Source: Opitutales bacterium
Lineage (GTDB): Bacteria; Verrucomicrobiota; Verrucomicrobiia; Opitutales; UBA2995
Assembly (NCBI GenBank): GCA_022824405.1
Contig: JAJDZZ010000051.1
Coordinates: 1-64,000, forward strand
Direction: 5' to 3'
Length of the DNA: 64,000 bases
In this document: positions 1 through 64,000 of the stretch, piece by piece
Numbering within the stretch: position 1 is the first letter of the stretch
How the letters are laid out: each line of letters begins with the position of its first letter
Program-made: the position numbers and the translations under genes
Notes under the pieces: generated by a model
Database searches by the model: none
What the model saw: only the letters and a program-made list of their open reading frames with translations
What the model was told of the DNA's origin: nothing

Positions 1-193
1 ATATGTGGAAGGATTAATAGCCAGGGGCAAACCCTACAAATGCGCCATGGTTGCAGCGATGAGGAAGATGCTCATCCACCTTCATTTCCTTATGAAAAAT
101 CATCAATTAAGCCTTGCTTCGTGACACAGTTGCTTTGCGAGCTTGGCGAGAGTCAATTTCCCTCCCCTTCCATCGATCACGATCAAGATTTTT

Positions 194-221
194 CTCTGTG
201 CTCTCTGTGTCCTCTGTGGTT
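194..221 (-). repeat. CACAGAG heptad repeat, reverse orientation
   Basis: On the plus strand this reads as three CTCTGTG-type heptads ending in CTCTGTGGTT, the reverse complement of AACCACAGAG-n-CACAGAG. It lies in the 279-base leader before the DUF1330 gene. The same leader has a TTTGCGAGCTTGGCGAGAG motif near 132 and a GATCACGATCAAGAT motif near 176, both members of repeat families found elsewhere in the window. I see no gene in bases 1-279. Confidence 0.8.
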
Positions 222-279
222 AGTTTCTCCTTCCTGTCTTTCCGTGGTTCAATTCTCCAATAGAAAGGAATAACAAATC

Positions 280-570
280 ATGTCGGCATTTATTCTTGTG
301 GATATAACGGTAAAACACCCGGAAGCGTACCGGGAGTATCTGGAAAAAGTTCCTTGCCTCGTGGCGAAACACGGTGGCAGATACCGGGTGCGGGGTGGAG
401 AGCATCAAACCCTGGAAGGCGATTGGGTCCCCAATCGGCTGGTCATAGTAGAGTTTCCCAACCGCGAGGCGGCATTGGCTTTCTACCGCGACCCCGAATA
501 TGATCCGGTCAAGGCCATTCGAACCCGGACGACCGAGAGCAATTTGATTATAGTAGACGGAATACCTTGA
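280..570 (+). CDS. DUF1330 family protein
   Basis: This is a 96-residue protein that starts MSAFILVDITVKHPEAYREY and has the single-domain layout of DUF1330, a ferredoxin-like fold related to Dabb/EthD proteins. The signature stretch VEFPNREAALAFYRDPEY (around residues 65-82) is typical of the family. AAAGGAA lies just upstream of the ATG. No signal peptide is visible, so it is probably cytoplasmic. The biochemical role of DUF1330 proteins is not established. The next gene, a PQQ dehydrogenase, starts about 117 bases downstream on the same strand, but the spacer contains a hairpin, so a shared operon is uncertain. Family assignment is confident; function is unknown. Confidence 0.85.
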   Translation: MSAFILVDITVKHPEAYREYLEKVPCLVAKHGGRYRVRGGEHQTLEGDWVPNRLVIVEFPNREAALAFYRDPEYDPVKAIRTRTTESNLIIVDGIP

Positions 571-587
571 ACAAGGAGAACGGGTTA

Positions 588-605
588 ACTGGTATGGATG
601 CCAGT
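588..605 (+). other. Small hairpin between DUF1330 and PQQ dehydrogenase genes
   Basis: ACTGG (588-592) and CCAGT (601-605) can pair around an 8-base loop, followed by CGGGGTC. There is no T-run, so it is not a convincing intrinsic terminator. The right arm and its flank (GGATGCCAGTCGGGGTC) resemble a hairpin at 41446-41460 (GGACGCCAGTCGGGTCC), which suggests a small shared element. Confidence 0.3.
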
Positions 606-687
606 CGGGGTCAGGCCTGGAAAACTGTATTTCGTTGCACTTCATACACTTTTGCAAGGCAACCGACCCTTTAAAGAATTACGAAGG

Positions 688-2760
688 ATGAATCAATCAG
701 TCTTAATACAAACCCTTTTAATCCTGTTGGCCGGGATTGCCTTTCAGTCCTGCGGTCCGGGGAATGATCAGGGATCTCTATCCCCTGCCGCAATCGATGA
801 CCGGGTCCTGGTTTCTGCGAGCAACTTCCCCGGGGATTGGCTGAATCATGGATTGGACTACGCTGAAACGCGTTACAGTCCGCTCAGCCAGATCAACTCG
901 GAAAACGTCGACCGACTGGGACTGGCTTGGTCCCTGGAGCTTGGGACAAAACGGGGCATTGAGGCCACTCCAATCGTGGTCGATGGAATCCTGTATGCCA
1001 GCGGAACCTGGAGCGACGTGTTTGCCATCGATGCCAGAGACGGAACGATGCTTTGGAAATGGGATGCCGAGGTTCCACGGGAATATGCAGACAAATCTTG
1101 CTGCGACGTGGTTAATCGTGGGGTTGCCGTGTATCGCGGCAAGGTTTTCGTGGGTACTTTGGATGGACGGATCGCGGCCATCGATGCCGGAACCGGTGAA
1201 ACCGTTTGGGAAAATTTGACGGTCGATCCTGAGGACTTTCATACCATAACCGGCGCACCGCGGGTCGTCAGAGGCAAGGTAATCATTGGGAATGGCGGGG
1301 CTGAGTTTGGCGTGCGCGGTTATGTGTCGGCTTACAATGCGGAAACGGGAGAGATGGAATGGAGGACCTATACGGTGCCAGGCGATCCCTCTTTGCCCTT
1401 TGAATCGGAAGCCATGGAGATGGCGGCTGAAACCTGGAATGGAGAATGGTGGAAATATGGCGGAGGAGGAACGGCGTGGGATTCTTTTGCTTACGATCCA
1501 AAGCTCAATCTATTATACGTCGGAACGGGCAATGGTTCTCCCTGGAACCGGCACATCCGCAGTCCCGGGGGAGGCGATAACCTCTTCCTTTCCAGTATCC
1601 TGGCGTTGAATCCGGACAACGGTGAGTATGTCTGGCATTACCAGACCACACCGGGGGATGCTTGGGATTTTACCGCAACCCAGCATATGATCCTGGCGGA
1701 CCTGGAGCTGAACGGCGAATTGCGCCAAGTGATCATGCAAGCGCCGAAGAATGGATTCTTTTTCGTGTTGGATCGCAAGACGGGAGAGTTTCTGTCGGGC
1801 GAGCCTTACGTCGAAGTGACCTGGGCAACCGGTATCGATGGAGAGACGGGCCGTCCCATCGAAGCCCCGGGGGCAGATTACAAATACGCGCCGATGACCA
1901 TGTCTCCCGCCGTTTGGGGAGGCCACAATTGGCATCCGATGTCCTACAATCCGGATACCGGGCTGGTCTATATTCCGGCTACCCTTAGAACCGCCACCTA
2001 TTCGCAAGATGAGAATTTTGTGAGAAGGACGGACGGACCGTATAATTTTGGGGCAAAAGCCATTGGGGAAGCTCCATCGACCGGGCACCTGCTCGCCTGG
2101 GATCCGGTCCTGCAGAAGGAAGCCTGGAGAGTGCCTCATGCGATTGACTGGAATGGGGGCACCATGACAACGGCGGGCAATTTGGTATTTCAGGGCACGG
2201 GCGATGCTCGATTCATTGCATTCAATGCCGCCACGGGAGAAAGGCTTTGGGAAATGTTTGCGGGAACCGGTATCATCGCAACCCCGGTTACCTACCTGGT
2301 CGATGGCATCCAATATGTAACTATCCTGGCGGGTTGGGGCGGCGCATACGGATTGACCTTAAGCCCGGGAGGTGAGGCGGCTAATTACCAACAAGTGGGT
2401 CGGGTGTATACTTTCAAACTGGATGGGTCAGCGCCCTTGCCGGAGTTTGCCATAATGGACAGACAAATACCGGAGGTAATTGAGCAGCAACGCCCTTCGC
2501 CACAGTTGGCGCTTCAGGGAGCGGAGATTTACAATGAATACTGTCAGAAATGCCACGGAGGAAACGCTGTCTCTCTCGGGGTTCTACCTGATCTAAGGTA
2601 TTCCGCCATAGTGCCGACGGAGGCTTTTCATGCCACTGTTTTGGAGGGACTTCTACTGCCTCTGGGCATGCCGCGTTACGATGACCGGTTGGACAGCCAG
2701 CAGGTCAAACTCATTCAAGCCTTTCTCCTATCGAGGATTTTTGAGTTAAAAGAAGAATGA
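688..2760 (+). CDS. PQQ-dependent alcohol dehydrogenase with C-terminal cytochrome c (quinohemoprotein)
   Basis: This is an exported quinohemoprotein dehydrogenase of 690 residues. I chose the ATG at 688 because it follows ACGAAGG and opens a lipoprotein-like signal (MNQSVLIQTLLILLAGIAFQSC). An in-frame ATG at 598 would add 30 residues that do not look like a signal. The body is an eight-bladed PQQ propeller with repeated GETVWE/GTMLWKWD-type tryptophan-docking motifs. The adjacent cysteines C138-C139 match the vicinal disulfide of methanol and ethanol dehydrogenases. A C-terminal domain carries the heme c motif CQKCH at 619-623, so electrons could pass from PQQ to heme. In this family the substrate is an alcohol or polyol oxidised in the periplasm; the actual substrate cannot be read from the sequence. 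No pqq biosynthesis genes are in the window. Confidence 0.9.
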   Translation: MNQSVLIQTLLILLAGIAFQSCGPGNDQGSLSPAAIDDRVLVSASNFPGDWLNHGLDYAETRYSPLSQINSENVDRLGLAWSLELGTKRGIEATPIVVDGILYASGTWSDVFAIDARDGTMLWKWDAEVPREYADKSCCDVVNRGVAVYRGKVFVGTLDGRIAAIDAGTGETVWENLTVDPEDFHTITGAPRVVRGKVIIGNGGAEFGVRGYVSAYNAETGEMEWRTYTVPGDPSLPFESEAMEMAAETWNGEWWKYGGGGTAWDSFAYDPKLNLLYVGTGNGSPWNRHIRSPGGGDNLFLSSILALNPDNGEYVWHYQTTPGDAWDFTATQHMILADLELNGELRQVIMQAPKNGFFFVLDRKTGEFLSGEPYVEVTWATGIDGETGRPIEAPGADYKYAPMTMSPAVWGGHNWHPMSYNPDTGLVYIPATLRTATYSQDENFVRRTDGPYNFGAKAIGEAPSTGHLLAWDPVLQKEAWRVPHAIDWNGGTMTTAGNLVFQGTGDARFIAFNAATGERLWEMFAGTGIIATPVTYLVDGIQYVTILAGWGGAYGLTLSPGGEAANYQQVGRVYTFKLDGSAPLPEFAIMDRQIPEVIEQQRPSPQLALQGAEIYNEYCQKCHGGNAVSLGVLPDLRYSAIVPTEAFHATVLEGLLLPLGMPRYDDRLDSQQVKLIQAFLLSRIFELKEE

Positions 2761-2770
2761 TGGGAAGCAT

Positions 2771-2861
2771 TAACCACAGAGTGCACAGAGGACACAGAGG
2801 GAGAGGCGCCAGGAGGCGCGAATGGGGAATGGGATCTCGCCTTGGCGAGATGGCACAAAGG
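2771..2861 (+). repeat. Composite intergenic repeat (CACAGAG heptads + GGCGCC + ATCTCGCC palindrome)
   Basis: In order: TAACCACAGAG-n-CACAGAG-n-ACACAGAGG, then GGGAGAGGCGCC..GGCGCG, a GGGGAAT stretch, then the perfect palindrome ATCTCGCC-TT-GGCGAGAT at 2834-2851 followed by GGCACAAAGG. The last 60 or so bases are nearly repeated at 3796-3859, on the other side of rlpA. Confidence 0.85.
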
Positions 2862-2920
2862 TTGGAGAAAGAGTAACCGGAAATGACCCAGATCTTCGCA
2901 GATTTTCCTCTTGGTTTTTT

Positions 2921-2951
2921 CATCCGTGCCCATCCGTGTAATCCGTGGTCC
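2921..2951 (-). repeat. CCGTG repeat unit upstream of rlpA
   Basis: CATCCGTG-CC-CATCCGTG-TA-ATCCGTGG is a three-unit repeat; the reverse complement (ACCACGGAT-n-CACGGATG) recurs near 11683-11711. It sits 56 bases before the chosen rlpA start and creates a spurious upstream extension of that reading frame. Confidence 0.7.
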
Positions 2952-3006
2952 TTTCCTTATCCTGTCCATCCTGTTTATCCATGTTCATTTCCTAATTAGC
3001 ACGACC

Positions 3007-3708
3007 ATGACTGAAACAAAATCGTCGCGTCTCACCCGGAGGCAACTGATCTCCTCAATCGCTGCTCTCATACTCTCCCTGCTCCTTTCCGGTTGCGCGG
3101 TCGTGCAAACGACTGTCGGCATCGTGGCTGGTACGGTAAAAGGCGCCTATCACGTTGCGACCGGAACGGTAAAGACCGCCTACAAAATCGGTAAATTTAC
3201 CATTGAGGTGGTTCAGGCTCCTTTCAGTTGGCCCCTGACACGCAGTGAGATCGAAACGATCGACGGGCTGCCGGTAAAAGAGGCCATACGCCAGGGCCGG
3301 GTCAAATGGGCCCCCTACGTGGTGCACGGCAGGCGCTACGTGCCCATGAGCAGCCGGCAGGCACAACGCTATGAAGCGACCGGAATCGCGTCATGGTACG
3401 GAGAGGAAACCCGGCGAAAAAAAGGGGGGCACATGACCGCGAACGGCGAGGCCTTCAATCCCATGGGCTTGACCGCGGCCCATAAATACCTGCCATTACC
3501 GATCAACGTCAAGGTGACGAACCTGGAAAACGGTCGGTCCATCATTGTCCGGGTCAACGACCGCGGGCCGTTTCCCAGCGCCAACAATCCGAACTCCGGG
3601 AAACGGATCATCGACTTGACCTATGGGGCGGCCAAAAGACTGGGTTTCCACAAGAAGGGATTGGCTCGCGTCCACGTCAAAGTCATCCCGGTCAAATGGA
3701 AGACTTAG
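3007..3708 (+). CDS. rlpA: RlpA-like septal ring lytic transglycosylase lipoprotein
   Basis: RlpA-family proteins are outer-membrane lipoproteins that cleave denuded septal peptidoglycan. From the ATG at 3007 the product is 233 residues. It begins with a basic n-region (KSSRLTRRQ), then a hydrophobic stretch ending in the lipobox LLSGC near residue 34. The C-terminal double-psi beta-barrel carries the family motifs GIASWYG, TANGEAFNP, LTAAHKYLPLP and VRVNDRGPF. The central region (AYHVATGTVKTAYKIGKF) is a linker with no SPOR domain. The frame stays open 32 codons further upstream, but that part is encoded by CCGTG repeats and is not a plausible N-terminus. The gene is flanked on both sides by composite intergenic repeats. 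Confidence 0.9.
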   Translation: MTETKSSRLTRRQLISSIAALILSLLLSGCAVVQTTVGIVAGTVKGAYHVATGTVKTAYKIGKFTIEVVQAPFSWPLTRSEIETIDGLPVKEAIRQGRVKWAPYVVHGRRYVPMSSRQAQRYEATGIASWYGEETRRKKGGHMTANGEAFNPMGLTAAHKYLPLPINVKVTNLENGRSIIVRVNDRGPFPSANNPNSGKRIIDLTYGAAKRLGFHKKGLARVHVKVIPVKWKT

Positions 3709-3709
3709 G

Positions 3710-3874
3710 CGCCGAGGGCGCCAATTAGGAATGAAGAATGAGGAATTAAGGAAAAGGGGGAGAGAGGGATCTCGCTAAGATCGCGGAGGACGCAAAGGGG
3801 AGGGCGCCTGACGGCGCGAATTAGGAATGGGATCTCGCCAAGGCGAGATGGCACAAAGGATTATCGTGATCAAT
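3710..3874 (+). repeat. Composite intergenic repeat downstream of rlpA
   Basis: The order is GGCGCCGAGGGCGCC palindrome, CAATTAGGAATG with decayed copies, GGGATCTCGCTAAGATCGCGGAGG, GGGCGCC..GGCGCG, AATTAGGAATG, the perfect palindrome ATCTCGCC-AA-GGCGAGAT at 3832-3849, GGCACAAAGG, and finally ATCGTGATCAATGG. This is the largest block of the mosaic near rlpA and contains no gene. Confidence 0.85.
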
Positions 3875-3908
3875 GGAAACGGAGGGGGTAGAGAGAGCGA
3901 TGAATTCC

Positions 3909-4343
3909 CTAGGCAAAGGGGTCGCGGGTTCGCAGTTCTGGAAATAAGGAGAAATCCCGATCACGGGTTAGGAGTGATTCCGTCCCGTGTGCCAGGCATA
4001 TGGCGGCTATTCGGGCATCGTGCACAATTGCCCCTCGTACCCGCGGGCGTTGGGCGAGGCCGCCCAAAATCTTCAAAAAACCGTCCGTTTCACCCAGAAG
4101 TCGATTGCTTGGCGACGCGGTCCAAGCTTGGAGTTGCGCCCATGCTCGTTCCGGCGGTGTCGCAGCATCTTTCCAAATCCGGAAGTTCGTTACGACACTC
4201 AGGAATTCGTAGCAGCATGGCCAGGGAATCGCCCATAACCGGTTCCCTTCGGCCAGGGTCCGCATTATCGAAAAAGAAGTTTCATGCAGGCGGGATTCCT
4301 TGCGGTGGGCGTATACGAGCAGGTTTGTATCGACCGCGATCAT
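3909..4343 (-). CDS. vapC: VapC-type PIN-domain toxin (ribonuclease)
   Basis: This 144-residue protein is a PIN-domain RNase of a type II toxin-antitoxin pair. It starts MIAVDTNLLVYAHR, with the first catalytic aspartate at D5. A conserved glutamate lies in CCYEFLSV, and further acidic residues in VHDARIAAIC and LTRDRDFS complete the Mg2+ site. Its ATG overlaps the antitoxin stop by four bases (ATGA), the usual arrangement for translational coupling, with the antitoxin first. VapC toxins cleave tRNA or rRNA; the target here cannot be inferred. A long plus-strand frame over the same bases is an antisense shadow. Confidence 0.88.
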   Translation of the reverse strand: MIAVDTNLLVYAHRKESRLHETSFSIMRTLAEGNRLWAIPWPCCYEFLSVVTNFRIWKDAATPPERAWAQLQAWTASPSNRLLGETDGFLKILGGLAQRPRVRGAIVHDARIAAICLAHGTESLLTRDRDFSLFPELRTRDPFA

Positions 4344-4588
4344 CCGATTTCAGACTCCCCGTAGATCAACCCGCGCAGGTCCTGCCAGGAATAGGCTTCG
4401 AGAGGGTCTTCCGTCTCGCTGTGGCCGGCGCTCAAATCGGGCAGACGGTAACGGTTGGGCCCGGTAGGCGCGGCGAGTATCTCACGCAACCCATCCTCAA
4501 CCACGGCACGCAAGGTCCCACCCGTATTCCTGGCATGACGTTTCGCCCGCGCCAGGAGTTCGTCCTGAATATCAATAGTAGTTTTCAT
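4340..4588 (-). CDS. vapB: VapB-like ribbon-helix-helix antitoxin
   Basis: The 82-residue product starts MKTTIDIQDELLARAKRHA, the N-terminal ribbon-helix-helix pattern of VapB and other MetJ/Arc antitoxins. The strand would bind DNA and the C-terminal tail (DLRGLIYGESEIG) would wrap the toxin. It is the first gene of the pair and overlaps vapC by four bases. Such antitoxins repress their own promoter, so regulation probably acts in the 120 or so bases between this gene and the sulfatase end at 4706. Confidence 0.85.
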   Translation of the reverse strand: MKTTIDIQDELLARAKRHARNTGGTLRAVVEDGLREILAAPTGPNRYRLPDLSAGHSETEDPLEAYSWQDLRGLIYGESEIG

Positions 4589-4646
4589 AAACCCATATTA
4601 CCCATATTCAATTGTATGGCAAGACAATATTACGGAGATTGAAGAC

Positions 4647-4679
4647 GGGGGCGCCCGCGGCGCCTCTTCCTCTGTGGTT
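4647..4679 (-). repeat. GGCGCC palindrome and partial CACAGAG unit
   Basis: GGGGGCGCCCGCGGCGCC is followed by CTCTGTGGTT, a short remnant of the mosaic, located between the vapBC promoter side and the end of the sulfatase gene. Confidence 0.6.
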
Positions 4680-4705
4680 GGTATGAAAATCCCACCTGCG
4701 TCCGA

Positions 4706-6265
4706 CTAATTGGATATCTCTTCCCGGTAGTAGCTCATTCCGGAGGGGAATCGGTCGGGGATGAGGTGTTTTTTTTCCGACCAGGGTATATTGCGGTCCA
4801 AGATGGAGCCGAAGGTCCGGTAGTCGCCGTAGGGCACGGCGCGTTCTTTCCAATGGGCTATTTCCGCATCGTGCAAGGCTCGCATCTTTTGGAGGATCGG
4901 TTGGCTGTCGGGATCACTCGCGATATTTCTCAACTCGTATGGATCGGCCTTCAAATCGAACAGGTCTTCGGCCGGCTCGAATTCTTCACCGTACATCCAA
5001 AAAACGTATTTGTGGGTATCCGTCACTATCCCGAGAAACATGGTTCCGGCGGTGCCCCAGACGTTGATCAGGGAAAGGGAATGACGCACCGTCTCCTGTT
5101 CGCCCCGGACCAGAGGCATCAGGCTGCGACCGTCCATGGAATCCGGCGCCTCGATGCCGGCCAGATCCAAAATAGTGGCGGCCACGTCGACATTGCCGGT
5201 CACGGCGGACACCCGCCGTCCGCCTCCCTGTGACTTTGAGCGTGGGTCGTAGACGATCATGGGCACCCGCGCCCCTTCATCATAGGGAAGGACCTTGCTG
5301 CCAAAGCCGTGGGATCCGTTGAAGAAACCATTGTCGGAGGAAAAAAGGATCACGGTATTGTCCTGGACCCCCTGGCGCCGCAACTCGGCCACAATCATTC
5401 CGAGGGCGTAGTCGACCCCATGGATCTGCTGGTTGTACTTGCGCAAGGCATTCCGATAACTCTCATCGGTATGGTAACCCCAGGATTTGAAGCGCGGATA
5501 TTGCCGGCCCATCCGACTTTGATCCGCCAAATGCTCCCCTGCGGCGCGCCCGTAATTGGGAAGTTTGCGAAACTCGGTGTCTTGGTAAACCTGGTCGAAA
5601 ATGGGGTCGGGCGTTACGGGCCGGTGCGGCGCCTTGAAGAAAAGCGTGAGGCAAAACGGTTGGCCCGCTTCGACCGATTCGCGGATAAATTCCTGTCCGG
5701 CGGCGCCGTAGGCCCGGGTGCTGTGGGGGAAACGGTCCGCGAACCTGGCCAGATACTTGTTCCGGTCCGTCTGGTAGGAGGTCTGGCCAACGCCCCCCAC
5801 CCAGTAATCGAAGTCGTCCACGGGTAAATGTTTGTAATCATTTTCCTTACCGCCCTTGCGCGGATCGTCCACCACGGCAAATCCGAATTTGCCGCCGAAT
5901 CCGGTCCTGTAACCGGCTTTGCGCAGAAGCGGGGGATACGATTTCTGCCAGAGCTTTCGCGCCATGGGGCCGTGCATGAAATTGGTTCCGGACCGGTATT
6001 CATAGAGCCCCGACATGACGTTGGCCCGGCTCGCCATGCAGATGGCGGTGGTATCGTAGTGGCGATCGAAAATTACCCCCTCATTGCCCAGTCGGTCGAT
6101 ATTGGGGGTCTTTACATCGGGATTCCCGTAACAACCCAGGGTGTCGTAGGCCTGATCATCGGTAAACAGGAAGATGATGTTGGGCCGGTTTCCCTCGTTG
6201 CCGGAAACGAGATTATGGAACGAGAGGATGAATAATCCCGGAAGGAGGAAAATCAGCGATCGCAT
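4706..6265 (-). CDS. Secreted sulfatase (formylglycine-dependent)
   Basis: This is a 519-residue type I sulfatase that would hydrolyse sulfate esters, probably on polysaccharide, in the periplasm or outside the cell. The first 22 residues form a signal peptide. The metal-binding strand IIFLFTDDQAYDTLGCYGN follows near residues 30-48. The catalytic motif CMASR lies at 76-80, where C76 would be converted to formylglycine; A in the third position is the variant often seen instead of proline. Other sulfatase blocks are GGKFGF near 120, FFKAPHRP near 210 and SSDNGF with a downstream GSK near 310. The preferred substrate is unknown. No sulfatase-maturation enzyme is in this window. Confidence 0.92.
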   Translation of the reverse strand: MRSLIFLLPGLFILSFHNLVSGNEGNRPNIIFLFTDDQAYDTLGCYGNPDVKTPNIDRLGNEGVIFDRHYDTTAICMASRANVMSGLYEYRSGTNFMHGPMARKLWQKSYPPLLRKAGYRTGFGGKFGFAVVDDPRKGGKENDYKHLPVDDFDYWVGGVGQTSYQTDRNKYLARFADRFPHSTRAYGAAGQEFIRESVEAGQPFCLTLFFKAPHRPVTPDPIFDQVYQDTEFRKLPNYGRAAGEHLADQSRMGRQYPRFKSWGYHTDESYRNALRKYNQQIHGVDYALGMIVAELRRQGVQDNTVILFSSDNGFFNGSHGFGSKVLPYDEGARVPMIVYDPRSKSQGGGRRVSAVTGNVDVAATILDLAGIEAPDSMDGRSLMPLVRGEQETVRHSLSLINVWGTAGTMFLGIVTDTHKYVFWMYGEEFEPAEDLFDLKADPYELRNIASDPDSQPILQKMRALHDAEIAHWKERAVPYGDYRTFGSILDRNIPWSEKKHLIPDRFPSGMSYYREEISN

Positions 6266-6284
6266 CTATCGGAAATAGGAGGGA

Positions 6285-6360
6285 TTAACCACAGAGGGCA
6301 CAGAGAACACAGAGGGAGAGGCGCCCAAGGGCGCCAATTAGGAATTAGGAATTAGGAATT
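6285..6360 (+). repeat. Composite intergenic repeat: CACAGAG + GGCGCC + AATTAGG
   Basis: TTAACCACAGAG-n-CACAGAG-n-ACACAGAGG, then GGAGAGGCGCCCAAGGGCGCC, then about three and a half tandem AATTAGG units at 6336-6360. It lies just upstream of the sulfatase start. Bases 6266-6560 (295 bases) hold no gene, only this element, a REP-like hairpin and an inverted composite. Confidence 0.9.
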
Positions 6361-6417
6361 GGGAGAAAGATGAACCACGGATAGGGATAGAGGAATTGTG
6401 GAGTTATGGGTTCAAAC

Positions 6418-6445
6418 TGTAGGAGCGGGTTTATCCCGCGATTGC
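6418..6445 (+). repeat. REP-like palindromic element
   Basis: TGTAGGAGCGGGTTTATCCCGCGA has the head and stem of bacterial REP elements of the GTGGGAGCGGG..CCCGC type: GCGGG (6425-6429) pairs with CCCGC (6435-6439) around TTTAT. It lies inside the mosaic-filled gap. No RAYT (TnpA-REP) transposase is in the window. Confidence 0.6.
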
Positions 6446-6458
6446 TTTGAGGCTATTC

Positions 6459-6556
6459 CTAGCGCCCCCGGCGCCTCTCCTCCCTCTGTGCCTTTGTGCC
6501 TCTGTGCCTTTGTACCATCTCGCCTCGGCGAGATCCCTCTGTGTCCTCTGTGGTTT
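6459..6556 (-). repeat. Inverted composite repeat (GGCGCC, CACAGAG, ATCTCGCC palindrome)
   Basis: On the plus strand this reads AGCGCCCCCGGCGCC, several CTCTGTG/CTTTGTG heptads, a third perfect copy of the palindrome (ATCTCGCC-TC-GGCGAGAT, 6517-6534), then CTCTGTGTCCTCTGTGG. It is the same set of modules as at 2771-2861 in the opposite direction. It ends about five bases from the stop codon of the Gfo/Idh/MocA gene. Confidence 0.85.
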
Positions 6557-6560
6557 TTTC

Positions 6561-7913
6561 CTATCCATTCAAGGGCCATCCATCGCGGTATTTGCGTTTG
6601 AGCAGGGCATTGGCCTCGGAATTGCCGACCACTTTGCCTTTCTTGCCGTCGTAGGTGATTTTTTCCCCTGCCCGGTAGGCCACCAGGCCGAGAAACATCA
6701 TTTCCATCATCCTGCCGTTGTAATCGAAATCGCAGGAAGTTTTGGCGCCCGTCTTGCAGGCGTTGATCCACTCTTCCTGAAATCCACCGAGCGGAGGGAT
6801 CAGATCCTTTTCCTTGCGCGGTTGGTAATAAGTCATGTTGGCATTTTTGCCGTAGGGCAGAATGGCCCGGGAGGCGAAATCGCAAACGAGGGCGCCCTCC
6901 GAACCGACGAACATTCCTCCATGCCCGATCTTGGTCACGTCGATAAATTTGTTGGGCATTTTCGGTTTCATGGCGCCCTGCCACCAATTGACACGGACTT
7001 CCCCCCGCCAGTCATTGGCCGGGATCATGGCCCAGGCATGCAAATCCACCGGAGTCACGTCCGGATTGAAGGCCTCGCCTTCGGCCTGGACCGTAGTCGG
7101 CAGATCGGCATCCAGCGCATTCCATACCAAATCCATGGTATGGGCGCCCATGTCGCCGATTTGGCCGCTGCCGAAGTCCCAATACATGTTCCAATTCAGG
7201 CAATTGGACCCGGGACGATCGGGCAGGTTCTGGTAATATTCCGGATTGTAGGGATGCCAGGGCGAAGGCCCGAGCCACAGATCCCAATCCAGGCCGGCGG
7301 GAACCTTACCCATTTTCTTGGGGTATCCATCCCGGCGCAGTTCGCGGTTTCCCCAGGCATGGACATCCCTGATTTCGCCGATGGCGCCGTCCTTGATCAG
7401 TTCGCGCACGCGGGCGAAATTGTCGATGGCGTGGCGCTGAGTGCCCACCTGGGTGGCGATTTTGTCCTTTTTCTCGAGCCACTTCTTGCGATTGTAGCGC
7501 GCTTCGTAAACCCCGTTGCCCAAAGGTTTTTCACAGTAAACGTGCAGGTCGCGGTTGAGAGCCCAGGACGAAATATGGCCGTGGGTGTGGTCCGGGGTGC
7601 AAATGACCACCGCGTCCAGGTCCTTTTGATCCAGGGCCTTGCGCCAGTCCTTGTAGACTTTGGCCCGAGGAAACTCCCGCACTCCATAAGCCAGGTAGTC
7701 GTCGTGCACATCACAGACGGCCGCCACGTTTTCGCCCCCCAGGGCATCGAAATGAGCCCGGGCCCGACCGTAGGCCCCAATCAGGGCAACGTTCAATTTG
7801 CTGTTCGGAGTAGACGAACCGAAAAGGCTGCCGGTGGGCAGTATCATGAGGCCGGCGCCGGCAGTGGCGGAAGTTTTCAGGAATTCGCGACGATCGAGAG
7901 GGTTTGTTTTCAT
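6561..7913 (-). CDS. Tat-exported Gfo/Idh/MocA family oxidoreductase
   Basis: The 450-residue protein opens with a twin-arginine signal (DRREFLKTSATAGAGLMILP), so it is probably exported folded with its NAD(P) cofactor. The Rossmann fold begins at LNVALIGAYGRARAHF, a somewhat altered nucleotide loop, and is followed by the family motif CEKPLGNGVYEA near residue 137. The C-terminal half (WDLWLGPSPWHPYNPEYY, DMGAHTMDLVWNALD) matches the large group of PVC and Bacteroidetes Gfo/Idh/MocA proteins with a Tat signal. Some exported members act as glycoside hydrolases or epimerases using bound NAD, so the reaction is open. It lies between two sulfatases on the same strand, which suggests a role in sulfated glycan breakdown. 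Confidence 0.88.
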   Translation of the reverse strand: MKTNPLDRREFLKTSATAGAGLMILPTGSLFGSSTPNSKLNVALIGAYGRARAHFDALGGENVAAVCDVHDDYLAYGVREFPRAKVYKDWRKALDQKDLDAVVICTPDHTHGHISSWALNRDLHVYCEKPLGNGVYEARYNRKKWLEKKDKIATQVGTQRHAIDNFARVRELIKDGAIGEIRDVHAWGNRELRRDGYPKKMGKVPAGLDWDLWLGPSPWHPYNPEYYQNLPDRPGSNCLNWNMYWDFGSGQIGDMGAHTMDLVWNALDADLPTTVQAEGEAFNPDVTPVDLHAWAMIPANDWRGEVRVNWWQGAMKPKMPNKFIDVTKIGHGGMFVGSEGALVCDFASRAILPYGKNANMTYYQPRKEKDLIPPLGGFQEEWINACKTGAKTSCDFDYNGRMMEMMFLGLVAYRAGEKITYDGKKGKVVGNSEANALLKRKYRDGWPLNG

Positions 7914-8001
7914 AATTCGGTATGGTGAGGGAAATTAGTTCCGGTTCGATAAAAGGAAAATAGTTTAAGCATGTTTTTGAAAAATGCCATGCAAATTTAT
8001 T

Positions 8002-9486
8002 TTAAAACAATTTTGCGTAATAGGGTTTCAGGTCGAACGGATCCTCCATTTCGGCCTGCAGGCGGGTTAGTTGGCTGAACATTTTGCGGATGCGGGGCCA
8101 CTGGCCGGGGTGGCCGGCCAAGTCGTTCATTTCGTAGGGATCCTCTGCCACGTTGAAGAGCCGGAGGCGGCGGGCCTGGGGATAGGCCATCAATTTGTAG
8201 TCCCCCACGCGAATCATGCGCTGCAAATCCATCTGGTAGGCGAAATACAGGGTATCGCCCAAATGCCCTTCCCCGGCGGAATCCTCGATGAGGGGCATCA
8301 GGCTGCTAAATTCCACGTAGGCGGGTTTCTCGATCCCTGCCAGGTCGAGGCTGGTGGCCATCACGTCCTGCAAGTGGATAAAGGCATGGCGATTTTCGTT
8401 CTGAGGAATCCCTGGCCCCACCACCATAAAGGGAACTTTGAGGCTGTGCTCGTACATATTCTGTTTCCCCAAAAGTCCGTGGTTGCCACAGGCCAAACCG
8501 TGGTCGGCTGTAAAAAAGATGTAGGTGTTTTCCTTTAGCCCCATATCCTCCAGCTTGGCAAGGATACGTCCGATTTGTTCATCCATGTGGGTGATGATGG
8601 CGTAGTACTCGGAACGGTTTACCCGCACGGAGTATTCGGTGCGGGGGTGCGGAGCCAGGTTTTCGTCGCGCTGCCATGAAAACGTTCCGTTCTTGTTCTT
8701 TTTTCCATAGAGGCCGATCTCTTTCTTGAAGGGATACGATCGCACGTAGTTGACGGGCACTTCCATGTTTTCCTGCGGATACATGTCGACAAATCGCTTG
8801 GGCGCCTGACGCGGGTCGTGGGGGGCATTGAAGGCCAGATACATGAAGAAAGGCTTATCCTGCCCGGCGGCATGCTCCAGGAACGACTCGGCATCGTCGG
8901 CCACCACTTCGCTCCAGTGCCTTCCACCTTCCCAGAACCCCCCAAAGGACGGATCGTGGGGGGACCATTTATCGGGGCGGCCTTCGATAGGGCGTTGATA
9001 GCCCTCGGGAGTGTCTTTCGGCATTCCCGGTCTCTCGTGCACGGCGTGCTGAAAAATTTCCCCGGAAGGAATTTTCACATGCCATTTTCCCGTCACATAA
9101 GTTTCGTAACCGGCGGATTGCATCAATTGGGGCCAGGTTTGCCCCTTGGCGGCGAGGTCCCTCATCTTCCGCTCCACGGCATGGGCCCGCCAAAGAAAGC
9201 GCCCGGTCTGCAGCATGGTGCGGGAAGCCACGCAAATGGCGCCGCTCCATCCGCCCATGTTGTAGGCGTTCATGAAACTGACTCCCGATTGCGCCAGGGT
9301 GTCGAGATGGGGCGTATGGATGGCATCGTTGCCGTGGGCCCGCACCGTTTCGTAGCTCTGATCGTCGGCAAAAATGAAAAGGATATTGGGCTTTTCCTGG
9401 GACCATCCGGCACTGGCTACCAGCGTGAGAAGGCCCATCGAAAGCCACATCACAGGACTGTTTCGATTGTTAAAAAATTGTGCCAT
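8002..9486 (-). CDS. Secreted sulfatase (formylglycine-dependent)
   Basis: This sulfatase of 494 residues has an N-terminal hydrophobic segment (MWLSMGLLTLVASAGWSQ) that fits a signal peptide; initiation at the internal ATG (9450) is possible. PNILFIFADDQSYETVRAHGN binds the metal. The catalytic motif is CVASR at 85-89 with C85 as the residue converted to formylglycine. Later blocks are TGKWHVKIP near 140, FFMYLAFNAPHDPRQAP near 225 and FTADHGLACGNHGLLGKQNMYEHS near 340, with the K/H residues that hold the sulfate. The gene is divergent from the SIS-domain gene across 148 bases, which could hold both promoters. Substrate unknown. Confidence 0.92.
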   Translation of the reverse strand: MAQFFNNRNSPVMWLSMGLLTLVASAGWSQEKPNILFIFADDQSYETVRAHGNDAIHTPHLDTLAQSGVSFMNAYNMGGWSGAICVASRTMLQTGRFLWRAHAVERKMRDLAAKGQTWPQLMQSAGYETYVTGKWHVKIPSGEIFQHAVHERPGMPKDTPEGYQRPIEGRPDKWSPHDPSFGGFWEGGRHWSEVVADDAESFLEHAAGQDKPFFMYLAFNAPHDPRQAPKRFVDMYPQENMEVPVNYVRSYPFKKEIGLYGKKNKNGTFSWQRDENLAPHPRTEYSVRVNRSEYYAIITHMDEQIGRILAKLEDMGLKENTYIFFTADHGLACGNHGLLGKQNMYEHSLKVPFMVVGPGIPQNENRHAFIHLQDVMATSLDLAGIEKPAYVEFSSLMPLIEDSAGEGHLGDTLYFAYQMDLQRMIRVGDYKLMAYPQARRLRLFNVAEDPYEMNDLAGHPGQWPRIRKMFSQLTRLQAEMEDPFDLKPYYAKLF

Positions 9487-9634
9487 GGTGGTATGGAAGG
9501 GGAATTTATCCTCGCAGGGAAGGGCCCATAGTCAAAGCATTTAGTCCGCCATGAAAACCTATTCTCGAATATTGATGGAGATTCGTTTGTCCTTCGCCGA
9601 GACGGAGACTTAGGCTGGCGAAAATTTCATATCG

Positions 9635-10414
9635 ATGAACGCAGCAAAAGATTACTTCGAAAAGACCACCCTTCTTCTGGATCGGATCCTGGAGACACAA
9701 CTCCCGGCCATCGACGCGGCAGCGGAAATTTTTGCCCACAGCATTGCCAAAAAGGGCCTGGTATTTCTATTCGGGGCCGGTCATTCCCGCATGCTTTGCG
9801 AGGAGATGGCCCCCCGGCAGGGATGCTTTGTTGGCTTTTTCTCTTGGGCGGAGTTGGCCGTCTCCTACCATTGCGCCACCGTCGGCATGAACGGCCTGAG
9901 AGGACCCCTGTATCTGGAGAAGGTCGAAGGTTATGGCGAGGAACTGCTCAAAAGCTTCAAATTTGGCCCCCACGATGCGTTCATGCTGATTTCCACAAGT
10001 GGGATTCGGCCCTTGATCGTGGAGATGGCGCAGGGGATAAAAGAACGTGGGTTGCCCCTGGTGGCGCTGAACGCAATAGAACACGCCGCCAACTCCAAGC
10101 CGGCTCATTCTTCAGGAAAGAAATTGATGGACGTTGCCGACGTCGTTATCGACAACGGTTGCCCCTCGGGAGACTGTATCGCGGAAATTCCCGGTCTGAA
10201 TTGGCGCACCGGGCCCACCTCGACCGTGACCGGCGGGATGATTATGAATATGCTGCGATGCGCCACCGCTGAAAAACTGTTATCCCGCGGGCACGAGCCC
10301 GTCATGTTGCCCAGCCATCAGCACATAGGAACACCCACCGCAGACGCGGCCGAGGAACAACTCGAACGGTACTACGAAGCTTACCGGAAAAGCATGGGAC
10401 ACCTGTTCACATGA
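9635..10414 (+). CDS. SIS-domain sugar isomerase-like protein (UPF0309-like)
   Basis: This is a cytoplasmic 259-residue single SIS (sugar isomerase) domain protein. It starts with a helical N-terminus, then LVFLFGAGHSRMLCEEMAPR (near residues 46-65), which resembles the phosphosugar-binding entry of the UPF0309/'sugar isomerase domain-containing' family. MLISTSGIRPLIVEMA near 114 is the SIS loop that holds phosphate (S-T-S-G). GPTSTVTGGMIMNMLRC near 196 completes the fold. Proteins of this group bind phosphosugars or amino-sugar phosphates, but their reactions are poorly defined. The stop overlaps the start of a ROK kinase by four bases, so the two are probably co-translated and may act on one sugar. 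Confidence 0.82.
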   Translation: MNAAKDYFEKTTLLLDRILETQLPAIDAAAEIFAHSIAKKGLVFLFGAGHSRMLCEEMAPRQGCFVGFFSWAELAVSYHCATVGMNGLRGPLYLEKVEGYGEELLKSFKFGPHDAFMLISTSGIRPLIVEMAQGIKERGLPLVALNAIEHAANSKPAHSSGKKLMDVADVVIDNGCPSGDCIAEIPGLNWRTGPTSTVTGGMIMNMLRCATAEKLLSRGHEPVMLPSHQHIGTPTADAAEEQLERYYEAYRKSMGHLFT

Positions 10415-11313
10415 GTTGGAGCATCGGCATGGACCTGGGCGGCACGGTCCTGAAGGCAGTGGCGGCTCAAGAGGACGGCGTCATTCTGTCGGCCAAATCC
10501 CTGCCTATAAACGACCGCAGGGGTTCGATTGCCCAGTGGGTGGACGGCGGCTGCAAGTTGATATCCGACTTTGAACGGGAACTCGATGGCGAGGCTCCCG
10601 CCATCGGCGTTTCAGCCCCTGGATTGGCTTCCCCGGACCGGCGCCGTATCGACCATCTGCCGGGCAAGCTGTTCGGCATTGAGGGCCTCGACTGGACCGA
10701 AGCCCTGGGACGAGACAAAAGGGTTCCCGTACTCAACGATGCCCATGCCGCATTGCTCGGGGAATGTTGGGTGGGAGTGGCGCGCCAAAAAAGAGACGTG
10801 GTCATGCTCACATTGGGAACCGGGGTTGGCGGAGCCATAATGATGGATGGAAGGCTTTTAAATGGCGTCAGCGGCCGAGCCGGGCACCTGGGTCACATGA
10901 GCCTGGATCCGGATGGTCCTCCCAGCAATACCGGCATGCCCGGAGCCATTGAGGTATTGATCGGCGATTTTACAGTCGGCGATCGAACTTCCGGCCGGTT
11001 TAACTCGACCCGGGACCTGGTTGCGGCGTATCGAAGCGGCGATGCGGAGGCTACGGCGGATTGGCTTCGCTCGGTCCGGGCTTTGGGCTGCGCCATTGCA
11101 TCCTACATCAACATCATCGATCCGGAATTGGTCGTCCTGGCCGGTGGCATCACCAAGGCAGGGAAAGCATTGATGGATCCCCTCAAGGAAATAATGGACG
11201 AGGTGGAATGGCGCCCCGGCGGGCATCGGGTCCCCGTGGTTCTTGCCTCACTCGGCCAAAAGGCCGGGGCCTTGGGGGCGGCCTACGCGGCCAACCACAT
11301 CGATTCGATCTGA
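10411..11313 (+). CDS. ROK family sugar kinase, zinc-motif-less
   Basis: The 300-residue product belongs to the ROK family of sugar kinases and regulators. It has the phosphate-1 motif IGMDLGGTVLKAVA at the N-terminus, the sugar/catalytic region VPVLNDAHAALLGECWVG near residue 110 and the phosphate-2 motif MLTLGTGVGGAI near 133. There is no N-terminal helix-turn-helix, so it is an enzyme rather than a regulator. The usual zinc motif (GH-x9-CxCGxxGCxE) is replaced by GHMSLDPDGPPSNTGMPGAIE, with no cysteine. It overlaps the SIS-domain gene by four bases. A kinase plus isomerase pair suggests uptake and channeling of a hexose or amino sugar, but the sugar is not identifiable. Confidence 0.87.
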   Translation: MSWSIGMDLGGTVLKAVAAQEDGVILSAKSLPINDRRGSIAQWVDGGCKLISDFERELDGEAPAIGVSAPGLASPDRRRIDHLPGKLFGIEGLDWTEALGRDKRVPVLNDAHAALLGECWVGVARQKRDVVMLTLGTGVGGAIMMDGRLLNGVSGRAGHLGHMSLDPDGPPSNTGMPGAIEVLIGDFTVGDRTSGRFNSTRDLVAAYRSGDAEATADWLRSVRALGCAIASYINIIDPELVVLAGGITKAGKALMDPLKEIMDEVEWRPGGHRVPVVLASLGQKAGALGAAYAANHIDSI

Positions 11314-11338
11314 TTCCCGTAACCGCCCATGACCATTA

Positions 11339-11440
11339 GTTAACCACAGAGACCACAGAGAGGGAGAAGGAGAGAACAACCTCAAAGGTATATCGTGATC
11401 GTGATCGTGATCGATGGAAACGGAAGAGTGAACCACGGAT
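11339..11440 (+). repeat. Intergenic repeats: CACAGAG, GATCGTGATCGTG and CCACGG units
   Basis: TTAACCACAGAGACCACAGAGAGGGAG is followed by ATCGTGATCGTGATCGTGATCG with ATGGAAACGG (11392-11425) and then GAACCACGGATCC. The ATCG..ATGGAAACGG combination also occurs at 3863-3886. This is part of the 499-base gap 11314-11812, which holds only repeats and a toxin-gene remnant. Confidence 0.85.
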
Positions 11441-11534
11441 CCCGCTTCGCCCAAGGGCTACGGCAGGACACGTTTCACTGATAGGCAAAAATTTAAAAAA
11501 GACGGGGGACAGGAATGTCCCCCCTCCGTTCCCT

Positions 11535-11568
11535 CTTTGCGACCTTGGCGATCTTTGCGAGAGGCCAT
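11535..11568 (-). repeat. GCGAAAGATCGCCAAGG-type repeat
   Basis: CTTTGCGACCTTGGCGATCTTTGCGAGAGG matches the motif at 58090-58122 (CTTAGCGTTCTTGGCGAGC..GCGAGAGG) and a shorter one near 132. It abuts the end of the PIN-domain remnant at 11647-11577. Confidence 0.65.
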
Positions 11569-11647
11569 ATCCTGTCCTACGATCGGCATCGCTCGCCGTC
11601 AGCAATACATTGGTGTCCACAAAGTGGCGTCTATCTTCCGTCGTCAT
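11569..11647 (-). pseudogene. Truncated PIN-domain (VapC-like) remnant
   Basis: Read on the minus strand from the ATG at 11647, the frame gives MTTEDRRHFVDTNVLLTASD and DADRR, the opening of a PIN-domain toxin with its first catalytic aspartate. The similarity stops after about 27 codons, exactly where the GCGAAAGATCGCC-type intergenic repeat begins. The rest of the frame is repeat-encoded. No antitoxin gene is seen upstream. It differs in sequence from the intact VapC at 3909-4343. I read it as a decayed toxin gene cut by repeat sequence. Confidence 0.55.
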
Positions 11648-11682
11648 GGTAAATCGCCTCGCGGCGGCAAAGAGGAATTGAC

Positions 11683-11711
11683 CACGGATTTCACGGATGA
11701 GGACGGATTTA
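11683..11711 (+). repeat. CCACGGAT repeat unit
   Basis: GACCACGGATTTCACGGATGAGGACGG is the reverse-oriented counterpart of the CCGTG unit before rlpA (2921-2951). Confidence 0.6.
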
Positions 11712-11812
11712 ATAACGGATCGGGTGGAAATTCGCTTTGGCTTGCCAAAAGGAAAAAAGGGGGGCAAAGTAGATTTCACTTTCAAAGGCGCCCCCAGTAG
11801 GAAGGTTTATCC

Positions 11813-13246
11813 ATGAATTACCATCCCCAACAAGATTTCGGATACACGCGACGGGAATTTTTAAACCGTTGCGGGATGGGATTCGGGGCGATGACCCTGG
11901 GATCGATTTTCGGGCCCGGAGCCTGGGGTAAGGAAGCGGGGCCCTTTACCACCCTGGACAAAAGAGCGCCCCATTTCCCGGCCAAGGCCAAGCGCGTCAT
12001 CCACATCTTTGCCAATGGAGGGCCCTCGCAAGTCGATACCTTCGATCCCAAACCGCTGCTGAACAAGTGGCATGGAAAGGCCTTGCCCATATCCTATAAG
12101 ACGGAGCGGATCACTGGGGCTGCTTTTGGCTCCCCGTTTGAGTTCAAGCCTTACGGGGAAAGCGGCATCGAGGTGAGCGAATTGTTTCCCCACGTTGGGG
12201 AGTGCATCGACGACATCACCGTGATTCGGTCGATGTATACCAATGTCCCCAACCACGAGCCATCCCTATTGCTCCTGAATTGCGGCGAATCGCGCTTGGC
12301 TCGCCCCAGCATGGGCTCCTGGCTGACCTACGGTCTTGGCACTGAGAACCAGAACCTTCCCGGTTTCATCGTGATGTGCCCCAATGGACTTCCCGTGGCC
12401 GACTCCATGAACTGGCAAAATGCCTTCCTTCCCGGTGTTTTTCAAGGCACCTATATCGATACCAAGCACGAAGAGATGGATAAGCTGTTGGAAAACATCC
12501 GGAACGACTATGCCGGTTACGCCACGCAGCGGCGACAACTCGACCTGCTGAAAAAGATAAACCGTCACCACGCCGCCGAACGCCCTGAGGACGGTCGGTT
12601 CGATGCACGGGTTCAGTCATTTGAACTGGCCTACCGCATGCAGATGGAAGCCACCGACGCCTTCGATATTTCCAAAGAGCCCAAATACATCCGGGAGATG
12701 TATGGGGAAGGGCTGCAGGCGCGACAGTTGTTGATTGCCCGCCGACTAGCCGAACGCGGGGTACGCTTCACCCAGGTCTGGACGGGTTTCCGCCAGCCTT
12801 GGGACAGCCACGACGATCTGGAACTCAAGCACCGCAAATTGGCGCGGGAGTGTGATCAGCCGATCGCGGCCTTGTTGAAAGATTTGAAAATGCGCGGTCT
12901 TCTGGAAGACACGCTGGTGATTTGGGGCGGGGAATTCGGACGAACCCCGGTAGTCGAACTCTCCCGGCCAGGCGCCAATCAGGGCAAGGTAAACGGCCGC
13001 GACCACAACAACCACGGCTTCACCATGTGGATGGCCGGGGGCGGTATCCGGGGAGGGTACGTCCATGGAGCAACGGATGAGTTTGGATTTGCCGCGATGG
13101 AAAACCGGGTCCACGTGCACGATTTGCAAGCCACCATTCTGCACCTCATGGGTTTCGATCATAAACGGTTGACTTTCCGCTATGCCGGAAGGGATTTCCG
13201 CCTGACCGACGTGCACGGAGATGTCGTTCACGAGTTGATTGCTTAG
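11813..13246 (+). CDS. DUF1501 protein with Tat signal
   Basis: This 477-residue DUF1501 protein has a sulfatase/alkaline-phosphatase-like fold and is typical of Planctomycetes and Verrucomicrobia. A twin-arginine signal (YTRREFLNRCGMGFGAMTLG) starts the protein. Family motifs include VIHIFANGGPSQVDTFDPKP near residue 60, LLEDTLVIWGGEFGRTPVVE near 365 and GRDHNNHGFTMWMAGGG near 395. AGGAAGG precedes the ATG. The gene overlaps or abuts the DUF1549/DUF1553 gene, the usual partner; the ATG chosen for that partner is four bases after this stop. The pair is common in PVC genomes but its biochemical role is unproven; a link to exported redox or polysaccharide metabolism has been suggested. Confidence 0.9.
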   Translation: MNYHPQQDFGYTRREFLNRCGMGFGAMTLGSIFGPGAWGKEAGPFTTLDKRAPHFPAKAKRVIHIFANGGPSQVDTFDPKPLLNKWHGKALPISYKTERITGAAFGSPFEFKPYGESGIEVSELFPHVGECIDDITVIRSMYTNVPNHEPSLLLLNCGESRLARPSMGSWLTYGLGTENQNLPGFIVMCPNGLPVADSMNWQNAFLPGVFQGTYIDTKHEEMDKLLENIRNDYAGYATQRRQLDLLKKINRHHAAERPEDGRFDARVQSFELAYRMQMEATDAFDISKEPKYIREMYGEGLQARQLLIARRLAERGVRFTQVWTGFRQPWDSHDDLELKHRKLARECDQPIAALLKDLKMRGLLEDTLVIWGGEFGRTPVVELSRPGANQGKVNGRDHNNHGFTMWMAGGGIRGGYVHGATDEFGFAAMENRVHVHDLQATILHLMGFDHKRLTFRYAGRDFRLTDVHGDVVHELIA

Positions 13247-13250
13247 AGTA

Positions 13251-15599
13251 ATGGGAATCAGGCTGTCATATGGAGTAGCGCTGAGTCTGCTGGCTTCAAG
13301 TTGGATGGGCTATGCTTCGACGACTCAGGTCGACCCCGCCCACAATATGTCTGCCGCCGATACGCATTGGGCTTTCCTTCCTCTGCAAAAGCCCGAGCCA
13401 CCGCCCATAGACGTCGGGTCGGGCAATTCAGTAGACGCATTTATCTTAGCGAAACTTCAGGAACGTGGGTTGGAGCAAAACGGTCGGGCCGACAAGCGAA
13501 GCCTCATTCGACGGGTAACCTATGGACTCACCGGCCTGCCCCCGACCTATGAAGAGGTGCAAGCCTTTCTGGCGGATGAATCCGCCGATGCCTATGAACT
13601 ATTAGTCGAACGACTTCTGGCCTCGAGCGCTTACGGGGAGCGTTGGGGAAGGCATTGGCTCGACGTGGCCCGCTACGCCGATACGGAAGGGAGACCCAAC
13701 TTCAGGGAAAACCGCTACCCCTATTCGCATACCTACCGGGATTACGTGATCAAGGCCTTCAACGAGGACAAACCCTTCGACCGGTTCATAATGGAACAGA
13801 TCGCGGCCGACCAACTGGATCTGGGCCAGGATAATTCCGAATTGGCCGCCCTGGGGTTTTTAACCTTGGGCAATTCCTTTTTCAGGAGAAAGGATTTTAT
13901 TATCGACGATCAGATCGATGTGATAACCCGTGGCCTGCAAGGATTGACCGTTACCTGCGCCCGTTGCCACGACCATAAATTCGATCCGATTCCCACAAGT
14001 GATTATTATTCATTGCACGGGATTTTTGCATCATCGGAGGTTCCCAAAGAATTGCCCGTAATCCAGCATCCCAAAAATGAAGCGGATTATACGGCTTATC
14101 GGGCTGAGTCTGCCCGCATCCAAAATGAGATCGATGAGAAAGCCGAGAAATTGATCGATGAATGGTTGATGAAAGAACGTTCCCGGGCAGGCAACTTTCT
14201 GGGTGCGGTCGAACAAGGAAAAACCATTTCCGATGAATATGACTTTACCGTTTTCGCCGGAACCAACCGGATCAGTGCGCACTTGTTGCGGCTTTGGATC
14301 GAATACCTGGAAACGGATGAAGGCCGGGCCCATCCGGTCTTGAAGGACTGGTTCGACAAATATGCCGAAACGGATCCCGAGGCAGGGATCGCGCATTACA
14401 ATCAACTGTTTACCCAAGCTCTCGATGAGGAGTTGGAAGGCTTTGCAGAAGTGAGAAGTTTTCTGGCCGAGCCTGGAACTCCTCTCAACCCGGAGCGGGC
14501 GGAGATTGCCCTTTGGTTGGAACGTAAGATTCGGCAGGATTTCAAGGAACTTCGCAGGGACTTGGAAGCCCTGGAATGGACCCATCCGGGAACGCCCTAC
14601 CGGGCCCATGTTCTGGCAGATGTTTCCGAACCGAAAAATTCCGCCGTTTATTTGCGAGGCGATCCGAAGAATTTAGGTGACGAGGTTCCCCGGCAATACC
14701 TTGAAATTTTGGCCGGAGAAGAGCGAAAACCCTTTTCCATCGGTAGCGGCCGACTGGAATTGGCCCGCACCATTGCCTCCGCGCAAAATCCTCTGACCGC
14801 CAGGGTATTCGTAAACCGGGTTTGGGGATGGCATATGGGCGAGGAGATCGTGGATACGCCGAGCGATTTTGGGGTGCGCACCCCCGAGCCGGTGCAGTTG
14901 GATCTGCTCAATTGGTTGGCGGGGACATTCATAGAGTCCGGCTGGTCGGTCAAGGGGCTTCACCGCTTGATTGTTCTTTCCAATACTTATCAGCAGAAGA
15001 GCAGGCCCAATACCGAGGCGGCGGCGGCTGATCCCGAAAACCTGTTATGGCATCACTTCCCAAGGACTCGTCTGGATTTTGAATCCATGCGAGACACCCT
15101 TTTGGCAGTGTCGGGGAACCTCGATCGAACCATGGGGGGAGTGCAGCAGGATATTTTGGATGCAACCTCCAACCGCCGGACGGTATACAGTTACTTGGAC
15201 AGAACTGAGCCGCCGGGGGTATTTCGCACTTTCGATCACCCCAGTCTCAACGCAACCAGCCCGAGAAGGTTTGAAACCGTTGTGCCGCAACAGGCTATGT
15301 TTCTGATGAATAGCCCCTTCACCATCAATCAAGCCAAATTTCTGGCCGATAGAATCGGGCAAGAAGCGGGAGACGATGCCCAATCCCGAATCCGCCAGTA
15401 TTACCGAGAGGTTTTTCAGCGGGATCCGACCATGGAAGAAATAGACGCGGCCCTGGAGTTCATTACTCGTTCCGAGGCTTCCGGTGGATTGGTGGCGGCA
15501 CAGGACACATCGAACCCGGAGGGAAACGAGCCACTCGGCGGCTGGGAGCTGTATGCCCAGGTCCTGCTCATGTCGAACGAACTGATGTTTCTAGATTAG
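13251..15599 (+). CDS. DUF1549/DUF1553 (PSD1) protein with CxxCH motif
   Basis: The 782-residue product has a signal peptide (MGIRLSYGVALSLLASSWMGYAS), then DUF1549 (SVDAFILAKLQERGL, LIRRVTYGLTGLPPT, YGERWGRHWLDVARYADTEG) and DUF1553 (PLTARVFVNRVWGWHMGEEI, GWSVKGLHRLIVLSNTYQQ, QAMFLMNSPF). A CARCHDHKFDP sequence in the first domain resembles a heme c site. It lacks the separate N-terminal cytochrome c domain of longer homologues. Compared with the second copy at 21363, it has a helical insert of over 150 residues between the domains (near residues 270-450). A TTG at 13239 would overlap the upstream DUF1501 gene, but the ATG gives a cleaner signal peptide. Confidence 0.9.
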   Translation: MGIRLSYGVALSLLASSWMGYASTTQVDPAHNMSAADTHWAFLPLQKPEPPPIDVGSGNSVDAFILAKLQERGLEQNGRADKRSLIRRVTYGLTGLPPTYEEVQAFLADESADAYELLVERLLASSAYGERWGRHWLDVARYADTEGRPNFRENRYPYSHTYRDYVIKAFNEDKPFDRFIMEQIAADQLDLGQDNSELAALGFLTLGNSFFRRKDFIIDDQIDVITRGLQGLTVTCARCHDHKFDPIPTSDYYSLHGIFASSEVPKELPVIQHPKNEADYTAYRAESARIQNEIDEKAEKLIDEWLMKERSRAGNFLGAVEQGKTISDEYDFTVFAGTNRISAHLLRLWIEYLETDEGRAHPVLKDWFDKYAETDPEAGIAHYNQLFTQALDEELEGFAEVRSFLAEPGTPLNPERAEIALWLERKIRQDFKELRRDLEALEWTHPGTPYRAHVLADVSEPKNSAVYLRGDPKNLGDEVPRQYLEILAGEERKPFSIGSGRLELARTIASAQNPLTARVFVNRVWGWHMGEEIVDTPSDFGVRTPEPVQLDLLNWLAGTFIESGWSVKGLHRLIVLSNTYQQKSRPNTEAAAADPENLLWHHFPRTRLDFESMRDTLLAVSGNLDRTMGGVQQDILDATSNRRTVYSYLDRTEPPGVFRTFDHPSLNATSPRRFETVVPQQAMFLMNSPFTINQAKFLADRIGQEAGDDAQSRIRQYYREVFQRDPTMEEIDAALEFITRSEASGGLVAAQDTSNPEGNEPLGGWELYAQVLLMSNELMFLD

Positions 15600-15640
15600 C
15601 CAAATGGAGAACAGCTTTTTGACTGAAACACTTCCGCTCC

Positions 15641-16276
15641 GTGAATAAGTTTTTTCATATTCCTTCGGTCCTTTTCGCCATCCTCTTGAGCGGTTGTTTT
15701 TCACAGCAATTGAGTGTGGACAGACACGGAAAAAAATTGGCTTCCCGTTTGGGGACAAAGGAATCTGAGATTAAATTTCTGAGCTACGGGGACTTCATTG
15801 CAAAAATCGAAATCAGAAATCGAAAGTATGTAGTGAAGAGAGGAATCATTGCTCTGACCGATTCCGATTTACGGTTGGAATCCCGGCAGCATATCAGGCA
15901 CCTTTTCTCCAAAGAATTAACCGTAATTCCGTTACAGGAAATGGAGGGAGTTTCTAAAATCGGATCCCAAATTCACATCAAGCACGGGGAGGAGGAAATC
16001 GTTCTCGAGTTCGACTTGGGATCCTCCCTCTACGCCGATGCAAAGGATTCTGAAACCGCATATCAATGGTTGGCCAGCCGTGGAATACCCGTCTATGAAG
16101 TAGCAGAGATAACGAGAATTGGGCCATATACGAGGCCGATCGGTTTACAACGAAGGAGGGATGGACCCCCTGATCCTTTATATTTGGAAAATTATTATAA
16201 TCCTTATCGGGATGACTACGATCCCGGTTACTATGGTTCGCCCATACAGGTATCCCCCAATGATCCGGATTGTTGA
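15641..16276 (+). CDS. Hypothetical lipoprotein
   Basis: The GTG-initiated 211-residue protein has a short signal ending in a lipobox (FAILLSGC at about residues 12-19), so it is probably a lipoprotein. I do not recognise the domain. The middle (KIEIRNRKYVVKRGIIALTD, DLRLESRQHIRHLF, LTVIPLQEMEGVSKI) reads as a small beta-rich domain, and the C-terminus is rich in tyrosine, asparagine and proline (YLENYYNPYRDDYDPGYYG). No clear ribosome binding site precedes the GTG. The base composition is more AT-rich than the flanking genes, and the protein has no obvious tie to the DUF1549/1553 pair upstream or the transporter downstream. Confidence 0.7.
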   Translation: MNKFFHIPSVLFAILLSGCFSQQLSVDRHGKKLASRLGTKESEIKFLSYGDFIAKIEIRNRKYVVKRGIIALTDSDLRLESRQHIRHLFSKELTVIPLQEMEGVSKIGSQIHIKHGEEEIVLEFDLGSSLYADAKDSETAYQWLASRGIPVYEVAEITRIGPYTRPIGLQRRRDGPPDPLYLENYYNPYRDDYDPGYYGSPIQVSPNDPDC

Positions 16277-16366
16277 ACCACTGGGGGACAAGGGATAGGA
16301 CCAAAAAATGGTTTTAGGATTTAGGAGCGACGGTCCCCGCTTCCATTAAGCTCGAAACTCGATCTC

Positions 16367-17806
16367 ATGTCTCCCATCCGTTACCCCGCGCCGCCCCTCC
16401 AATTGACGGGTAGGCGATGGTGGAAATCGATAGGATTCCTGGGACCGGGAATCATCATCGCCTCCGTGTCCATTGGCACGGGGGAAACGATTTTCGCTTC
16501 GCGGGGCGGAGCCATATTCGGATATGCCATACTGTGGTGCTTCACCATTGGTTTGCTGCTTAAAGCCATCCAGATCTATGCCTCATCCCGATATATGATG
16601 GTTTCGGGTGAACACCCCATGCAGAGTTGGATGATGCTGCCCGGTCCGCCCGGTTGGTTGCCCATAAGCCTGCTGATAATAACGGCTGTGTGTCTGCCTT
16701 TTCTGCTGGCGGCCTTGTCCATTTCGGTGGGATCGATTTTCTCCTGGATGCTCGGATCGGGGGTAGTTTCAGAAGTCCCTTCAAGGGCCTGGGCCACCGC
16801 CCTGATCGTGGTGGCGGCTCTATTCAGCTGGAAACAAACCTACCGGCGTCTGGAAACCACCCAGATCATTATCGTAGCCCTGCTTCTTGTTAGCGTTCTA
16901 ATCGCCGCCGTGGCCTGCCAACCCGATCTGGCAGCGTTGATCCGGGGAATGTTCGTTCCGACCGTTCCCAGCTATGAGGATTGGATAGGGATATCCTATC
17001 CCAATATAACCCAACATGCCCCATGGATTGAGTTGGTAACCTACATCGGAATAATTGGAGGCGGCCTCCCCGCTTACATCGGTTACTTTGGGTTCCTACG
17101 CGACAAAAAGTGGGGTTTATTCCAGGAGCAGGCGGTCTACCAACTCTCCACCAAGTCGGGATTTCCGGCCATCGAGCAAAGCCCTCGTAACCAGGCCAAT
17201 ATCCGCCATTGGCTGCGCGCCATAAAGATCGACGTGGGGGGTTCCTTCCTTGCCGTCTTCATTTTCTCCTCCGCCTTTATGGTATTGGGTGCGGTCATCC
17301 TGCACCAGAGCCATTTGATTCCGGATAAGCTTGAGCTTTTGACCCACCAGGAAAAATTCCTCACTGCTCTCAGCCCTTATTTGACGATCCTTTACCGGAT
17401 CGGCATCATCGCGGCAATTGGGGGTACCCTGTTCGCAACTTTTGACGTGTGGACCAAAAGTGTTTACGAAGGGCTATTGCCCTGGCAAAGCACCGGAAAC
17501 ACTATCTCGGCAGCAAAGCTGAAAAAGTGGATCATTCTAATCACATCGGTCATTGGAATTGGTGTTATATGGTTCGGATTGGTTTGGAAACCCATCTCCA
17601 ATCCCATTACGGTAGTCAGCATCCCCGCCCTGCTGGGTGGCACCACCGGTTGCGGGGCCTGGTGCCTGGGAGTGGCCTGGGCGGACCGACGAAACCTGCC
17701 CCAAGGATTCCGCATGAAAGGCGCCTTGTTTATTGCCCTGGTCATCTCAGGCGTATCCCTGCTTGCTGCCGGTATCCTGGGATTTTATTTCAAATTTTTC
17801 GGATAG
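16367..17806 (+). CDS. Nramp-like membrane transporter with altered metal-site motifs
   Basis: This 479-residue polytopic membrane protein has about 11-12 hydrophobic segments and the Nramp/LeuT-type topology. The first helix (GFLGPGIIIASVSIGTGETI) aligns with the Nramp TM1 entry, but the canonical DPGN is replaced by GTGE. The sixth-helix region has GGGLPAYIGYFGF where transporters of Mn2+/Fe2+ carry MPH-N. The two motifs that form the canonical metal site are therefore both changed, so ordinary Mn2+/Fe2+ transport should not be assumed. Similar divergent members occur in PVC genomes. It lies 24 bases upstream of a ManD-family dehydratase on the same strand, which raises the possibility of an organic or other substrate. 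Confidence 0.78.
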   Translation: MSPIRYPAPPLQLTGRRWWKSIGFLGPGIIIASVSIGTGETIFASRGGAIFGYAILWCFTIGLLLKAIQIYASSRYMMVSGEHPMQSWMMLPGPPGWLPISLLIITAVCLPFLLAALSISVGSIFSWMLGSGVVSEVPSRAWATALIVVAALFSWKQTYRRLETTQIIIVALLLVSVLIAAVACQPDLAALIRGMFVPTVPSYEDWIGISYPNITQHAPWIELVTYIGIIGGGLPAYIGYFGFLRDKKWGLFQEQAVYQLSTKSGFPAIEQSPRNQANIRHWLRAIKIDVGGSFLAVFIFSSAFMVLGAVILHQSHLIPDKLELLTHQEKFLTALSPYLTILYRIGIIAAIGGTLFATFDVWTKSVYEGLLPWQSTGNTISAAKLKKWIILITSVIGIGVIWFGLVWKPISNPITVVSIPALLGGTTGCGAWCLGVAWADRRNLPQGFRMKGALFIALVISGVSLLAAGILGFYFKFFG

Positions 17807-17830
17807 AACATTTATCCTTCTATTTCAATT

Positions 17831-19045
17831 ATGCCCATTACCATAAAAAAAGTAAAAGCCATCCCGACTGCGCCGGGACGCACCAATCTCATCGTCGTAA
17901 AGGTAGAAACGTCCGAACCAGGTCTCTACGGGTTGGGCTGCGCCACTTTTGCCTATCAGGTAAAAGCGGTCTGCACGGTCGTGGAGGATTACCTGGACCC
18001 CCTTTTGCAGGGCCGGGACGTCGATGACATCGAAGAACTTTGGCAACTCATGTACCAGGGGGCGTATTGGCGCAACGGCCCGATCGCCAACAATGCTATT
18101 TCCGGGGTGGACATGGCCCTGTGGGATATCAAGGGGAAGATCGCCAATCTGCCGCTCTACAGCCTGCTGGGCGGACGCTATCGGAAGGCGGCGGCGGTTT
18201 ACCGCCATGCCAGCGGGAGCAATATCGAGGAAATCGAGGAACGCGTATCCCATCTGGTAAATCACGGTACCCGCCACGTGCGCGTTCAATGGCAGGGCTA
18301 CGGCGGGGCAAAAAATGTTTGGGGAGACTTTCCCGAAGACGTTCCCGAGGGCGCCAACAAGGGGATCTATTACGACCCGCGCACTTATGTGCGTAAAGCG
18401 GTTGAACTCATCGCCCACGTGCGCGAAAATTTCGACCCCAATCTGGAAATCCTGCACGACGTTCATGAGCGTCTGCCCCTGCCGCTGGCGGTGGAGTTCG
18501 CCAAGGAATTGGAGCAATACCGAATGTTCTTCCTGGAGGATCTCATAGCGCCGGAAGAACCGGAGGCGCTGGACCAGGTTAGACAGAACTGCACAACACC
18601 CATGGCCCTGGGCGAACTCTACGTCCATCCGATGGAATACACGGAGGCCATCACCAAGCGACGCATCGATTTCATGCGTATGCACATGAGTTGCATCGGA
18701 GGCCTCACCCCGGCCCGAAAAGCCGCCGTCTTGGGCAACTTTTTTGGCGTGCGCACGGCCTGGCATGGGCCACCCGACCTTTCTCCCGTCGGGCACATGG
18801 TCAACTTGCATCTCGACCTCTCCCAGCCAAATTTCGGCATCCAGGAATATAGTAACGTGGATGCGAGAATCTTTGAAGTTTTCGACGGCTATCCGGATTT
18901 GAGAAACGGATTCATTTATCCAAATAAGCGGCCCGGTATCGGGGTGAAGATGGACGAAAGCATGGCCGCTAAATTTCCTCCCAAAGAGGGTGTGACCGGA
19001 TGGACCCATACCCGCCTGCCGGATGGGGGCCTTCACCTTCCATAA
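17831..19045 (+). CDS. ManD-family sugar-acid dehydratase (D-mannonate/D-gluconate type), enolase superfamily
   Basis: The 404-residue enzyme belongs to the mannonate dehydratase subgroup of the enolase superfamily, which dehydrates D-mannonate and/or D-gluconate to 2-keto-3-deoxygluconate. The N-terminal capping domain has GAYWRNGPIANNAISGVDMALWDIKGK. Metal ligands are D210 (HDVHER), E236 (FLEDLIAPE) and E262 (ALGELYVHP); H212 follows the first ligand as expected for ManD, and RTAWHGPPDLSPVGH near 310 is the family C-terminal signature. No signal peptide is visible, so it acts in the cytoplasm. Members of this subgroup differ in activity and some have little, so the substrate needs assay. 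It sits between a transporter and a large exported protein and suits uronic-acid catabolism. Confidence 0.85.
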   Translation: MPITIKKVKAIPTAPGRTNLIVVKVETSEPGLYGLGCATFAYQVKAVCTVVEDYLDPLLQGRDVDDIEELWQLMYQGAYWRNGPIANNAISGVDMALWDIKGKIANLPLYSLLGGRYRKAAAVYRHASGSNIEEIEERVSHLVNHGTRHVRVQWQGYGGAKNVWGDFPEDVPEGANKGIYYDPRTYVRKAVELIAHVRENFDPNLEILHDVHERLPLPLAVEFAKELEQYRMFFLEDLIAPEEPEALDQVRQNCTTPMALGELYVHPMEYTEAITKRRIDFMRMHMSCIGGLTPARKAAVLGNFFGVRTAWHGPPDLSPVGHMVNLHLDLSQPNFGIQEYSNVDARIFEVFDGYPDLRNGFIYPNKRPGIGVKMDESMAAKFPPKEGVTGWTHTRLPDGGLHLP

Positions 19046-19091
19046 CCCGCAGGCGATGGTGATTTCCTAGCTCTCACCCCGCATTTTCGAA

Positions 19092-21257
19092 ATGACAAGT
19101 CCGGAGAAGAGTGCGGCCCTTCGAGCCATAATTCTGGCCCAACTTCTTTTCATTTTTTCCATTATGCACGCGGCAAGAAATCCATTACCACTTCCGGAAG
19201 ATTTCGATTACGAAGCCTATCTGATAGGCAAAGAAGTTGACGGAAAGGTGTATCATTCCCCCCGGCGCTCCGCCCGGTTTTGCGAGGATCTTCTGCGAAA
19301 TGGAACTGAGGAAGACATCGCCAATGTCGGGAAGATAATCCCTGGGGTTCTTAAAGCTCAGATCACCGACCCGGAGTCGCCCTATTTCGGCGCTTTCAAG
19401 TGGGAGCTGGAAATGGAGGCGGTGGAGGATCTGAATGCCGTTCAGTTTCTCCTCTTCTCCCTCGTTCCGATGCTCATCCAGTACGAGGATATTTTGCCTG
19501 ATGAGACCGCGGCCCAGATCCGTGAAAGCATTCGCATCGGCCTCATCAACATAGCCAATATAGACGTGAACTTCGAGTACACCAACATCGTGCTCAAGGA
19601 TATCACCAACACCATTCTGGGAGGCGAGCTTCTCGGGGATGAGCAAGTGGCGCAACGCGGTTACGACAAACTGGAAGGTTGGATAGAATTCACGGATCAG
19701 TCCGGGACCGTCTTCGAATATAACAGCCTGCCCTACACGGCGGTGGCGCTGGATGTTTTGAATCGTCTTCAGGCCTTGACCGGCAACGAAAAAGTTCGGA
19801 CCCAAGCGCGTATCCTCCTGAGTCGGATCGGTCTGAGCGCCGGCCTCCATCTCCATGGACCCACCGGTCGCTGGGCCGGGCCGCACAGTAGGGCCTACCA
19901 TGGTTCGGTTACGGGCGAATACGGAGGGTACCGGCTGGAACGTCTCGAAAAAGTATCTTACGACATGTGGTTGGAGACCGGTCAAATCCCGGCTTGGCTT
20001 GGGGCTCTGACAAAAGAAGAGGTATTACCGGATGAAGTGATCGAAACTTCCGGCTTTCACCGTGGCATAGGACAATCGACCTATAAGACAAAAAACTATG
20101 CCTTTGGAGTAGCTTCGCGTAACGCCTCCAACCAGAACATTCGTTACATTGCCTGGCAATCGAACGTATTTACGCTGCATTACACGCGCCCGGGCGAAGA
20201 AATACCGGGTTCTCTCTATACCCGCTACCTTCTGGACGATCATTGGCTTGGTGACTTTTCACCCGGTGAAGGGCGCGGTTCCTCCGGGCTCCTTCCCGAC
20301 TACGGTCATTTCCAGGGCGTCCAGGATAAGGAGCGGGCCATCGGGCTGTATTGCCAGACCGGATTGGGAGGTATCGAATTTCACTCCAGCGCCAAGGCCG
20401 TGGTGGCTCTGCCCCGATGGAATAACAATAAGGACGCGGTGTGGACAGGGAACAAAAGAGTTGGACAATTGCCCGCCCCGGTTCCCCTCGGGACAACGGT
20501 AGTTTTGGAAAGCGGAGCTATCATGCTGGCAATAAAACCTCTGACTTTGACCAATCTGGGTCAGGGAGAACAAATCCGCTTGCGGATAATGGAAGATGAT
20601 ACCCTCGTCCTGGAAATGGACAATTATCGGGGCCCCAGAAAGATTTTTTGGGAATTGGCCTGGCCCGGCACATTTTTTCAGGGCCAACCTCAATGCGGGT
20701 TTTACAGCGAGGTGGCAAAGCGAAGCTCCTATGCCGATGGAGCGGCCTTTGCCGAGGTAGTCGACAGCGGAACAGTCAGGGACATTTCCGATCCGAAAGC
20801 GACCTACACAGGGCAGGAATCCCGAATCTGGCACGTCGAATACGAGCGGGATGGCCGAAAGCTCGGCTTGCAAGTCGATTTATACGACTGGTTCCGGCCT
20901 GCAAAACGCTGGAATCGTAATGGAGAATTGGGCTGGCCCATGCTGAAGAGTTCACGGGCCGAACAATCCAAAACCGGCAGCATCGAGGTCGACGGAGTTA
21001 CCCTGGAAACCCGCAAAGGCCAAGCCGCCTGGCTCTACGTCTCCCCCTCGGGAGAAACGGTTGCGGCCGCCTACCATGGTCCCGAACCGTCGGCATTCGA
21101 CCTTCAACTCAAGGAGGGGTCGGTCCAATTGGATTCACTCGAAATGGGACTGGTTGTATGGGAAAAACGAGAAGTTAGTCTGGAGACGATCGGGTTAAAG
21201 GGTGAGCCCAGGATTGTGGGACACGCCAAGGTTTCGGAGGAAGGGGTCAAGCCTTGA
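19092..21257 (+). CDS. Large exported protein, possible alpha/alpha-toroid polysaccharide lyase
   Basis: The 721-residue product has an N-terminal hydrophobic segment (AIILAQLLFIFSIMHAARN) that fits a signal peptide. The first half (about residues 40-330) is mostly helical, with NSLPYTAVALDVLNRLQAL and RWAGPHSRAYHGSVTGEYGG, in the style of alpha/alpha-toroid enzymes. The second half (about 340-710) is beta-rich, as in heparinase II/III-like lyases. The candidate catalytic patch is H-S-R-A-Y-H near residues 262-267. I cannot place it in a specific polysaccharide lyase family. Its position after a ManD dehydratase supports an uronate-polysaccharide role. Alternatives are a glycoside hydrolase or non-catalytic binding protein. 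Confidence 0.45.
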   Translation: MTSPEKSAALRAIILAQLLFIFSIMHAARNPLPLPEDFDYEAYLIGKEVDGKVYHSPRRSARFCEDLLRNGTEEDIANVGKIIPGVLKAQITDPESPYFGAFKWELEMEAVEDLNAVQFLLFSLVPMLIQYEDILPDETAAQIRESIRIGLINIANIDVNFEYTNIVLKDITNTILGGELLGDEQVAQRGYDKLEGWIEFTDQSGTVFEYNSLPYTAVALDVLNRLQALTGNEKVRTQARILLSRIGLSAGLHLHGPTGRWAGPHSRAYHGSVTGEYGGYRLERLEKVSYDMWLETGQIPAWLGALTKEEVLPDEVIETSGFHRGIGQSTYKTKNYAFGVASRNASNQNIRYIAWQSNVFTLHYTRPGEEIPGSLYTRYLLDDHWLGDFSPGEGRGSSGLLPDYGHFQGVQDKERAIGLYCQTGLGGIEFHSSAKAVVALPRWNNNKDAVWTGNKRVGQLPAPVPLGTTVVLESGAIMLAIKPLTLTNLGQGEQIRLRIMEDDTLVLEMDNYRGPRKIFWELAWPGTFFQGQPQCGFYSEVAKRSSYADGAAFAEVVDSGTVRDISDPKATYTGQESRIWHVEYERDGRKLGLQVDLYDWFRPAKRWNRNGELGWPMLKSSRAEQSKTGSIEVDGVTLETRKGQAAWLYVSPSGETVAAAYHGPEPSAFDLQLKEGSVQLDSLEMGLVVWEKREVSLETIGLKGEPRIVGHAKVSEEGVKP

Positions 21258-21362
21258 ATCGGTTGACTCCGCATGCTGCGTCAAGATTGCAAGCAAAGAC
21301 CCCGCAGGTAATTGCTATTGGGGATTGCCAAAATTAAAAAATTCCCCAACCTGAAGGTAGGC

Positions 21363-23267
21363 ATGAAGGGGAAAAATCCAGCGGTAGGGATTTTGCTCTG
21401 CAATTTCTTGCTTTCGGGCATGGGGTTGCAGGCCGCCGCCGTGGTCGATACCACCCAGGATTCGGACTGGGCCTTCGAGCCTGTCTCGGCGGTAGAATTA
21501 CCCGCCGAAACGGTCGATTCGGCCGGAAGTGAGATCGATTATTTCATTTTGGCGGGACTGCAAAAACGGGGCGTGGAACCCAACGGACCGGCCGACCGGA
21601 GCGTCCTGATCCGGCGCGCCTATTTCGATTTGATCGGGCTCCCCCCTACCCCGAAACAAGTGGAGGCTTTCCTGGCCGACGATTCCCCCGAGGCTTTTGC
21701 CAATGTGGTGGATGAACTGCTGGCATCGCCCCATTACGGGGAGCGCTGGGGTCGCCATTGGCTGGATTTGGCGCGCTATGGCGACACATCCGGTGACGGC
21801 GCCGATACCCCCATACCGGAAGCGCGGCTTTACCGCGACTACGTGATCGACGCCTTCAACCGGGACATGCCCTACGACCAATTCATTACCGAGCAAATCG
21901 CGGGCGATTTGTGGGCGAAAGAAGAAGGTGGAAATCGGCTCCGCCAACGCATAATCGCGACGGGATACGTAGCCCTGGCCCGTCGTTTCGGAAACAGGGC
22001 CTATGACGATTTGCACCTGGTTATCGACAATACCCTGACCACTATCGGAAAAGGTATGCTGGGGCTGAACCTATCCTGCGCGCGTTGTCACGATCACAAG
22101 TTCGATCCCATCTCCATAGAAGATTACTACGGCCTCTACGGCTATTTTTCCAGCACCCAGTATCCCCATCCCGGCACCGAACACGGACGTGAGCGAAAGA
22201 ACTTCGTCGACCTGCCGGAGGAAGGAGAAATCGCCTACGCGGTCTTTGACAAAATGGGGGAGAAGGGAACAGGGGATTCCCCTTTGTTGCGACGGGGCAA
22301 TCCCAAGGATCCAGGGGAAAAAATTCCACGAGGATTCCTCCAACGTATCGAGCCGAAAAAAGCCGAAATTCCCGCTGGTCAATCGGGGCGCCTGCAACTG
22401 GCCCGCTGGATCGCTTCACCGGAAAACCCCCTCACGGCGCGGGTGATGGCAAACCGGATTTGGCAATTTCATTTCAGCAAGGGTCTCGTCCCGACCTCGA
22501 ATGATTTTGGAAACCAGGGGAAACCCCCTACCCATCCGCAATTGCTGGACTGGTTGGCCCATCGATTCATTGAGGAAAATTGGTCCATCAAAGCAATGCA
22601 TCGTCTGATCATGGCCTCTTCCGCCTATCAGCGTTCCAGTGCAATGCAGGAGGATAAAATGCGTCGGGATCCGTCCAATGAAGGGATTTGGCGCTATCCC
22701 CGCCATCGATTGCAGGCGGAACCCATCAGGGATGCCATCCTCTACGTGAGCGGTCGCCTGCAAAAGGGCAATCCGGGTCGTCACGCCTTTCCCGAACCGG
22801 ATAAAAACAACGAGTATCCCTTTACCCAGTCTCGCCCCTTCTTCGAAGACTACGACCACGAATATCGCAGTGTTTACCTTCCTTCCCGACGCCTGGGCAA
22901 ACGTCCCTTTATGGCCACCTTCGATGGCCCGGACACAAACGAATGCACCGGCAATCGACGCATCTCCACCGTGCCCCTGCAATCGCTATTCTGGATGAAC
23001 AGCGATTTTATCCGGAACAACGCCCGCTCCATGGCCCAGCGCCTGCTCGCGGCCGGCAACGATACGGCAGACCGGTTATCCATGGCCTACCTGCTGACCC
23101 TGTCACGGCCCCCCACCGAAATGGAACAGGCGGACTTCGCGAATTATTTGCAAGATTATCGGGAGCAATTGGACCACACCCCAGACTCCCGGGAGCGGGA
23201 TTTGCGGGCCTGGGCCAGTATCAGCCAAATTTTGCTGGCCAGTAATGAATTCTGTTTTATAGAATAA
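21363..23267 (+). CDS. DUF1549/DUF1553 (PSD1) protein with CxxCH motif, short form
   Basis: The second PSD1 protein has 634 residues from the ATG at 21363, which follows GAAGGTAGG. The frame extends 17 codons further upstream without a signal-like start. MKGKNPAVGILLCNFLLSGMGLQAAA is the signal. DUF1549 carries FILAGLQKRGV, RRAYFDLIGLPPT, YGERWGRHWLDLARYGDT and the heme-c-like CARCHDHKFDP; DUF1553 carries PLTARVMANRIWQFHFSKG and QSLFWMNSDF. The linker between the domains is far shorter than in the copy at 13251. Here the PSD1 gene comes before DUF1501, the reverse of the upstream pair. Confidence 0.9.
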   Translation: MKGKNPAVGILLCNFLLSGMGLQAAAVVDTTQDSDWAFEPVSAVELPAETVDSAGSEIDYFILAGLQKRGVEPNGPADRSVLIRRAYFDLIGLPPTPKQVEAFLADDSPEAFANVVDELLASPHYGERWGRHWLDLARYGDTSGDGADTPIPEARLYRDYVIDAFNRDMPYDQFITEQIAGDLWAKEEGGNRLRQRIIATGYVALARRFGNRAYDDLHLVIDNTLTTIGKGMLGLNLSCARCHDHKFDPISIEDYYGLYGYFSSTQYPHPGTEHGRERKNFVDLPEEGEIAYAVFDKMGEKGTGDSPLLRRGNPKDPGEKIPRGFLQRIEPKKAEIPAGQSGRLQLARWIASPENPLTARVMANRIWQFHFSKGLVPTSNDFGNQGKPPTHPQLLDWLAHRFIEENWSIKAMHRLIMASSAYQRSSAMQEDKMRRDPSNEGIWRYPRHRLQAEPIRDAILYVSGRLQKGNPGRHAFPEPDKNNEYPFTQSRPFFEDYDHEYRSVYLPSRRLGKRPFMATFDGPDTNECTGNRRISTVPLQSLFWMNSDFIRNNARSMAQRLLAAGNDTADRLSMAYLLTLSRPPTEMEQADFANYLQDYREQLDHTPDSRERDLRAWASISQILLASNEFCFIE

Positions 23268-23286
23268 TAATTTCCCTCCAACCCGG

Positions 23287-24666
23287 ATGAAGATGCAGAA
23301 GTTTTCCCGACGTCAAATGTTCAAACGAGCGGCCGCGTTTGGCGGCGCTTGTGCGGGAGGCTCCCTCTTATCCTCCAGGCTGGTGCCCTTGTTGGCCTCC
23401 CCCACTGCGGAAGTTCATCCCCTGGCGGCAAAGGCGCCTCATTTCGCCCCGCAAGCCAAACGGGTCATCATGTTTTTTCTGACGGGCGGATGTTCCCATT
23501 TGGATTCCTTCGATCCCAAGCCGGAACTGAATCGTCGCCAAGGTCAGGTTTTTCATAAGGAAAAAGCGCTGGTGGCCTCGCCCTGGCAGGGTAAGCCACG
23601 GGGGGAAAGCGGGATTGTGATGACCGATCTATTCCCCAATCTGGCTGAAATGGCGGACGATCTTTGTTTGATCCGTTCCATGCACGGAGATCACGGGGAT
23701 CATTTTGAAGCCACCCTGCACATGCACACCGGCTCCAATGGCTCGGCCTTGCCCGGGATCGGGGCCTGGGTGAGCTACGCCTTGGGCACGGAGAACACCA
23801 GCCTGCCCGCTTACATCGTTTTTGCGGAAAGAAAGCCCTATGCCGGGGCGCAAATCTGGGACAGTAACTTTCTTCCCACCTACCACCAGGGGGTGCAAAT
23901 TACCCCCGGCAATGAACCCATCCCCTTCCTGAAGCGGCCAGAAGACAACCCGAGCCACCTTCAGAAACGGGAGTTGGCCATGCTGCATCGGATAAATGAG
24001 CAACATATGCGAACCCGTGCCCACGACCAAGCCCTGGCTGCGCGCATGTTGAGTTTTCAAACCGCCACCAGCATGCAGGATCTGGCTCCTCAACTCTTCG
24101 ATCTGAGCGGGGAGAGGGACGAGACCTTGCGTATGTACGGTATCGACCGGGAGGACCGGCAAAGTTTTGGCTGGCAAACCATCGTGGCCCGGCGCATGGC
24201 AGAAGCGGGAGTCCGGTTTATCGAATTGATCGATACCGGGTCCAACCAGAATTGGGATAACCACTCCGACATATCAAAACACAAAAATCTGGCCAGGAAG
24301 ATCGATCAACCCATTGCGGCCTTTCTTCAGGACCTGAAGTTGAGGGGGATGTTCGAGGACACCCTGGTCATTGGCTGCACCGAATTCGGACGCACCGCCT
24401 ACGGAAAAGAAACGGGCCGGGAACATCACAGCAAAGCATTTACCTGCTGGCTGGCCGGCGGAGGCGTAAAACGGGGCCACGTGCATGGTAGCACGGACGA
24501 ATTGGGATTGCAGATCGCTTCGGACCCGGTGCACGTGCACGACTTCCACGCCACCATTCTCCACCTCCTGGGCCTCGATCACGAACGCCTGACCTTTCAC
24601 CACGCCAGCCGCGACTTCCGTTTGACCGACGTCTACGGCGACGTGGTCAGGGGTGTATTGGCTTAG
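23287..24666 (+). CDS. DUF1501 protein with Tat signal (second copy)
   Basis: The 459-residue protein is paralogous to the one at 11813. It has a twin-arginine signal (FSRRQMFKRAAAFGGACAGG), then RVIMFFLTGGCSHLDSFDPKP near residue 60, EDTLVIGCTEFGRTAYGKE near 355 and GREHHSKAFTCWLAGGG near 378. It begins 19 bases after the PSD1 stop, so the two form a pair. It is the last plus-strand gene of the 11.8-24.7 kb block and converges with the minus-strand GH86 locus across about 30 bases. Confidence 0.9.
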   Translation: MKMQKFSRRQMFKRAAAFGGACAGGSLLSSRLVPLLASPTAEVHPLAAKAPHFAPQAKRVIMFFLTGGCSHLDSFDPKPELNRRQGQVFHKEKALVASPWQGKPRGESGIVMTDLFPNLAEMADDLCLIRSMHGDHGDHFEATLHMHTGSNGSALPGIGAWVSYALGTENTSLPAYIVFAERKPYAGAQIWDSNFLPTYHQGVQITPGNEPIPFLKRPEDNPSHLQKRELAMLHRINEQHMRTRAHDQALAARMLSFQTATSMQDLAPQLFDLSGERDETLRMYGIDREDRQSFGWQTIVARRMAEAGVRFIELIDTGSNQNWDNHSDISKHKNLARKIDQPIAAFLQDLKLRGMFEDTLVIGCTEFGRTAYGKETGREHHSKAFTCWLAGGGVKRGHVHGSTDELGLQIASDPVHVHDFHATILHLLGLDHERLTFHHASRDFRLTDVYGDVVRGVLA

Positions 24667-24696
24667 TACGGAGGAAAGGATCAGAGGGAAAGCACT

Positions 24697-25527
24697 TCAT
24701 CGCTTCCAAATTTCCGGTTTTTTCATGGGATTGGAGACAAACTGGTTCCTTTGGTAGAGCGTGGCTTCAACAATGCCGGTTTTGAGATAATGCACTAAGC
24801 CAAGGTCGCTGATATCCAAGGCTTTGACTTCCGTCACTCCGCCGCCTGCCGTAGCAACTCTACCGCCCCAGCCACCAGGACCAAAATCGGTTCTTGGAAT
24901 CTCCAGGATCTTCACCCCCAGATCACCGATCCTGGCCAGATTCGGATATAGTCCCCGACGCAGACTCTCACCGTGCGTGTCTATCAATGGCGGATCACCG
25001 GGTATCCGATTGGCGTCATAACCTTTGCGGCCATCCAACTCGTTCCAATTGCTGTGCGTAACAAGCACGATATTGTCATAATTGTAGGCAGTCTCGGGAA
25101 GTTTCGTCAGCCAGGCCAGGGCATGCCGGGAATGAGCACCCATGGCCAAGGCAACTTTGCCCTCCTTACTTGCATCCGCGAGGACTTGTACTTCTTTTAC
25201 AAGATCATCAATATCGACTTTCCTCGGGTTACGGTCGGGGAGGTCGCTCAATAGGGTTACATCCCGTTTGATCTTGGAATTCCTGTTCAATTCCTCAGCG
25301 ACATTCTGATTGTCTACATCGCCACCATCCCAGTCGTTGATCAGGAATACGCGTCCGTCGAACTTCTCCGGGGGAGCGGGTATGAGATCGATCATCCCAT
25401 CCGGCCCCTCTATTGCGGGATCAGGCTCATTGGTCGCAGCACCGGATCTCGGGACAAAGCCAACCGCGATAAGAAACAGGGTCGCCGGCAATACCTTCAT
25501 TTTCATTTTGCTAATATTTGTTCTCAC
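24697..25527 (-). CDS. Exported protein of unknown function at the end of the GH86 locus
   Basis: The 276-residue product has a signal peptide (KMKVLPATLFLIAVGFVPRSGA); either of two ATGs near 25500-25506 may be the real start. After a PDPAIEGPDGMIDLIPAPP linker comes an alpha/beta-looking domain with RVFLINDWDGGDVDNQN, KVALAMGAHSRHALAWL and YDNIVLVTHSNWNELDG. The GAHSRHA stretch faintly recalls a nucleophile elbow but lacks G-x-S-x-G. I do not recognise the family. It is the last gene of the nine-gene minus-strand run, 156 bases downstream of GH86, and may be expressed separately. Confidence 0.6.
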   Translation of the reverse strand: MRTNISKMKMKVLPATLFLIAVGFVPRSGAATNEPDPAIEGPDGMIDLIPAPPEKFDGRVFLINDWDGGDVDNQNVAEELNRNSKIKRDVTLLSDLPDRNPRKVDIDDLVKEVQVLADASKEGKVALAMGAHSRHALAWLTKLPETAYNYDNIVLVTHSNWNELDGRKGYDANRIPGDPPLIDTHGESLRRGLYPNLARIGDLGVKILEIPRTDFGPGGWGGRVATAGGGVTEVKALDISDLGLVHYLKTGIVEATLYQRNQFVSNPMKKPEIWKR

Positions 25528-25683
25528 AGAGCCTGTTCCAATAATTATCGATGCCGCAACTCCTCCGATTTTTAATTCTGAAATTTTTCCGGTTTATCAA
25601 TAGGCAATCCGCCTCTGATAGTACGGGGAAGGGGTCCATACCAAATTTCCTCTGCAAACACGCTTAACTAAGTGTCATTCGGG

Positions 25684-27918
25684 TCAGTCGATATTCTGCC
25701 TCACATAAAAAAAGCGACGTGATCCCGAAAAGCTCGTGGCGGCAACCGCTCTCCCCGCCGCATCGAATTGGAGATCGGATTCGTCCACCGTCCAACTTGC
25801 AAAAGGTCCGGACATGTCATCGGAGGAAAGAAGGTCGAACTTTGCCAGTGGTTCACCCCCATCAATGGTGAGAGAAATGTCCCCTTCCGCTTTCCTGACC
25901 GATGTTATCCGGAATCCGCCGGGAGATTTGGGGCTCAGGTTTTGGCTGAAGACAAATGATCGAAGGCTCACACTGCTGATGTAACCGCCACTATCCGGGA
26001 AAGTCACCGAAACAAGGTTGTCCTCCTCGAGAACCGAATATGGCACGGGAATGTCGAGCTGTCCAAAGAACAGTTCCCGGTCATCCCCTTCGTGTCCCAT
26101 GAAGTCGGTCGGCACCTCCAGTGCGGTTCCATTGAAGAGGATGGTGGGTTGTTTGGATCGTTCGTGTTCCCGTCCCATTCCTAATCGCAACACAGCCTCA
26201 CCAAAAGCGCCTTTGCTCACACCTTTTATTTCGAACTGCTCAGGCTGTCCCGCTCCGATCGGCTTAAAATAGCTGGTGGCGTAGCGTTTCTCTTCGGTCG
26301 ATGAGTGGTTCACATTGACCGGCGACGAAAACGTGTACTCCAGGACGGCTGTTCCTTCCGCGTCGAGTTCCACCCGGAAAACGCCACCGGGATGAGTCGT
26401 CTCGTCCAGCGCTATCAGTTCCCCATTCCAATACAGGTTCTTTTGCCGCACCGATTGGATGATGTTTCCATACTCCTCGAAAAGGTTCAGCTCTATGGTC
26501 CGCGCTTCTTCGTCGAGATTGTTCAGAATGACGTAGGCCTTGTCATCCTCCACATAGGCATCGGTCTGGATGTCCGGATCGCTCGCTTGGATTTTGATCC
26601 GAGTGCCCTTCATATCCGCCAGCAATTGCCACATCTTGACGGCCTCGGTGTAGACCCACTCCCCGGTCGGTGAAACAGGTTCATTGGCCTGGCGCATCAA
26701 CCGGCTGTAGTGAGGTACGGTTTCACTGATTCTCCCCCACTCTCCCTTACAGACAATAAAGGGAATCGTCTTCAGCATCCGGTTGGGACGGTCCATGAAG
26801 CTGATCATCATGGAGATCATCGACTTTACTTTGAGCCAGTCACGATAAGCGCTCCAGGGTTTGTTAAATAAAAAGTGGGTAGACGCTCCATACTCGGAAA
26901 TGACAAAAGGCTTCACCTCGCCCACCTTGAGAAAGCTGTAGTGCTCAATCATATCCAGCGTCGCTTCCAGATTACTTCCCTTGCGCCAGTATTGGGTGTT
27001 TCCACCTGGCCCGAAGACCGGAAAATCGTAAAAGTGCAGCGAGTAGAAATCCATGTTTTGGCCACACAGATCGATGAACAGTTTCCACTCCTCCCTCCAC
27101 TCCTGAAAGTTGTTTTCCTCCAGATCGGGAAAAGTCGTGCAGTAGCCACCGATGAGCACCTCGTCGTTGCGCTTGCGAATCTCATTGGCCACGGCGTTGT
27201 GAAATTCCCAAACCACTCTCGCCGGCGTGTTCCCATTATCCATGAGCGGCCAGTCGGGCTCGTTCATCACCTCCACCCATTTCGGCAACGGCCTGCCAAC
27301 CTGTGTATCGTTGGCATAAAAGTGATTGAGAAACTCCCCCACAAATGCCCCTGTTGCCGATCCCAACGGCTCTTCCGCCGTATCGGCCTGGGAAATCGCC
27401 CAGCCCTTGTTGGTTCGCGTGCCATCGGGCCAGAAAGTGGTGTACTGCGGAGCCATTACGTTATCGGCCCGCTCTTCCCAGGAATGGAGTAAAACCTGAT
27501 TGTGGTAGGAGTTTCTGGCATTCAAACCCTGATTGGTAATGGAGTCGTTGCTTCCAGACACCCTGGCCCACCCCGGCCTGGCCGGATCCTCACCGACATT
27601 GTTTCTCAAATGCCATGATATGTAGCCGGTATCCCGTCCGAAATAGACATCGTTTTTCACAAGAAAGTCCGTCAACAGGTCCTCGGTAAAATTTCCTTCA
27701 CCCCGATAATCATTTGTCCACTCCCGGTCGGTATGGCTTGAGTGAATGGTCATGAACTTCTTTCGATCCAGGGTCGAAATTCCGCCGACCGCATGTTTCA
27801 CATTCACATGGATATCGACTTCGATTGCCTGGGCGGAAACCTCGAGGCACCCCCCTACCAACAAGAGCGCCCAGAGAAAATAGGGAAGAGACAATGAATT
27901 TGGGGAGAGATAGCTCAC
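25684..27918 (-). CDS. GH86 glycoside hydrolase (beta-agarase/beta-porphyranase-like)
   Basis: This is an exported 744-residue endo-hydrolase of family GH86, whose known members cut agar, porphyran or related red-algal galactans. The N-terminus could be a lipoprotein signal (ALLLVGGC, C24) or be cleaved later near SAQ. The family opening VNVKHAVGGISTLDRKKF lies at 38-55. The TIM barrel has EVMNEPDW with acid/base E220 and FVISEYGAS with nucleophile E342. Two beta-sandwich regions follow, and the protein ends in a short beta-rich tail (RRFFYVRQNID) of a type common in verrucomicrobial exported proteins. Its start overlaps the sulfatase stop upstream by four bases, so the two are translationally coupled. 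The exact substrate (agar, porphyran or carrageenan-like) is not decided by sequence. Confidence 0.87.
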   Translation of the reverse strand: MSYLSPNSLSLPYFLWALLLVGGCLEVSAQAIEVDIHVNVKHAVGGISTLDRKKFMTIHSSHTDREWTNDYRGEGNFTEDLLTDFLVKNDVYFGRDTGYISWHLRNNVGEDPARPGWARVSGSNDSITNQGLNARNSYHNQVLLHSWEERADNVMAPQYTTFWPDGTRTNKGWAISQADTAEEPLGSATGAFVGEFLNHFYANDTQVGRPLPKWVEVMNEPDWPLMDNGNTPARVVWEFHNAVANEIRKRNDEVLIGGYCTTFPDLEENNFQEWREEWKLFIDLCGQNMDFYSLHFYDFPVFGPGGNTQYWRKGSNLEATLDMIEHYSFLKVGEVKPFVISEYGASTHFLFNKPWSAYRDWLKVKSMISMMISFMDRPNRMLKTIPFIVCKGEWGRISETVPHYSRLMRQANEPVSPTGEWVYTEAVKMWQLLADMKGTRIKIQASDPDIQTDAYVEDDKAYVILNNLDEEARTIELNLFEEYGNIIQSVRQKNLYWNGELIALDETTHPGGVFRVELDAEGTAVLEYTFSSPVNVNHSSTEEKRYATSYFKPIGAGQPEQFEIKGVSKGAFGEAVLRLGMGREHERSKQPTILFNGTALEVPTDFMGHEGDDRELFFGQLDIPVPYSVLEEDNLVSVTFPDSGGYISSVSLRSFVFSQNLSPKSPGGFRITSVRKAEGDISLTIDGGEPLAKFDLLSSDDMSGPFASWTVDESDLQFDAAGRAVAATSFSGSRRFFYVRQNID

Positions 27919-29666
27919 AGTTTTTCCACTCGTCCGTAGAATGCGCCGGCCAATTTCTCTCCGGTTTTATCGTGAAACCATCCCTGCAAGGTGTGCCTGC
28001 CAGCCTCGATTTCGATATGCAATTCAACGTCTGTGCCGCCGGGATTGGCCTGCGCCACAATCGGTGCTCCCCCATCGATACTTAAACTTCCCGCGACGAT
28101 GGGAAAGGCCCGTCCCGGGTCAATGGGGATACCTCCAATCGTGGTGGCAGGACCTTTATCGGTCAGTGATCGGTTCATGTGAAAGGGCCAGCGACTGAGT
28201 TGGACTTTGTATTTGCCAGCTTTTTCAGCCTCGATCTGCCAGATCCCTCCCATGGAATTTCCTCCGGCCACCCGCCTCTGATTCTCGAAGTCCACTTCCA
28301 CCCAATTGTTGCAGGTAAGGTCGGTGTAGGGCTCGAAGTCGTGCCCGATAACGACGGGCTCTACCACCTCGATGGAATCTTCGATCGAAGCCCAGTAATC
28401 GTCATAGTGGGCTTTCAGCTCCGCCGTGATCTGAGGGAATTGTGAGGATACATCGTTTTCCTGCCCCGGGTCCCGGTTGATATCGTACAACTCCCCTTCT
28501 CCGTTTAAGCGCCAGTGATCCCATACCACGCAGCTTCGGTAGTATTTCGTTGGCCGGTGCCTGCTGCCAAATTGAACGATGAGTTTGCGATCTCCGAAGG
28601 ATCCCTCGGGGTTGCTGAGCGCTTCCTTCAAACTGAGGCCGTCGAAGGCGAAGGCGGTCTGCGGAAGTTTGAAATCGAACAGGTCCACAAACGTCGGCAG
28701 CAAATCGGTGATGTGGGAGGCGTAGTCGATTGTGCGGGGCGCTCCGAAATTGCCGCTCGGCCAGCGGATAAAACAGATCGCACGATGCCCTCCTTCATAT
28801 CCGCTGCCCTTTTTCCCGCGCATCCCAGCGTTGTAAATCCGTTCGCCTCGCGAGGTGCCGTTATCGTTCATGTAAACAATCAGGGTATCGTCGCGAATTT
28901 TCTTTTCCATGAGCCATTTATCCAGGCGGGCGTAGTTCTGGTCGATATTGCTGATAAGTCCAAAGAAATGGGCCACCAGCGGATCATCCACCTTGTCCTT
29001 GTACTTGGCGAAATCCTTCTCCAAGGAATGAAATGGGCTGTGGGGGGTATTCAAAGCGATATAGGTGAAGAAGGGACGTTCCGTTTCAATCTGCTCATCC
29101 ATCCATTCCATTGCCTTGTCGAACCAGAGATTCGCGCAAAACCGATCCGAGTACTTGACCTCCATTTCATCGAGGTAACGCGTATAGTAATAATCGTTGT
29201 CGTATTCGATTTCCGAGGCCAGGCCCCAACCCTTGTGCCAGACCACGCGCTCAAAACCGCGGTCCATGGGGCGATGCGGGTAGGTATCGCCCAAATGCCA
29301 TTTTCCAAACAATCCGGTGGCGTAGCCATTGGCCGCAAAAACTTCGGGCATGGTTACGACATCGCGGCGCATGAGGTTTCGGCCGGCCGGCACCATGCTT
29401 GCCTTGTTGCGCAAAGCGTACAAACCGGTCATCAACTCCCCGCGGGACGGGGTACATACCGGAGCCACGTGAAAATTACTGAAGCGAATGCTCTCCCCGT
29501 GCAATTTGTCCAGGTTGGGAGTTTGCAATATCGGATTCCCGTGTACCGACAAATCTCCGTATCCCTGGTCATCGGTAAAAATTACAATGACGTTAGGCCT
29601 TTCGGCTTGGGCCGGCGCGACCAGCCCGAACAATCCCAATAGAATAACCCCTAATGTCCGCCTCAT
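27915..29666 (-). CDS. Secreted sulfatase, coupled to GH86
   Basis: The product is 583 residues from the ATG at 29666, which sits behind AAGGAG; an ATG five codons upstream overlaps that ribosome binding site. A signal peptide (RTLGVILLGLFGLVAPAQA) precedes PNVIVIFTDDQGYGDLSVHGN. The catalytic motif is CTPSR at 71-75 (C71 to formylglycine). LFGKWHLGDTYPHRPMDRGF and YIALNTPHSPFHS are sulfatase core blocks; YMNDNGTSRGERIYNAGMRGKKG is the C-terminal metal/sulfate site. An extra C-terminal beta domain (about residues 430-583, with GKYKVQLSRWP and HTLQGWFHDKTGEKLAG) resembles a carbohydrate-associated module. The four-base overlap with GH86 suggests coordinated desulfation and chain cutting. Confidence 0.92.
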   Translation of the reverse strand: MRRTLGVILLGLFGLVAPAQAERPNVIVIFTDDQGYGDLSVHGNPILQTPNLDKLHGESIRFSNFHVAPVCTPSRGELMTGLYALRNKASMVPAGRNLMRRDVVTMPEVFAANGYATGLFGKWHLGDTYPHRPMDRGFERVVWHKGWGLASEIEYDNDYYYTRYLDEMEVKYSDRFCANLWFDKAMEWMDEQIETERPFFTYIALNTPHSPFHSLEKDFAKYKDKVDDPLVAHFFGLISNIDQNYARLDKWLMEKKIRDDTLIVYMNDNGTSRGERIYNAGMRGKKGSGYEGGHRAICFIRWPSGNFGAPRTIDYASHITDLLPTFVDLFDFKLPQTAFAFDGLSLKEALSNPEGSFGDRKLIVQFGSRHRPTKYYRSCVVWDHWRLNGEGELYDINRDPGQENDVSSQFPQITAELKAHYDDYWASIEDSIEVVEPVVIGHDFEPYTDLTCNNWVEVDFENQRRVAGGNSMGGIWQIEAEKAGKYKVQLSRWPFHMNRSLTDKGPATTIGGIPIDPGRAFPIVAGSLSIDGGAPIVAQANPGGTDVELHIEIEAGRHTLQGWFHDKTGEKLAGAFYGRVEKL

Positions 29667-29704
29667 AACAACTCCTTCCATTCTTTTAATTCATTCTGGA
29701 AAAA

Positions 29705-31378
29705 CTATTTCTCAGCCGCCTCAGCCTTCTTTCGCGCCATGACGTGGGCTCTGAATTCCTTGGCGATATCCCAAGGTATCACACCACAGCGATCGGCCCA
29801 TTGACGGTAGGCTTTTTGCAAGCGTAGAGCGACTTCCGGATGCTTTTCCACCAAATCGTCGCTCTCACTGCGATCCATATCCAAGTCATAGAGTTCCCAC
29901 GGTTTATTGTAGTAGGATACCAGTTTCCATTTTCCATGCCGGGCGATGCGGTTTCCTTCGTGCTCTACGAATATGGGATCGGTGTGGATGGGATCCGGAC
30001 TGCCTCTCAGGGCATCGACCAAACTAATGCCATCCATCTGGGGGATCGATTTCCCTTGGATATGAGTTGGCCGGGCAGCCCTGGCCAACTCCATGCAGGT
30101 TGCCACAATATCCGGAAGGTAGCCGAAGTGGGAAATAATGCGGTCGGGGGAGTTGGGGGTAATTCCATCGGGCCAGTGTACGATCATAGGGGTTTGCACC
30201 CCGCCCTGATGGGTAAAGTGCTTGTATTCCCGAAAGGGCGTATTGGACAGGGTGGCCCAGCCCCTTCCGTATTTCCATCCGCCCTTCCCGTACTGACCCA
30301 GATCCTCGAACTCGAATTGTCCAAACGGCCCCGATTCCGCTTCCCCTCCGTTGTCGGATAAGAAGAAAATCAAGGTATTGTCCAGGTGCCGCGATTGCTC
30401 CAGGAAATGCAACAACTTGCCGATGTTCCGGTCAACGCGGTCAATCATGGCGGCATAGGTCGCCATGATGGCGTCCATTTCGTTCTGTTTTTGAGGACTC
30501 AAGGTATGCCAGGCCGGCACCTTTTGAGGTCGGGGAGCCAACCGGGTATCGGATGGGACCAGGCCCATCTCCTTTTGCTTCTGCAGCCGCTTTTCCCGCA
30601 GGACGTCCCATCCGTCCATAAAACGTCCCCGGTACCTCTCAAAGTCTTCCGGCATACATTGCATGGGGAAATGCGGAGCATTGTAGGACAAATAGAGAAA
30701 GAAGGGGGCCTCAGCGCGTTCCTTCAAGTGGTCGGACAGGAAATCGATGGCCTCCTCGGAAATGGCGTCCGTCAGGTAGTAGCGTTCCCCGCCAGCCGAA
30801 ATGGGGACATTGCCCCGGAATAAATTGGTCGGCTCGAAGTAGTCGGAAGTGCCGGCCAAATGGCCGTAAAACCGATCGAAGCCCCGCTGGATAGGCCAGG
30901 TCTCGGGTCGATCGGAAGCCAGGTGCCACTTCCCGGCCAGGTAAGTGCCGTATCCCGCCCGTCGCAGCATCTCGGGCAGGGTGGGAACAGCCGCATCCAG
31001 CCACCCCTGATAAGAAGAAGGTATCCCGGCGCGATCTTCCTGGGAAAGGGCGAAGACCCCACGCATTTTGCCGGTGGCAACCTGCTCCACGTTGCGGACA
31101 GGCAAGACCATGTGGCCCACCCCAACCTGATGGGGATGCAGTCCGGTCATTAACGTTGCCCGCGTAGGACAACACCGCGCCCCGTTATAAAACTGGTTGA
31201 ATCGCACTCCATTCCGGGCCAGCCGGTCGATATTCGGGGTTTCCACCATGCCCCCGTAACATCCGATATTGGACCATCCCATATCGTCGACGAGAACGAG
31301 GATGATGTTGGGACGCTCCGCTGTTGCCGGCGAAATCGCACAGACCAATACCACTAACCATCCAATCATCTGCTTCAT
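29705..31378 (-). CDS. Secreted arylsulfatase-type sulfatase
   Basis: The 557-residue enzyme resembles the bacterial arylsulfatase A/B group. A signal peptide ends near residue 20 (AISPATA). PNIILVLVDDMGWSNIGCYGG gives the metal site, and CCPTR at 69-73 the formylglycine motif with C69 modified. LAGKWHLASDRPETWPIQRGF, YLSYNAPHFPMQ and FLSDNGGEAESGPFG follow in family order. It lies 38 bases upstream of the coupled sulfatase-GH86 pair, on the same strand. It is the third sulfatase type in the locus; each probably removes a different sulfate group. Confidence 0.93.
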   Translation of the reverse strand: MKQMIGWLVVLVCAISPATAERPNIILVLVDDMGWSNIGCYGGMVETPNIDRLARNGVRFNQFYNGARCCPTRATLMTGLHPHQVGVGHMVLPVRNVEQVATGKMRGVFALSQEDRAGIPSSYQGWLDAAVPTLPEMLRRAGYGTYLAGKWHLASDRPETWPIQRGFDRFYGHLAGTSDYFEPTNLFRGNVPISAGGERYYLTDAISEEAIDFLSDHLKERAEAPFFLYLSYNAPHFPMQCMPEDFERYRGRFMDGWDVLREKRLQKQKEMGLVPSDTRLAPRPQKVPAWHTLSPQKQNEMDAIMATYAAMIDRVDRNIGKLLHFLEQSRHLDNTLIFFLSDNGGEAESGPFGQFEFEDLGQYGKGGWKYGRGWATLSNTPFREYKHFTHQGGVQTPMIVHWPDGITPNSPDRIISHFGYLPDIVATCMELARAARPTHIQGKSIPQMDGISLVDALRGSPDPIHTDPIFVEHEGNRIARHGKWKLVSYYNKPWELYDLDMDRSESDDLVEKHPEVALRLQKAYRQWADRCGVIPWDIAKEFRAHVMARKKAEAAEK

Positions 31379-31420
31379 AGTTTTTTCCTCAACTTAATCG
31401 TGATCATGATTTTGGGTCAT

Positions 31421-32554
31421 TTACTCCGTAAAGGTCTCTTCCGGCAATGGAACGATGGCGCCTCCCCGCAAGGCGGATTCATGGGCCAGGATCCCCGTAC
31501 AAGTCCAGTTGGCCGACTGTTTGGCATTGGGCCAGGGATCGCGATCATGGATGAGGGAGTCGACAAAAACGTGAGCCAGATGGGGGTGGGAACCGCCATG
31601 GCCGGCCCCCTGGGTGAAGGAAAGGTGTTCATCGCCCTCTTCCCCGCCGTAAACGCCGCCCAGGGTGAAAGGGGCAATTTCGTCCGGCAACAAGTGGCCG
31701 TAGTCAGGACATTTTACCTTCTCAGGAATTTCCGGTTCCGGTTTCTTTGCCGTGTGAACGACCAGCGGCTCCCCTTCGATGAGGGGCCATTCCACTGATT
31801 TCTTTAATCCGTAGACGTCGATGCTCTCGCGGTACTGACGGGAAACATCGAAGAGGGAACGGATAATGCGGGCGGAAAGGTCGCTGTTTCTCATTTTGAT
31901 GTGGGTCGTCTCGATGGCGAAGGGAGAATTGTAGTGGTGGTGCATCTCCTCGCGGATGGTGCCCGAGGGAAAACAGGAAACGTACTCGGCATCTTTCCGG
32001 GGCAATCCCAGAACGGGGCCCACGCAGTGGGTTGCATAATACATGGGGGGCAGGCCGGGCCAGTAACCGGGCCATCCATCCATGTCCTGCTGATGGGAAG
32101 CCTGCAGGAACTGCAATTTGCCCAAATCGCCATCTTCGTAGAGTTGCTTCATGAAGAGGAACTCGCGCGAGTAAACCACCGTTTCCATCATCATGTATTT
32201 CAGACCCGTTTGCCGGACCAGGCGGACGATTTCGAGGCAGTCTTCCACCGAGGTGGCCATGGGCACGGTGCAGGCCACGTGTTTGCCCGCCTTCAATGCC
32301 GCTATGGACTGATCGGCATGATTGGGAATCGGGGTGTTGATGTGCACGGCGTCAATTTCCTTATCCTTCAGGAGTTCATCATAGTCGGTATAGCGTTTTT
32401 CCACCCCGAACCTGTCTCCCACCTCATGCAGATCCGATTCGGTCCGCTGGCAAATGGCATACATGTTGGCCTGGGGATGCCTTTGATAGATGGGGATGAA
32501 TTCGGCGCCGAATCCGAGGCCGACAATGGCAACGTTTATGGTCTGATCACTCAT
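31421..32554 (-). CDS. Gfo/Idh/MocA family oxidoreductase (cytoplasmic)
   Basis: This is a 377-residue NAD(P)-dependent oxidoreductase without a signal peptide. The N-terminus has the Rossmann loop INVAIVGLGFGAEFIPIYQ; VHINTPIPNHADQSIAALKAGKHVACTVPMATS matches the second family motif, with TVPMA in place of the usual EKPxA, so the catalytic lysine position is altered. The C-terminal domain (HDRDPWPNAKQSANWTCTGILAHESA) is typical of dehydrogenases in this family. It is located between a sulfatase and the SGNH/dehydrogenase/cupredoxin fusion, consistent with oxidation or reduction of a released sugar. Confidence 0.87.
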   Translation of the reverse strand: MSDQTINVAIVGLGFGAEFIPIYQRHPQANMYAICQRTESDLHEVGDRFGVEKRYTDYDELLKDKEIDAVHINTPIPNHADQSIAALKAGKHVACTVPMATSVEDCLEIVRLVRQTGLKYMMMETVVYSREFLFMKQLYEDGDLGKLQFLQASHQQDMDGWPGYWPGLPPMYYATHCVGPVLGLPRKDAEYVSCFPSGTIREEMHHHYNSPFAIETTHIKMRNSDLSARIIRSLFDVSRQYRESIDVYGLKKSVEWPLIEGEPLVVHTAKKPEPEIPEKVKCPDYGHLLPDEIAPFTLGGVYGGEEGDEHLSFTQGAGHGGSHPHLAHVFVDSLIHDRDPWPNAKQSANWTCTGILAHESALRGGAIVPLPEETFTE

Positions 32555-32587
32555 AATTGTATTCTCAGCGGTTTTGAAGTCCGGGCC

Positions 32588-35500
32588 TTATTCCACGATC
32601 ATTTCACCTTTCATCATGACCCAGTGCCCCGGATAGGTGCAAATGTAGGGGTAGACTCCGGGAGTTTCCGGGGCATGAAAGCGCAATACCTCGACCTCAT
32701 TTTCGCCGAGCATACCCGTATGGTGAAGCACGGCGGGATGTTCGGGAATAAATTCCTTTTCTTCTCCACTGGGGTCCTTGGCCATTTCGTTGGCGGCCAT
32801 TCCAACCGCCTCGTTGCTACCGGGTTGAATAATTACCAGGTTGTGTGGGGTAAGATCCGGATTGGTCAAGAGCAGTCGCACCGGTTGCCCGGCCTTAACC
32901 GTGAACCTTTCCACGGTAAAAAGCATGCGCTCCGGAATGGTTGAAATCTCGATTGTGAAAATATTTTCCTGATTATCGAAATCGGAATCGGCCGCGTTTC
33001 TATTCATGAGAATACCGCCTTTATCCGGGGATTCGGCCCAGTCCCGGAGGAAACTCTCCAGTTCGGGTTGATACAATTTGAAGTCCTCCGAATCGTCCAG
33101 GTGGCGGGACAAGGCGGCCGATCCGAGAGCAGAACGCAAAGCATAGCGCAGATGGTTTCCCATGGGGCGATTCAGCGCCGGCAAAGCTGCTTGCAAGGCG
33201 TTCCGGGTACCGAGATAGCTGGCTGAAATTACGGCTTCCATACGCACGATACCGTTTTCATCGACGGCCCGCTGGCTCAGCAATCGGGTGGCCTGCTCCA
33301 AAGACACACCGTTCCTCCCCATCCCCGGTATGGAAGGAATGCCTTGCGCTCCCTGGGTGTAGCGAAGCTGGCGGGTAGCGGCGGCGCGGGCGTTGGGATT
33401 CTCACAATTCAACAACTCCACCAGCAGATCCGGTCGGCTCGTTCCGATACTGCGATACAACCACAGAGCCTCCAACTGATGGTGGCGAAAGCGTTCCCGG
33501 TCGGAATCGAGCCCGGAGACCCAATCATCCAAGGCCGCTGCCACGGCCGATGGTGAATGGTTATCCCGCAACTCTCGCTTGGTCCAGTAGCGGTAGCGGT
33601 ATTCGGGGCGTTTCAAATTGTCGAGCAGTTGCTCGATGGATGCCCCGGCGATTTTCGGCGGATCCTGCAACTCTGCTCCCTTGGGAACGATGCGCCAGAT
33701 TCGCCCGCTGGTCCGGTCGCGACGGGGGTCCCGCAAGGAGTATTGGGCATGACCTTTTACCGGGTTGTACCAGTCGCATACATACATGGCCCCGCGCGGA
33801 CCGTATCTGAGATCCACAGGAATGAAACTGAGGTTCTGGGAAAAGAGAAGGTCCGATACATATTCTTCCTGGAAGTGATCGTCCCTTTCAACCCATCGGT
33901 GGATTTCCACCCGGTTGGTCGGTTTGTAGCGTACTTTAATAAAACCGCCCTGAAGGGCCTCCGGCCACATGGGAAAATCGACGAATTCGTGACCGCAAAC
34001 CCCGGAATAGGCCGGAATATTCAAGGCTTTGGGGTGCTGGTCCGGATAGGGCGGATTGGTGGCATGAAAGGCGCTGGCGAATATCGGATGACTGGCCACG
34101 TGATGCCCCCAATCCGAAAAGGTTACCCCCCAGGGATTGGTGTTGGGGTAGCTTCCAAACGCGACCAGTCCCTGATTTTCCGGTGAATAACGAAACCAGG
34201 CCGAATTCCTGGCCCGTATCGGCCCATAGGGAGTCTCGACCTGCGAATGGTGGAAAATCGATTCGCGGAAGAGCAGATCTCCGTCCGGCGACCAGACGAA
34301 ATCGTGAATGGCATGGTGGGAATCCTCGCAGCCGAATCCGGTCAACAGCTTGCGCCGCCAATCCGCTTTTCCATCGCCATCGGTATCGCGAAGGTAGCTC
34401 AGGTGGGGTTCCTCGGATACGATGATACCATCCCGGTACAGTTCAAAAGATAGAGGGATGGACAAGTCGTCCGCCCAAACGGTGGACCGGTCGGCTTTGC
34501 CGTCCCCATCCCTGTCCTCCAGGATGACTATCTTGTCATTGGGTTCCCGGCCTGGATAAACATGCGGATAGGTAGTGGAACAACTCACCCAAAGCCGCCC
34601 TCGGGCATCCCAACGCATTGCGATGGGGCAGGAAATTTCCGGAAATTCCTCCTCGCTGGCGAAGAGGTTCACCTCAAATCGGGGATCGATGCGAAAGGCC
34701 TCCAATTCCTGAGCCGGGGTCATCCACTCGTTTGCGCCTCTCGATTCGTAAACTTCGTCCAAGGCCGGGACATTGGAATCGTCGACCGGTGTGTGGCCAA
34801 AGGATTTGCCCTGGGCGATTTCCCAAATGCGCCGGTCGCGGTTGGCCGTCATTATCTCGAGGTTCCGCATGGCGGGAAGAAAATCCAGGTAACCGTATCT
34901 TTTGTTGCGAGATCCGGTGTAGTAATAGGTGTTCAAGGGGCGATAGCGGCGAAAATATTGCCGGTTTTTGTCCACAATGGCGGCCCGCAATTCGGCGTTT
35001 TCCTGTGGGGCAGGATGGTTGAATACCTTCCGGAAAAGCACCTCGGCAAATAACCGGTAGCCGTCATCATCCAGGTGCACCCCATTGAAGGTCAGGTCGC
35101 TTCCGGGATCTTCCATATCGGCCCGCGTTTCGTCGAATACATTGGCAAATCCGACTTGGAGCTTAGCCGCGATTTCAGCCATGGCTTCCGTGTACTGCGC
35201 CAATCGCTCATTGTTCAAGTCGGCAGCAGGCACACCCGCGACGTTTTCATTGGCAATGGGGGAAATCAGGACTATCTGGGGACCGCTGATCCCATTGAAG
35301 GCCCTGGTCTGCAAATCCGACAGCCACCTTTCCAAACGCGATTTGAAGGCGCCGATCTCCCCCACCCCGGCGAAAGATTCATTGAAACCGAAGGCTGCGA
35401 AAATCACATCCACTCGCTCCCGCGCAAGGTGCTGATCGACCGTGGCAAAATTGTTCGGTCGAGGCTGCAGATCCACCTCATCAGCCGACCAGGCAAAATT

Positions 35501-35923
35501 CCGGATGACCAGTTCGTGTTTGGGATGGGCCAGGTGCAGGTGGGATTCGAAGTAGCCAAAATCCTGGGCGCGGTCCAGCAAGGTGTTTCCCATGAAAGCG
35601 ACGCGATGGCCTTTTATCAGCCGCAAGGGAAGATTGGTAACGGTCGCCATGGTTTTTTCCGCCGTGGGCGCGTCACTGGCAAAAATTCCGTATTGGGCGA
35701 GTTCCGGATCGCGGGAAGGTTCCGGATTTCCCGTTTTCACATTCTTGGCATCCCTCTTTCGGCTATTTTTGGGCGGGGTGACCGGTTGCGATGGCTGCTC
35801 TTCACGCACGACCACGGCAGCAGCAAGGGATTCCACCTGTGCCGCCCTTGGGAGATAGAAGCCCGCAAATCCCAAAATCAAGAGGAATCCAATCCCCAGG
35901 TTAACCAATTGCTTTCCCGTCAT
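32588..35923 (-). CDS. SGNH-like + TIGR02604 dehydrogenase + HEAT + cupredoxin fusion
   Basis: This 1111-residue multi-domain exported protein starts with a signal anchor (LVNLGIGFLLILGFAGFYLP) behind AAAGGTAGG. Residues 100-310 form an SGNH/GDSL-like domain (HRVAFMGNTLLDRAQDFGYF; FGFNESFAG; FNGVHLDDDGYRLF). Residues 400-800 match the PVC 'putative membrane-bound dehydrogenase' propeller (FRIDPRFEVNLFASEEEFPE, KIVILEDRDGDGKADRSTVW, DLRYGPRGAMYVCDWYNP). Residues 820-980 are HEAT-like helical repeats. The last 100 residues are a cupredoxin with H1027 (TPHN), C1095, H1100 and M1104, a type 1 copper set. In the SGNH domain the serine and catalytic aspartate positions appear changed (GNT, NGVH). 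Copper in place of a usual heme c suggests electron transfer. Confidence 0.85.
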   Translation of the reverse strand: MTGKQLVNLGIGFLLILGFAGFYLPRAAQVESLAAAVVVREEQPSQPVTPPKNSRKRDAKNVKTGNPEPSRDPELAQYGIFASDAPTAEKTMATVTNLPLRLIKGHRVAFMGNTLLDRAQDFGYFESHLHLAHPKHELVIRNFAWSADEVDLQPRPNNFATVDQHLARERVDVIFAAFGFNESFAGVGEIGAFKSRLERWLSDLQTRAFNGISGPQIVLISPIANENVAGVPAADLNNERLAQYTEAMAEIAAKLQVGFANVFDETRADMEDPGSDLTFNGVHLDDDGYRLFAEVLFRKVFNHPAPQENAELRAAIVDKNRQYFRRYRPLNTYYYTGSRNKRYGYLDFLPAMRNLEIMTANRDRRIWEIAQGKSFGHTPVDDSNVPALDEVYESRGANEWMTPAQELEAFRIDPRFEVNLFASEEEFPEISCPIAMRWDARGRLWVSCSTTYPHVYPGREPNDKIVILEDRDGDGKADRSTVWADDLSIPLSFELYRDGIIVSEEPHLSYLRDTDGDGKADWRRKLLTGFGCEDSHHAIHDFVWSPDGDLLFRESIFHHSQVETPYGPIRARNSAWFRYSPENQGLVAFGSYPNTNPWGVTFSDWGHHVASHPIFASAFHATNPPYPDQHPKALNIPAYSGVCGHEFVDFPMWPEALQGGFIKVRYKPTNRVEIHRWVERDDHFQEEYVSDLLFSQNLSFIPVDLRYGPRGAMYVCDWYNPVKGHAQYSLRDPRRDRTSGRIWRIVPKGAELQDPPKIAGASIEQLLDNLKRPEYRYRYWTKRELRDNHSPSAVAAALDDWVSGLDSDRERFRHHQLEALWLYRSIGTSRPDLLVELLNCENPNARAAATRQLRYTQGAQGIPSIPGMGRNGVSLEQATRLLSQRAVDENGIVRMEAVISASYLGTRNALQAALPALNRPMGNHLRYALRSALGSAALSRHLDDSEDFKLYQPELESFLRDWAESPDKGGILMNRNAADSDFDNQENIFTIEISTIPERMLFTVERFTVKAGQPVRLLLTNPDLTPHNLVIIQPGSNEAVGMAANEMAKDPSGEEKEFIPEHPAVLHHTGMLGENEVEVLRFHAPETPGVYPYICTYPGHWVMMKGEMIVE

Positions 35924-35991
35924 ACGATCCTACCTTTAGCTCTCGGCAAGGAGAGTAATGCCATGCGCCTCTTCCATTGCGTTTCAATTCC

Positions 35992-37197
35992 CTACCCCAG
36001 CAGCTTCATGCCAAAACCGGGAGCATCCGATACATGGAGCATTCCGTCCCGGATCGGGTAGTTTCCAAAATCGATCTCCTCGGACAAACAGGTTACGCCT
36101 TCGACCGTTACCACATTTCCGAGTCCGGCGGCCAAATGAGAAGTGATGTTGGTTTTTTGACGACTTCCCCAGGCATGAGGACTAGCCTGCACCTGCAGTT
36201 GTTTGAGCCTCGGCATCAGTTTGCGCCAAGGGGTAAAACCAAAACCCACGATATCGCTCAAATAAGCGTCCAGATGACCGGAACGGCTCAGGTCCATCAG
36301 GATGTCGTGATCCGGTTTGGCCTCCCCGTCGGCATAGAGGGTGCGGCCGAAACCGTTTGCGTCCATCCATTGCCTGAGCTTTCGCCCATCCTCAACATTC
36401 TCATGAAAGGGTTCTTCCACCCAAACAAGTGGAACATCGGACACCCCTTTGAGAAAAGCTATGGTATCTTCCAGGTTGTACATGTTGTTGGAGTCCACCA
36501 ACAGGGTAACCCCTTTGGAGGAAAATGCCCGGTGAATCTCGTTCACCACTTCAATATCTTTGGCCAGACCTTGGTCATGCGGGTACCATCGTCCGGAGCG
36601 GCCTATCTTCACTTTCAGTTGGCGGTAGCCGTAGTCATAGTCCCACTGACAATTATTGAGAATGATATCGATGTTCTTGTTTGGATTTCCCTCGTTCAGC
36701 TCATCCAGGTAAATCATGCCGCTGTAAACGGGTGAGGCTTCAGGTCCTGTTGCACCGAGCAGTTGGTAAACCGGTTTATCGAGCACCACACCCATTAAGT
36801 CGTGCAACGCGGTATCCCACCCATGCAGTGCGGGATCGAGAACCCCTCGCTCGACCGAGACGAGTTGGGAAAGATTCCTGTTAAGCAGCATTGCTATCGA
36901 CTTTTCCGAGTTGCCCGTTCCGAAACCCAAGCCCACTGCGCCCTGGTCCGTTTCCAATCTACAGGCCCTCGACACCTTGTGCTGCCCATGAAAATCGATC
37001 CGGCCATTTTTTCCGACAAACCGGGGCCAATGGTAATTTATCCGGATTACCCGGGCGTCCTCGACTACGTGCGACGCCAGAATTTCGCTGCTCTCACTGG
37101 TTGGAGGTTGCGATCCCAACCGGTAGGCGCCCATGCCGAGGGAGGCGCCCAGCCAAGCTGTGGTTTTGAGAAATTCCCTTCGCGGGGCGATCTTCAT
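35992..37197 (-). CDS. Tat-exported enolase-superfamily (mandelate racemase/muconate lactonizing-like) enzyme
   Basis: The 401-residue enzyme has a twin-arginine signal (APRREFLKTTAWLGASLGMG), unusual for this superfamily. Catalytic residues are in the MR/MLE layout: K195 and K197 (LKVKIGR), D235 and N237 (LVDSNN), E261/E262 (WVEEP), D290/E292 (YADGEA) and H341 (SPHAWGS). The metal site therefore looks intact. Possible roles are sugar-acid dehydration or cycloisomerisation. Because 3,6-anhydro-galactonate cycloisomerase of agar metabolism belongs to the enolase superfamily, that activity is an attractive guess in this GH86 locus, but the export signal argues for a periplasmic step. It lies 19 bases downstream of a sulfatase gene. 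Confidence 0.82.
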   Translation of the reverse strand: MKIAPRREFLKTTAWLGASLGMGAYRLGSQPPTSESSEILASHVVEDARVIRINYHWPRFVGKNGRIDFHGQHKVSRACRLETDQGAVGLGFGTGNSEKSIAMLLNRNLSQLVSVERGVLDPALHGWDTALHDLMGVVLDKPVYQLLGATGPEASPVYSGMIYLDELNEGNPNKNIDIILNNCQWDYDYGYRQLKVKIGRSGRWYPHDQGLAKDIEVVNEIHRAFSSKGVTLLVDSNNMYNLEDTIAFLKGVSDVPLVWVEEPFHENVEDGRKLRQWMDANGFGRTLYADGEAKPDHDILMDLSRSGHLDAYLSDIVGFGFTPWRKLMPRLKQLQVQASPHAWGSRQKTNITSHLAAGLGNVVTVEGVTCLSEEIDFGNYPIRDGMLHVSDAPGFGMKLLG

Positions 37198-37216
37198 CTG
37201 ATCGGGGTTTTCCGTC

Positions 37217-38602
37217 TTATTTATTTCGCTCAGCCACGATTTTAGCCCTTATTTCGCTCAATGACTGACTGGTGAGATAGGGTTCCCGGTGCGGTTTCAA
37301 TTCGTCACCCTGTTCCTTGGTCCAGGCCTCCAGCTCCGCCCGCAACGAGGCCAACCGGTTCCGATACTCGGGACGATAGGCCAGGTTGTTCCTTTCCAGA
37401 GGGTCCTTGTCCAATTCGAACAGCTCGAATTCCGGACGGGTTCGATAGGCCTCGATGATGGCGGCCGCTTCGGGGTCTGTTTCCGCGGCGGCATCCCATG
37501 AATCCCAATACGCTCCCCGACCATCGTTGCGGAGAATGTCGGAATGATTGGTGTGAAAGGCGTCGGGCCGCAAATTGTGGATGTATTTGAACGATCCCAG
37601 GCGGACGCTCCGAATGGGGAAAATATTGAAAACCGTATCGCCCGTGTGCGTGGTAAATATCTTGTCCCGGTGCATTTCGGACTCACCCTTCAATACCGCG
37701 GCAAACGATTTACCGTCGATATCTTCCGGGACAGTCGCGCCTGCCATATCAAGTAAGGTTGGAAGCAGGTCTACCCAACTGACCATGGCATGGGTGCGCG
37801 AGCCCGGTGCAATGTGTCCCGGCCAGGAAACGACAAGGGGCACCCGCGTCCCGCTATCGTAGAGATTCCACTTCCCCAGAGGCCACTGCCCCCCGTGATC
37901 ACTGGTAAACAGGCAAATGAAGTCGTCCCCGATATGCTTCCTGACCACCCTCAAAACCCGCCCCATTTCCGCGTCCATACGGGTAATGTCGGAAAGATAC
38001 CGGGCCCAGTGTCGACGCGTTTCGGGAGTATCGATAAAGGTTGTGGGCAGAGTGATCTTTTCAGAATCATAGATAGGCTCCTCACCCCATGGAACATGGG
38101 GACGGCGATCCCCCGCCAATATGCAGATCGGTCCTTGGCCGAGTTTACCCGAATCAAAGAGTTTCTGCAGGTCGCGGGACATGTTTTCCGGATCGCGAAA
38201 ATTAAAATCGCAACCGTCAAAGTCCCGTCTCCCATGTTGCACCTTGCCGAAGGAGGCAACCTGGTAGCCCATCGCTTTGAGGAGGGGTGGCAATAACTTG
38301 GTGCCAGGCTTCATCTGGCTGTGATTGGGATGAGCTCCGTGGCGGGCCGGCATGAGCCCGGTGAGAAGGGAGGCCCGGTTCGGACAACAGGACGGGGAGG
38401 CCACGTAGGCGTTTTCAAACACCATGCCGCTGGCGGCCAAGGCTTGCAGGGTCGGGGTTTGCACCTCCGTGGAACCATGGATGGAGGTTTCCAGGCGACC
38501 CAGGTCGTCAGATAGCAATACCACGATATGGGGACGGGAGGACGAGCAGGTCGCGTCGGCCCAGAAAAACAGGATAATGGCGATAAAGGGAAGTTTCCTC
38601 AT
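37217..38602 (-). CDS. Secreted sulfatase
   Basis: The 461-residue protein is a sulfatase of the heparan N-sulfatase-like type by gross features. Signal: RKLPFIAIILFFWADATCSS. HIVVLLSDDLGRLETSIHGS contains the metal-site aspartates, and the motif SCCPNR places the modified cysteine at C72. ICILAGDRRPHVPWGEEP and FICLFTSDHGGQWPLGKWNLYDSG are the later core blocks. The C-terminal sections (FELFELDKDPLERNNLAYRP) are standard. It lies 64 bases downstream of the TolB-like gene and 19 bases upstream of the exported enolase-superfamily gene. Confidence 0.92.
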   Translation of the reverse strand: MRKLPFIAIILFFWADATCSSSRPHIVVLLSDDLGRLETSIHGSTEVQTPTLQALAASGMVFENAYVASPSCCPNRASLLTGLMPARHGAHPNHSQMKPGTKLLPPLLKAMGYQVASFGKVQHGRRDFDGCDFNFRDPENMSRDLQKLFDSGKLGQGPICILAGDRRPHVPWGEEPIYDSEKITLPTTFIDTPETRRHWARYLSDITRMDAEMGRVLRVVRKHIGDDFICLFTSDHGGQWPLGKWNLYDSGTRVPLVVSWPGHIAPGSRTHAMVSWVDLLPTLLDMAGATVPEDIDGKSFAAVLKGESEMHRDKIFTTHTGDTVFNIFPIRSVRLGSFKYIHNLRPDAFHTNHSDILRNDGRGAYWDSWDAAAETDPEAAAIIEAYRTRPEFELFELDKDPLERNNLAYRPEYRNRLASLRAELEAWTKEQGDELKPHREPYLTSQSLSEIRAKIVAERNK

Positions 38603-38666
38603 CGTTCTTTGCTGCTGATTTCTTTAAAGATAGGACCGGTTGGAGCCGGTCGGCGGAAGCACAATT

Positions 38667-39896
38667 TCACCTCAAATACACCACGTCGGCTTGGGAAGCG
38701 CTGCCAAAACGGGTGCTGTGCAGAGGCCTTTCCTGTTTGGTGATAGCGTCGAGAATCATCAACTGCTTGAGGCCGCCCGTCCTGCGGGTGAACACGAGGT
38801 GTCGACCGTCCCTCAACCAAACCGCCTCGATGGAATCCCTTCTTCCCCGAGTGAGAATCTCGCTCTTGTTTTTCCGATAGTCCCAAAGCACGATCTGAAA
38901 GCCCTCCCGAAAACCGGCCGTGAAGGCGATTTTGTTGGGATCGACGTGATTCCAGTCCGGCTCGGCACAGTAACGGCTTATATTGGTCATGATCCGGGTC
39001 ATTTTTCCGCCCGAGGCCGACATGCGATACAGTTGGGGTCGACCGAGTAAATCCGAGGTAAAAACCAACTCCGAGCCATTCCTGTTCCAGGTGGGTGAGG
39101 ATTCGATCGAGTCGGTTTTGGTAATTCTTTTCAACCCCCCGCCCTGTGTTTTGGCCAAATACAATTCCACATTATCCGTGGCGGAAAGCGCCATGGCGAT
39201 AAACCGACCATCGGGACTGTAACGCGCCCCCGAATTGGTGCCCTTGTATGTGGCGAAAGGCACCCGCCTCGAAGTTCTCTCATCAATGATAAATATATCG
39301 GGGAATCCGCTGCGGTAATAACTGGTGTAAATGATATTCCTGCCATTGGGCGACCACCGAGGGCTCACCGCCTGAGATTTGTCGGAAGTGCGTTGCTGGA
39401 CTTCCCCAAAAAACAAATCGCTGGAATAAACTTCCTGGGCTGCGCCCCTGCGTTCGCCGATGAAAAGAAGTTTCGAGGCGAAAAATCCGTTCAATCCCGA
39501 GGTCAACTGCACAAAACGGTCGGCTGCACGAAATAAACTGTCCCGGGAATTCCTGCCCTTGACCCCGTACCGTTTCAGCACCCGTTGAGGACGGCCCGAA
39601 CTTATGACGCTCCAAACCTCCTGGGCGTTGGTCCGGTTGACCTCAAAATGAAACTCCGACCCGCTGACGTCAACTACCCGGTAGGCCCCATGCGCATCGA
39701 AACACTTCTTCAGCAAGGCGGTATCCCGGGCATTCGATGCTGCAAGGGAAATGCGGTAAATTCTTTCATCGGAGGCTTTCGTTATGACAATATCGTCCTG
39801 TTGACTCATCAGGGATGATTGCCAGCACCCCAAAACAACCAGTAGGATTAATCCTTTGCTTCGCATAAAATTTCGGAAATATCTGGAAAATAACAT
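38667..39896 (-). CDS. TolB-like beta-propeller exported protein
   Basis: This 409-residue protein has a signal peptide (LILLVVLGCWQSS) and four or more WD40-like/TolB repeats: AVSPRWSPNGRNIIYTSYYRSG, GARYSPDGRFIAMALS, SSPTWNRNGSELVFTSD, EAVWLRDGRHLVFTRR. The N-terminal part (residues 30-160) resembles the TolB D1 domain. It may be a true Tol-system TolB or a paralogue serving the adjacent locus; no tolA, tolQ, tolR or pal is in the window. ATGs at 39896 and 39866 are both possible starts. It is the first gene of the nine-gene minus-strand run and is divergent from mrp. Confidence 0.75.
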   Translation of the reverse strand: MLFSRYFRNFMRSKGLILLVVLGCWQSSLMSQQDDIVITKASDERIYRISLAASNARDTALLKKCFDAHGAYRVVDVSGSEFHFEVNRTNAQEVWSVISSGRPQRVLKRYGVKGRNSRDSLFRAADRFVQLTSGLNGFFASKLLFIGERRGAAQEVYSSDLFFGEVQQRTSDKSQAVSPRWSPNGRNIIYTSYYRSGFPDIFIIDERTSRRVPFATYKGTNSGARYSPDGRFIAMALSATDNVELYLAKTQGGGLKRITKTDSIESSPTWNRNGSELVFTSDLLGRPQLYRMSASGGKMTRIMTNISRYCAEPDWNHVDPNKIAFTAGFREGFQIVLWDYRKNKSEILTRGRRDSIEAVWLRDGRHLVFTRRTGGLKQLMILDAITKQERPLHSTRFGSASQADVVYLR

Positions 39897-39912
39897 TTGT
39901 CCACTTACTGAC

Positions 39913-39940
39913 TATAGTAAACGGCATACTTTTCAGTATG
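39913..39940. promoter_or_regulatory. Palindrome in the TolB-like/mrp divergent spacer
   Basis: The 102-base divergent region contains the perfect inverted repeat CATACT-TTTC-AGTATG (39925-39940) next to TATAGT (39913-39918), which could be a -10 element. It might be an operator for the GH86 locus, for mrp, or both. Only the symmetry is seen. Confidence 0.3.
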
Positions 39941-39998
39941 GACAATTAAAAATTGGCAATAGATTTTCTTCCCACTCCAAATCCCTCAAATCAGAATC

Positions 39999-41078
39999 AT
40001 GCCTTTGAACCCTATCATTCTTGAAGCCTTGAAGAAGGTCAAATACCCCGGATTCAGCCGAGACATCGTCTCTTTTGGATTGGTCAGAAACGCGGAACTC
40101 CGGGAAGGCAAGGCCTGGGTGCAGGTCGCAATAACCACGGCCGATCCACGCGTTCCGAGCGGGCTGAAAAGAGACATCGAACAGGTTCTGGCCCAGGCAG
40201 ATGGAATTTCGGGGTCGGAGATAGAAATAGCGGTTTCCAAACCCCAAGGCGCTCCTGACCCGGGCCCTCGGGAGGATCGGCCTCAGGAGGCGACCCGCCT
40301 GCAAGGCATCAATAAAATTGTGGCCGTGGCCAGTGGAAAGGGGGGTGTGGGAAAATCGACCTTTGCCGTAAATTTGGCTTGTGCCTTCGACACCGTTCTC
40401 TTCCAGGAACGCGGATACAGCGCGGTAGGAATCATGGATTGCGACGTCTACGGTCCCAGTATTCCCCTCATGCTCGGTCTGCGGGGCAAACCGGAAATCG
40501 AGGATGAATCCCTTCTCCCCAAGGAGAATTTCGGCATCAAAGCCATGTCCATGGGGTTGCTGATCGATCGAAACACCCCGGTGGTTTGGCGCGGCCCCAT
40601 GGTCAATAAAACCATCCAGCAATTTGCCCACAATGTGAAATGGGGAGACCTCGATATCCTCGTAGTCGATCTTCCTCCGGGCACCGGGGATGTCCAACTG
40701 TCTCTGGCACAGAATCTCCCCATCGATGGCGCCGTCATTGTAACCACCCCCCAGGAGGCCTCCGTCTCCGTGACGACGCGCGGGGCCATCATGTTTGAAA
40801 GGGTCAACATTCCTATGATCGGAGTGGCGGAAAATATGAGCTATTTCTCCAATCCGGCCAGTGGCGAACGGGATTACATCTTTGGCCAGGGCGGCGGCGA
40901 ACAAGCCGCTCAGACCCTCAATACCAACTTTTTGGGTCAAATTCCCCTGGACAGCGCCATCCGCCAGGGTGGAGATGCCGGAATACCGGTGGTGAAAGCG
41001 ACACCGGAGTCGGAGACCTCACGGTGTTTTTACGCCGTGGCGCGTAGAATTCTGCAGGTCCTCTCCTTTCCGCTCTAG
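39999..41078 (+). CDS. mrp: Mrp/NBP35-family P-loop ATPase lacking the CxxC motif
   Basis: This 359-residue protein is an ApbC/Mrp-type Fe-S carrier by overall sequence. It has an N-terminal MIP18-like domain (LEALKKVKYPGFSRDIVSFG), a linker, then the deviant Walker A VASGKGGVGKSTFAVNLA near residue 112. VDLPPGTGDVQLSLAQ and TPQEASVSVTTRGAIMF are the Walker B and following motif. At the site where Fe-S binding members have ENMSYF-x-CPHC, this protein reads ENMSYFSNPASGERDYIFG with no cysteine. It may have a different role or partner in Fe-S work. It is divergent from the TolB-like gene. Confidence 0.9.
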   Translation: MPLNPIILEALKKVKYPGFSRDIVSFGLVRNAELREGKAWVQVAITTADPRVPSGLKRDIEQVLAQADGISGSEIEIAVSKPQGAPDPGPREDRPQEATRLQGINKIVAVASGKGGVGKSTFAVNLACAFDTVLFQERGYSAVGIMDCDVYGPSIPLMLGLRGKPEIEDESLLPKENFGIKAMSMGLLIDRNTPVVWRGPMVNKTIQQFAHNVKWGDLDILVVDLPPGTGDVQLSLAQNLPIDGAVIVTTPQEASVSVTTRGAIMFERVNIPMIGVAENMSYFSNPASGERDYIFGQGGGEQAAQTLNTNFLGQIPLDSAIRQGGDAGIPVVKATPESETSRCFYAVARRILQVLSFPL

Positions 41079-41234
41079 CCCGTCTTTCCGACAAATTTTA
41101 TTTCCCTTGCAACCGGGACGGATTTAGTTCCATTCTATGGAGAGAATTCCGACAGGATTGATGGTATTTGAGTGTATATTTCCCAAATCATCGCCTCACG
41201 CGAGGTTCCTCAACCCAGGCTGCTTTGAGAGAGG

Positions 41235-41447
41235 ATGACGATAGATCGCCCTAAAGAAAAGCTACCCGACTCCGGGATATTAAAGCGCTCCAGCCTCTAT
41301 CAGGAATTTTTAGCGGAACGCGAGGAGATCCTCAAACACAAATGGCTGGAGTCGGAAAAAGCGGGCCGCGATATCGGGTTTGAGCGAGCCCTTCTCGACT
41401 GGATCCGCAAGCATCGCGACAAGTGGCGGGCCAGCCGGAGGTCCTGA
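41235..41447 (+). CDS. Small conserved-looking protein
   Basis: The 70-residue protein is highly charged, with LYQEFLAEREEILKHKWLES followed by EKAGRDIGFERALLDWIRKHR. GAGAGAGG precedes the ATG. It reads as helical and cytoplasmic. Short proteins with the same ESEKAG-x-DIGFERALLDW core are, to my memory, found in many bacteria, but I cannot name a function. It converges with rpmG across 22 bases holding a hairpin. Confidence 0.7.
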   Translation: MTIDRPKEKLPDSGILKRSSLYQEFLAEREEILKHKWLESEKAGRDIGFERALLDWIRKHRDKWRASRRS

Positions 41448-41460
41448 CTGGACGCCAGTC
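41446..41460. terminator. Hairpin between convergent genes
   Basis: GACTGG-ACG-CCAGTC is a perfect 6-bp stem with a 3-base loop in the 22-base space between the small protein gene and the end of rpmG. It has no T-run on either side, so if it terminates transcription it does so weakly. The sequence resembles the hairpin at 588-605. Confidence 0.35.
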
Positions 41461-41469
41461 GGGTCCGGG

Positions 41470-41643
41470 TTAAAATTTCTTCTTTTCCACGTGCAGAGTA
41501 TGGCGCCGGAGAAAAGGGTTGAATTTCTTTTTCTCAATGCGCTTGGCCTGAATTTTTTTGTTGCGCGTGGTCATGTAGCGGGAAGGAGGTTTTCCCATTT
41601 TACGGGCTTCGGAGCATTCAATTACGACAATATCTCTCGGCAT
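41470..41643 (-). CDS. rpmG: 50S ribosomal protein L33
   Basis: The 57-residue protein starts MPRDIVVIECSEARKMGKPP and ends with NPFLRRHTLHVEKKKF. The TTRNKK and KFNPFL..H motifs are those of L33. It has a single cysteine, so it is the zinc-free (C-minus) form. L33 sits near the E site of the large subunit. It lies downstream of the diadenylate cyclase gene on neither strand-coupled operon: the cyclase gene ends 82 bases upstream and reads in the same direction. The gene is easily missed because it is below 60 codons. Confidence 0.93.
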   Translation of the reverse strand: MPRDIVVIECSEARKMGKPPSRYMTTRNKKIQAKRIEKKKFNPFLRRHTLHVEKKKF

Positions 41644-41724
41644 GGCGGGGCGTACTTAGGGGTTGATGGTCGTCTAACCTGAAGGAAGTGGGCGCACCAA
41701 GAAGCAAAAACAGCGGAATTTCAA

Positions 41725-43077
41725 TTAAAAACTTCCGCTCACGGTGTTTTCGATGATGGGGAGCATTACCCCCTTGCGGAACAGGGTCACATTCCCGGTG
41801 CTGCTGGAGAGGACCACCGAAATGCACCGGGTGGCCTGGGAAATGGCGAAAGCCGCGGCATGGCGGGAGCCCAGGCCGGAGGGAAGCTTGTGGTCGTACT
41901 CGGGGACGTGAATCAGCCTTCCGGCCGACAAAATTACCCCGTCTCCACGTATGATGAAAGCCCCATCGACCTGGCTGAATTCCTTAATGGTTTCATCCAT
42001 AAAGGGGTTTAGAATATTGCGGTCCTCGTTCCTGTAGCCGTGAAAGGGGTTTAGGACCATGGGCTTGGTCATGGTTTCAACCTTTTCCGAATCCCCGACC
42101 ACGAACAAGGTCCCGACCCTTTGTCCCTCTCTGCCTTCCACGGTCAATTCCGTAGCAATGGCCAGGACCCGCTCCAGAACCTCGGGTTTTACGTTTCCGG
42201 GGAGGATCCTCCCTTTATCGGATAAGACCGATTTGAATTCCCTGCGGATGTCGATCATCACCATGCTGTCGAACTGGTTACTCTCGGCAATGCCCCCCAC
42301 ACAACAGATGCGGTCGCTGAATTTGAACATGCCTCGGCCCAGGCCAATCAGGACCGCACTCCTGAGTTGGGCGAAACGCTTGTTGGAAAAAGATTGAATG
42401 TGAAGGATGGGAACATCCTTTGCCGCGGCCGTATTTTCGAGGAGATTCGAGGAAATGATCACCGCTGGTATCCCATCGAAATGCGGGATTTCATCGAAGC
42501 CACCAATAAAGGTATCGGCAAAGAGCAATACCGAAGCAGCTCCGGCCTCCCTGGCTACGCGCCCTGCTTGCCTGAAAATCAATCGGTTGATTTTGTTCTG
42601 CCTGACCCCGGATTTGGCCTGGACGCTGGAAAACCCAGCCAGCAGCTTTTTCCGAAAATCCACAGGCTGGGGAGCGCCGACGAGACCATCGACAAAACCC
42701 GCATCCCTAAAAATGTGGGCCACCGAGGCCAAGGCCTGCAGATAGGATTTCTCCCCCTCACCGCCCAAAAATATGAAAACCAGATGAATTTTTTGCCTGC
42801 CCAGGAAATCATTATAATCGATCCCCTCTCTGCTGCGCCCCACGGCAAAAAGAAACCGCGATGGAATGGGGGCCCGGGTATGGGGAAGGATGACGCCATT
42901 CCCCAAATATGTTGTCATGGTATTTCCCCTTTGCAGGAGTTGCTTCGACAAAATCCGCTTCTCAAGCTGGGGCTGTTGGGCGGCAATAACATTCAAGAGT
43001 TCGAGCAAAACGCTTTCCAAGTCATGGCCTTCGAGGTCGATGACGCGGTTTTGAGAAATGTAGCGGTCGAGCATCAT
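41725..43077 (-). CDS. Diadenylate cyclase (c-di-AMP synthase) with N-terminal PTS EIIA domain
   Basis: This 450-residue protein joins three parts. Residues 1-150 are a fructose-type PTS EIIA domain with the phosphorylatable histidine H66 in GNGVILPHTRAPI. Residues 165-300 are an alpha/beta domain (RQAGRVAREAGAASVLLFAD, SDRICCVGGIAESNQFDSM) that weakly resembles the pyruvate kinase C-terminal domain. The C-terminus (about 300-450) is a DisA_N cyclase: the DGA motif starts at D371 and the RHxxA motif at R405-H406. It would make c-di-AMP from two ATP. PTS phosphorylation could regulate it by sugar supply. It has no transmembrane segment, unlike CdaA. No ybbR gene is next to it. Function assignment rests on the cyclase motifs. 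Confidence 0.88.
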   Translation of the reverse strand: MMLDRYISQNRVIDLEGHDLESVLLELLNVIAAQQPQLEKRILSKQLLQRGNTMTTYLGNGVILPHTRAPIPSRFLFAVGRSREGIDYNDFLGRQKIHLVFIFLGGEGEKSYLQALASVAHIFRDAGFVDGLVGAPQPVDFRKKLLAGFSSVQAKSGVRQNKINRLIFRQAGRVAREAGAASVLLFADTFIGGFDEIPHFDGIPAVIISSNLLENTAAAKDVPILHIQSFSNKRFAQLRSAVLIGLGRGMFKFSDRICCVGGIAESNQFDSMVMIDIRREFKSVLSDKGRILPGNVKPEVLERVLAIATELTVEGREGQRVGTLFVVGDSEKVETMTKPMVLNPFHGYRNEDRNILNPFMDETIKEFSQVDGAFIIRGDGVILSAGRLIHVPEYDHKLPSGLGSRHAAAFAISQATRCISVVLSSSTGNVTLFRKGVMLPIIENTVSGSF

Positions 43078-43131
43078 GGAAAATCTTTCCGGATCTCCTC
43101 GGCAACAAGGTGGAATATTGAGATGAGAAGT

Positions 43132-43509
43132 CTATTTCTCCCATTCGAGAGCGCCTTTTTTCATCTCGTAGAACAGGCCGACCAATAGCACGAGGAGAAA
43201 GAACAACATGGGCAAGAGGATGGGGACATTTTGGTGAATAAAATCCCGGTAAACCACGGCCCAGGGAATCAAAAAGATGATTTCAATGTCGAATAGAATG
43301 AACAGCATGGCCGCAACATAAAATTTCACGGAAAAACGCGTATGGGTGCTCCCATGGGCGGGCATCCCGCATTCGTAGGCCGTTCCCTTGACCGGGGACC
43401 TTTTCCGGATCCTTTGCCCCAGAACCTGGCTGGCGACGATCACCCCCACCGCAACCGCCAATGCGAGAACTACTTGCACGAAAACGGGGAGGTAAGCTTC
43501 TAAGGTCAT
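43132..43509 (-). CDS. nuoA: NADH-quinone oxidoreductase subunit A
   Basis: The 125-residue membrane protein has three transmembrane helices and the NuoA signature AYECGMPAHGSTHTRFSVKF, YVAAMLFILFDIEIIFLIPWA. It is a membrane-arm subunit of complex I. No nuoB or other complex I gene is adjacent: the neighbours are the diadenylate cyclase and a DUF362 protein, so this copy is separated from the rest of nuo, or the nuo operon lies elsewhere without nuoA. Confidence 0.95.
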   Translation of the reverse strand: MTLEAYLPVFVQVVLALAVAVGVIVASQVLGQRIRKRSPVKGTAYECGMPAHGSTHTRFSVKFYVAAMLFILFDIEIIFLIPWAVVYRDFIHQNVPILLPMLFFLLVLLVGLFYEMKKGALEWEK

Positions 43510-43637
43510 CCGTATATATTTTCAAAACGGGAGGTTACAGGTTTTCAAGCCGTTTTCGCCCGATCGCCCGACTTTTGACGTTCGAGGACCAAGGACCCGG
43601 ACCCTCGGGTGAGGAATCGCTTTCCAAACCCCACTTC

Positions 43638-44684
43638 CTAACGTACCGTAATAATGCGCCCCGGGGAAAGATCCCTGCTTCCCACCCCAAGTTGCTCCGC
43701 GTAAGCGAGCATGGACACCTCCTTCGGGATGAGCGGAAAGCGGTAACGGTCGCGCCACTTGTTGATCCGCGAAATCATGTAGGAATCAACCAGAACCGGA
43801 TCTTCACTCAAAATTACCAGATTGTCCGAAACCGTGTACAAGCTGTTGAATTGAGGGCCGCCGATAAATTGATATTTTTCCAGGCTGACGATGTTGAAAC
43901 TCCAGGTGGCGCGCAATTCAGGTATGGCGGCCATTTCGGCCACCGCGACCGGAGCATTGGCCGGCGAATGGAAAAAACGCAGGGTATTGCTGGCATTCCA
44001 AAGGGTGGCATTTACCAGCGCCCCGTTTAAAATCAGCATTTCATGATCGCTGATGGCGGGCAGGTTAATCCAGAAATCGACATCGAGAACCAAGGAGGCA
44101 GGGATAAAGCTTTTTCGGTCCTCAGGGAGTCGCCGTTCCGCGCCGGGATCCTCCTCGACAAATTCCTGGACCATGGGAGTGATCCCGGGGAGATAATGCT
44201 CACGCGGAGGGACCGGGCTGTCGTAATACCAAGTGGGGTGAAAATAATCCCCGGAATTGATTACCTGGACCTCGTGCCCGTAAAAGGTTTCGTCCCGCGC
44301 GCTCAAGGGGGGAAGGAATCCACTCTCCCTCATCCAGGCCCCATTGATATCGATGAGAAAAATATCCCTTGGAGCGTAACCCCGATCCACCAGACTTCCA
44401 ATCACCGCCCGGACCAAATTTTTTGAAGTGCACAACCCGGGCCCGGAACTGGTGTAAACCTTCAGGCCAACCCTCCTTTTTTCCTGGGGCTGGATGGTAT
44501 TTCCGCTGTGCTCCTCCCAGGCCTCAAACAGGGAACTTACCGCTTCTGTATAACCCCGCAGTTCGAAATTCTGCAACCGGTATTCCAAGGCCGGAGCCGA
44601 TCGCGCCTGGGATGCAAGGAGCAAGACCGAGGAGAAAACACCGAGGAGGACGGTGAGGACCCTAAGGAACTTGACACTAAACAT
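43638..44684 (-). CDS. DUF362-like exported protein
   Basis: From the internal ATG at 44684 the product is 348 residues with a signal peptide (FSVKFLRVLTVLLGVFSSVLLLASQARSA); an ATG 13 codons upstream is possible. The domain RRVGLKVYTSSGPGLCTSKN and NLVRAVIGSLVDRGYAPRDI, followed by DVDFWINLPAISDHEMLILNGALVN, follows the layout of DUF362. No ferredoxin-type cysteine clusters are present. The function of the family is unknown, although some members are ferredoxin-linked. The gene is divergent from the TPR lipoprotein gene. Confidence 0.7.
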   Translation of the reverse strand: MFSVKFLRVLTVLLGVFSSVLLLASQARSAPALEYRLQNFELRGYTEAVSSLFEAWEEHSGNTIQPQEKRRVGLKVYTSSGPGLCTSKNLVRAVIGSLVDRGYAPRDIFLIDINGAWMRESGFLPPLSARDETFYGHEVQVINSGDYFHPTWYYDSPVPPREHYLPGITPMVQEFVEEDPGAERRLPEDRKSFIPASLVLDVDFWINLPAISDHEMLILNGALVNATLWNASNTLRFFHSPANAPVAVAEMAAIPELRATWSFNIVSLEKYQFIGGPQFNSLYTVSDNLVILSEDPVLVDSYMISRINKWRDRYRFPLIPKEVSMLAYAEQLGVGSRDLSPGRIITVR

Positions 44685-44705
44685 TCGGCCAAGGAAATTT
44701 AATTG

Positions 44706-46196
44706 GTGGCTATTGTATTTCATGCAGTGAGATCCTTTAAAGGGGCGATATTTCTTATTTTGTCACTAGTCATAACCGGATGTTCCTCCCCTGAGGATGA
44801 GTTGGCCCATCAACTGAACCTGGCCAATAAAAATTTAGACCATGGAAGCCCCGAGCAAGCCATAAAAATCCTTGAGGAATTAAAAATATATCATCCCCAT
44901 CATCCCGAGATCCTGGAAAATCTGGCCTTCGCCTTTACCGCCGCGGAAGAGTTCCAAACCGCCGCCTTTTATTTCAGCCAATTAGCGGAAAAATATCCCA
45001 AAAAAATCGAGTATTACAAATTTTCTGCCCAGTCGTGGGAAAAGGCAGGCGATTTGAACTCGGCCATCAAGCTGTTTGAAGCCTACCTCTTGCGAGACCC
45101 GCGCGATTGGATGGCTTGGCGAAACCTGGCCGATCTTTATCTGAACACCCGCCAGACCTCCAAAGCCATTCGAGCCTACGCGAACAGCAGTCAGTTGAGA
45201 TTTGATCCGGAATTGAGCCTCAAAGCAGCGCTCCTGGCCAACTCGACCGGAAACCTTCGCGACGCGGAGAAGGGATTCTTTTCCCTTCTGCAGGTCGCCG
45301 ACCCCGTCGTGGCTAAGCGCGCTCACCTGGGATTGTTGGTTATAAAGCATAAGCGACGGCAATGGGATGCGGTGGAAGGCCTTCTCGAAATGCTCGACAA
45401 AAATTTCCCCGGGGCGGTGGAAGCAGAGGGATTATCCCGCGTACAGAGGGATTTGGAGATTTGGAAACAGGCTTTTCTCCGGGAACAAAAGCGAAAGAAG
45501 GAAGCGGAGGAACGCCACAAACTCCTCATGGAAAAACAACGTGAACGGGCCCTTCAGTTAGCCGCCATACGGGAGGCGGCGAAAAGGAAAGCGGAAGAAG
45601 CGGCCGTGGCGGAAGAAGCGGAGGCGGCGGCGGAAGGAGCAGCGATGGAAGAAGTAGCGGCCGTGGGGGAAGAAGCGGCTCCCGGGCAGGACATCGAGGA
45701 AGAACCGCCCCCATTGCCGGAGAAACCGCCGGAAGAACCATCTCCGGAACAACAGGCCCTCGAGAAAGCCCGGATGATCCTGGCCTCCAACCCAACCCAA
45801 GCCGTAGCTCAAATTTGGGGGATTATCAATCGAGGCATGGATTCGGCAGAAGCGTTCAGGGAGTTATCGCTGGCCTATTCTCATTTGGGTCAATTCACCG
45901 CATCCGAAATGACGGCGCTTGAAGCCTTGAGGCGTCAACCGGGCAATAACCGGTTGTTGCTCGGCTACCTGAAGACCCTTCAAAGAAACAAATCCGTATC
46001 CCAGGTCATTGGGGAGATACGCAAGTACCGCAGCAAATATCCCCAAAATCCGGACTTGCTCCTCATGCTGGCCCGGACTTGTGCCAGACCCGGTGGCGAA
46101 CCTTCAGCCGCCCGCAATTACTACAGGCAATTTATCTCCATGGCTCCCAACCATCCCGAAATCGACCGCGCCCGCCGGGAAGCCAGTGAAATTTGA
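44706..46196 (+). CDS. TPR-repeat lipoprotein with charged coiled-coil linker
   Basis: The 496-residue lipoprotein starts at GTG 44706 (a TTG one codon earlier is equally open); AAGGAA is 9 bases upstream. The signal ends in the lipobox VITGC near residue 26. TPR repeats occupy residues 35-250 (LDHGSPEQAIKILEELKIYH, WEKAGDLNSAIKLFEAYLLR). A coiled coil (REQKRKKEAEERHKLLMEKQ) and an acidic/Ala-rich low-complexity linker (about 285-350) follow, then a second TPR group to the C-terminus. It likely scaffolds envelope complexes. It ends adjacent to dnaG. Confidence 0.8.
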   Translation: MAIVFHAVRSFKGAIFLILSLVITGCSSPEDELAHQLNLANKNLDHGSPEQAIKILEELKIYHPHHPEILENLAFAFTAAEEFQTAAFYFSQLAEKYPKKIEYYKFSAQSWEKAGDLNSAIKLFEAYLLRDPRDWMAWRNLADLYLNTRQTSKAIRAYANSSQLRFDPELSLKAALLANSTGNLRDAEKGFFSLLQVADPVVAKRAHLGLLVIKHKRRQWDAVEGLLEMLDKNFPGAVEAEGLSRVQRDLEIWKQAFLREQKRKKEAEERHKLLMEKQRERALQLAAIREAAKRKAEEAAVAEEAEAAAEGAAMEEVAAVGEEAAPGQDIEEEPPPLPEKPPEEPSPEQQALEKARMILASNPTQAVAQIWGIINRGMDSAEAFRELSLAYSHLGQFTASEMTALEALRRQPGNNRLLLGYLKTLQRNKSVSQVIGEIRKYRSKYPQNPDLLLMLARTCARPGGEPSAARNYYRQFISMAPNHPEIDRARREASEI

Positions 46197-46226
46197 TTGG
46201 CTTCCCCCTCCTCCCACTTCATTCCC

Positions 46227-48137
46227 GTGCCCATCATTTCGCGAACCTGCATCGAGAATATCCGCCATAAGGTCAATATAGTCGAGGTGGTTGCCCCCGT
46301 GGTCGGGCTGCGCAAGACGGGCCTAAATTTCCGGGGACTCAGCCCGTTCACCAACGAAAAGACCCCTTCCTTTTACGTGCTTCCGGATAAAAACATCTTC
46401 AATTGTTTCAGCAGTGGAGAGGCCGGCGACGTCTTCAAGTTTGTGCAACTCACCGAAAAGCTCAATTTCCAGGAGGCGGTTGAAGCGCTGGCAATGCGCT
46501 ACAATATTCCGGTCGAGTATGAGAAAGGGATGGCGCCGACAGGATTCAAACCTTCCATCCGCAAGGAAATCCTGGACATCCACGACATTGCCACGGCCCA
46601 TTACCACGCCAATTTCATGGCCGATACACCGGAGGGAACGCAGATCCGCACCTATTGGCGACGGAACCGAAAGTTCTCCCTCCAGGTGGCCCGCCAACAC
46701 AAGATTGGTTTGGCCCTTCCCGACGAATCATCCCTCTTCCAACAATTGCAGGGAAAGAATTTTTCACGGGAGGCCCTGGAAAAATGCGGACTTTTTTTCC
46801 CATCGAAACAGGGTGGGAAAAAATCGACCCTGTTTCCCCGCTTTCGCGGACGGCTCATGATTCCCATACGCGAACATGCCAATCGGCGGGTCATTGCCTT
46901 CACGGCACGTCAGTTGGATCTCACCCCTCGGGATGATCCGTCGCGGGAAGCAAAATACATCAACTCCCCCGAGACCCCTCTATTCAACAAGAGTCGCACC
47001 CTTTTTGGACTCCACCAATGCAAAAAGGAAGCCTCTCCGGCTAATCCCTTTATCCTGGTCGAAGGTCAGCTCGATGCCATTCGATGCTGGACCGTAGGAT
47101 TGCCCGCCGTGGCCCCCCAGGGAACATCCATTACCGAGGGCCAACTACTCCTCCTCAAACGGTTCAACCAGGAAGTCATTTTTCTGTTCGATGGAGATGA
47201 GGCCGGAGAAAAGGCCGCCTTGCGGGCCCTTCCCATGGCCTGGAAGGTGGGATTGGACATCCGATTTTACACTTTGAAGAAAGGGGAGGATCCCGACGAT
47301 GTCATTCTCCGGACTGGAGAAATTTTTGCCTCATTGGTGAAAGAGGAATCGGTTTCCCCCCTCCGGTTTGCTATCGATAGCCTGCTCCCCCACCCGGCCC
47401 AAGCCACTCCTCAGGAAAAAGACAGAGCGGCAAAGGCCGCCTTCGCCCTGCTGTCGAACCTGGGATCCGAACTCATGCGGGTAGAGTACCTGACCCAACT
47501 GGCTCACCTCATGAAAATAGAGGAAGCGGTTCTTTCCACCGATTTCAAAAAATACCTCTCGGCCAAAAAATCCCGCTTCAGCAGTCCTCCGCGTTTTGGG
47601 GACCCTACCCAACAACGGCCTGAGGATAATAGAAACTCAAAGTTGACAAACGCTGAAGAAGATCTAATTTTGGCTCTTTTTGAGTATCCGGACCTGGGGG
47701 AAAGTCTGAGCCAAGTTATTGATTATGAATGGATTGATGATTCTCAAGCCAGTGGGAGAATCCTCAATCGTATCCTCGCGGAAGTCGATCATGGTTCCTG
47801 GCACGGTGTCGGCGGCATGGATGAACTCCTGGAAACGGATAAAGAAAGGAACTATTTTTTTGCAATTCGGTCGAAAGAATGTTTGGGCGAAAATCTCCTC
47901 CAGGTAATAAAAGAGGCCGTAATCTCACTTTACAAACGCCATGTTCGCCTTCAGATCAAATCCCTGGATGCGGGGATCCAAAACCAAACCGGCCAACCCA
48001 AAAAAATTACTGAATACATGAAACAGAGAAGGGACTTGAAGCGTTCCATTAACAATCCTCCCAATTTGTTCCAGTCCATCGACCTGACCGTCGCCCCCCA
48101 TGCCCCCCGAAACGATCAGCCAACCCTTCGCAAATAA
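46227..48137 (+). CDS. dnaG: DNA primase with degenerate zinc finger
   Basis: DnaG makes RNA primers for replication. I chose GTG 46227, giving MPIISRTCIENIRHKVNIVE, which matches usual DnaG starts; a TTG at 46197 also opens the frame. The product is 636 residues. In the N-terminal zinc domain the usual CPFH..HCFGC ligands read SPFTNEKTPSF and NCFSSGEAGD, so three of four metal ligands are missing. The RNA polymerase core has ILVEGQLDAIRCWTVGLPAV and the TOPRIM FLFDGDEAGEKAAL with intact acidic residues. The C-terminal helicase-binding region is present but poorly conserved. The gene is 58 bases upstream of rpoD, as in the classical macromolecular synthesis operon, without rpsU. Confidence 0.93.
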   Translation: MPIISRTCIENIRHKVNIVEVVAPVVGLRKTGLNFRGLSPFTNEKTPSFYVLPDKNIFNCFSSGEAGDVFKFVQLTEKLNFQEAVEALAMRYNIPVEYEKGMAPTGFKPSIRKEILDIHDIATAHYHANFMADTPEGTQIRTYWRRNRKFSLQVARQHKIGLALPDESSLFQQLQGKNFSREALEKCGLFFPSKQGGKKSTLFPRFRGRLMIPIREHANRRVIAFTARQLDLTPRDDPSREAKYINSPETPLFNKSRTLFGLHQCKKEASPANPFILVEGQLDAIRCWTVGLPAVAPQGTSITEGQLLLLKRFNQEVIFLFDGDEAGEKAALRALPMAWKVGLDIRFYTLKKGEDPDDVILRTGEIFASLVKEESVSPLRFAIDSLLPHPAQATPQEKDRAAKAAFALLSNLGSELMRVEYLTQLAHLMKIEEAVLSTDFKKYLSAKKSRFSSPPRFGDPTQQRPEDNRNSKLTNAEEDLILALFEYPDLGESLSQVIDYEWIDDSQASGRILNRILAEVDHGSWHGVGGMDELLETDKERNYFFAIRSKECLGENLLQVIKEAVISLYKRHVRLQIKSLDAGIQNQTGQPKKITEYMKQRRDLKRSINNPPNLFQSIDLTVAPHAPRNDQPTLRK

Positions 48138-48195
48138 CAACCAGGTGAAAGTGCAGATAGCCAATCTGCGAAAGGCCTGAAAGTCCTACACCAAA

Positions 48196-49926
48196 ATGAC
48201 GCTTAAAAAGAAGGCGAGCGCATCCAAAGACGCATCCGCTAATATAAAGGCCAGCCGCAGGAGTCTCATCAACGACAAGATCCGTCAGTTGATCCGGCAT
48301 TCCAAAGAACAGGGCTTTCTAACCTTTACCGATATCAATGAAGCGCTTCCGGATACCATAGACAGTTCCGAGGAAATCGAGAACGTGATCGCGATTCTGG
48401 AAAATCTCGATATCGACATAATCGATTCCAGTGAGATAGAAACCTACAAACAACGCCTGGAAGAGGAGGAGGAAGAGGAAGTTCAGGCATCCCAGTACGA
48501 TATATTGGACGATCCCGTCCGGATGTACCTGAAGCAAATGGGCCAGGTGCCGCTTCTCACCCGGGAACAGGAGGTGGAAATATCCAAGCGCATAGAACGG
48601 GCCGAGCAAAAGGCTCAATCCATTCTGTTTTCAGTCGGATTGACCAGTCAGTTCCACATAAATTTGGCCCGTCGACTCATCAACCGGGAGGAACGGTTCG
48701 ACCGGGTCGTCCTCGATAAGAAAGTCGATAGCCGGGAAAATTATTTCAATATGCTTCCCGTTCTCCTCGAAACGGTGGAGAAATGGGAGAGACTTACGCA
48801 AAAAGCCTGGGAATCCCATCTGAGAGCCACTCATCCAACCGTGGCCAAACGGGGCATGACCCGGTTCCGAAACTGCGAAGCGCAACTCTCCGCCAATTTT
48901 AAGAAATTCTGTTTCAAGCTGAAGGTATTCGAGGAGTTTCTCCGGAATCTCACCCCGAAAATAAAACGAATCGATGAAATCCACCATCTGCTTGAATTGG
49001 ATGCCCGTTCCAAGACCAGGAAAATTCCGCCCCGGATCAAGAAGGCCATGCAGTTGGAATTGAACAATTTCAAGGTCAGCATGCGCATAGAACCGGAGGA
49101 CCTGGTCAAATTGGTGCGCGACGTGAGGATCGCCATGCGCAGGGCACACCGGGCCAAAACCGAAATGGTGGAAGCCAACCTGCGATTGGTCATTTCCATT
49201 GCCAAAAAGTATACAAATCGGGGCCTCTCCTTTCTGGACCTCATTCAGGAAGGAAACATGGGCCTGATGAAGGCAGTGGAAAAATTTGAATACCGCCGCG
49301 GCTACAAGTTCTCCACTTACGCCACTTGGTGGATCCGGCAGGCCATTACCCGTTCCATAGCCGATCAGGCCAGAACCATCCGGATTCCCGTCCATATGAT
49401 CGAAACCCTGAACAAGGTCATGCAGGTACAGAAACAACTCTACCAGGAATTGGGGCACGAACCGACCGCGGAAGAAGTCGCCGAAGAAATGCAACTTCCG
49501 GTGGAGCGCGTCCAGGCCATCATGAAAATGGCCCAACAACCTATCAGTCTGCAAAGCCCGGTGGGGGACAATGACGACACCAATTTTGGGGATTTTATCG
49601 AAGACAAGGGGGCGGAAAATCCTTATGACATGACCGCCTTCAGTTTGCTCAGGGAAAAAATTGTCGACGTGCTGGATAGCCTTACCGAAAGGGAGCGGCG
49701 GGTCCTTTCCTTGCGCTTCGGTCTGGTCGATGGCTACTCCAGGACCCTGGAAGAAGTGGGCCGTCAATTCAACGTCACCCGCGAACGCATTCGGCAAATC
49801 GAAGCCAAAGCCCTCAGGAAAATGCGACATCCGACCCGTATCCGCCAGTTGTACGGCTTCTTCGATGGCGACCACATCGAGTCCAACCTGGGAATCGCCA
49901 AAAACCAAGGCTCCCCTATCCCTTAG
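48196..49926 (+). CDS. rpoD: RNA polymerase primary sigma factor
   Basis: This is the housekeeping sigma-70, 576 residues. Region 1.1 is at the N-terminus ([20 protein letters not shown]), region 1.2 at [20 protein letters not shown], then a non-conserved region of about 220 residues. Region 2 contains [20 protein letters not shown], region 3 [18 protein letters not shown] and region 4.2 [21 protein letters not shown] lysine-rich N-terminus ([11 protein letters not shown]) precedes region 1.1. It follows dnaG with 58 bases between. Confidence 0.97.
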
Positions 49927-50153
49927 CCCGTATTCCTCCCAAAATTCGTAGTGAACGAAGATCGGGCGCCGGCGCGGGTTTCCAACAGATTCGCCCGTGA
50001 AACTGTGCCTGTCCGGCCATAACGCGAAACCGGATGGACACCTCGCAAACGCGCCTGCATCTGTGCGGACCATGGGCAGGAGAATCCAACGAAGTCCGCA
50101 CCAGCGCCGATAATCCGCAGAGCAGTAGAGAAATCGTGAGAAATGGTGGCCAG

Positions 50154-50507
50154 GTGAATCCGGTTCAAAGGTTGCTGCCCTCCCTGGCTGCAACCGCGAT
50201 TTTTCTAAGTGGATGTGGGACCGCCTTGCCGCCCTCCGGAGAATGGGAGGGTCAAGGTGTGGAGCCCTCTCCCTTCCTGTCGGTCGGAACGGTCACCCTG
50301 GTGGATAAGGACACCGCCACCGCCGTGGTCAGGCTTTTCCATGGGCATACTCAACTTTCCCAACCTCTATACTCGCGAACGCCACAACTCGATTTCACCG
50401 CCCAACTGAGGCCTACCGGGCTGAGAACGGGTCGGAGCGTGGGGGTGGTTATCCGCCGTGGGTCTCCATCTCCAGGAGAGGAAGTAGTGGTCCAGCCGGC
50501 TCCCTGA
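50154..50507 (+). CDS. Small hypothetical lipoprotein
   Basis: The GTG at 50154 follows GGTGG and opens a 117-residue product with a lipoprotein signal (MNPVQRLLPSLAATAIFLSGC). The frame is open for 40 further codons upstream, but this segment is not signal-like. The mature part (GTVTLVDKDTATAVVRLFHG, TAQLRPTGLRTGRSVGVVIR) looks like a small beta-barrel. I do not recognise it. The 227 bases between rpoD and this gene hold no gene I can support. Confidence 0.6.
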   Translation: MNPVQRLLPSLAATAIFLSGCGTALPPSGEWEGQGVEPSPFLSVGTVTLVDKDTATAVVRLFHGHTQLSQPLYSRTPQLDFTAQLRPTGLRTGRSVGVVIRRGSPSPGEEVVVQPAP

Positions 50508-50657
50508 TGGGCGTTGGAGGTCTCAAATCCTCGTCCGAGCGGAAACAAATCGCCTTTCGCCCAAAGCGGTCGGCCCAATTTTTGATCTCAATATGGCCTC
50601 TCTTGACTTGCACAATCCACTCGTCTCCGGCATTAATGGCCCTTTCTTAGAAATATT

Positions 50658-50933
50658 ATGATACCAACTACCCACATCTTCGGCATTTTCCAACAATTGG
50701 GACCGCTGGAAATATTTGTAATCGTATTTGTCATTCTCCTACTTTTCGGAGCCAAAAAACTACCCGAACTGGCCCGGGGTATGGGAAAGGCAATGCGGGA
50801 ATTCAAGAAGGCCACAAAGGAGGTTGAGCAGGATATCAAGTCTGCCATGGAAGAGGAACCGGTGGAGACCCAAAAGAAGGGATCGAATCTCCCACCGAAG
50901 ACTCCCCCAAATACCCTGAACTCGGATAATTAA
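50658..50933 (+). CDS. tatA: Sec-independent translocase TatA/E-type protein
   Basis: The 91-residue protein has the TatA layout: a short N-terminus, one transmembrane helix (LEIFVIVFVILLLFGAKKLP), the FGxxKLPEL hinge, an amphipathic helix (ARGMGKAMREFKKATKEVEQ) and a polar tail. It forms the pore-like oligomer of twin-arginine export. This window encodes at least four proteins with twin-arginine signals (6561, 11813, 23287, 35992). No tatB or tatC gene is adjacent. It precedes mreB by 93 bases. Confidence 0.9.
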   Translation: MIPTTHIFGIFQQLGPLEIFVIVFVILLLFGAKKLPELARGMGKAMREFKKATKEVEQDIKSAMEEEPVETQKKGSNLPPKTPPNTLNSDN

Positions 50934-51026
50934 TTGACTTCACGGGATTATGACTTTTTCAACTAAAGCCCTAAGCCCGCCACTTCTCCCTCCATCCGAT
51001 TTCTGACCTCAAACTAATTCACGATT

Positions 51027-52052
51027 ATGGCAGGCCGATTGTTTGGATTTCTTTCGAGTGATATCGGGATCGACTTGGGTACAGCCAATACCCTGGTTTT
51101 CGCCAAAGATAAAGGAATCGTCCTGAGGGAGCCCAGCGTTGTGGCCATTCATACCGGAACCAGCAAGGTTCACGCGGTAGGTTTGGAAGCAAAACGAATG
51201 CTGGGGAGGACACCCGGCAATATCACCGCCATGCGTCCCATGAAGGACGGCGTCATTGCAGACTTTGAAATAACTGAGGCCATGCTGCGCTACTTTATCC
51301 GCAAAGTACACACCAATATGAGCATGCTTGTGGCCCCCCGCGTCGTTATGGCTGTGTCCTCCGGTATTACGGAAGTGGAACGCCGCGCGGTGAAGGAATC
51401 CGCCATCCATGCGGGAGCCCGCTACGTTTATCTGCTGGATGAACCCATGGCGGCCGCAATTGGAGTGGGCCTGCCCATAGATGAGCCAGCCGCCAACATG
51501 ATCCTGGATATCGGCGGAGGCACCTCCGAAATAGCCATCATTTCCCTGGCCGGCATCGTCTACTCGAAGAGCATCCGGGTCGGCGGAGACGAAATGGATG
51601 GCGCCATCATCAATTACATCAAGCGGGCCTATAACCTCCTCATAGGGGAAAGAACGGCCGAGGATATAAAGATGAAAATCGGTTCGGCGGCTCCATTGAA
51701 AGAAGAGCTTTCCATGGAAATCAAGGGGCGCGATTCCGTTGCCGGATTGCCCAAAACGCTGAGCATTTCATCCGAAGAAATACGGGAGGCGATGGCCGAT
51801 ACCATTCATACCATCGTAGATATGGTGCGCTACGCTTTGGAACGTTGTCCTCCGGAACTTTCGGCAGATCTGGTCGATCGCGGACTGGTGCTGGCCGGCG
51901 GATGCGCCTTGGTTAAAAACATGGATTTTCTTCTCAGGGAAGCCACCGGTTTGCCCGTCATCATTGCCGATGATCCGCTGAGTGCGGTAGCCTATGGGAC
52001 CGGGGCTGTTCTCGAAGATCTCAGTACCCTCCTCGGGGAATTTTCCAGTTAG
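51027..52052 (+). CDS. mreB: Rod shape-determining actin homologue MreB
   Basis: The 341-residue protein has the MreB nucleotide-site motifs: DIGIDLGTANTLVFAKDKGI at the start, NMILDIGGGTSEIAIISLAG near residue 154 and LVDRGLVLAGGCALVKNMDF near 285. An N-terminal GRLFGFLSSD precedes the fold. It organises lateral cell-wall synthesis with MreC, MreD and PBP2, encoded downstream in order. Confidence 0.97.
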   Translation: MAGRLFGFLSSDIGIDLGTANTLVFAKDKGIVLREPSVVAIHTGTSKVHAVGLEAKRMLGRTPGNITAMRPMKDGVIADFEITEAMLRYFIRKVHTNMSMLVAPRVVMAVSSGITEVERRAVKESAIHAGARYVYLLDEPMAAAIGVGLPIDEPAANMILDIGGGTSEIAIISLAGIVYSKSIRVGGDEMDGAIINYIKRAYNLLIGERTAEDIKMKIGSAAPLKEELSMEIKGRDSVAGLPKTLSISSEEIREAMADTIHTIVDMVRYALERCPPELSADLVDRGLVLAGGCALVKNMDFLLREATGLPVIIADDPLSAVAYGTGAVLEDLSTLLGEFSS

Positions 52053-52086
52053 GGGAAACTCATAATATTGCCATCCGCCTCGTCCC

Positions 52087-52911
52087 TTGCCCAAGGATCG
52101 CAATCAAAATTTCAAACCCCTTATCGCCCTTGCCGTAGTTCTATTTCTTTGGGTGGTCCTGCCCCCGATGGTCAAACAATTCGGCCAGGATTTTTTTTAC
52201 GAACTGCAGGCGCCCGCCTGGATAACGGGCTCCTTTGTCCGGGACGTTCAGGATTTCTGGACATTTCGAATGAAATCCAGGAAGGAAATGATCCAGGAGA
52301 ACCTGGAAATGGCCCGGCTCAAGGCATCCTACCGTTATCAACTTCAGGAAAAGGAAGCTCTGGAGGCTCAAATCCAACGCCTCGAGTCTCTTTTCGAACT
52401 GCCCTCCCTTCCCGACTACAAGGCGGAAGTCGCCCGTATCGCCCGGAGGGATATCAATGCCTGGTGGCAACAAATTACCGTTCGGAAAGGCAAAAATTTT
52501 GAAATCCCGGAAGAGGCCCCGGTCATTTTCTCACGCGGAGTTGTAGGCAAGGTCAGGAGTGTGCATTTGAACACTTCCATCATCGATTTGATTTCTTCGC
52601 CCAATATACGCTTGGCCGCCGTTTTTGAGGGAGATGAACGACCCGTTCTCTACCAGGGAGTTATTTCGGGGCCGTTCAGCCAACCGGGTGGCAACGTATC
52701 CAATGTGCCCACCGACATTCAGGTTGAAGCTGACAGTCCCCGGCGCCTGATTACATCGGGGTTTGGGGGGGTATTCCCGGCTGGATTGACCATTGGCTGG
52801 GTTCACTCCCTGCAAGCTTCCAGTGACGGTCTTTTTCAGAGCGGAAGGGTGGCATTGGATCCCGATCTCCATGTCTTGCGGGAAGTGGCCATTCTCAAGT
52901 TAGTGGATTGA
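52087..52911 (+). CDS. mreC: Rod shape-determining protein MreC
   Basis: The TTG-initiated 274-residue protein has one N-terminal transmembrane segment (KPLIALAVVLFLWVVLPPMV), a coiled coil (near 70-110) and two beta-barrel lobes (WWQQITVRKGKNFEIPEEAP; RLITSGFGGVFPAGLTIGWV). It is 34 bases after mreB. It links MreB to the periplasmic elongation machinery. Confidence 0.9.
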   Translation: MPKDRNQNFKPLIALAVVLFLWVVLPPMVKQFGQDFFYELQAPAWITGSFVRDVQDFWTFRMKSRKEMIQENLEMARLKASYRYQLQEKEALEAQIQRLESLFELPSLPDYKAEVARIARRDINAWWQQITVRKGKNFEIPEEAPVIFSRGVVGKVRSVHLNTSIIDLISSPNIRLAAVFEGDERPVLYQGVISGPFSQPGGNVSNVPTDIQVEADSPRRLITSGFGGVFPAGLTIGWVHSLQASSDGLFQSGRVALDPDLHVLREVAILKLVD

Positions 52912-52915
52912 CGTC

Positions 52916-53455
52916 ATGGAAAAAAAAGCGGAATCCTGCCTCTGGCTCATCCTGCTGGCTCAGCACCTGTTCTTCCTGGCCCTGCTCTCCCAGCTCAACT
53001 ACACCCTTTCCTCTCTTTCTCTATTCTTGTTCATCAACGGAGCTTTCATCGTATTTTCCGCCCTCTTCTTCCCCTTCGGTCACGGCCTGACCGCCACTCT
53101 GCTCTTCTCGCTTTTCTACGACGCGGGAGAATCCTGGGCCCTCGGAACCGGCCTGATACCCTCACTTATTGCTTTTATTGCGGTTTATCAAATTCGTAGC
53201 CGGATCAGCTTTGACAAAAATGGAGCTCAGTGCGGCTTGATTTTGCTGGTAAACCTCGGTCTATACCTGTATTACATGGTGCTGGCATCAACCCGCTTGT
53301 CCCTGACCCTACCCTTGATGTTGCTGAATTTGGTCCATCTGGCGTTTTCCCAAATCATCCTGGCCTTGCTGTCCGGGTGGATAGTGGATCTGCAAAAATC
53401 TGCCTTTCAATTTTTTCACATCGATGTGGATAGCCTGACCCTGCCGACAAAATGA
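52916..53455 (+). CDS. mreD: Rod shape-determining protein MreD
   Basis: The 179-residue protein has five or so transmembrane segments (LWLILLAQHLFFLALLSQL, NGAFIVFSALFFPFGHGL, CGLILLVNLGLYLYYMVL). Sequence conservation in MreD is low; the position between mreC and PBP2 supports the name. It starts five bases after mreC and overlaps the PBP2 gene by four bases. Confidence 0.85.
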   Translation: MEKKAESCLWLILLAQHLFFLALLSQLNYTLSSLSLFLFINGAFIVFSALFFPFGHGLTATLLFSLFYDAGESWALGTGLIPSLIAFIAVYQIRSRISFDKNGAQCGLILLVNLGLYLYYMVLASTRLSLTLPLMLLNLVHLAFSQIILALLSGWIVDLQKSAFQFFHIDVDSLTLPTK

Positions 53456-55341
53456 GAGTGGCGGAAATCATCAAAAATTACCACCCACGGTTGCGGGTGA
53501 TCTCCTACATTCTCCTCCTGAACCTGGCCGTATTGACGCTCGGTCTGGCCTATCGGCAACTTTATCTCTATTCGGAATACGCGGAACGCGAGGAGCGGCA
53601 GAGTTTGCGCCGGATCATTGTTCCCGGTCCCCGGGGGAATATATACGACCGGGACGGACGCCTGTTGGTGGGCAACAGGCCTCGCTACTCCGCAGCCGTC
53701 TTTCTGAACGAACTGAGACCGGAATTTCGCGAAGAATTCAGAAGACTGAGAAGGGCCTATGAGGAGGATGAAGAGCGCGAACCGCCCAGCAGCTACTACA
53801 TCCAAATCGAAGCGCGTTCCAACGTGGTCCAGCGTTACATCGACTTGGTGGAAACTGCCATCGGCCGTCGACCGGAGGTAGATTCCAAGGCCATCGAAAA
53901 GCATTTCGGCCAACAGCTTCTCCTGCCCTTTCCCCTGATTCAGGACATGCATCCCCACGAATACGCGCTGCTCCTGGAACAGATTCCGGTTCATTCACCC
54001 ATCCAAATTTATACTTCAAATGCCCGCTACTATCCTTATGGATCCCTGGCCAATCACCTAATCGGCTACGTGGCCACAACGGAAGAATTGCAGGAGAAGG
54101 ATTTGCCGGGGAGTGATCTGGTTACCTTCAAAGCCCGCAATTACGAAGGCCGGACCGGCATTGAAAAAGCATTCGACCGTCATCTGAGTGGGGAAAGTGG
54201 TTTACAGATTTGGGTGGTGGATCCCTCGGGATTCCAATATGAACCCAAGACCCTGACCACACCTGTTCAAGGAAAGGATGTCCGATTAACCATCGACGCT
54301 GAACTACAGGATATTGCCGAGATGGGTTTGGACAATCGGGTGGGAGCGGTTGTCGCCCTGGATATCAAGCGGGGAGACCTTCTGGTTATGTCCAGCAAGC
54401 CCTCCTATGATCTGAACGACTTGAGTCCGTTCATGCCCGTGAGTGTAGCCCAGGATATATTCGACCGGGGCGCATGGAGCAACCGGGCTTTACAGGGCCT
54501 CTATGCCCCGGGGTCCACCTTCAAATTGGTAACGGCCGTGGCCGGCTTGCGCGGTGGGGTGTTGGATCATAACTCCCGAACCAATTGCGGGGGAGGCTAC
54601 TCTTTGGGCAGCCAACTGTTCAAATGCTGGAAGGACACGGGACACGGAACGGTGGATCTGCACGAAGCTATTCGCATGAGTTGCAATGTATTCTTTTTTC
54701 ATTTCAGCCAGAAAATTGGGGTCGATCAAATCAGCGCCGAAGCCCGTCGATTCTCATTGGACAAGCCTACCGGGATAGATCTGCCCTTTGAAACGGACAA
54801 GATGATCATTCCGACCCGGGAATGGAAAATGAAACACCGCAATGAAAGATGGTATCCCGGCAACACGGCTCACTTGGCCATAGGACAGGGTTTTATCAGA
54901 GTGACCCCCTTGCAGATGGCTTGCTTCACCGCTGCTCTGGCCCGCAGGGAAACCAAATTTGTCCCCACCGTCCTTTACGATCCATTCCGCCAAGCTCAAC
55001 CCAGTCGCAACGATTTGAATTTGGGCGCCGAGAACTACCAGATAATTCTGGATGCCATGGAAGCCTCAAGCAACGACGGGACCGCCTCTCTGATTAAAGT
55101 TCCGGGAGTTCGCATCGCCGCCAAAACGGGAACCTCCGAGGTGTCAACGCCGGAGGGCAACGTCCATTTGGCCTGGACCATCTGTTTCGCTCCGATCAAC
55201 GATCCCGAAATAGCCGTGGCGGTCGTGGTGGAGGGACAGACGCCGGGTATGTTCCACGGAGGAGATACCGCTGTTCCCATCGCCCAACCCATCCTGAAAC
55301 GGTTTTTCGAAAAAGTGGGCCACGGGAGGATCCGATTGTAA
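53452..55341 (+). CDS. mrdA: Penicillin-binding protein 2 (elongation transpeptidase)
   Basis: The 629-residue protein has one N-terminal membrane segment (VISYILLLNLAVLTLGLAYR), a pedestal domain (RIIVPGPRGNIYDRDGRLLV) and a class B transpeptidase domain. The active-site motifs are STFK at S355-K358, SCN at 410-412 and KTG at 558-560. It crosslinks peptidoglycan during elongation. Its ATG overlaps mreD by four bases. No rodA is adjacent; the gene converges with tsaD only six bases downstream. Confidence 0.95.
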   Translation: MRVAEIIKNYHPRLRVISYILLLNLAVLTLGLAYRQLYLYSEYAEREERQSLRRIIVPGPRGNIYDRDGRLLVGNRPRYSAAVFLNELRPEFREEFRRLRRAYEEDEEREPPSSYYIQIEARSNVVQRYIDLVETAIGRRPEVDSKAIEKHFGQQLLLPFPLIQDMHPHEYALLLEQIPVHSPIQIYTSNARYYPYGSLANHLIGYVATTEELQEKDLPGSDLVTFKARNYEGRTGIEKAFDRHLSGESGLQIWVVDPSGFQYEPKTLTTPVQGKDVRLTIDAELQDIAEMGLDNRVGAVVALDIKRGDLLVMSSKPSYDLNDLSPFMPVSVAQDIFDRGAWSNRALQGLYAPGSTFKLVTAVAGLRGGVLDHNSRTNCGGGYSLGSQLFKCWKDTGHGTVDLHEAIRMSCNVFFFHFSQKIGVDQISAEARRFSLDKPTGIDLPFETDKMIIPTREWKMKHRNERWYPGNTAHLAIGQGFIRVTPLQMACFTAALARRETKFVPTVLYDPFRQAQPSRNDLNLGAENYQIILDAMEASSNDGTASLIKVPGVRIAAKTGTSEVSTPEGNVHLAWTICFAPINDPEIAVAVVVEGQTPGMFHGGDTAVPIAQPILKRFFEKVGHGRIRL

Positions 55342-55346
55342 GGGCA

Positions 55347-56390
55347 TTAGCCAACCAATCCCCAATTGGGCATAACCGCCACTTCCGAGGCTGGCTCCCG
55401 CGTTCCGGCAGGATCGCAAAAGGCGGCAAAGGCAATCATTTCCGCGTTGTCACCTGTGTGAACGGGCAGGGCACGAAATACGGGCACCGAGAACCTTTTC
55501 CCCAACTCTCGAAAAGAACGACGCAAGTTGTTATTGTTGGCAACTCCACCGGAGAGACCGAGGCTCCGGTAGGTTCCCCGTTTCAGGACCATCGCGGTCT
55601 TTCCACTGAGCGCATCCACCACGGCTTGCTCGTAGCCCGCGCATAGATCGGACATATCCCGGCGTAGCTCCCGGTCCGACATTTTCTCCAATTGGTAGCG
55701 CAGACTGGTCTTCAACCCGGAGAAACTGAAATTCGGCTGGTCCGAACGAGCCAATCCCCGGGGAAATTCGAACCGTCCCGGATCCCCTTGGAGAGCTTCT
55801 TTTTCAATAAAGGGCCCACCCGGATAAGGCATTCCCAATAATTTGGCTCCTTTGTCCAAAGCTTCCCCGGCGGCATCGTCCAGGGTTTGGCCCAGCAATT
55901 GGATATCCCCTGGAGAGGACATACTGAAGAGCAAGGTGTTTCCGCCCGAAACGATGAGCCCCAAATGGGGCAAATACTGCTGAAGATTGCATTCGAAATG
56001 CCCCGGGTCTTCCTCATGAAGCGGAATGAACGGAGAAAAGGCATGCCCCCGCAGATGATTGACCCCCACGACCGGCACCCCAAGGGCCAGACCAAGGCTT
56101 CTGGCCAGGGCCACTCCTATGGCCAGACAACTGGCCAATCCGGGACCCGCAGTGACGGCAATCCTGGCGACGTCCTCCGGGTAGTATTGGCCAAACAGGT
56201 TTTCCAACAATGGAATGAAAGCATCGATGTGGTCACGACTGGCCAAGTCCGGAACAATTCCTCCGTAAGGCCTATGGGTCCCTATCTGTGAATGGAGGGC
56301 CTTTGCCGCTACTCCGGTCCGGGAATCGAAGAGGGCCAGGGCCGAATCATCGCATGAACTCTCTATGCCGAGATACACCGGTCCCAACAA
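55347..56390 (-). CDS. tsaD: tRNA N6-threonylcarbamoyladenosine transferase TsaD
   Basis: The 347-residue protein is the catalytic subunit for t6A37 modification of ANN-decoding tRNAs. YLGIESSCDDSALALFDSRT begins the ASKHA fold. HLRGHAFSP gives the conserved metal-binding histidines, and LSGGVANNNNLRRSFRELG and HTGDNAEMIAFA complete the active site. It converges with mrdA and is divergent from ffh over 126 bases. Confidence 0.95.
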   Translation of the reverse strand: MLGPVYLGIESSCDDSALALFDSRTGVAAKALHSQIGTHRPYGGIVPDLASRDHIDAFIPLLENLFGQYYPEDVARIAVTAGPGLASCLAIGVALARSLGLALGVPVVGVNHLRGHAFSPFIPLHEEDPGHFECNLQQYLPHLGLIVSGGNTLLFSMSSPGDIQLLGQTLDDAAGEALDKGAKLLGMPYPGGPFIEKEALQGDPGRFEFPRGLARSDQPNFSFSGLKTSLRYQLEKMSDRELRRDMSDLCAGYEQAVVDALSGKTAMVLKRGTYRSLGLSGGVANNNNLRRSFRELGKRFSVPVFRALPVHTGDNAEMIAFAAFCDPAGTREPASEVAVMPNWGLVG

Positions 56391-56516
56391 AACTTTCCCT
56401 TCGCTACTTTAAAAGAAAATTCTGCCGGGGGAGCTTTGCCCGGGAATGGTTCCGAGAAATAATTTGAAAGCCGGGAGGCCTTCCTCTTTATTCCGCTCCT
56501 TAGGTAATTTGCCCCC

Positions 56517-57872
56517 ATGTTCGAAAGCCTCACCAACCGTTTAAGTAAGACCATCCGCAACCTGCGGGGGGCGGGCAAGTTGACCGAACATAAGGTGGAG
56601 GCGGCCCTGAAGGAGGTGCGCACCGCGCTACTATCCGCCGATGTCAATTTCCAGGTTGCCCGACAGTTCGTCGAAACCGTCAGGGAGACCTGTAGCGGGG
56701 CCGATGTGCTGAAATCCGTTACCCCCGGTCAGCAGGTGGTCAAAATCATCCACGACGAATTGGTCCGACTCCTCGGTCAAGGCACGGCGGAACTCTCCGG
56801 GAACCGACCGCTCAAGGTTATGATGATCGGGCTGCACGGTTCGGGTAAGACCACCTCCACCGCCAAGTTGGCCCATATGTTGAAACAAAAGGGCATGAGG
56901 CCTCTGGTGGTAGGTTGCGATGTCTCCCGACCCGCTGCTATCGACCAACTCGAAACCCTGGCGGGCCAAGGGAATATGCTCTTTTTTTCCGACCGCGAGA
57001 CGAAGGATTTGGTCAAAATAGGAAAATCAGGCCTCCGGTTCGGCCAGGATAATCGATGCAATGTCATGATCTTCGATACGGCGGGACGATTGCAAATCGA
57101 CCGGGATTTGGTAGGCGAACTCAAGAGACTGAACCGAACCATCCAATCGGACGAGGTGTTGTTGGTAGGGGATGCAGCTCTGGGGCAGGAAGCAGTGGAC
57201 GTGGCAAATCATTTTCACCGCGAGATCGGGCTGACCGGCATCGTCCTTACCAAACTCGATGGCGACGCCCGAGGAGGCGCCGCCCTCTCCATGAAGTCCG
57301 TTACCCAGGTGCCCATTAAATTTGCCGGTATCGGCGAAAAATTGGACGACTTCGAAACGTTTCATCCGGATCGAATGGCCGGCAGGATCCTAGGTATGGG
57401 GGACGTGGTTTCCCTGGTGGAACAGGCTCAGGAAAAATTCGATCGGGACGAGGCGGAACGATTGGCCGAGCGCATTAAGCGGGCGGAATTCGATCTGAAC
57501 GATTTCCTGGCCCAGATTCAGCAGGTCAAAAAAATGGGGCCCCTGGACAGGGTCATGGGAATGATGCCACAAATGGGCGGAATGGAATTCGGAGGCAAAG
57601 AAACACGGCAAATGAACCGGTCCGAGGCAATCATTCTATCCATGACACCGGCGGAGCGCACCCGTCCGCAAATCCTCAACGGCCGCCGACGTTTCCGGAT
57701 CGCCAAGGGATCGGGCACCCGGGTTTCCGATGTCAATGCCCTGCTCAAACAATATCACCAGTTAAAGAAAATGATGAAATTGATGCGGGGAGGCAAAATG
57801 AAGCGAATTCAAAAAATGATGGGCAAGGGCGGCCGCAGGAAATTGCCGGGCGGATTCCGGAGAAGGTTCTGA
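56517..57872 (+). CDS. ffh: Signal recognition particle protein Ffh
   Basis: Ffh (451 residues) binds signal sequences and 4.5S RNA to deliver nascent membrane proteins. The N domain is at residues 1-90; the G domain carries [40 protein letters not shown] and [20 protein letters not shown]. The M domain follows ([55 protein letters not shown]). No SRP RNA gene was recognised next to it. Confidence 0.97.
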
Positions 57873-57879
57873 AATTAAT

Positions 57880-58156
57880 CATGATCATGATCGATTATTA
57901 TTCATGATCGTGATCGTGATCGAAGAGGAGAGCAATTAGCCACAAAACGCACAAAAACACAAAAGCCCCCAGCGCGCCTCTCCCTTTTCAGCCTTCAGCC
58001 TTTCTTTACCTCATTCCTAATTCCTAATTGGCGCCCCGGGCCTTCTACCCCAACGGGGTTCCACAAAAGGCGTGCCCTCGGCGCCCCTCTTAGCGTTCTT
58101 GGCGAGCTTTGCGAGAGGCTTTTCTTAATTCGATCACGTTCACGATCACGATTAAT
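57880..58156. repeat. Dense mosaic of intergenic repeats between ffh and rpmB
   Basis: This 302-base gene-free gap (57873-58174) is filled with known modules: ATCATGATCATGATCG and CATGATCGTGATCGTGATCG (57889-57921), a decayed CCACAAAACGCACAAAAACAC copy of the CACAGAG repeat, TTCAGCCTTCAGCCTTTC, ATTCCTAATTCCTAATT (58013-58029), GGCGCC-type blocks, CTTAGCGTTCTTGGCGAGC..GCGAGAGG, and GATCACGTTCACGATCACG. I see no gene here. Confidence 0.85.
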
Positions 58157-58174
58157 CTTTGCGAGAAATGCGTC

Positions 58175-58405
58175 TCAGACAACTTCCACCTTACCTGATT
58201 TCAGGGCCTTGGCCGATATCCACATCCGTTTTACCGAACCGTTGGCCAGACGGATGCGCTTTCGTTGCAGGTTGGGACGAAATACTCGCTTGTTGGTCTT
58301 GGTGACGTGAGTTCCAATACCGCCACTTTTTTTCTTTTGACCTTTGCGGGAAATACGACCCCCCGTGATGGGTCTTTTGCCGGTAATAGCACAAATTCGG
58401 GACAT
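58175..58405 (-). CDS. rpmB: 50S ribosomal protein L28
   Basis: The 76-residue protein starts MSRICAITGKRPITGGRISR and has KRVFRPNLQRKRI and VKRMWISAKALKSGKVEVV, the pattern of L28. A single N-terminal cysteine is present, so it is the zinc-free form. L28 is separated from rpmG (41470) by about 17 kb, although the two are adjacent in many bacteria. Confidence 0.97.
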   Translation of the reverse strand: MSRICAITGKRPITGGRISRKGQKKKSGGIGTHVTKTNKRVFRPNLQRKRIRLANGSVKRMWISAKALKSGKVEVV

Positions 58406-58467
58406 GATTTACGGGGCGATTCGGTTAAAACGGGTGAAGTTAGGACGGAAAATTCCAATTGCAAGCG

Positions 58468-59439
58468 TTAATTGGCAACATTCAGAGAGCGCACGAATTG
58501 AATGATCTGCCCGGCGATGGGCTTGGTCCCGGAAGGGGCCAGAATGTCCCCGGCCAGGATGTGTCTGTTTTCGTCTTCCGTGTTATCCACCGCCACGAGT
58601 TGTTTTCGCCGGGACCGGATGCGGGCAAATTCCCGCTCGATGGCCTTCCCGCAGACCACTTGATCTCGAGGGCAATAGATAACCAGAAGGGGAAGGGCCA
58701 GTTTGGCCAGATCCCGTTTCCGGCCCAGTTTTACCAGGGCCATGAGGGGGAGGAGCGATTGAGTCGGCATCGACATGGTCCAATATTTTTCCTGTCCCGG
58801 CCTTGGTCTTTCCCAACTGAAGGTCTTTCCCTGAATGCAATGGGCTATGAACTTCCCCCAGGGCCAACCCAGGATGGGAGCCCGCCGATTTTTTGGTTTG
58901 AAATTAGGAGACATGAGGACCATTGCATTTATGCCTCCGATGGCCGGATCCGTCGCCGCTACCAGAGCCAGAACGGCGCCGGTCGACATGGCGATGACAA
59001 GGACGCGCTCACCCAGGCGGCGGGCAATTCGAACTGCTTCCTGGACATCGTTCAACCACGCGTTGACGCTGCCCCCTCCCATGGCCTCCGCGTCGCGACC
59101 GTGTCCGGTCAGACGCGTCAGGTAAAGATTCGCCCCCAAGGCTCGGGCGACGTTTTCCGACAAGGGATAAGTTTCCATGCGGGATGCGGAAAACCCATGG
59201 ATATAAATGATCGACCAAGGAGTTTTTCGGCCCTTTGGACCGGCCCAGATAATTCTTTTCTCATTGTCGGGCCTGAGGTTGGGCATCCGAGCTTCGGATT
59301 GAGCCAGGTAAGTGTCCAAATCCTCGGGCAGATCCTTGGGCTCGAGCTTGTAGTCGACGCTCTCTCGCGGTCCCAGCAATACCAGAATGAGCAAACCGAG
59401 GCCCACTCCCAGGAAGAGGATCGGAAGGGTCAGCTCCAT
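58468..59439 (-). CDS. Alpha/beta hydrolase with N-terminal membrane anchor
   Basis: The 323-residue protein has an N-terminal transmembrane helix (LPILFLGVGLGLLILVLLG) and an alpha/beta hydrolase fold: SIIYIHGFSASRMETYPL (oxyanion region, near 95), VLVIAMSTGAVLALVAAT (A-x-S-x-G nucleophile elbow, near 147) and LPLLVIYCPRDQVV with the acid. The catalytic histidine is probably in NRHILAGD. The substrate (lipid or ester) is unknown. Its start overlaps the cupin gene end by about ten bases, so the two are co-transcribed. Confidence 0.82.
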   Translation of the reverse strand: MELTLPILFLGVGLGLLILVLLGPRESVDYKLEPKDLPEDLDTYLAQSEARMPNLRPDNEKRIIWAGPKGRKTPWSIIYIHGFSASRMETYPLSENVARALGANLYLTRLTGHGRDAEAMGGGSVNAWLNDVQEAVRIARRLGERVLVIAMSTGAVLALVAATDPAIGGINAMVLMSPNFKPKNRRAPILGWPWGKFIAHCIQGKTFSWERPRPGQEKYWTMSMPTQSLLPLMALVKLGRKRDLAKLALPLLVIYCPRDQVVCGKAIEREFARIRSRRKQLVAVDNTEDENRHILAGDILAPSGTKPIAGQIIQFVRSLNVAN

Positions 59440-59822
59440 GAAAGGGACTCGGGCGTCGGTTCATCCAACCACTCGTCCTCGGGATCGAAAGCCGGGACGG
59501 AGACATTGATTATCTTCATTTTACCAATGGCCCGGTGCCTACAACCCGGTTTTATCAATACCGCAGTCATTGGTTGAACCGGAAATTTACTTCCATCGAG
59601 TTCCATGAATGCTTCACCTTCGGTTTCCAAGATCAGGTATATCTCAGTCAATTTCTTATGGTAGTGGGCCTGGGCATCTTCTGAAATATGGACCTTGTGG
59701 ATAGTGGCGGTTTGGTTGTCGGGGGTGGCGAAGGCCCGTTGGGACAATCCGCAGGGGCAGGATACGGCTGGGATGTCGTCGAAGTGGGCGATAGCGTAAT
59801 TTTTCGGGGTGGTTCTGTTCAC
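59430..59822 (-). CDS. Cupin-domain protein
   Basis: The 130-residue protein is a single cupin: motif 1 HISEDAQAHYHKKLTEIYLI with metal-binding histidines and glutamate, motif 2 PMTAVLIKPGCRHRAIG. Members of this group bind a metal and may be dioxygenases, isomerases or binding proteins. It overlaps the following alpha/beta hydrolase gene. Confidence 0.8.
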   Translation of the reverse strand: MNRTTPKNYAIAHFDDIPAVSCPCGLSQRAFATPDNQTATIHKVHISEDAQAHYHKKLTEIYLILETEGEAFMELDGSKFPVQPMTAVLIKPGCRHRAIGKMKIINVSVPAFDPEDEWLDEPTPESLSWS

Positions 59823-59994
59823 AATGCAAGTATCGGGGCCCGCAACGGGGAATGAAAGCAGATTCCATTTTCAACCGGGAAGAGCAAGGGTCATAAGAAG
59901 TTGCATCTTGGAGTTCCCTTTGTAAAAGTGTGAAAAATAACCTGTATCATTCCATTGCGAGGATGGGACGGATAGCGCGGGTCAGGAGCGAAAG

Positions 59995-60951
59995 GTGAAA
60001 ATTGTCGTATTGGATGGAGAAACACTGAATCCCGGTGATTTATCATGGGAGGGTTTCGAAGCTTTGGGTGAGTGCGTGGTGTATGAACGCACCCCGGAGA
60101 ACCAGGTTCTGGAACGGGCCAAGGACGCGGATGTGCTGTATACCAATAAGACGCCATTGCATGAAAAAACGATCCGTCGGTTGCCCAAACTCAAGTTCAT
60201 TGGGGTGTTGGCAACCGGCTATAACGTGGTCGATATAGACGTGGCCAAGGCCCGCGGTATACCCGTTTCCAATATTCCGACCTACGGAACCAATTCTGTG
60301 GCGCAGATGGCCTTTGCCCACATTCTGAATTTAACCCAGCGCGTGGCTCATCATTCCGAGACCGTTCGCCAAGGCCGCTGGTCATCCTGCCCGGATTTTT
60401 GCTATTGGGATTTTCCTCTGATTGAACTGGACGGCCTGACACTCGGAATCATCGGCTTCGGGCGCATTGGCCAAGCCACGGCACGGTTGGGCCACGCCTT
60501 TGGCATGAAAATCCTGGCTTTCGATGTATTGTCCGATTCAGGCAAATCGGGGGAGGTGAAGTTCGTCAGCCTGGACGACATTTTTTCGTTATCGGACTTT
60601 GTCAGCCTCCATTGTCCTTTGACAGCGGACAATCACCACCTGGTTGGAGCCGATCGATTGGTCCAAATGAAACCCACCGCTTACCTCATAAATACCAGTA
60701 GGGGGCAATTGGTGGATGAAAAGAGTTTATACCGAGCCTTGAAACAAGGTGAAATTGCCGGGGCCGCGCTGGATGTCTTGGAAAGGGAACCACCCAATGC
60801 GGATTGCCCGCTCTACCGATTGGACAATTGCTTTATTACCCCGCACATTTCCTGGGCCACCCGCTCGGCCCGATCCCGCCTGATGCGCACGGCGGTGGAG
60901 AACTTGAAAGCCTTTTTGGCGGGTCGACCGTCCAACCAGGTCAATCAATAG
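59995..60951 (+). CDS. D-2-hydroxyacid dehydrogenase (glycerate dehydrogenase-like)
   Basis: The 318-residue enzyme starts with GTG behind AGGAG. It belongs to the D-isomer 2-hydroxyacid dehydrogenases. The NAD loop is LGIIGFGRIGQATARLGHAF near residue 147. The substrate-anchoring LATGYN and the catalytic R (NTSRGQLVDE), E and H (FITPHISWATRSARSRL) are present. By family resemblance it is close to glycerate/hydroxypyruvate reductase (HprA). Cytoplasmic. Confidence 0.88.
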   Translation: MKIVVLDGETLNPGDLSWEGFEALGECVVYERTPENQVLERAKDADVLYTNKTPLHEKTIRRLPKLKFIGVLATGYNVVDIDVAKARGIPVSNIPTYGTNSVAQMAFAHILNLTQRVAHHSETVRQGRWSSCPDFCYWDFPLIELDGLTLGIIGFGRIGQATARLGHAFGMKILAFDVLSDSGKSGEVKFVSLDDIFSLSDFVSLHCPLTADNHHLVGADRLVQMKPTAYLINTSRGQLVDEKSLYRALKQGEIAGAALDVLEREPPNADCPLYRLDNCFITPHISWATRSARSRLMRTAVENLKAFLAGRPSNQVNQ

Positions 60952-60952
60952 G

Positions 60953-61064
60953 CGCGCTGGGTCGCGCCAATTAGGAATTAGGAATTAGGAAAATCGTGAG
61001 CACGATTAATTTCACCACATTCAGCCTTTAGCTTTCAGCCTTTCTTAAGCGCCGAAGGCGCCTT
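60953..61064. repeat. Intergenic repeats: GGCGCG, AATTAGG tandem and others
   Basis: CGCGCTGGGTCGCGCC, then AATTAGGAATTAGGAATTAGG (60969-60989), ATCGTGAGCACGAT, TTCAGCCTTTAGCTTTCAGC and CGCCGAAGGCGCC. The last units overlap the 3' end of the SBF transporter gene, so the transporter's C-terminus (APSALKKG) may be repeat-encoded. Confidence 0.8.
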
Positions 61065-62021
61065 TAACCGGGGGATGAGCAGAGCTCCCAATACCAATTG
61101 GATGGGATGATAGACGATGACGGGCAGCAAAATGATTCCCAGGATTGGATCGGCTCCGAACAACGAATTGGCAAAGGATGCGCCCGTAGCCAGTGTTTTT
61201 TGGGTGCCGCAAAAGAACACGGCTGGTTTTTCACCTTGCGTGAATAAATCGAGGCGAATGAGGAGAAGGGCCATAGCGTTGACCAGAAAGAACAGGGCGA
61301 AACAAAGCATCGCGGTGAACCAGAGCATACCCCAACCCTGCGACTCCCAGATGCCCGCCATCACGGAATTGGCGAAAGCGGCAAAGACGAGGAATACGAT
61401 GATCCCCTGGTTTATGTGGCCGAAGAGGATTTTATGCCTGATGGCGACTTCCTTGAAGAAATAGTGAACGACTTGACCGACAAGGAAGGGTAGCAGGATC
61501 AGCCGGGTCAATTTGAGGAAAACGGTAGCAAAATCGCCCATTTGACCCACATCCGATTCCGCCAAAACCATCATCCAAAGGGGAGTGATCACAACCGCGG
61601 CGAAATTGGCCACCGTGGTGTTGAAAAGCGCGACCCCGGTATTTCCATCGGCCAGGGAGGTGTAGACAATGGCCGAGGTGATGGTTGTGGGTAAAACGGC
61701 CAGAAAGAAAAACCCCACGCGCAATGGCTGGCCGATCCATTGCGACCAAACGAGGTCTCCCAAAATGAAGAGGAGAGGATAAAGGATAAAAATAAAGCCC
61801 TGTATCAACAGATGGGTCCTCCAACGTACGAGCCCCTTGGCCAGAACTTCGGAGGGCAAGGCCCAGCCCTGAAGAAAAAATACCAGAATTATGCCCAGCT
61901 TCGTCGTAATTTCCGAACGCAGATAACCGCCACTGGCTCCCCACTCCGGAAATACAAAGGCCAAGGCAACGGCTCCGGCAAGGGCTGGGATCAACCATTG
62001 CTGCTGAAAAAAATGCTTCAT
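61035..62021 (-). CDS. Bile acid:sodium symporter-like (SBF) transporter
   Basis: The 328-residue protein has about 9-10 membrane segments and belongs to the SBF-like group (YfeH type). It has RVGFFFLAVLPTTITSAIVY near 110 and the ion-binding style segment VFFCGTQKTLATGASFANSL near 270. The natural substrate is unknown; such proteins transport organic anions with Na+. Its ATG overlaps murJ by four bases. The last residues lie in a GGCGCC repeat. Confidence 0.85.
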   Translation of the reverse strand: MKHFFQQQWLIPALAGAVALAFVFPEWGASGGYLRSEITTKLGIILVFFLQGWALPSEVLAKGLVRWRTHLLIQGFIFILYPLLFILGDLVWSQWIGQPLRVGFFFLAVLPTTITSAIVYTSLADGNTGVALFNTTVANFAAVVITPLWMMVLAESDVGQMGDFATVFLKLTRLILLPFLVGQVVHYFFKEVAIRHKILFGHINQGIIVFLVFAAFANSVMAGIWESQGWGMLWFTAMLCFALFFLVNAMALLLIRLDLFTQGEKPAVFFCGTQKTLATGASFANSLFGADPILGIILLPVIVYHPIQLVLGALLIPRLKAPSALKKG

Positions 62022-63586
62022 GAAACCCTGGATTTGTGCCGCTTGACCAAGCCAAAGAGAAGGGCTTTCAGTTCCTCCAATTCACGGAACCTCGCTATCC
62101 ACAAAACCGAAAAATAACAGATCGCCCCGAGGGGTATCAGGGCCAGGAGGTTAACCGCCGCATTTTCCTTTGAAGTCAATGGAAAGGTTGCCACCCATCG
62201 GCTGGAAATGACAATTATGGCGGCCATGGCGAGGGCGGCCAACACGGCTTTAGCGGTTTCCCGCCATATATGGCCCAGTGGATTGGCCCCAATCAGGCCG
62301 GACAACCTTACGGTCAGGAGAAGGCACTGGACTAAAATGGATAACAGATTGGCCAAGGCCAAGCCGATCACCCCGAGCGGCCAAATGAGAGCCAGGCTCA
62401 AGGCCACGTTCAATCCGACACTGATGCAGGCTATCTTCATGGGTGTCTTGGTATCCTTGTGAGCATAAAAACCCCGAACCAGGATAGCCACCATTGAATA
62501 GGGGGGCAACCCCAGGGCGAACACCCACAAAATCGGTAAGGTCAGGGCTGTATCGGCGGCTCGGAAGGAACCCCATTCAAAGAGGAAGCGCAAAATAGGT
62601 TCGCCCAGAAGAAGCAGTCCAGCCGCAGCCGGAATGGTGATGGCAAAAATCAACCGCAAGGCCTGCTGAAAAACCCGATTGAATTCCCCGGGGCTTTTGC
62701 GCGCCGCCCATTCGGAAAAAGCCGGGAAATAAACCGTGGCGATGGCAATGGAAAATACCCCCAGAGGCAACTCCACCAACCGATTGGCCAGGTAAAGAAC
62801 GGAAACGGCCGATTCATCAATAAAATGGGCCATAGACCTGCTTATGACAATGTTGAGCTGTATGACCGAAGCTCCGGCTATTCCGGGCAAGAGCAATCTG
62901 ACCAATTCCCGCGTTTGAGAGTTGGGCTGGAAATCCGGCGCCAACTTCCATCCCTGGCGCTTCAAGGCAAGCCATGGCGCGGCCAGTTGCAGACATCCCC
63001 CAAAAAGGACTCCGGCACAAAGCCAGTACATGCGGACAAGCATGTCCTCCGTCACCCATAAACCAATCCCTCCCAGAAACAGGATCATGGCCAAATTCAG
63101 CCAGACCGCAGTCAAGGCCGGTATGGCAAATCTCTGCAAAACATTGAGAATGGCGGCAAACGCCGCGGCCAGGCAGATCAATGCCATATAGGGGATCAAC
63201 AGTACTCCCAAAACCATGGCCAGTTCCCATCGGGCGGACAGGTCCGGCATGGCCCCGATCAATATCAGCAACAGGCCAATCAACACCACCAAGCCTAGAA
63301 GCGTCGCGGTCAGCCAACTGATAATTTTGTTGAACAGGGCAAACAGGGCAACCCTGCCCGAAGCTTCTTTTTCCTCCGCCAAAAGCGGAAGCATCGCCGC
63401 CGTCAATGCGCCTTCACCCAATAGCCGACGAAACAGATTGGGAAAGGTAAAAGCCAACAAAAATGCGGAATTGACCACTGAACTTCCAAAAGTGGAAAAA
63501 AGCAGAATATCCCGGGCCAACCCCAGAATACGCGAGCCAACCGTCGAAATCGACACCACGAACACATTCCATAGGCGGTTTGGCAT
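62018..63586 (-). CDS. murJ: Lipid II flippase MurJ
   Basis: The 522-residue protein has about 14 transmembrane segments. It has the MurJ/MviN features: SRILGLARDILLFSTFGSSV near the start, FLLAFTFPNLFRRLLGEGAL around residues 40-65, and RSMAHFIDESAVSVLYLANR with LVELPLGVFSIAIATVYFPA. It moves lipid II across the membrane for peptidoglycan synthesis. It overlaps the SBF transporter gene by four bases. Confidence 0.95.
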   Translation of the reverse strand: MPNRLWNVFVVSISTVGSRILGLARDILLFSTFGSSVVNSAFLLAFTFPNLFRRLLGEGALTAAMLPLLAEEKEASGRVALFALFNKIISWLTATLLGLVVLIGLLLILIGAMPDLSARWELAMVLGVLLIPYMALICLAAAFAAILNVLQRFAIPALTAVWLNLAMILFLGGIGLWVTEDMLVRMYWLCAGVLFGGCLQLAAPWLALKRQGWKLAPDFQPNSQTRELVRLLLPGIAGASVIQLNIVISRSMAHFIDESAVSVLYLANRLVELPLGVFSIAIATVYFPAFSEWAARKSPGEFNRVFQQALRLIFAITIPAAAGLLLLGEPILRFLFEWGSFRAADTALTLPILWVFALGLPPYSMVAILVRGFYAHKDTKTPMKIACISVGLNVALSLALIWPLGVIGLALANLLSILVQCLLLTVRLSGLIGANPLGHIWRETAKAVLAALAMAAIIVISSRWVATFPLTSKENAAVNLLALIPLGAICYFSVLWIARFRELEELKALLFGLVKRHKSRVS

Positions 63587-63689
63587 AATATTTCCCTACC
63601 CTGGAAAATCGGTCATCCCTTTTAAACCAAAAATATTCCCGAGCGACCGCCCTGCCCCGCTGAAGGCTTTCAGCGCTTCCTTCCCCATC

Positions 63690-63772
63690 TTTCGATCACG
63701 ATCACGATTAATCTCAACATCTTCTCCCCATTCCTAATTCCTAATTCCTAATTGGCGCGCCTCGGCGCGCCT
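63690..63772. repeat. Intergenic repeats: GATCACG, AATTAGG tandem and GGCGCG palindrome
   Basis: TCGATCACGATCACGATTAATC, then ATTCCTAATTCCTAATTCCT and AATT (63730-63753), then GGCGCGCCTCGGCGCGCC (63754-63771). The palindrome and tandem form the 3' end of the partial reading frame that follows. Confidence 0.85.
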
Positions 63773-64000
63773 TCTCTCCTTTTGCAATCGGCCGATCACG
63801 CGGTCCGTCTCAAAACCCAATTGTTGGGCATCCAGCACATCCTGCCTGAATTGTTCGGCCGCTTGCTGAAATTCCTTGAGATCATTACCTGATACCGCTT
63901 CAAACATGCCTTTCAGAGAATGAAGGGCATTGAAATAATAGGGATGAACACGCAATATCAATTGAGACAAATTGGTATTTCGAGTGGCTATCAGGGAGAG
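63734..64000 (-). CDS. Partial hypothetical protein cut by the window edge; C-terminus encoded by repeat
   Basis: The frame is open from the right edge and gives at least 88 residues: LSLIATRNTNLSQLILRVHP, then a helical segment (GMFEAVSGNDLKEFQQAAEQ) and a charged C-terminus. The final residues (KERRRAEARQLGIRN) are encoded by the GGCGCG palindrome and the AATTAGG tandem. The real start is beyond base 64000; an internal TTG at 63970 is not needed. I do not recognise the protein. Confidence 0.45.
   Translation of the reverse strand, partial: LSLIATRNTNLSQLILRVHPYYFNALHSLKGMFEAVSGNDLKEFQQAAEQFRQDVLDAQQLGFETDRVIGRLQKERRRAEARQLGIRN

Follow-up and report, generated by a model that had tools for sequence, protein, structure and literature searches.

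A protein of 1111 residues encoded in the window (the whole 64,000-nucleotide stretch of DNA that was analysed) combines in one chain an SGNH-fold domain, a six-bladed propeller of the DUF7133/TIGR02604 type, HEAT-like repeats and a C-terminal cupredoxin (Table 1), and the same chain is found in at least 80 genomes of planctomycetes and verrucomicrobia, with a probable total near 150. On balance we favour the view that it is a single-chain oxidoreductase, exported or anchored in the membrane, from a PVC-wide family; in it the propeller would carry out catalysis and electrons would leave through type 1 copper. Each part comes from a known family; the novelty is in how they are combined, in the swapping of copper and heme modules, and in the disappearance of the PQQ arginines from proteins whose hosts lack PQQ synthesis. 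A literature search that covered few subscription papers found one biochemical paper naming TIGR02604 (PMC5342196) and no description or biochemistry of the SGNH–propeller–HEAT–cupredoxin architecture.

Domain order and spread of the family

The first-pass annotation had read four domains from the letters of this gene, and the layout was borne out by Pfam, NCBIfam, a PDB sequence search, an AlphaFold2 model and Foldseek. In the Pfam scan, Lipase_GDSL_2 matched residues 138–291 and DUF7133 matched from residue 403 onwards, with HEAT_2 (832–933) and Cupredoxin_1 (985–1098) both below cut-off; the NCBIfam model TIGR02604 scored 196.1 bits, above its cut-off of 122.2. Structure prediction had been proposed as a check, and an AlphaFold2 model of the full protein, made from an input of 40 sequences (mean pLDDT 82.8, pTM 0.83) and compared by Foldseek, recovered the SGNH domain, the propeller, the HEAT helices and the cupredoxin. 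The helical linker between the SGNH domain and the propeller (residues 310–370) contains many invariant positions in the family alignment. Residues 1–30 would act as a signal sequence or membrane anchor, with export of the protein.

Table 1. Positions in the window of the gene, its domains and key residues, and the two flanking genes
Feature	Coordinates	Strand	Evidence or remark
Whole ORF, 1111 aa from ATG	32588..35923	-	SGNH, DUF7133/TIGR02604 propeller, HEAT, cupredoxin
N-terminal hydrophobic helix, residues 1-30	35834..35923	-	Sequence; helix 5-20 in model; signal-like N-termini in relatives
SGNH-fold domain, residues 95-305	35009..35641	-	Pfam PF13472; profile matches 8gld, 3mil, 2hsj; Foldseek Axe2
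Block I, residues 112-114, GNT replacing GDS	35582..35590	-	G 77/77, N113 73/77, T114 67/77
Block III, residues 181-184, NESF, Asn kept	35372..35383	-	N181 80/80
Block V, residues 280-283, NGVH replacing DxxH	35075..35086	-	N280 80/80, H283 76/80
Conserved helical linker SGNH/propeller, residues 310-370	34814..34996	-	Model helices 310-327, 348-370
Six-bladed propeller, residues 403-750	33674..34717	-	PF23500, TIGR02604; hhalign; Foldseek 6jt5, 3a9g, 6i1q, 1qbi
H537, equivalent of catalytic base His144 of sGDH	34313..34315	-	hhalign column; 81/81
N596, equivalent of PQQ-binding Asn229; T595 before it replaces Arg228	34136..34138	-	Both 81/81
I701, replaces Arg406; Arg in cytochrome c paralogues	33821..33823	-	hhalign column; 81/81
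HEAT-like alpha-helical repeats, residues 760-965	33029..33646	-	PF13646 E 8e-5; helices in model
Cupredoxin domain, residues 985-1111	32591..32971	-	Pfam, NCBIfam, PDB sequence search, Foldseek
Copper ligand H1027	32843..32845	-	Auracyanin alignment; 79/80 relatives
Copper ligand C1095	32639..32641	-	Auracyanin alignment; 79/80 relatives
Copper ligand H1100	32624..32626	-	Auracyanin alignment; 79/80 relatives
Axial copper ligand M1104	32612..32614	-	Auracyanin alignment; 79/79 relatives
Gfo/Idh/MocA oxidoreductase	31421..32554	-	33 bp away, same strand
Enolase-superfamily protein, Tat-like N-terminus	35992..37197	-	68 bp upstream, same strand

A search for the same architecture revealed an established PVC family. 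Scanning one genome for each species confirmed 152 relatives in genome contigs. Of these 80 were kept, which span almost the full chain wherever no contig end interrupts it; their hosts are Verrucomicrobiota and Planctomycetota. The architecture is therefore not a chance pattern, and because the whole chain is conserved at 54–71% identity we reject the idea that the protein is the only one of its kind or a one-off fusion. Its occurrence is scattered: among 115 genomes drawn evenly from the window's phylum, its own included, only three match the last 200 residues at E < 1e-25, and the two other than its own match the cupredoxin part only. The host genome itself gives 14 DUF7133 matches, a single protein in some cases accounting for two of them, and SGNH–propeller relatives occur several to a genome in 16 host genomes.

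The SGNH domain had been suspected of having lost its nucleophile and catalytic aspartate, and the relatives agree. The fold and the block III Asn are present, whereas the Ser nucleophile and the Asp of the block V Asp–His pair are absent: Ser is replaced by Thr in 67/77 relatives and Asp by Asn in 80/80. As GNT and NxxH are seen family-wide, these changes are a trait of the family and not the decay of one gene. Judged by these residues, the domain probably keeps an esterase fold without the activity, and it may serve as a binding or docking module.

Copper and heme modules at the C-terminus

The ligands H1027, C1095, H1100 and M1104 proposed for the C-terminal domain proved exact in their numbering and near-invariant in the 79–80 relatives that could be compared. 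The predicted fold of this domain is that of a cupredoxin, Foldseek matching it to auracyanin (TM-score 0.84–0.86 on the target) and to azurin. In the PDB sequence search auracyanin A (2aan) matched residues 989–1110 with E 3.8e-12 and with the ligand columns aligned, while the azurin model TIGR02695 of NCBIfam matched below cut-off (E 3.7e-7). Both alignment and model thus place His, Cys, His and Met in a cupredoxin fold, as expected of a putative type 1 copper site.

TIGR02604 proteins are named for a heme-binding CxxCH motif, and it had been proposed that the cupredoxin stands here in place of cytochrome c. This holds for the window protein, in which CxxCH is absent, and for 55 of the 79 members with a readable C-terminal end (the window protein included), which stop at the cupredoxin; of these, L054 and L072 show a short additional tail and could be truncated. 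It does not hold for the other 24, which carry both domains, the chain continuing after the cupredoxin into a cytochrome c with CxxCH. The cytochrome-bearing members are mostly planctomycetes, and Pfam finds both domains in Planctomycetes bacterium K23_9. On a tree of the core, built with the C-terminal modules left out, the cytochrome label changes about five times.

Paralogues extend this pattern. A protein on contig 19 of the same genome (C19) has the SGNH–propeller–HEAT chain ending in cytochrome c, with no cupredoxin and with an adjoining ThuA gene, which lends weight to copper serving instead of heme for electron exit. Cytochrome c is likewise the sole C-terminal redox module in 13 further sampled paralogues. 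On contig 52 of that genome a separate SGNH ORF overlaps an ORF for propeller, HEAT and cytochrome. In a tree of 30 SGNH–propeller loci sampled from 16 host genomes, 13 rows including C19 form a cytochrome-only group (support 97/97), the window's clade has support of 100/100, and a third group also includes cupredoxin bearers. One locus that ends in cytochrome c, L172, nests among the cupredoxin-bearing L169, L173 and L177 (support 100/98 and 100/99), which argues that one module replaced the other. In these sequences, then, copper and heme domains are either exchanged or stacked at a single C-terminal position. Such exchange and stacking is the pattern expected of electron exit and is hard to reconcile with copper storage; we regard it as the strongest support for electrons leaving by the C-terminus.

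The same pattern bears on an alternative that we consider unlikely, in which the propeller is not redox-active but is a lactonase, a lyase or a binding domain, and the cupredoxin is a copper carrier or structural. Cupredoxins can serve in copper trafficking too, which counts against the electron-exit reading. Foldseek also matches the propeller to SMP30/DFPase lactonases and virginiamycin B lyase, and the SGNH domain of this very chain sets a precedent for a catalytic fold kept without its catalytic residues. Nevertheless, a copper carrier does not predict that cytochrome c and cupredoxin should be swapped or placed in tandem at one place, and electron-transfer sites typically have an axial Met and the CxxxxHxxxM spacing of the azurin loop, as here.

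The propeller and its cofactor

No relative of the propeller was found when its profile was searched against PDB sequences, and its homology therefore rests on hhalign, which aligned it with GSDH proteins, among them YliI of E. coli (probability 96.5, E 8e-10), and on Foldseek, which matched the propeller alone to PQQ-dependent pyranose, aldose and glucose dehydrogenases. PF07995 was not matched in the Pfam scan. The hhalign columns place H537, N596 and K667 at His144, Asn229 and Lys377 of soluble glucose dehydrogenase (sGDH). According to the same profile alignment, T595, I701 and V703 (the last in 80/81 members) would be the equivalents of Arg228, Arg406 and Arg408, the arginines with which sGDH holds PQQ, Arg406 and Arg408 binding carboxylate. 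The roles of His144, Arg228, Asn229, Lys377 and Arg408 in PQQ sugar dehydrogenases have been described (PMC6881810, PMC6881789). Thus, of the features of the sGDH/Asd/AA12 enzymes, the six blades and the His144 and Asn229 equivalents are present and the three arginines are absent. What Arg406 does, and how YliI positions correspond to sGDH numbers, is assumed here. Since T, I and V occur throughout the family and Arg is kept at 701 in most sampled paralogues, the loss of the arginines is specific to the family. It is not tied to the presence of a cupredoxin: we reject the idea that the cupredoxin is always paired with the special His/Ile signature, since R701 accompanies the cupredoxin in paralogues L159, L162 and L177.

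PqqC and PqqE above cut-off were missing from 27 of the 28 family-carrying genomes examined, the window's own genome included. Together with the replacement of the arginines in all members, this makes ordinary use of PQQ unlikely, and the cofactor is probably not conventionally bound PQQ. A conventional PQQ sugar dehydrogenase that scavenges its PQQ and passes electrons to the type 1 copper seems to us doubtful for these reasons, despite the profile and fold homology and the three corresponding residues. In its favour, E. coli also has Asd (yliI), and the PqqC search, run on it as a control, finds nothing there. PQQ contacts can also vary, as AA12 shows (PMC6881789), and the window encodes, in addition, a PQQ-type dehydrogenase with eight blades and a cytochrome c.

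The propeller carries an unusual set of invariant histidines: H454, H536, H537, H540, H558, H608, H620 and H725 are kept in 80–81 of 81 members, and H540, H558 and H608 are missing from the cytochrome c paralogues. In the strand order of the AlphaFold2 model all except H608 lie at blade entries or in B–C loops, on what would be the face where related enzymes bind their cofactor. H608 begins a B strand, where its role may be structural, and we have left it out of the candidate site. Such a set makes a bound metal worth considering, and we entertain, as a long shot, that quinone binding was given up and that the remaining seven histidines hold a metal on the top face. If so, the protein would represent a metal-dependent periplasmic oxidoreductase of a new type, delivering electrons to type 1 copper.

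A third reading would have the TIGR02604 propeller cleave beta-galactosides, as claimed for Lac161_ORF7, a protein with TIGR02604, HEAT and cytochrome c domains. In the accessible parts of that report, the purified protein is described as hydrolysing lactose with release of glucose and a Km of 1.8 mM, beside a quoted Km of 2.0 mM for LacZ (PMC5342196). The protein was made in E. coli BL21(DE3)pLysS, and this source and the Km near that of LacZ make contamination by LacZ a concern; those parts contain no control against the host LacZ, do not identify catalytic carboxylates, and list three domains with neither SGNH nor cupredoxin among them (PMC5342196). We hold hydrolysis by the present propeller to be highly improbable.

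Proposed function and comparison with known systems

The gene lies among minus-strand genes separated by small gaps, which encode three sulfatases, a porphyranase-like protein, the Gfo/Idh/MocA oxidoreductase and the enolase-superfamily protein; such a setting points to degradation of a sulfated galactan. Across the family a sulfatase is a same-strand neighbour within 200 bp in 13/80 relatives, and 10/80 carry ThuA as an N-terminal fusion (confirmed by Pfam for L050). A conserved operon is rejected: no neighbour is fixed, and those that recur are limited to sulfatase, Gfo/Idh/MocA and ThuA. Because these bacteria are rich in sulfatases, such neighbours are weak evidence on the substrate.

In the oxidoreductase reading that we favour, the propeller would be the catalytic domain, descended from the six-bladed sugar dehydrogenase fold of sGDH, Asd and AA12, and a carbohydrate or related periplasmic compound would probably be oxidised in a top-face pocket around H536, H537, N596 and H725. 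Electrons would pass from the propeller to the C-terminal copper, which would hand them to a soluble acceptor or, in the majority of planctomycete relatives, to the fused cytochrome c. The HEAT repeats would act as a spacer and the SGNH domain as the module suggested above. As for the original proposal of a one-polypeptide oxidoreductase, copper exit has gained from the module exchange and the ligands, whereas the dehydrogenase step stays conjectural, the PQQ arginines being replaced in every member and nearly all hosts examined lacking PQQ synthesis; the neighbourhood, not being fixed across relatives, speaks against the reading as a whole.

Planctomycetes and verrucomicrobia have expanded sets of TIGR02604/DUF7133 proteins, yet a single biochemical paper in the literature searched names the family. 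The present chain offers an experimental handle, because the colour of a copper domain on one chain with the catalytic domain would report the arrival of electrons, turning the question of propeller substrate and cofactor into a spectroscopic assay.

Nitrous oxide reductase likewise joins a propeller to a copper domain of cupredoxin fold within a single chain and is a distant Foldseek match, but it has seven blades, a binuclear CuA and a CuZ, and with an alignment rmsd > 25 A it serves as an analogy only. With SGNH/GDSL hydrolases such as Axe2 and isoamyl acetate esterase the protein shares the fold and the block III Asn; in contrast to them, the Ser nucleophile and catalytic Asp are replaced throughout the family. 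Auracyanins A and B and azurin share the cupredoxin fold, the His–Cys–His–Met set and the azurin-type loop, whereas here the cupredoxin is fused C-terminally in a 1111-residue protein, and D, P, Q or A stands where azurin has Gly before the first His. The TIGR02604/DUF7133 (PF23500) 'PVC-type heme-binding CxxCH' proteins have in common with it the propeller, the HEAT repeats and a C-terminal redox domain; the present protein differs in ending in a cupredoxin, in the SGNH domain in front, in I for R701, and in the extra invariant H540, H558 and H608. Finally, sGDH, Asd/YliI (PF07995) and the AA12 enzymes CcPDH and TrAA12 share the six-bladed fold and the His144 and Asn229 equivalents, and differ in having Arg228, Arg406 and Arg408, which the present family lacks; nearly all hosts examined also lack PQQ synthesis. 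CcPDH, an AA12 propeller fused to cytochrome b, provides a precedent for an electron-transfer domain on the same chain as such a propeller (PMC6881789).

Sulfatase and porphyranase-like genes around the main gene

The minus-strand gene run holding the main gene (the SGNH–propeller–HEAT–cupredoxin protein) contains, by Pfam matches in the window, three sulfatases, a porphyranase-like protein (BPA_C and Porphyrn_cat_1 matches), Gfo/Idh/MocA and enolase-superfamily genes. Judged from sequence, the run is probably a sulfated-galactan locus. Near this sulfatase region lie two plus-strand DUF1501 and PSCyt2/PSD1 gene pairs, which are of the PVC type. The 721-aa ORF of the window gave no Pfam match at E 1e-5.

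Coordinates of the features discussed
Feature	Source	Positions	Strand	Basis
PQQ alcohol-dehydrogenase-like protein, eight-bladed, carrying a cytochrome c domain	window	598-2760	+	domain matches
DUF1501 + PSCyt2/PSD1 pair	window	11813-15599	+	domain matches
DUF1501 + PSCyt2/PSD1 pair	window	21312-24666	+	domain matches
721-aa ORF	window	19092-21257	+	
Gene run	window	25684-40940	-	Pfam scan
PTS EIIA–DacZ-type diadenylate cyclase fusion	window	41725-43077	-	Pfam
DUF6797–C-terminal cupredoxin protein, 984 aa	L111 (own genome, contig 48)	13646-16597		
ThuA–SGNH fusion	L050	6716-10855		
ThuA–SGNH fusions	L044, L060, L062, L063, L067, L070, L085, L090, L093			

Relatives and other redox proteins

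A ThuA domain precedes the SGNH domain in the same chain in 10 of the 80 relatives of the main protein; a separate ThuA gene adjoins the own-genome paralogue on contig 19. Three sampled paralogues (L169, L172 and L173) carry, by sequence resemblance, a putative PA14-type-like segment between the HEAT repeats and the redox domain.

The DUF6797 protein is a second type of cupredoxin-tailed protein in the own genome, and near it is encoded a 1581-aa ceramidase–DUF7133–cytochrome c protein. Several GSDH proteins also occur in this genome. Neither PqqC nor PqqE was found above cut-off in the genome encoding the eight-bladed PQQ-type protein.

A fused diadenylate cyclase

In the EIIA fusion, Pfam places PTS_EIIA_2 (residues 13-142) N-terminal to the DacZ-type cyclase (DacZ_P, 163-281; DAC, 312-437) within one chain, an uncommon combination of sugar-transport-type and c-di-AMP domains.
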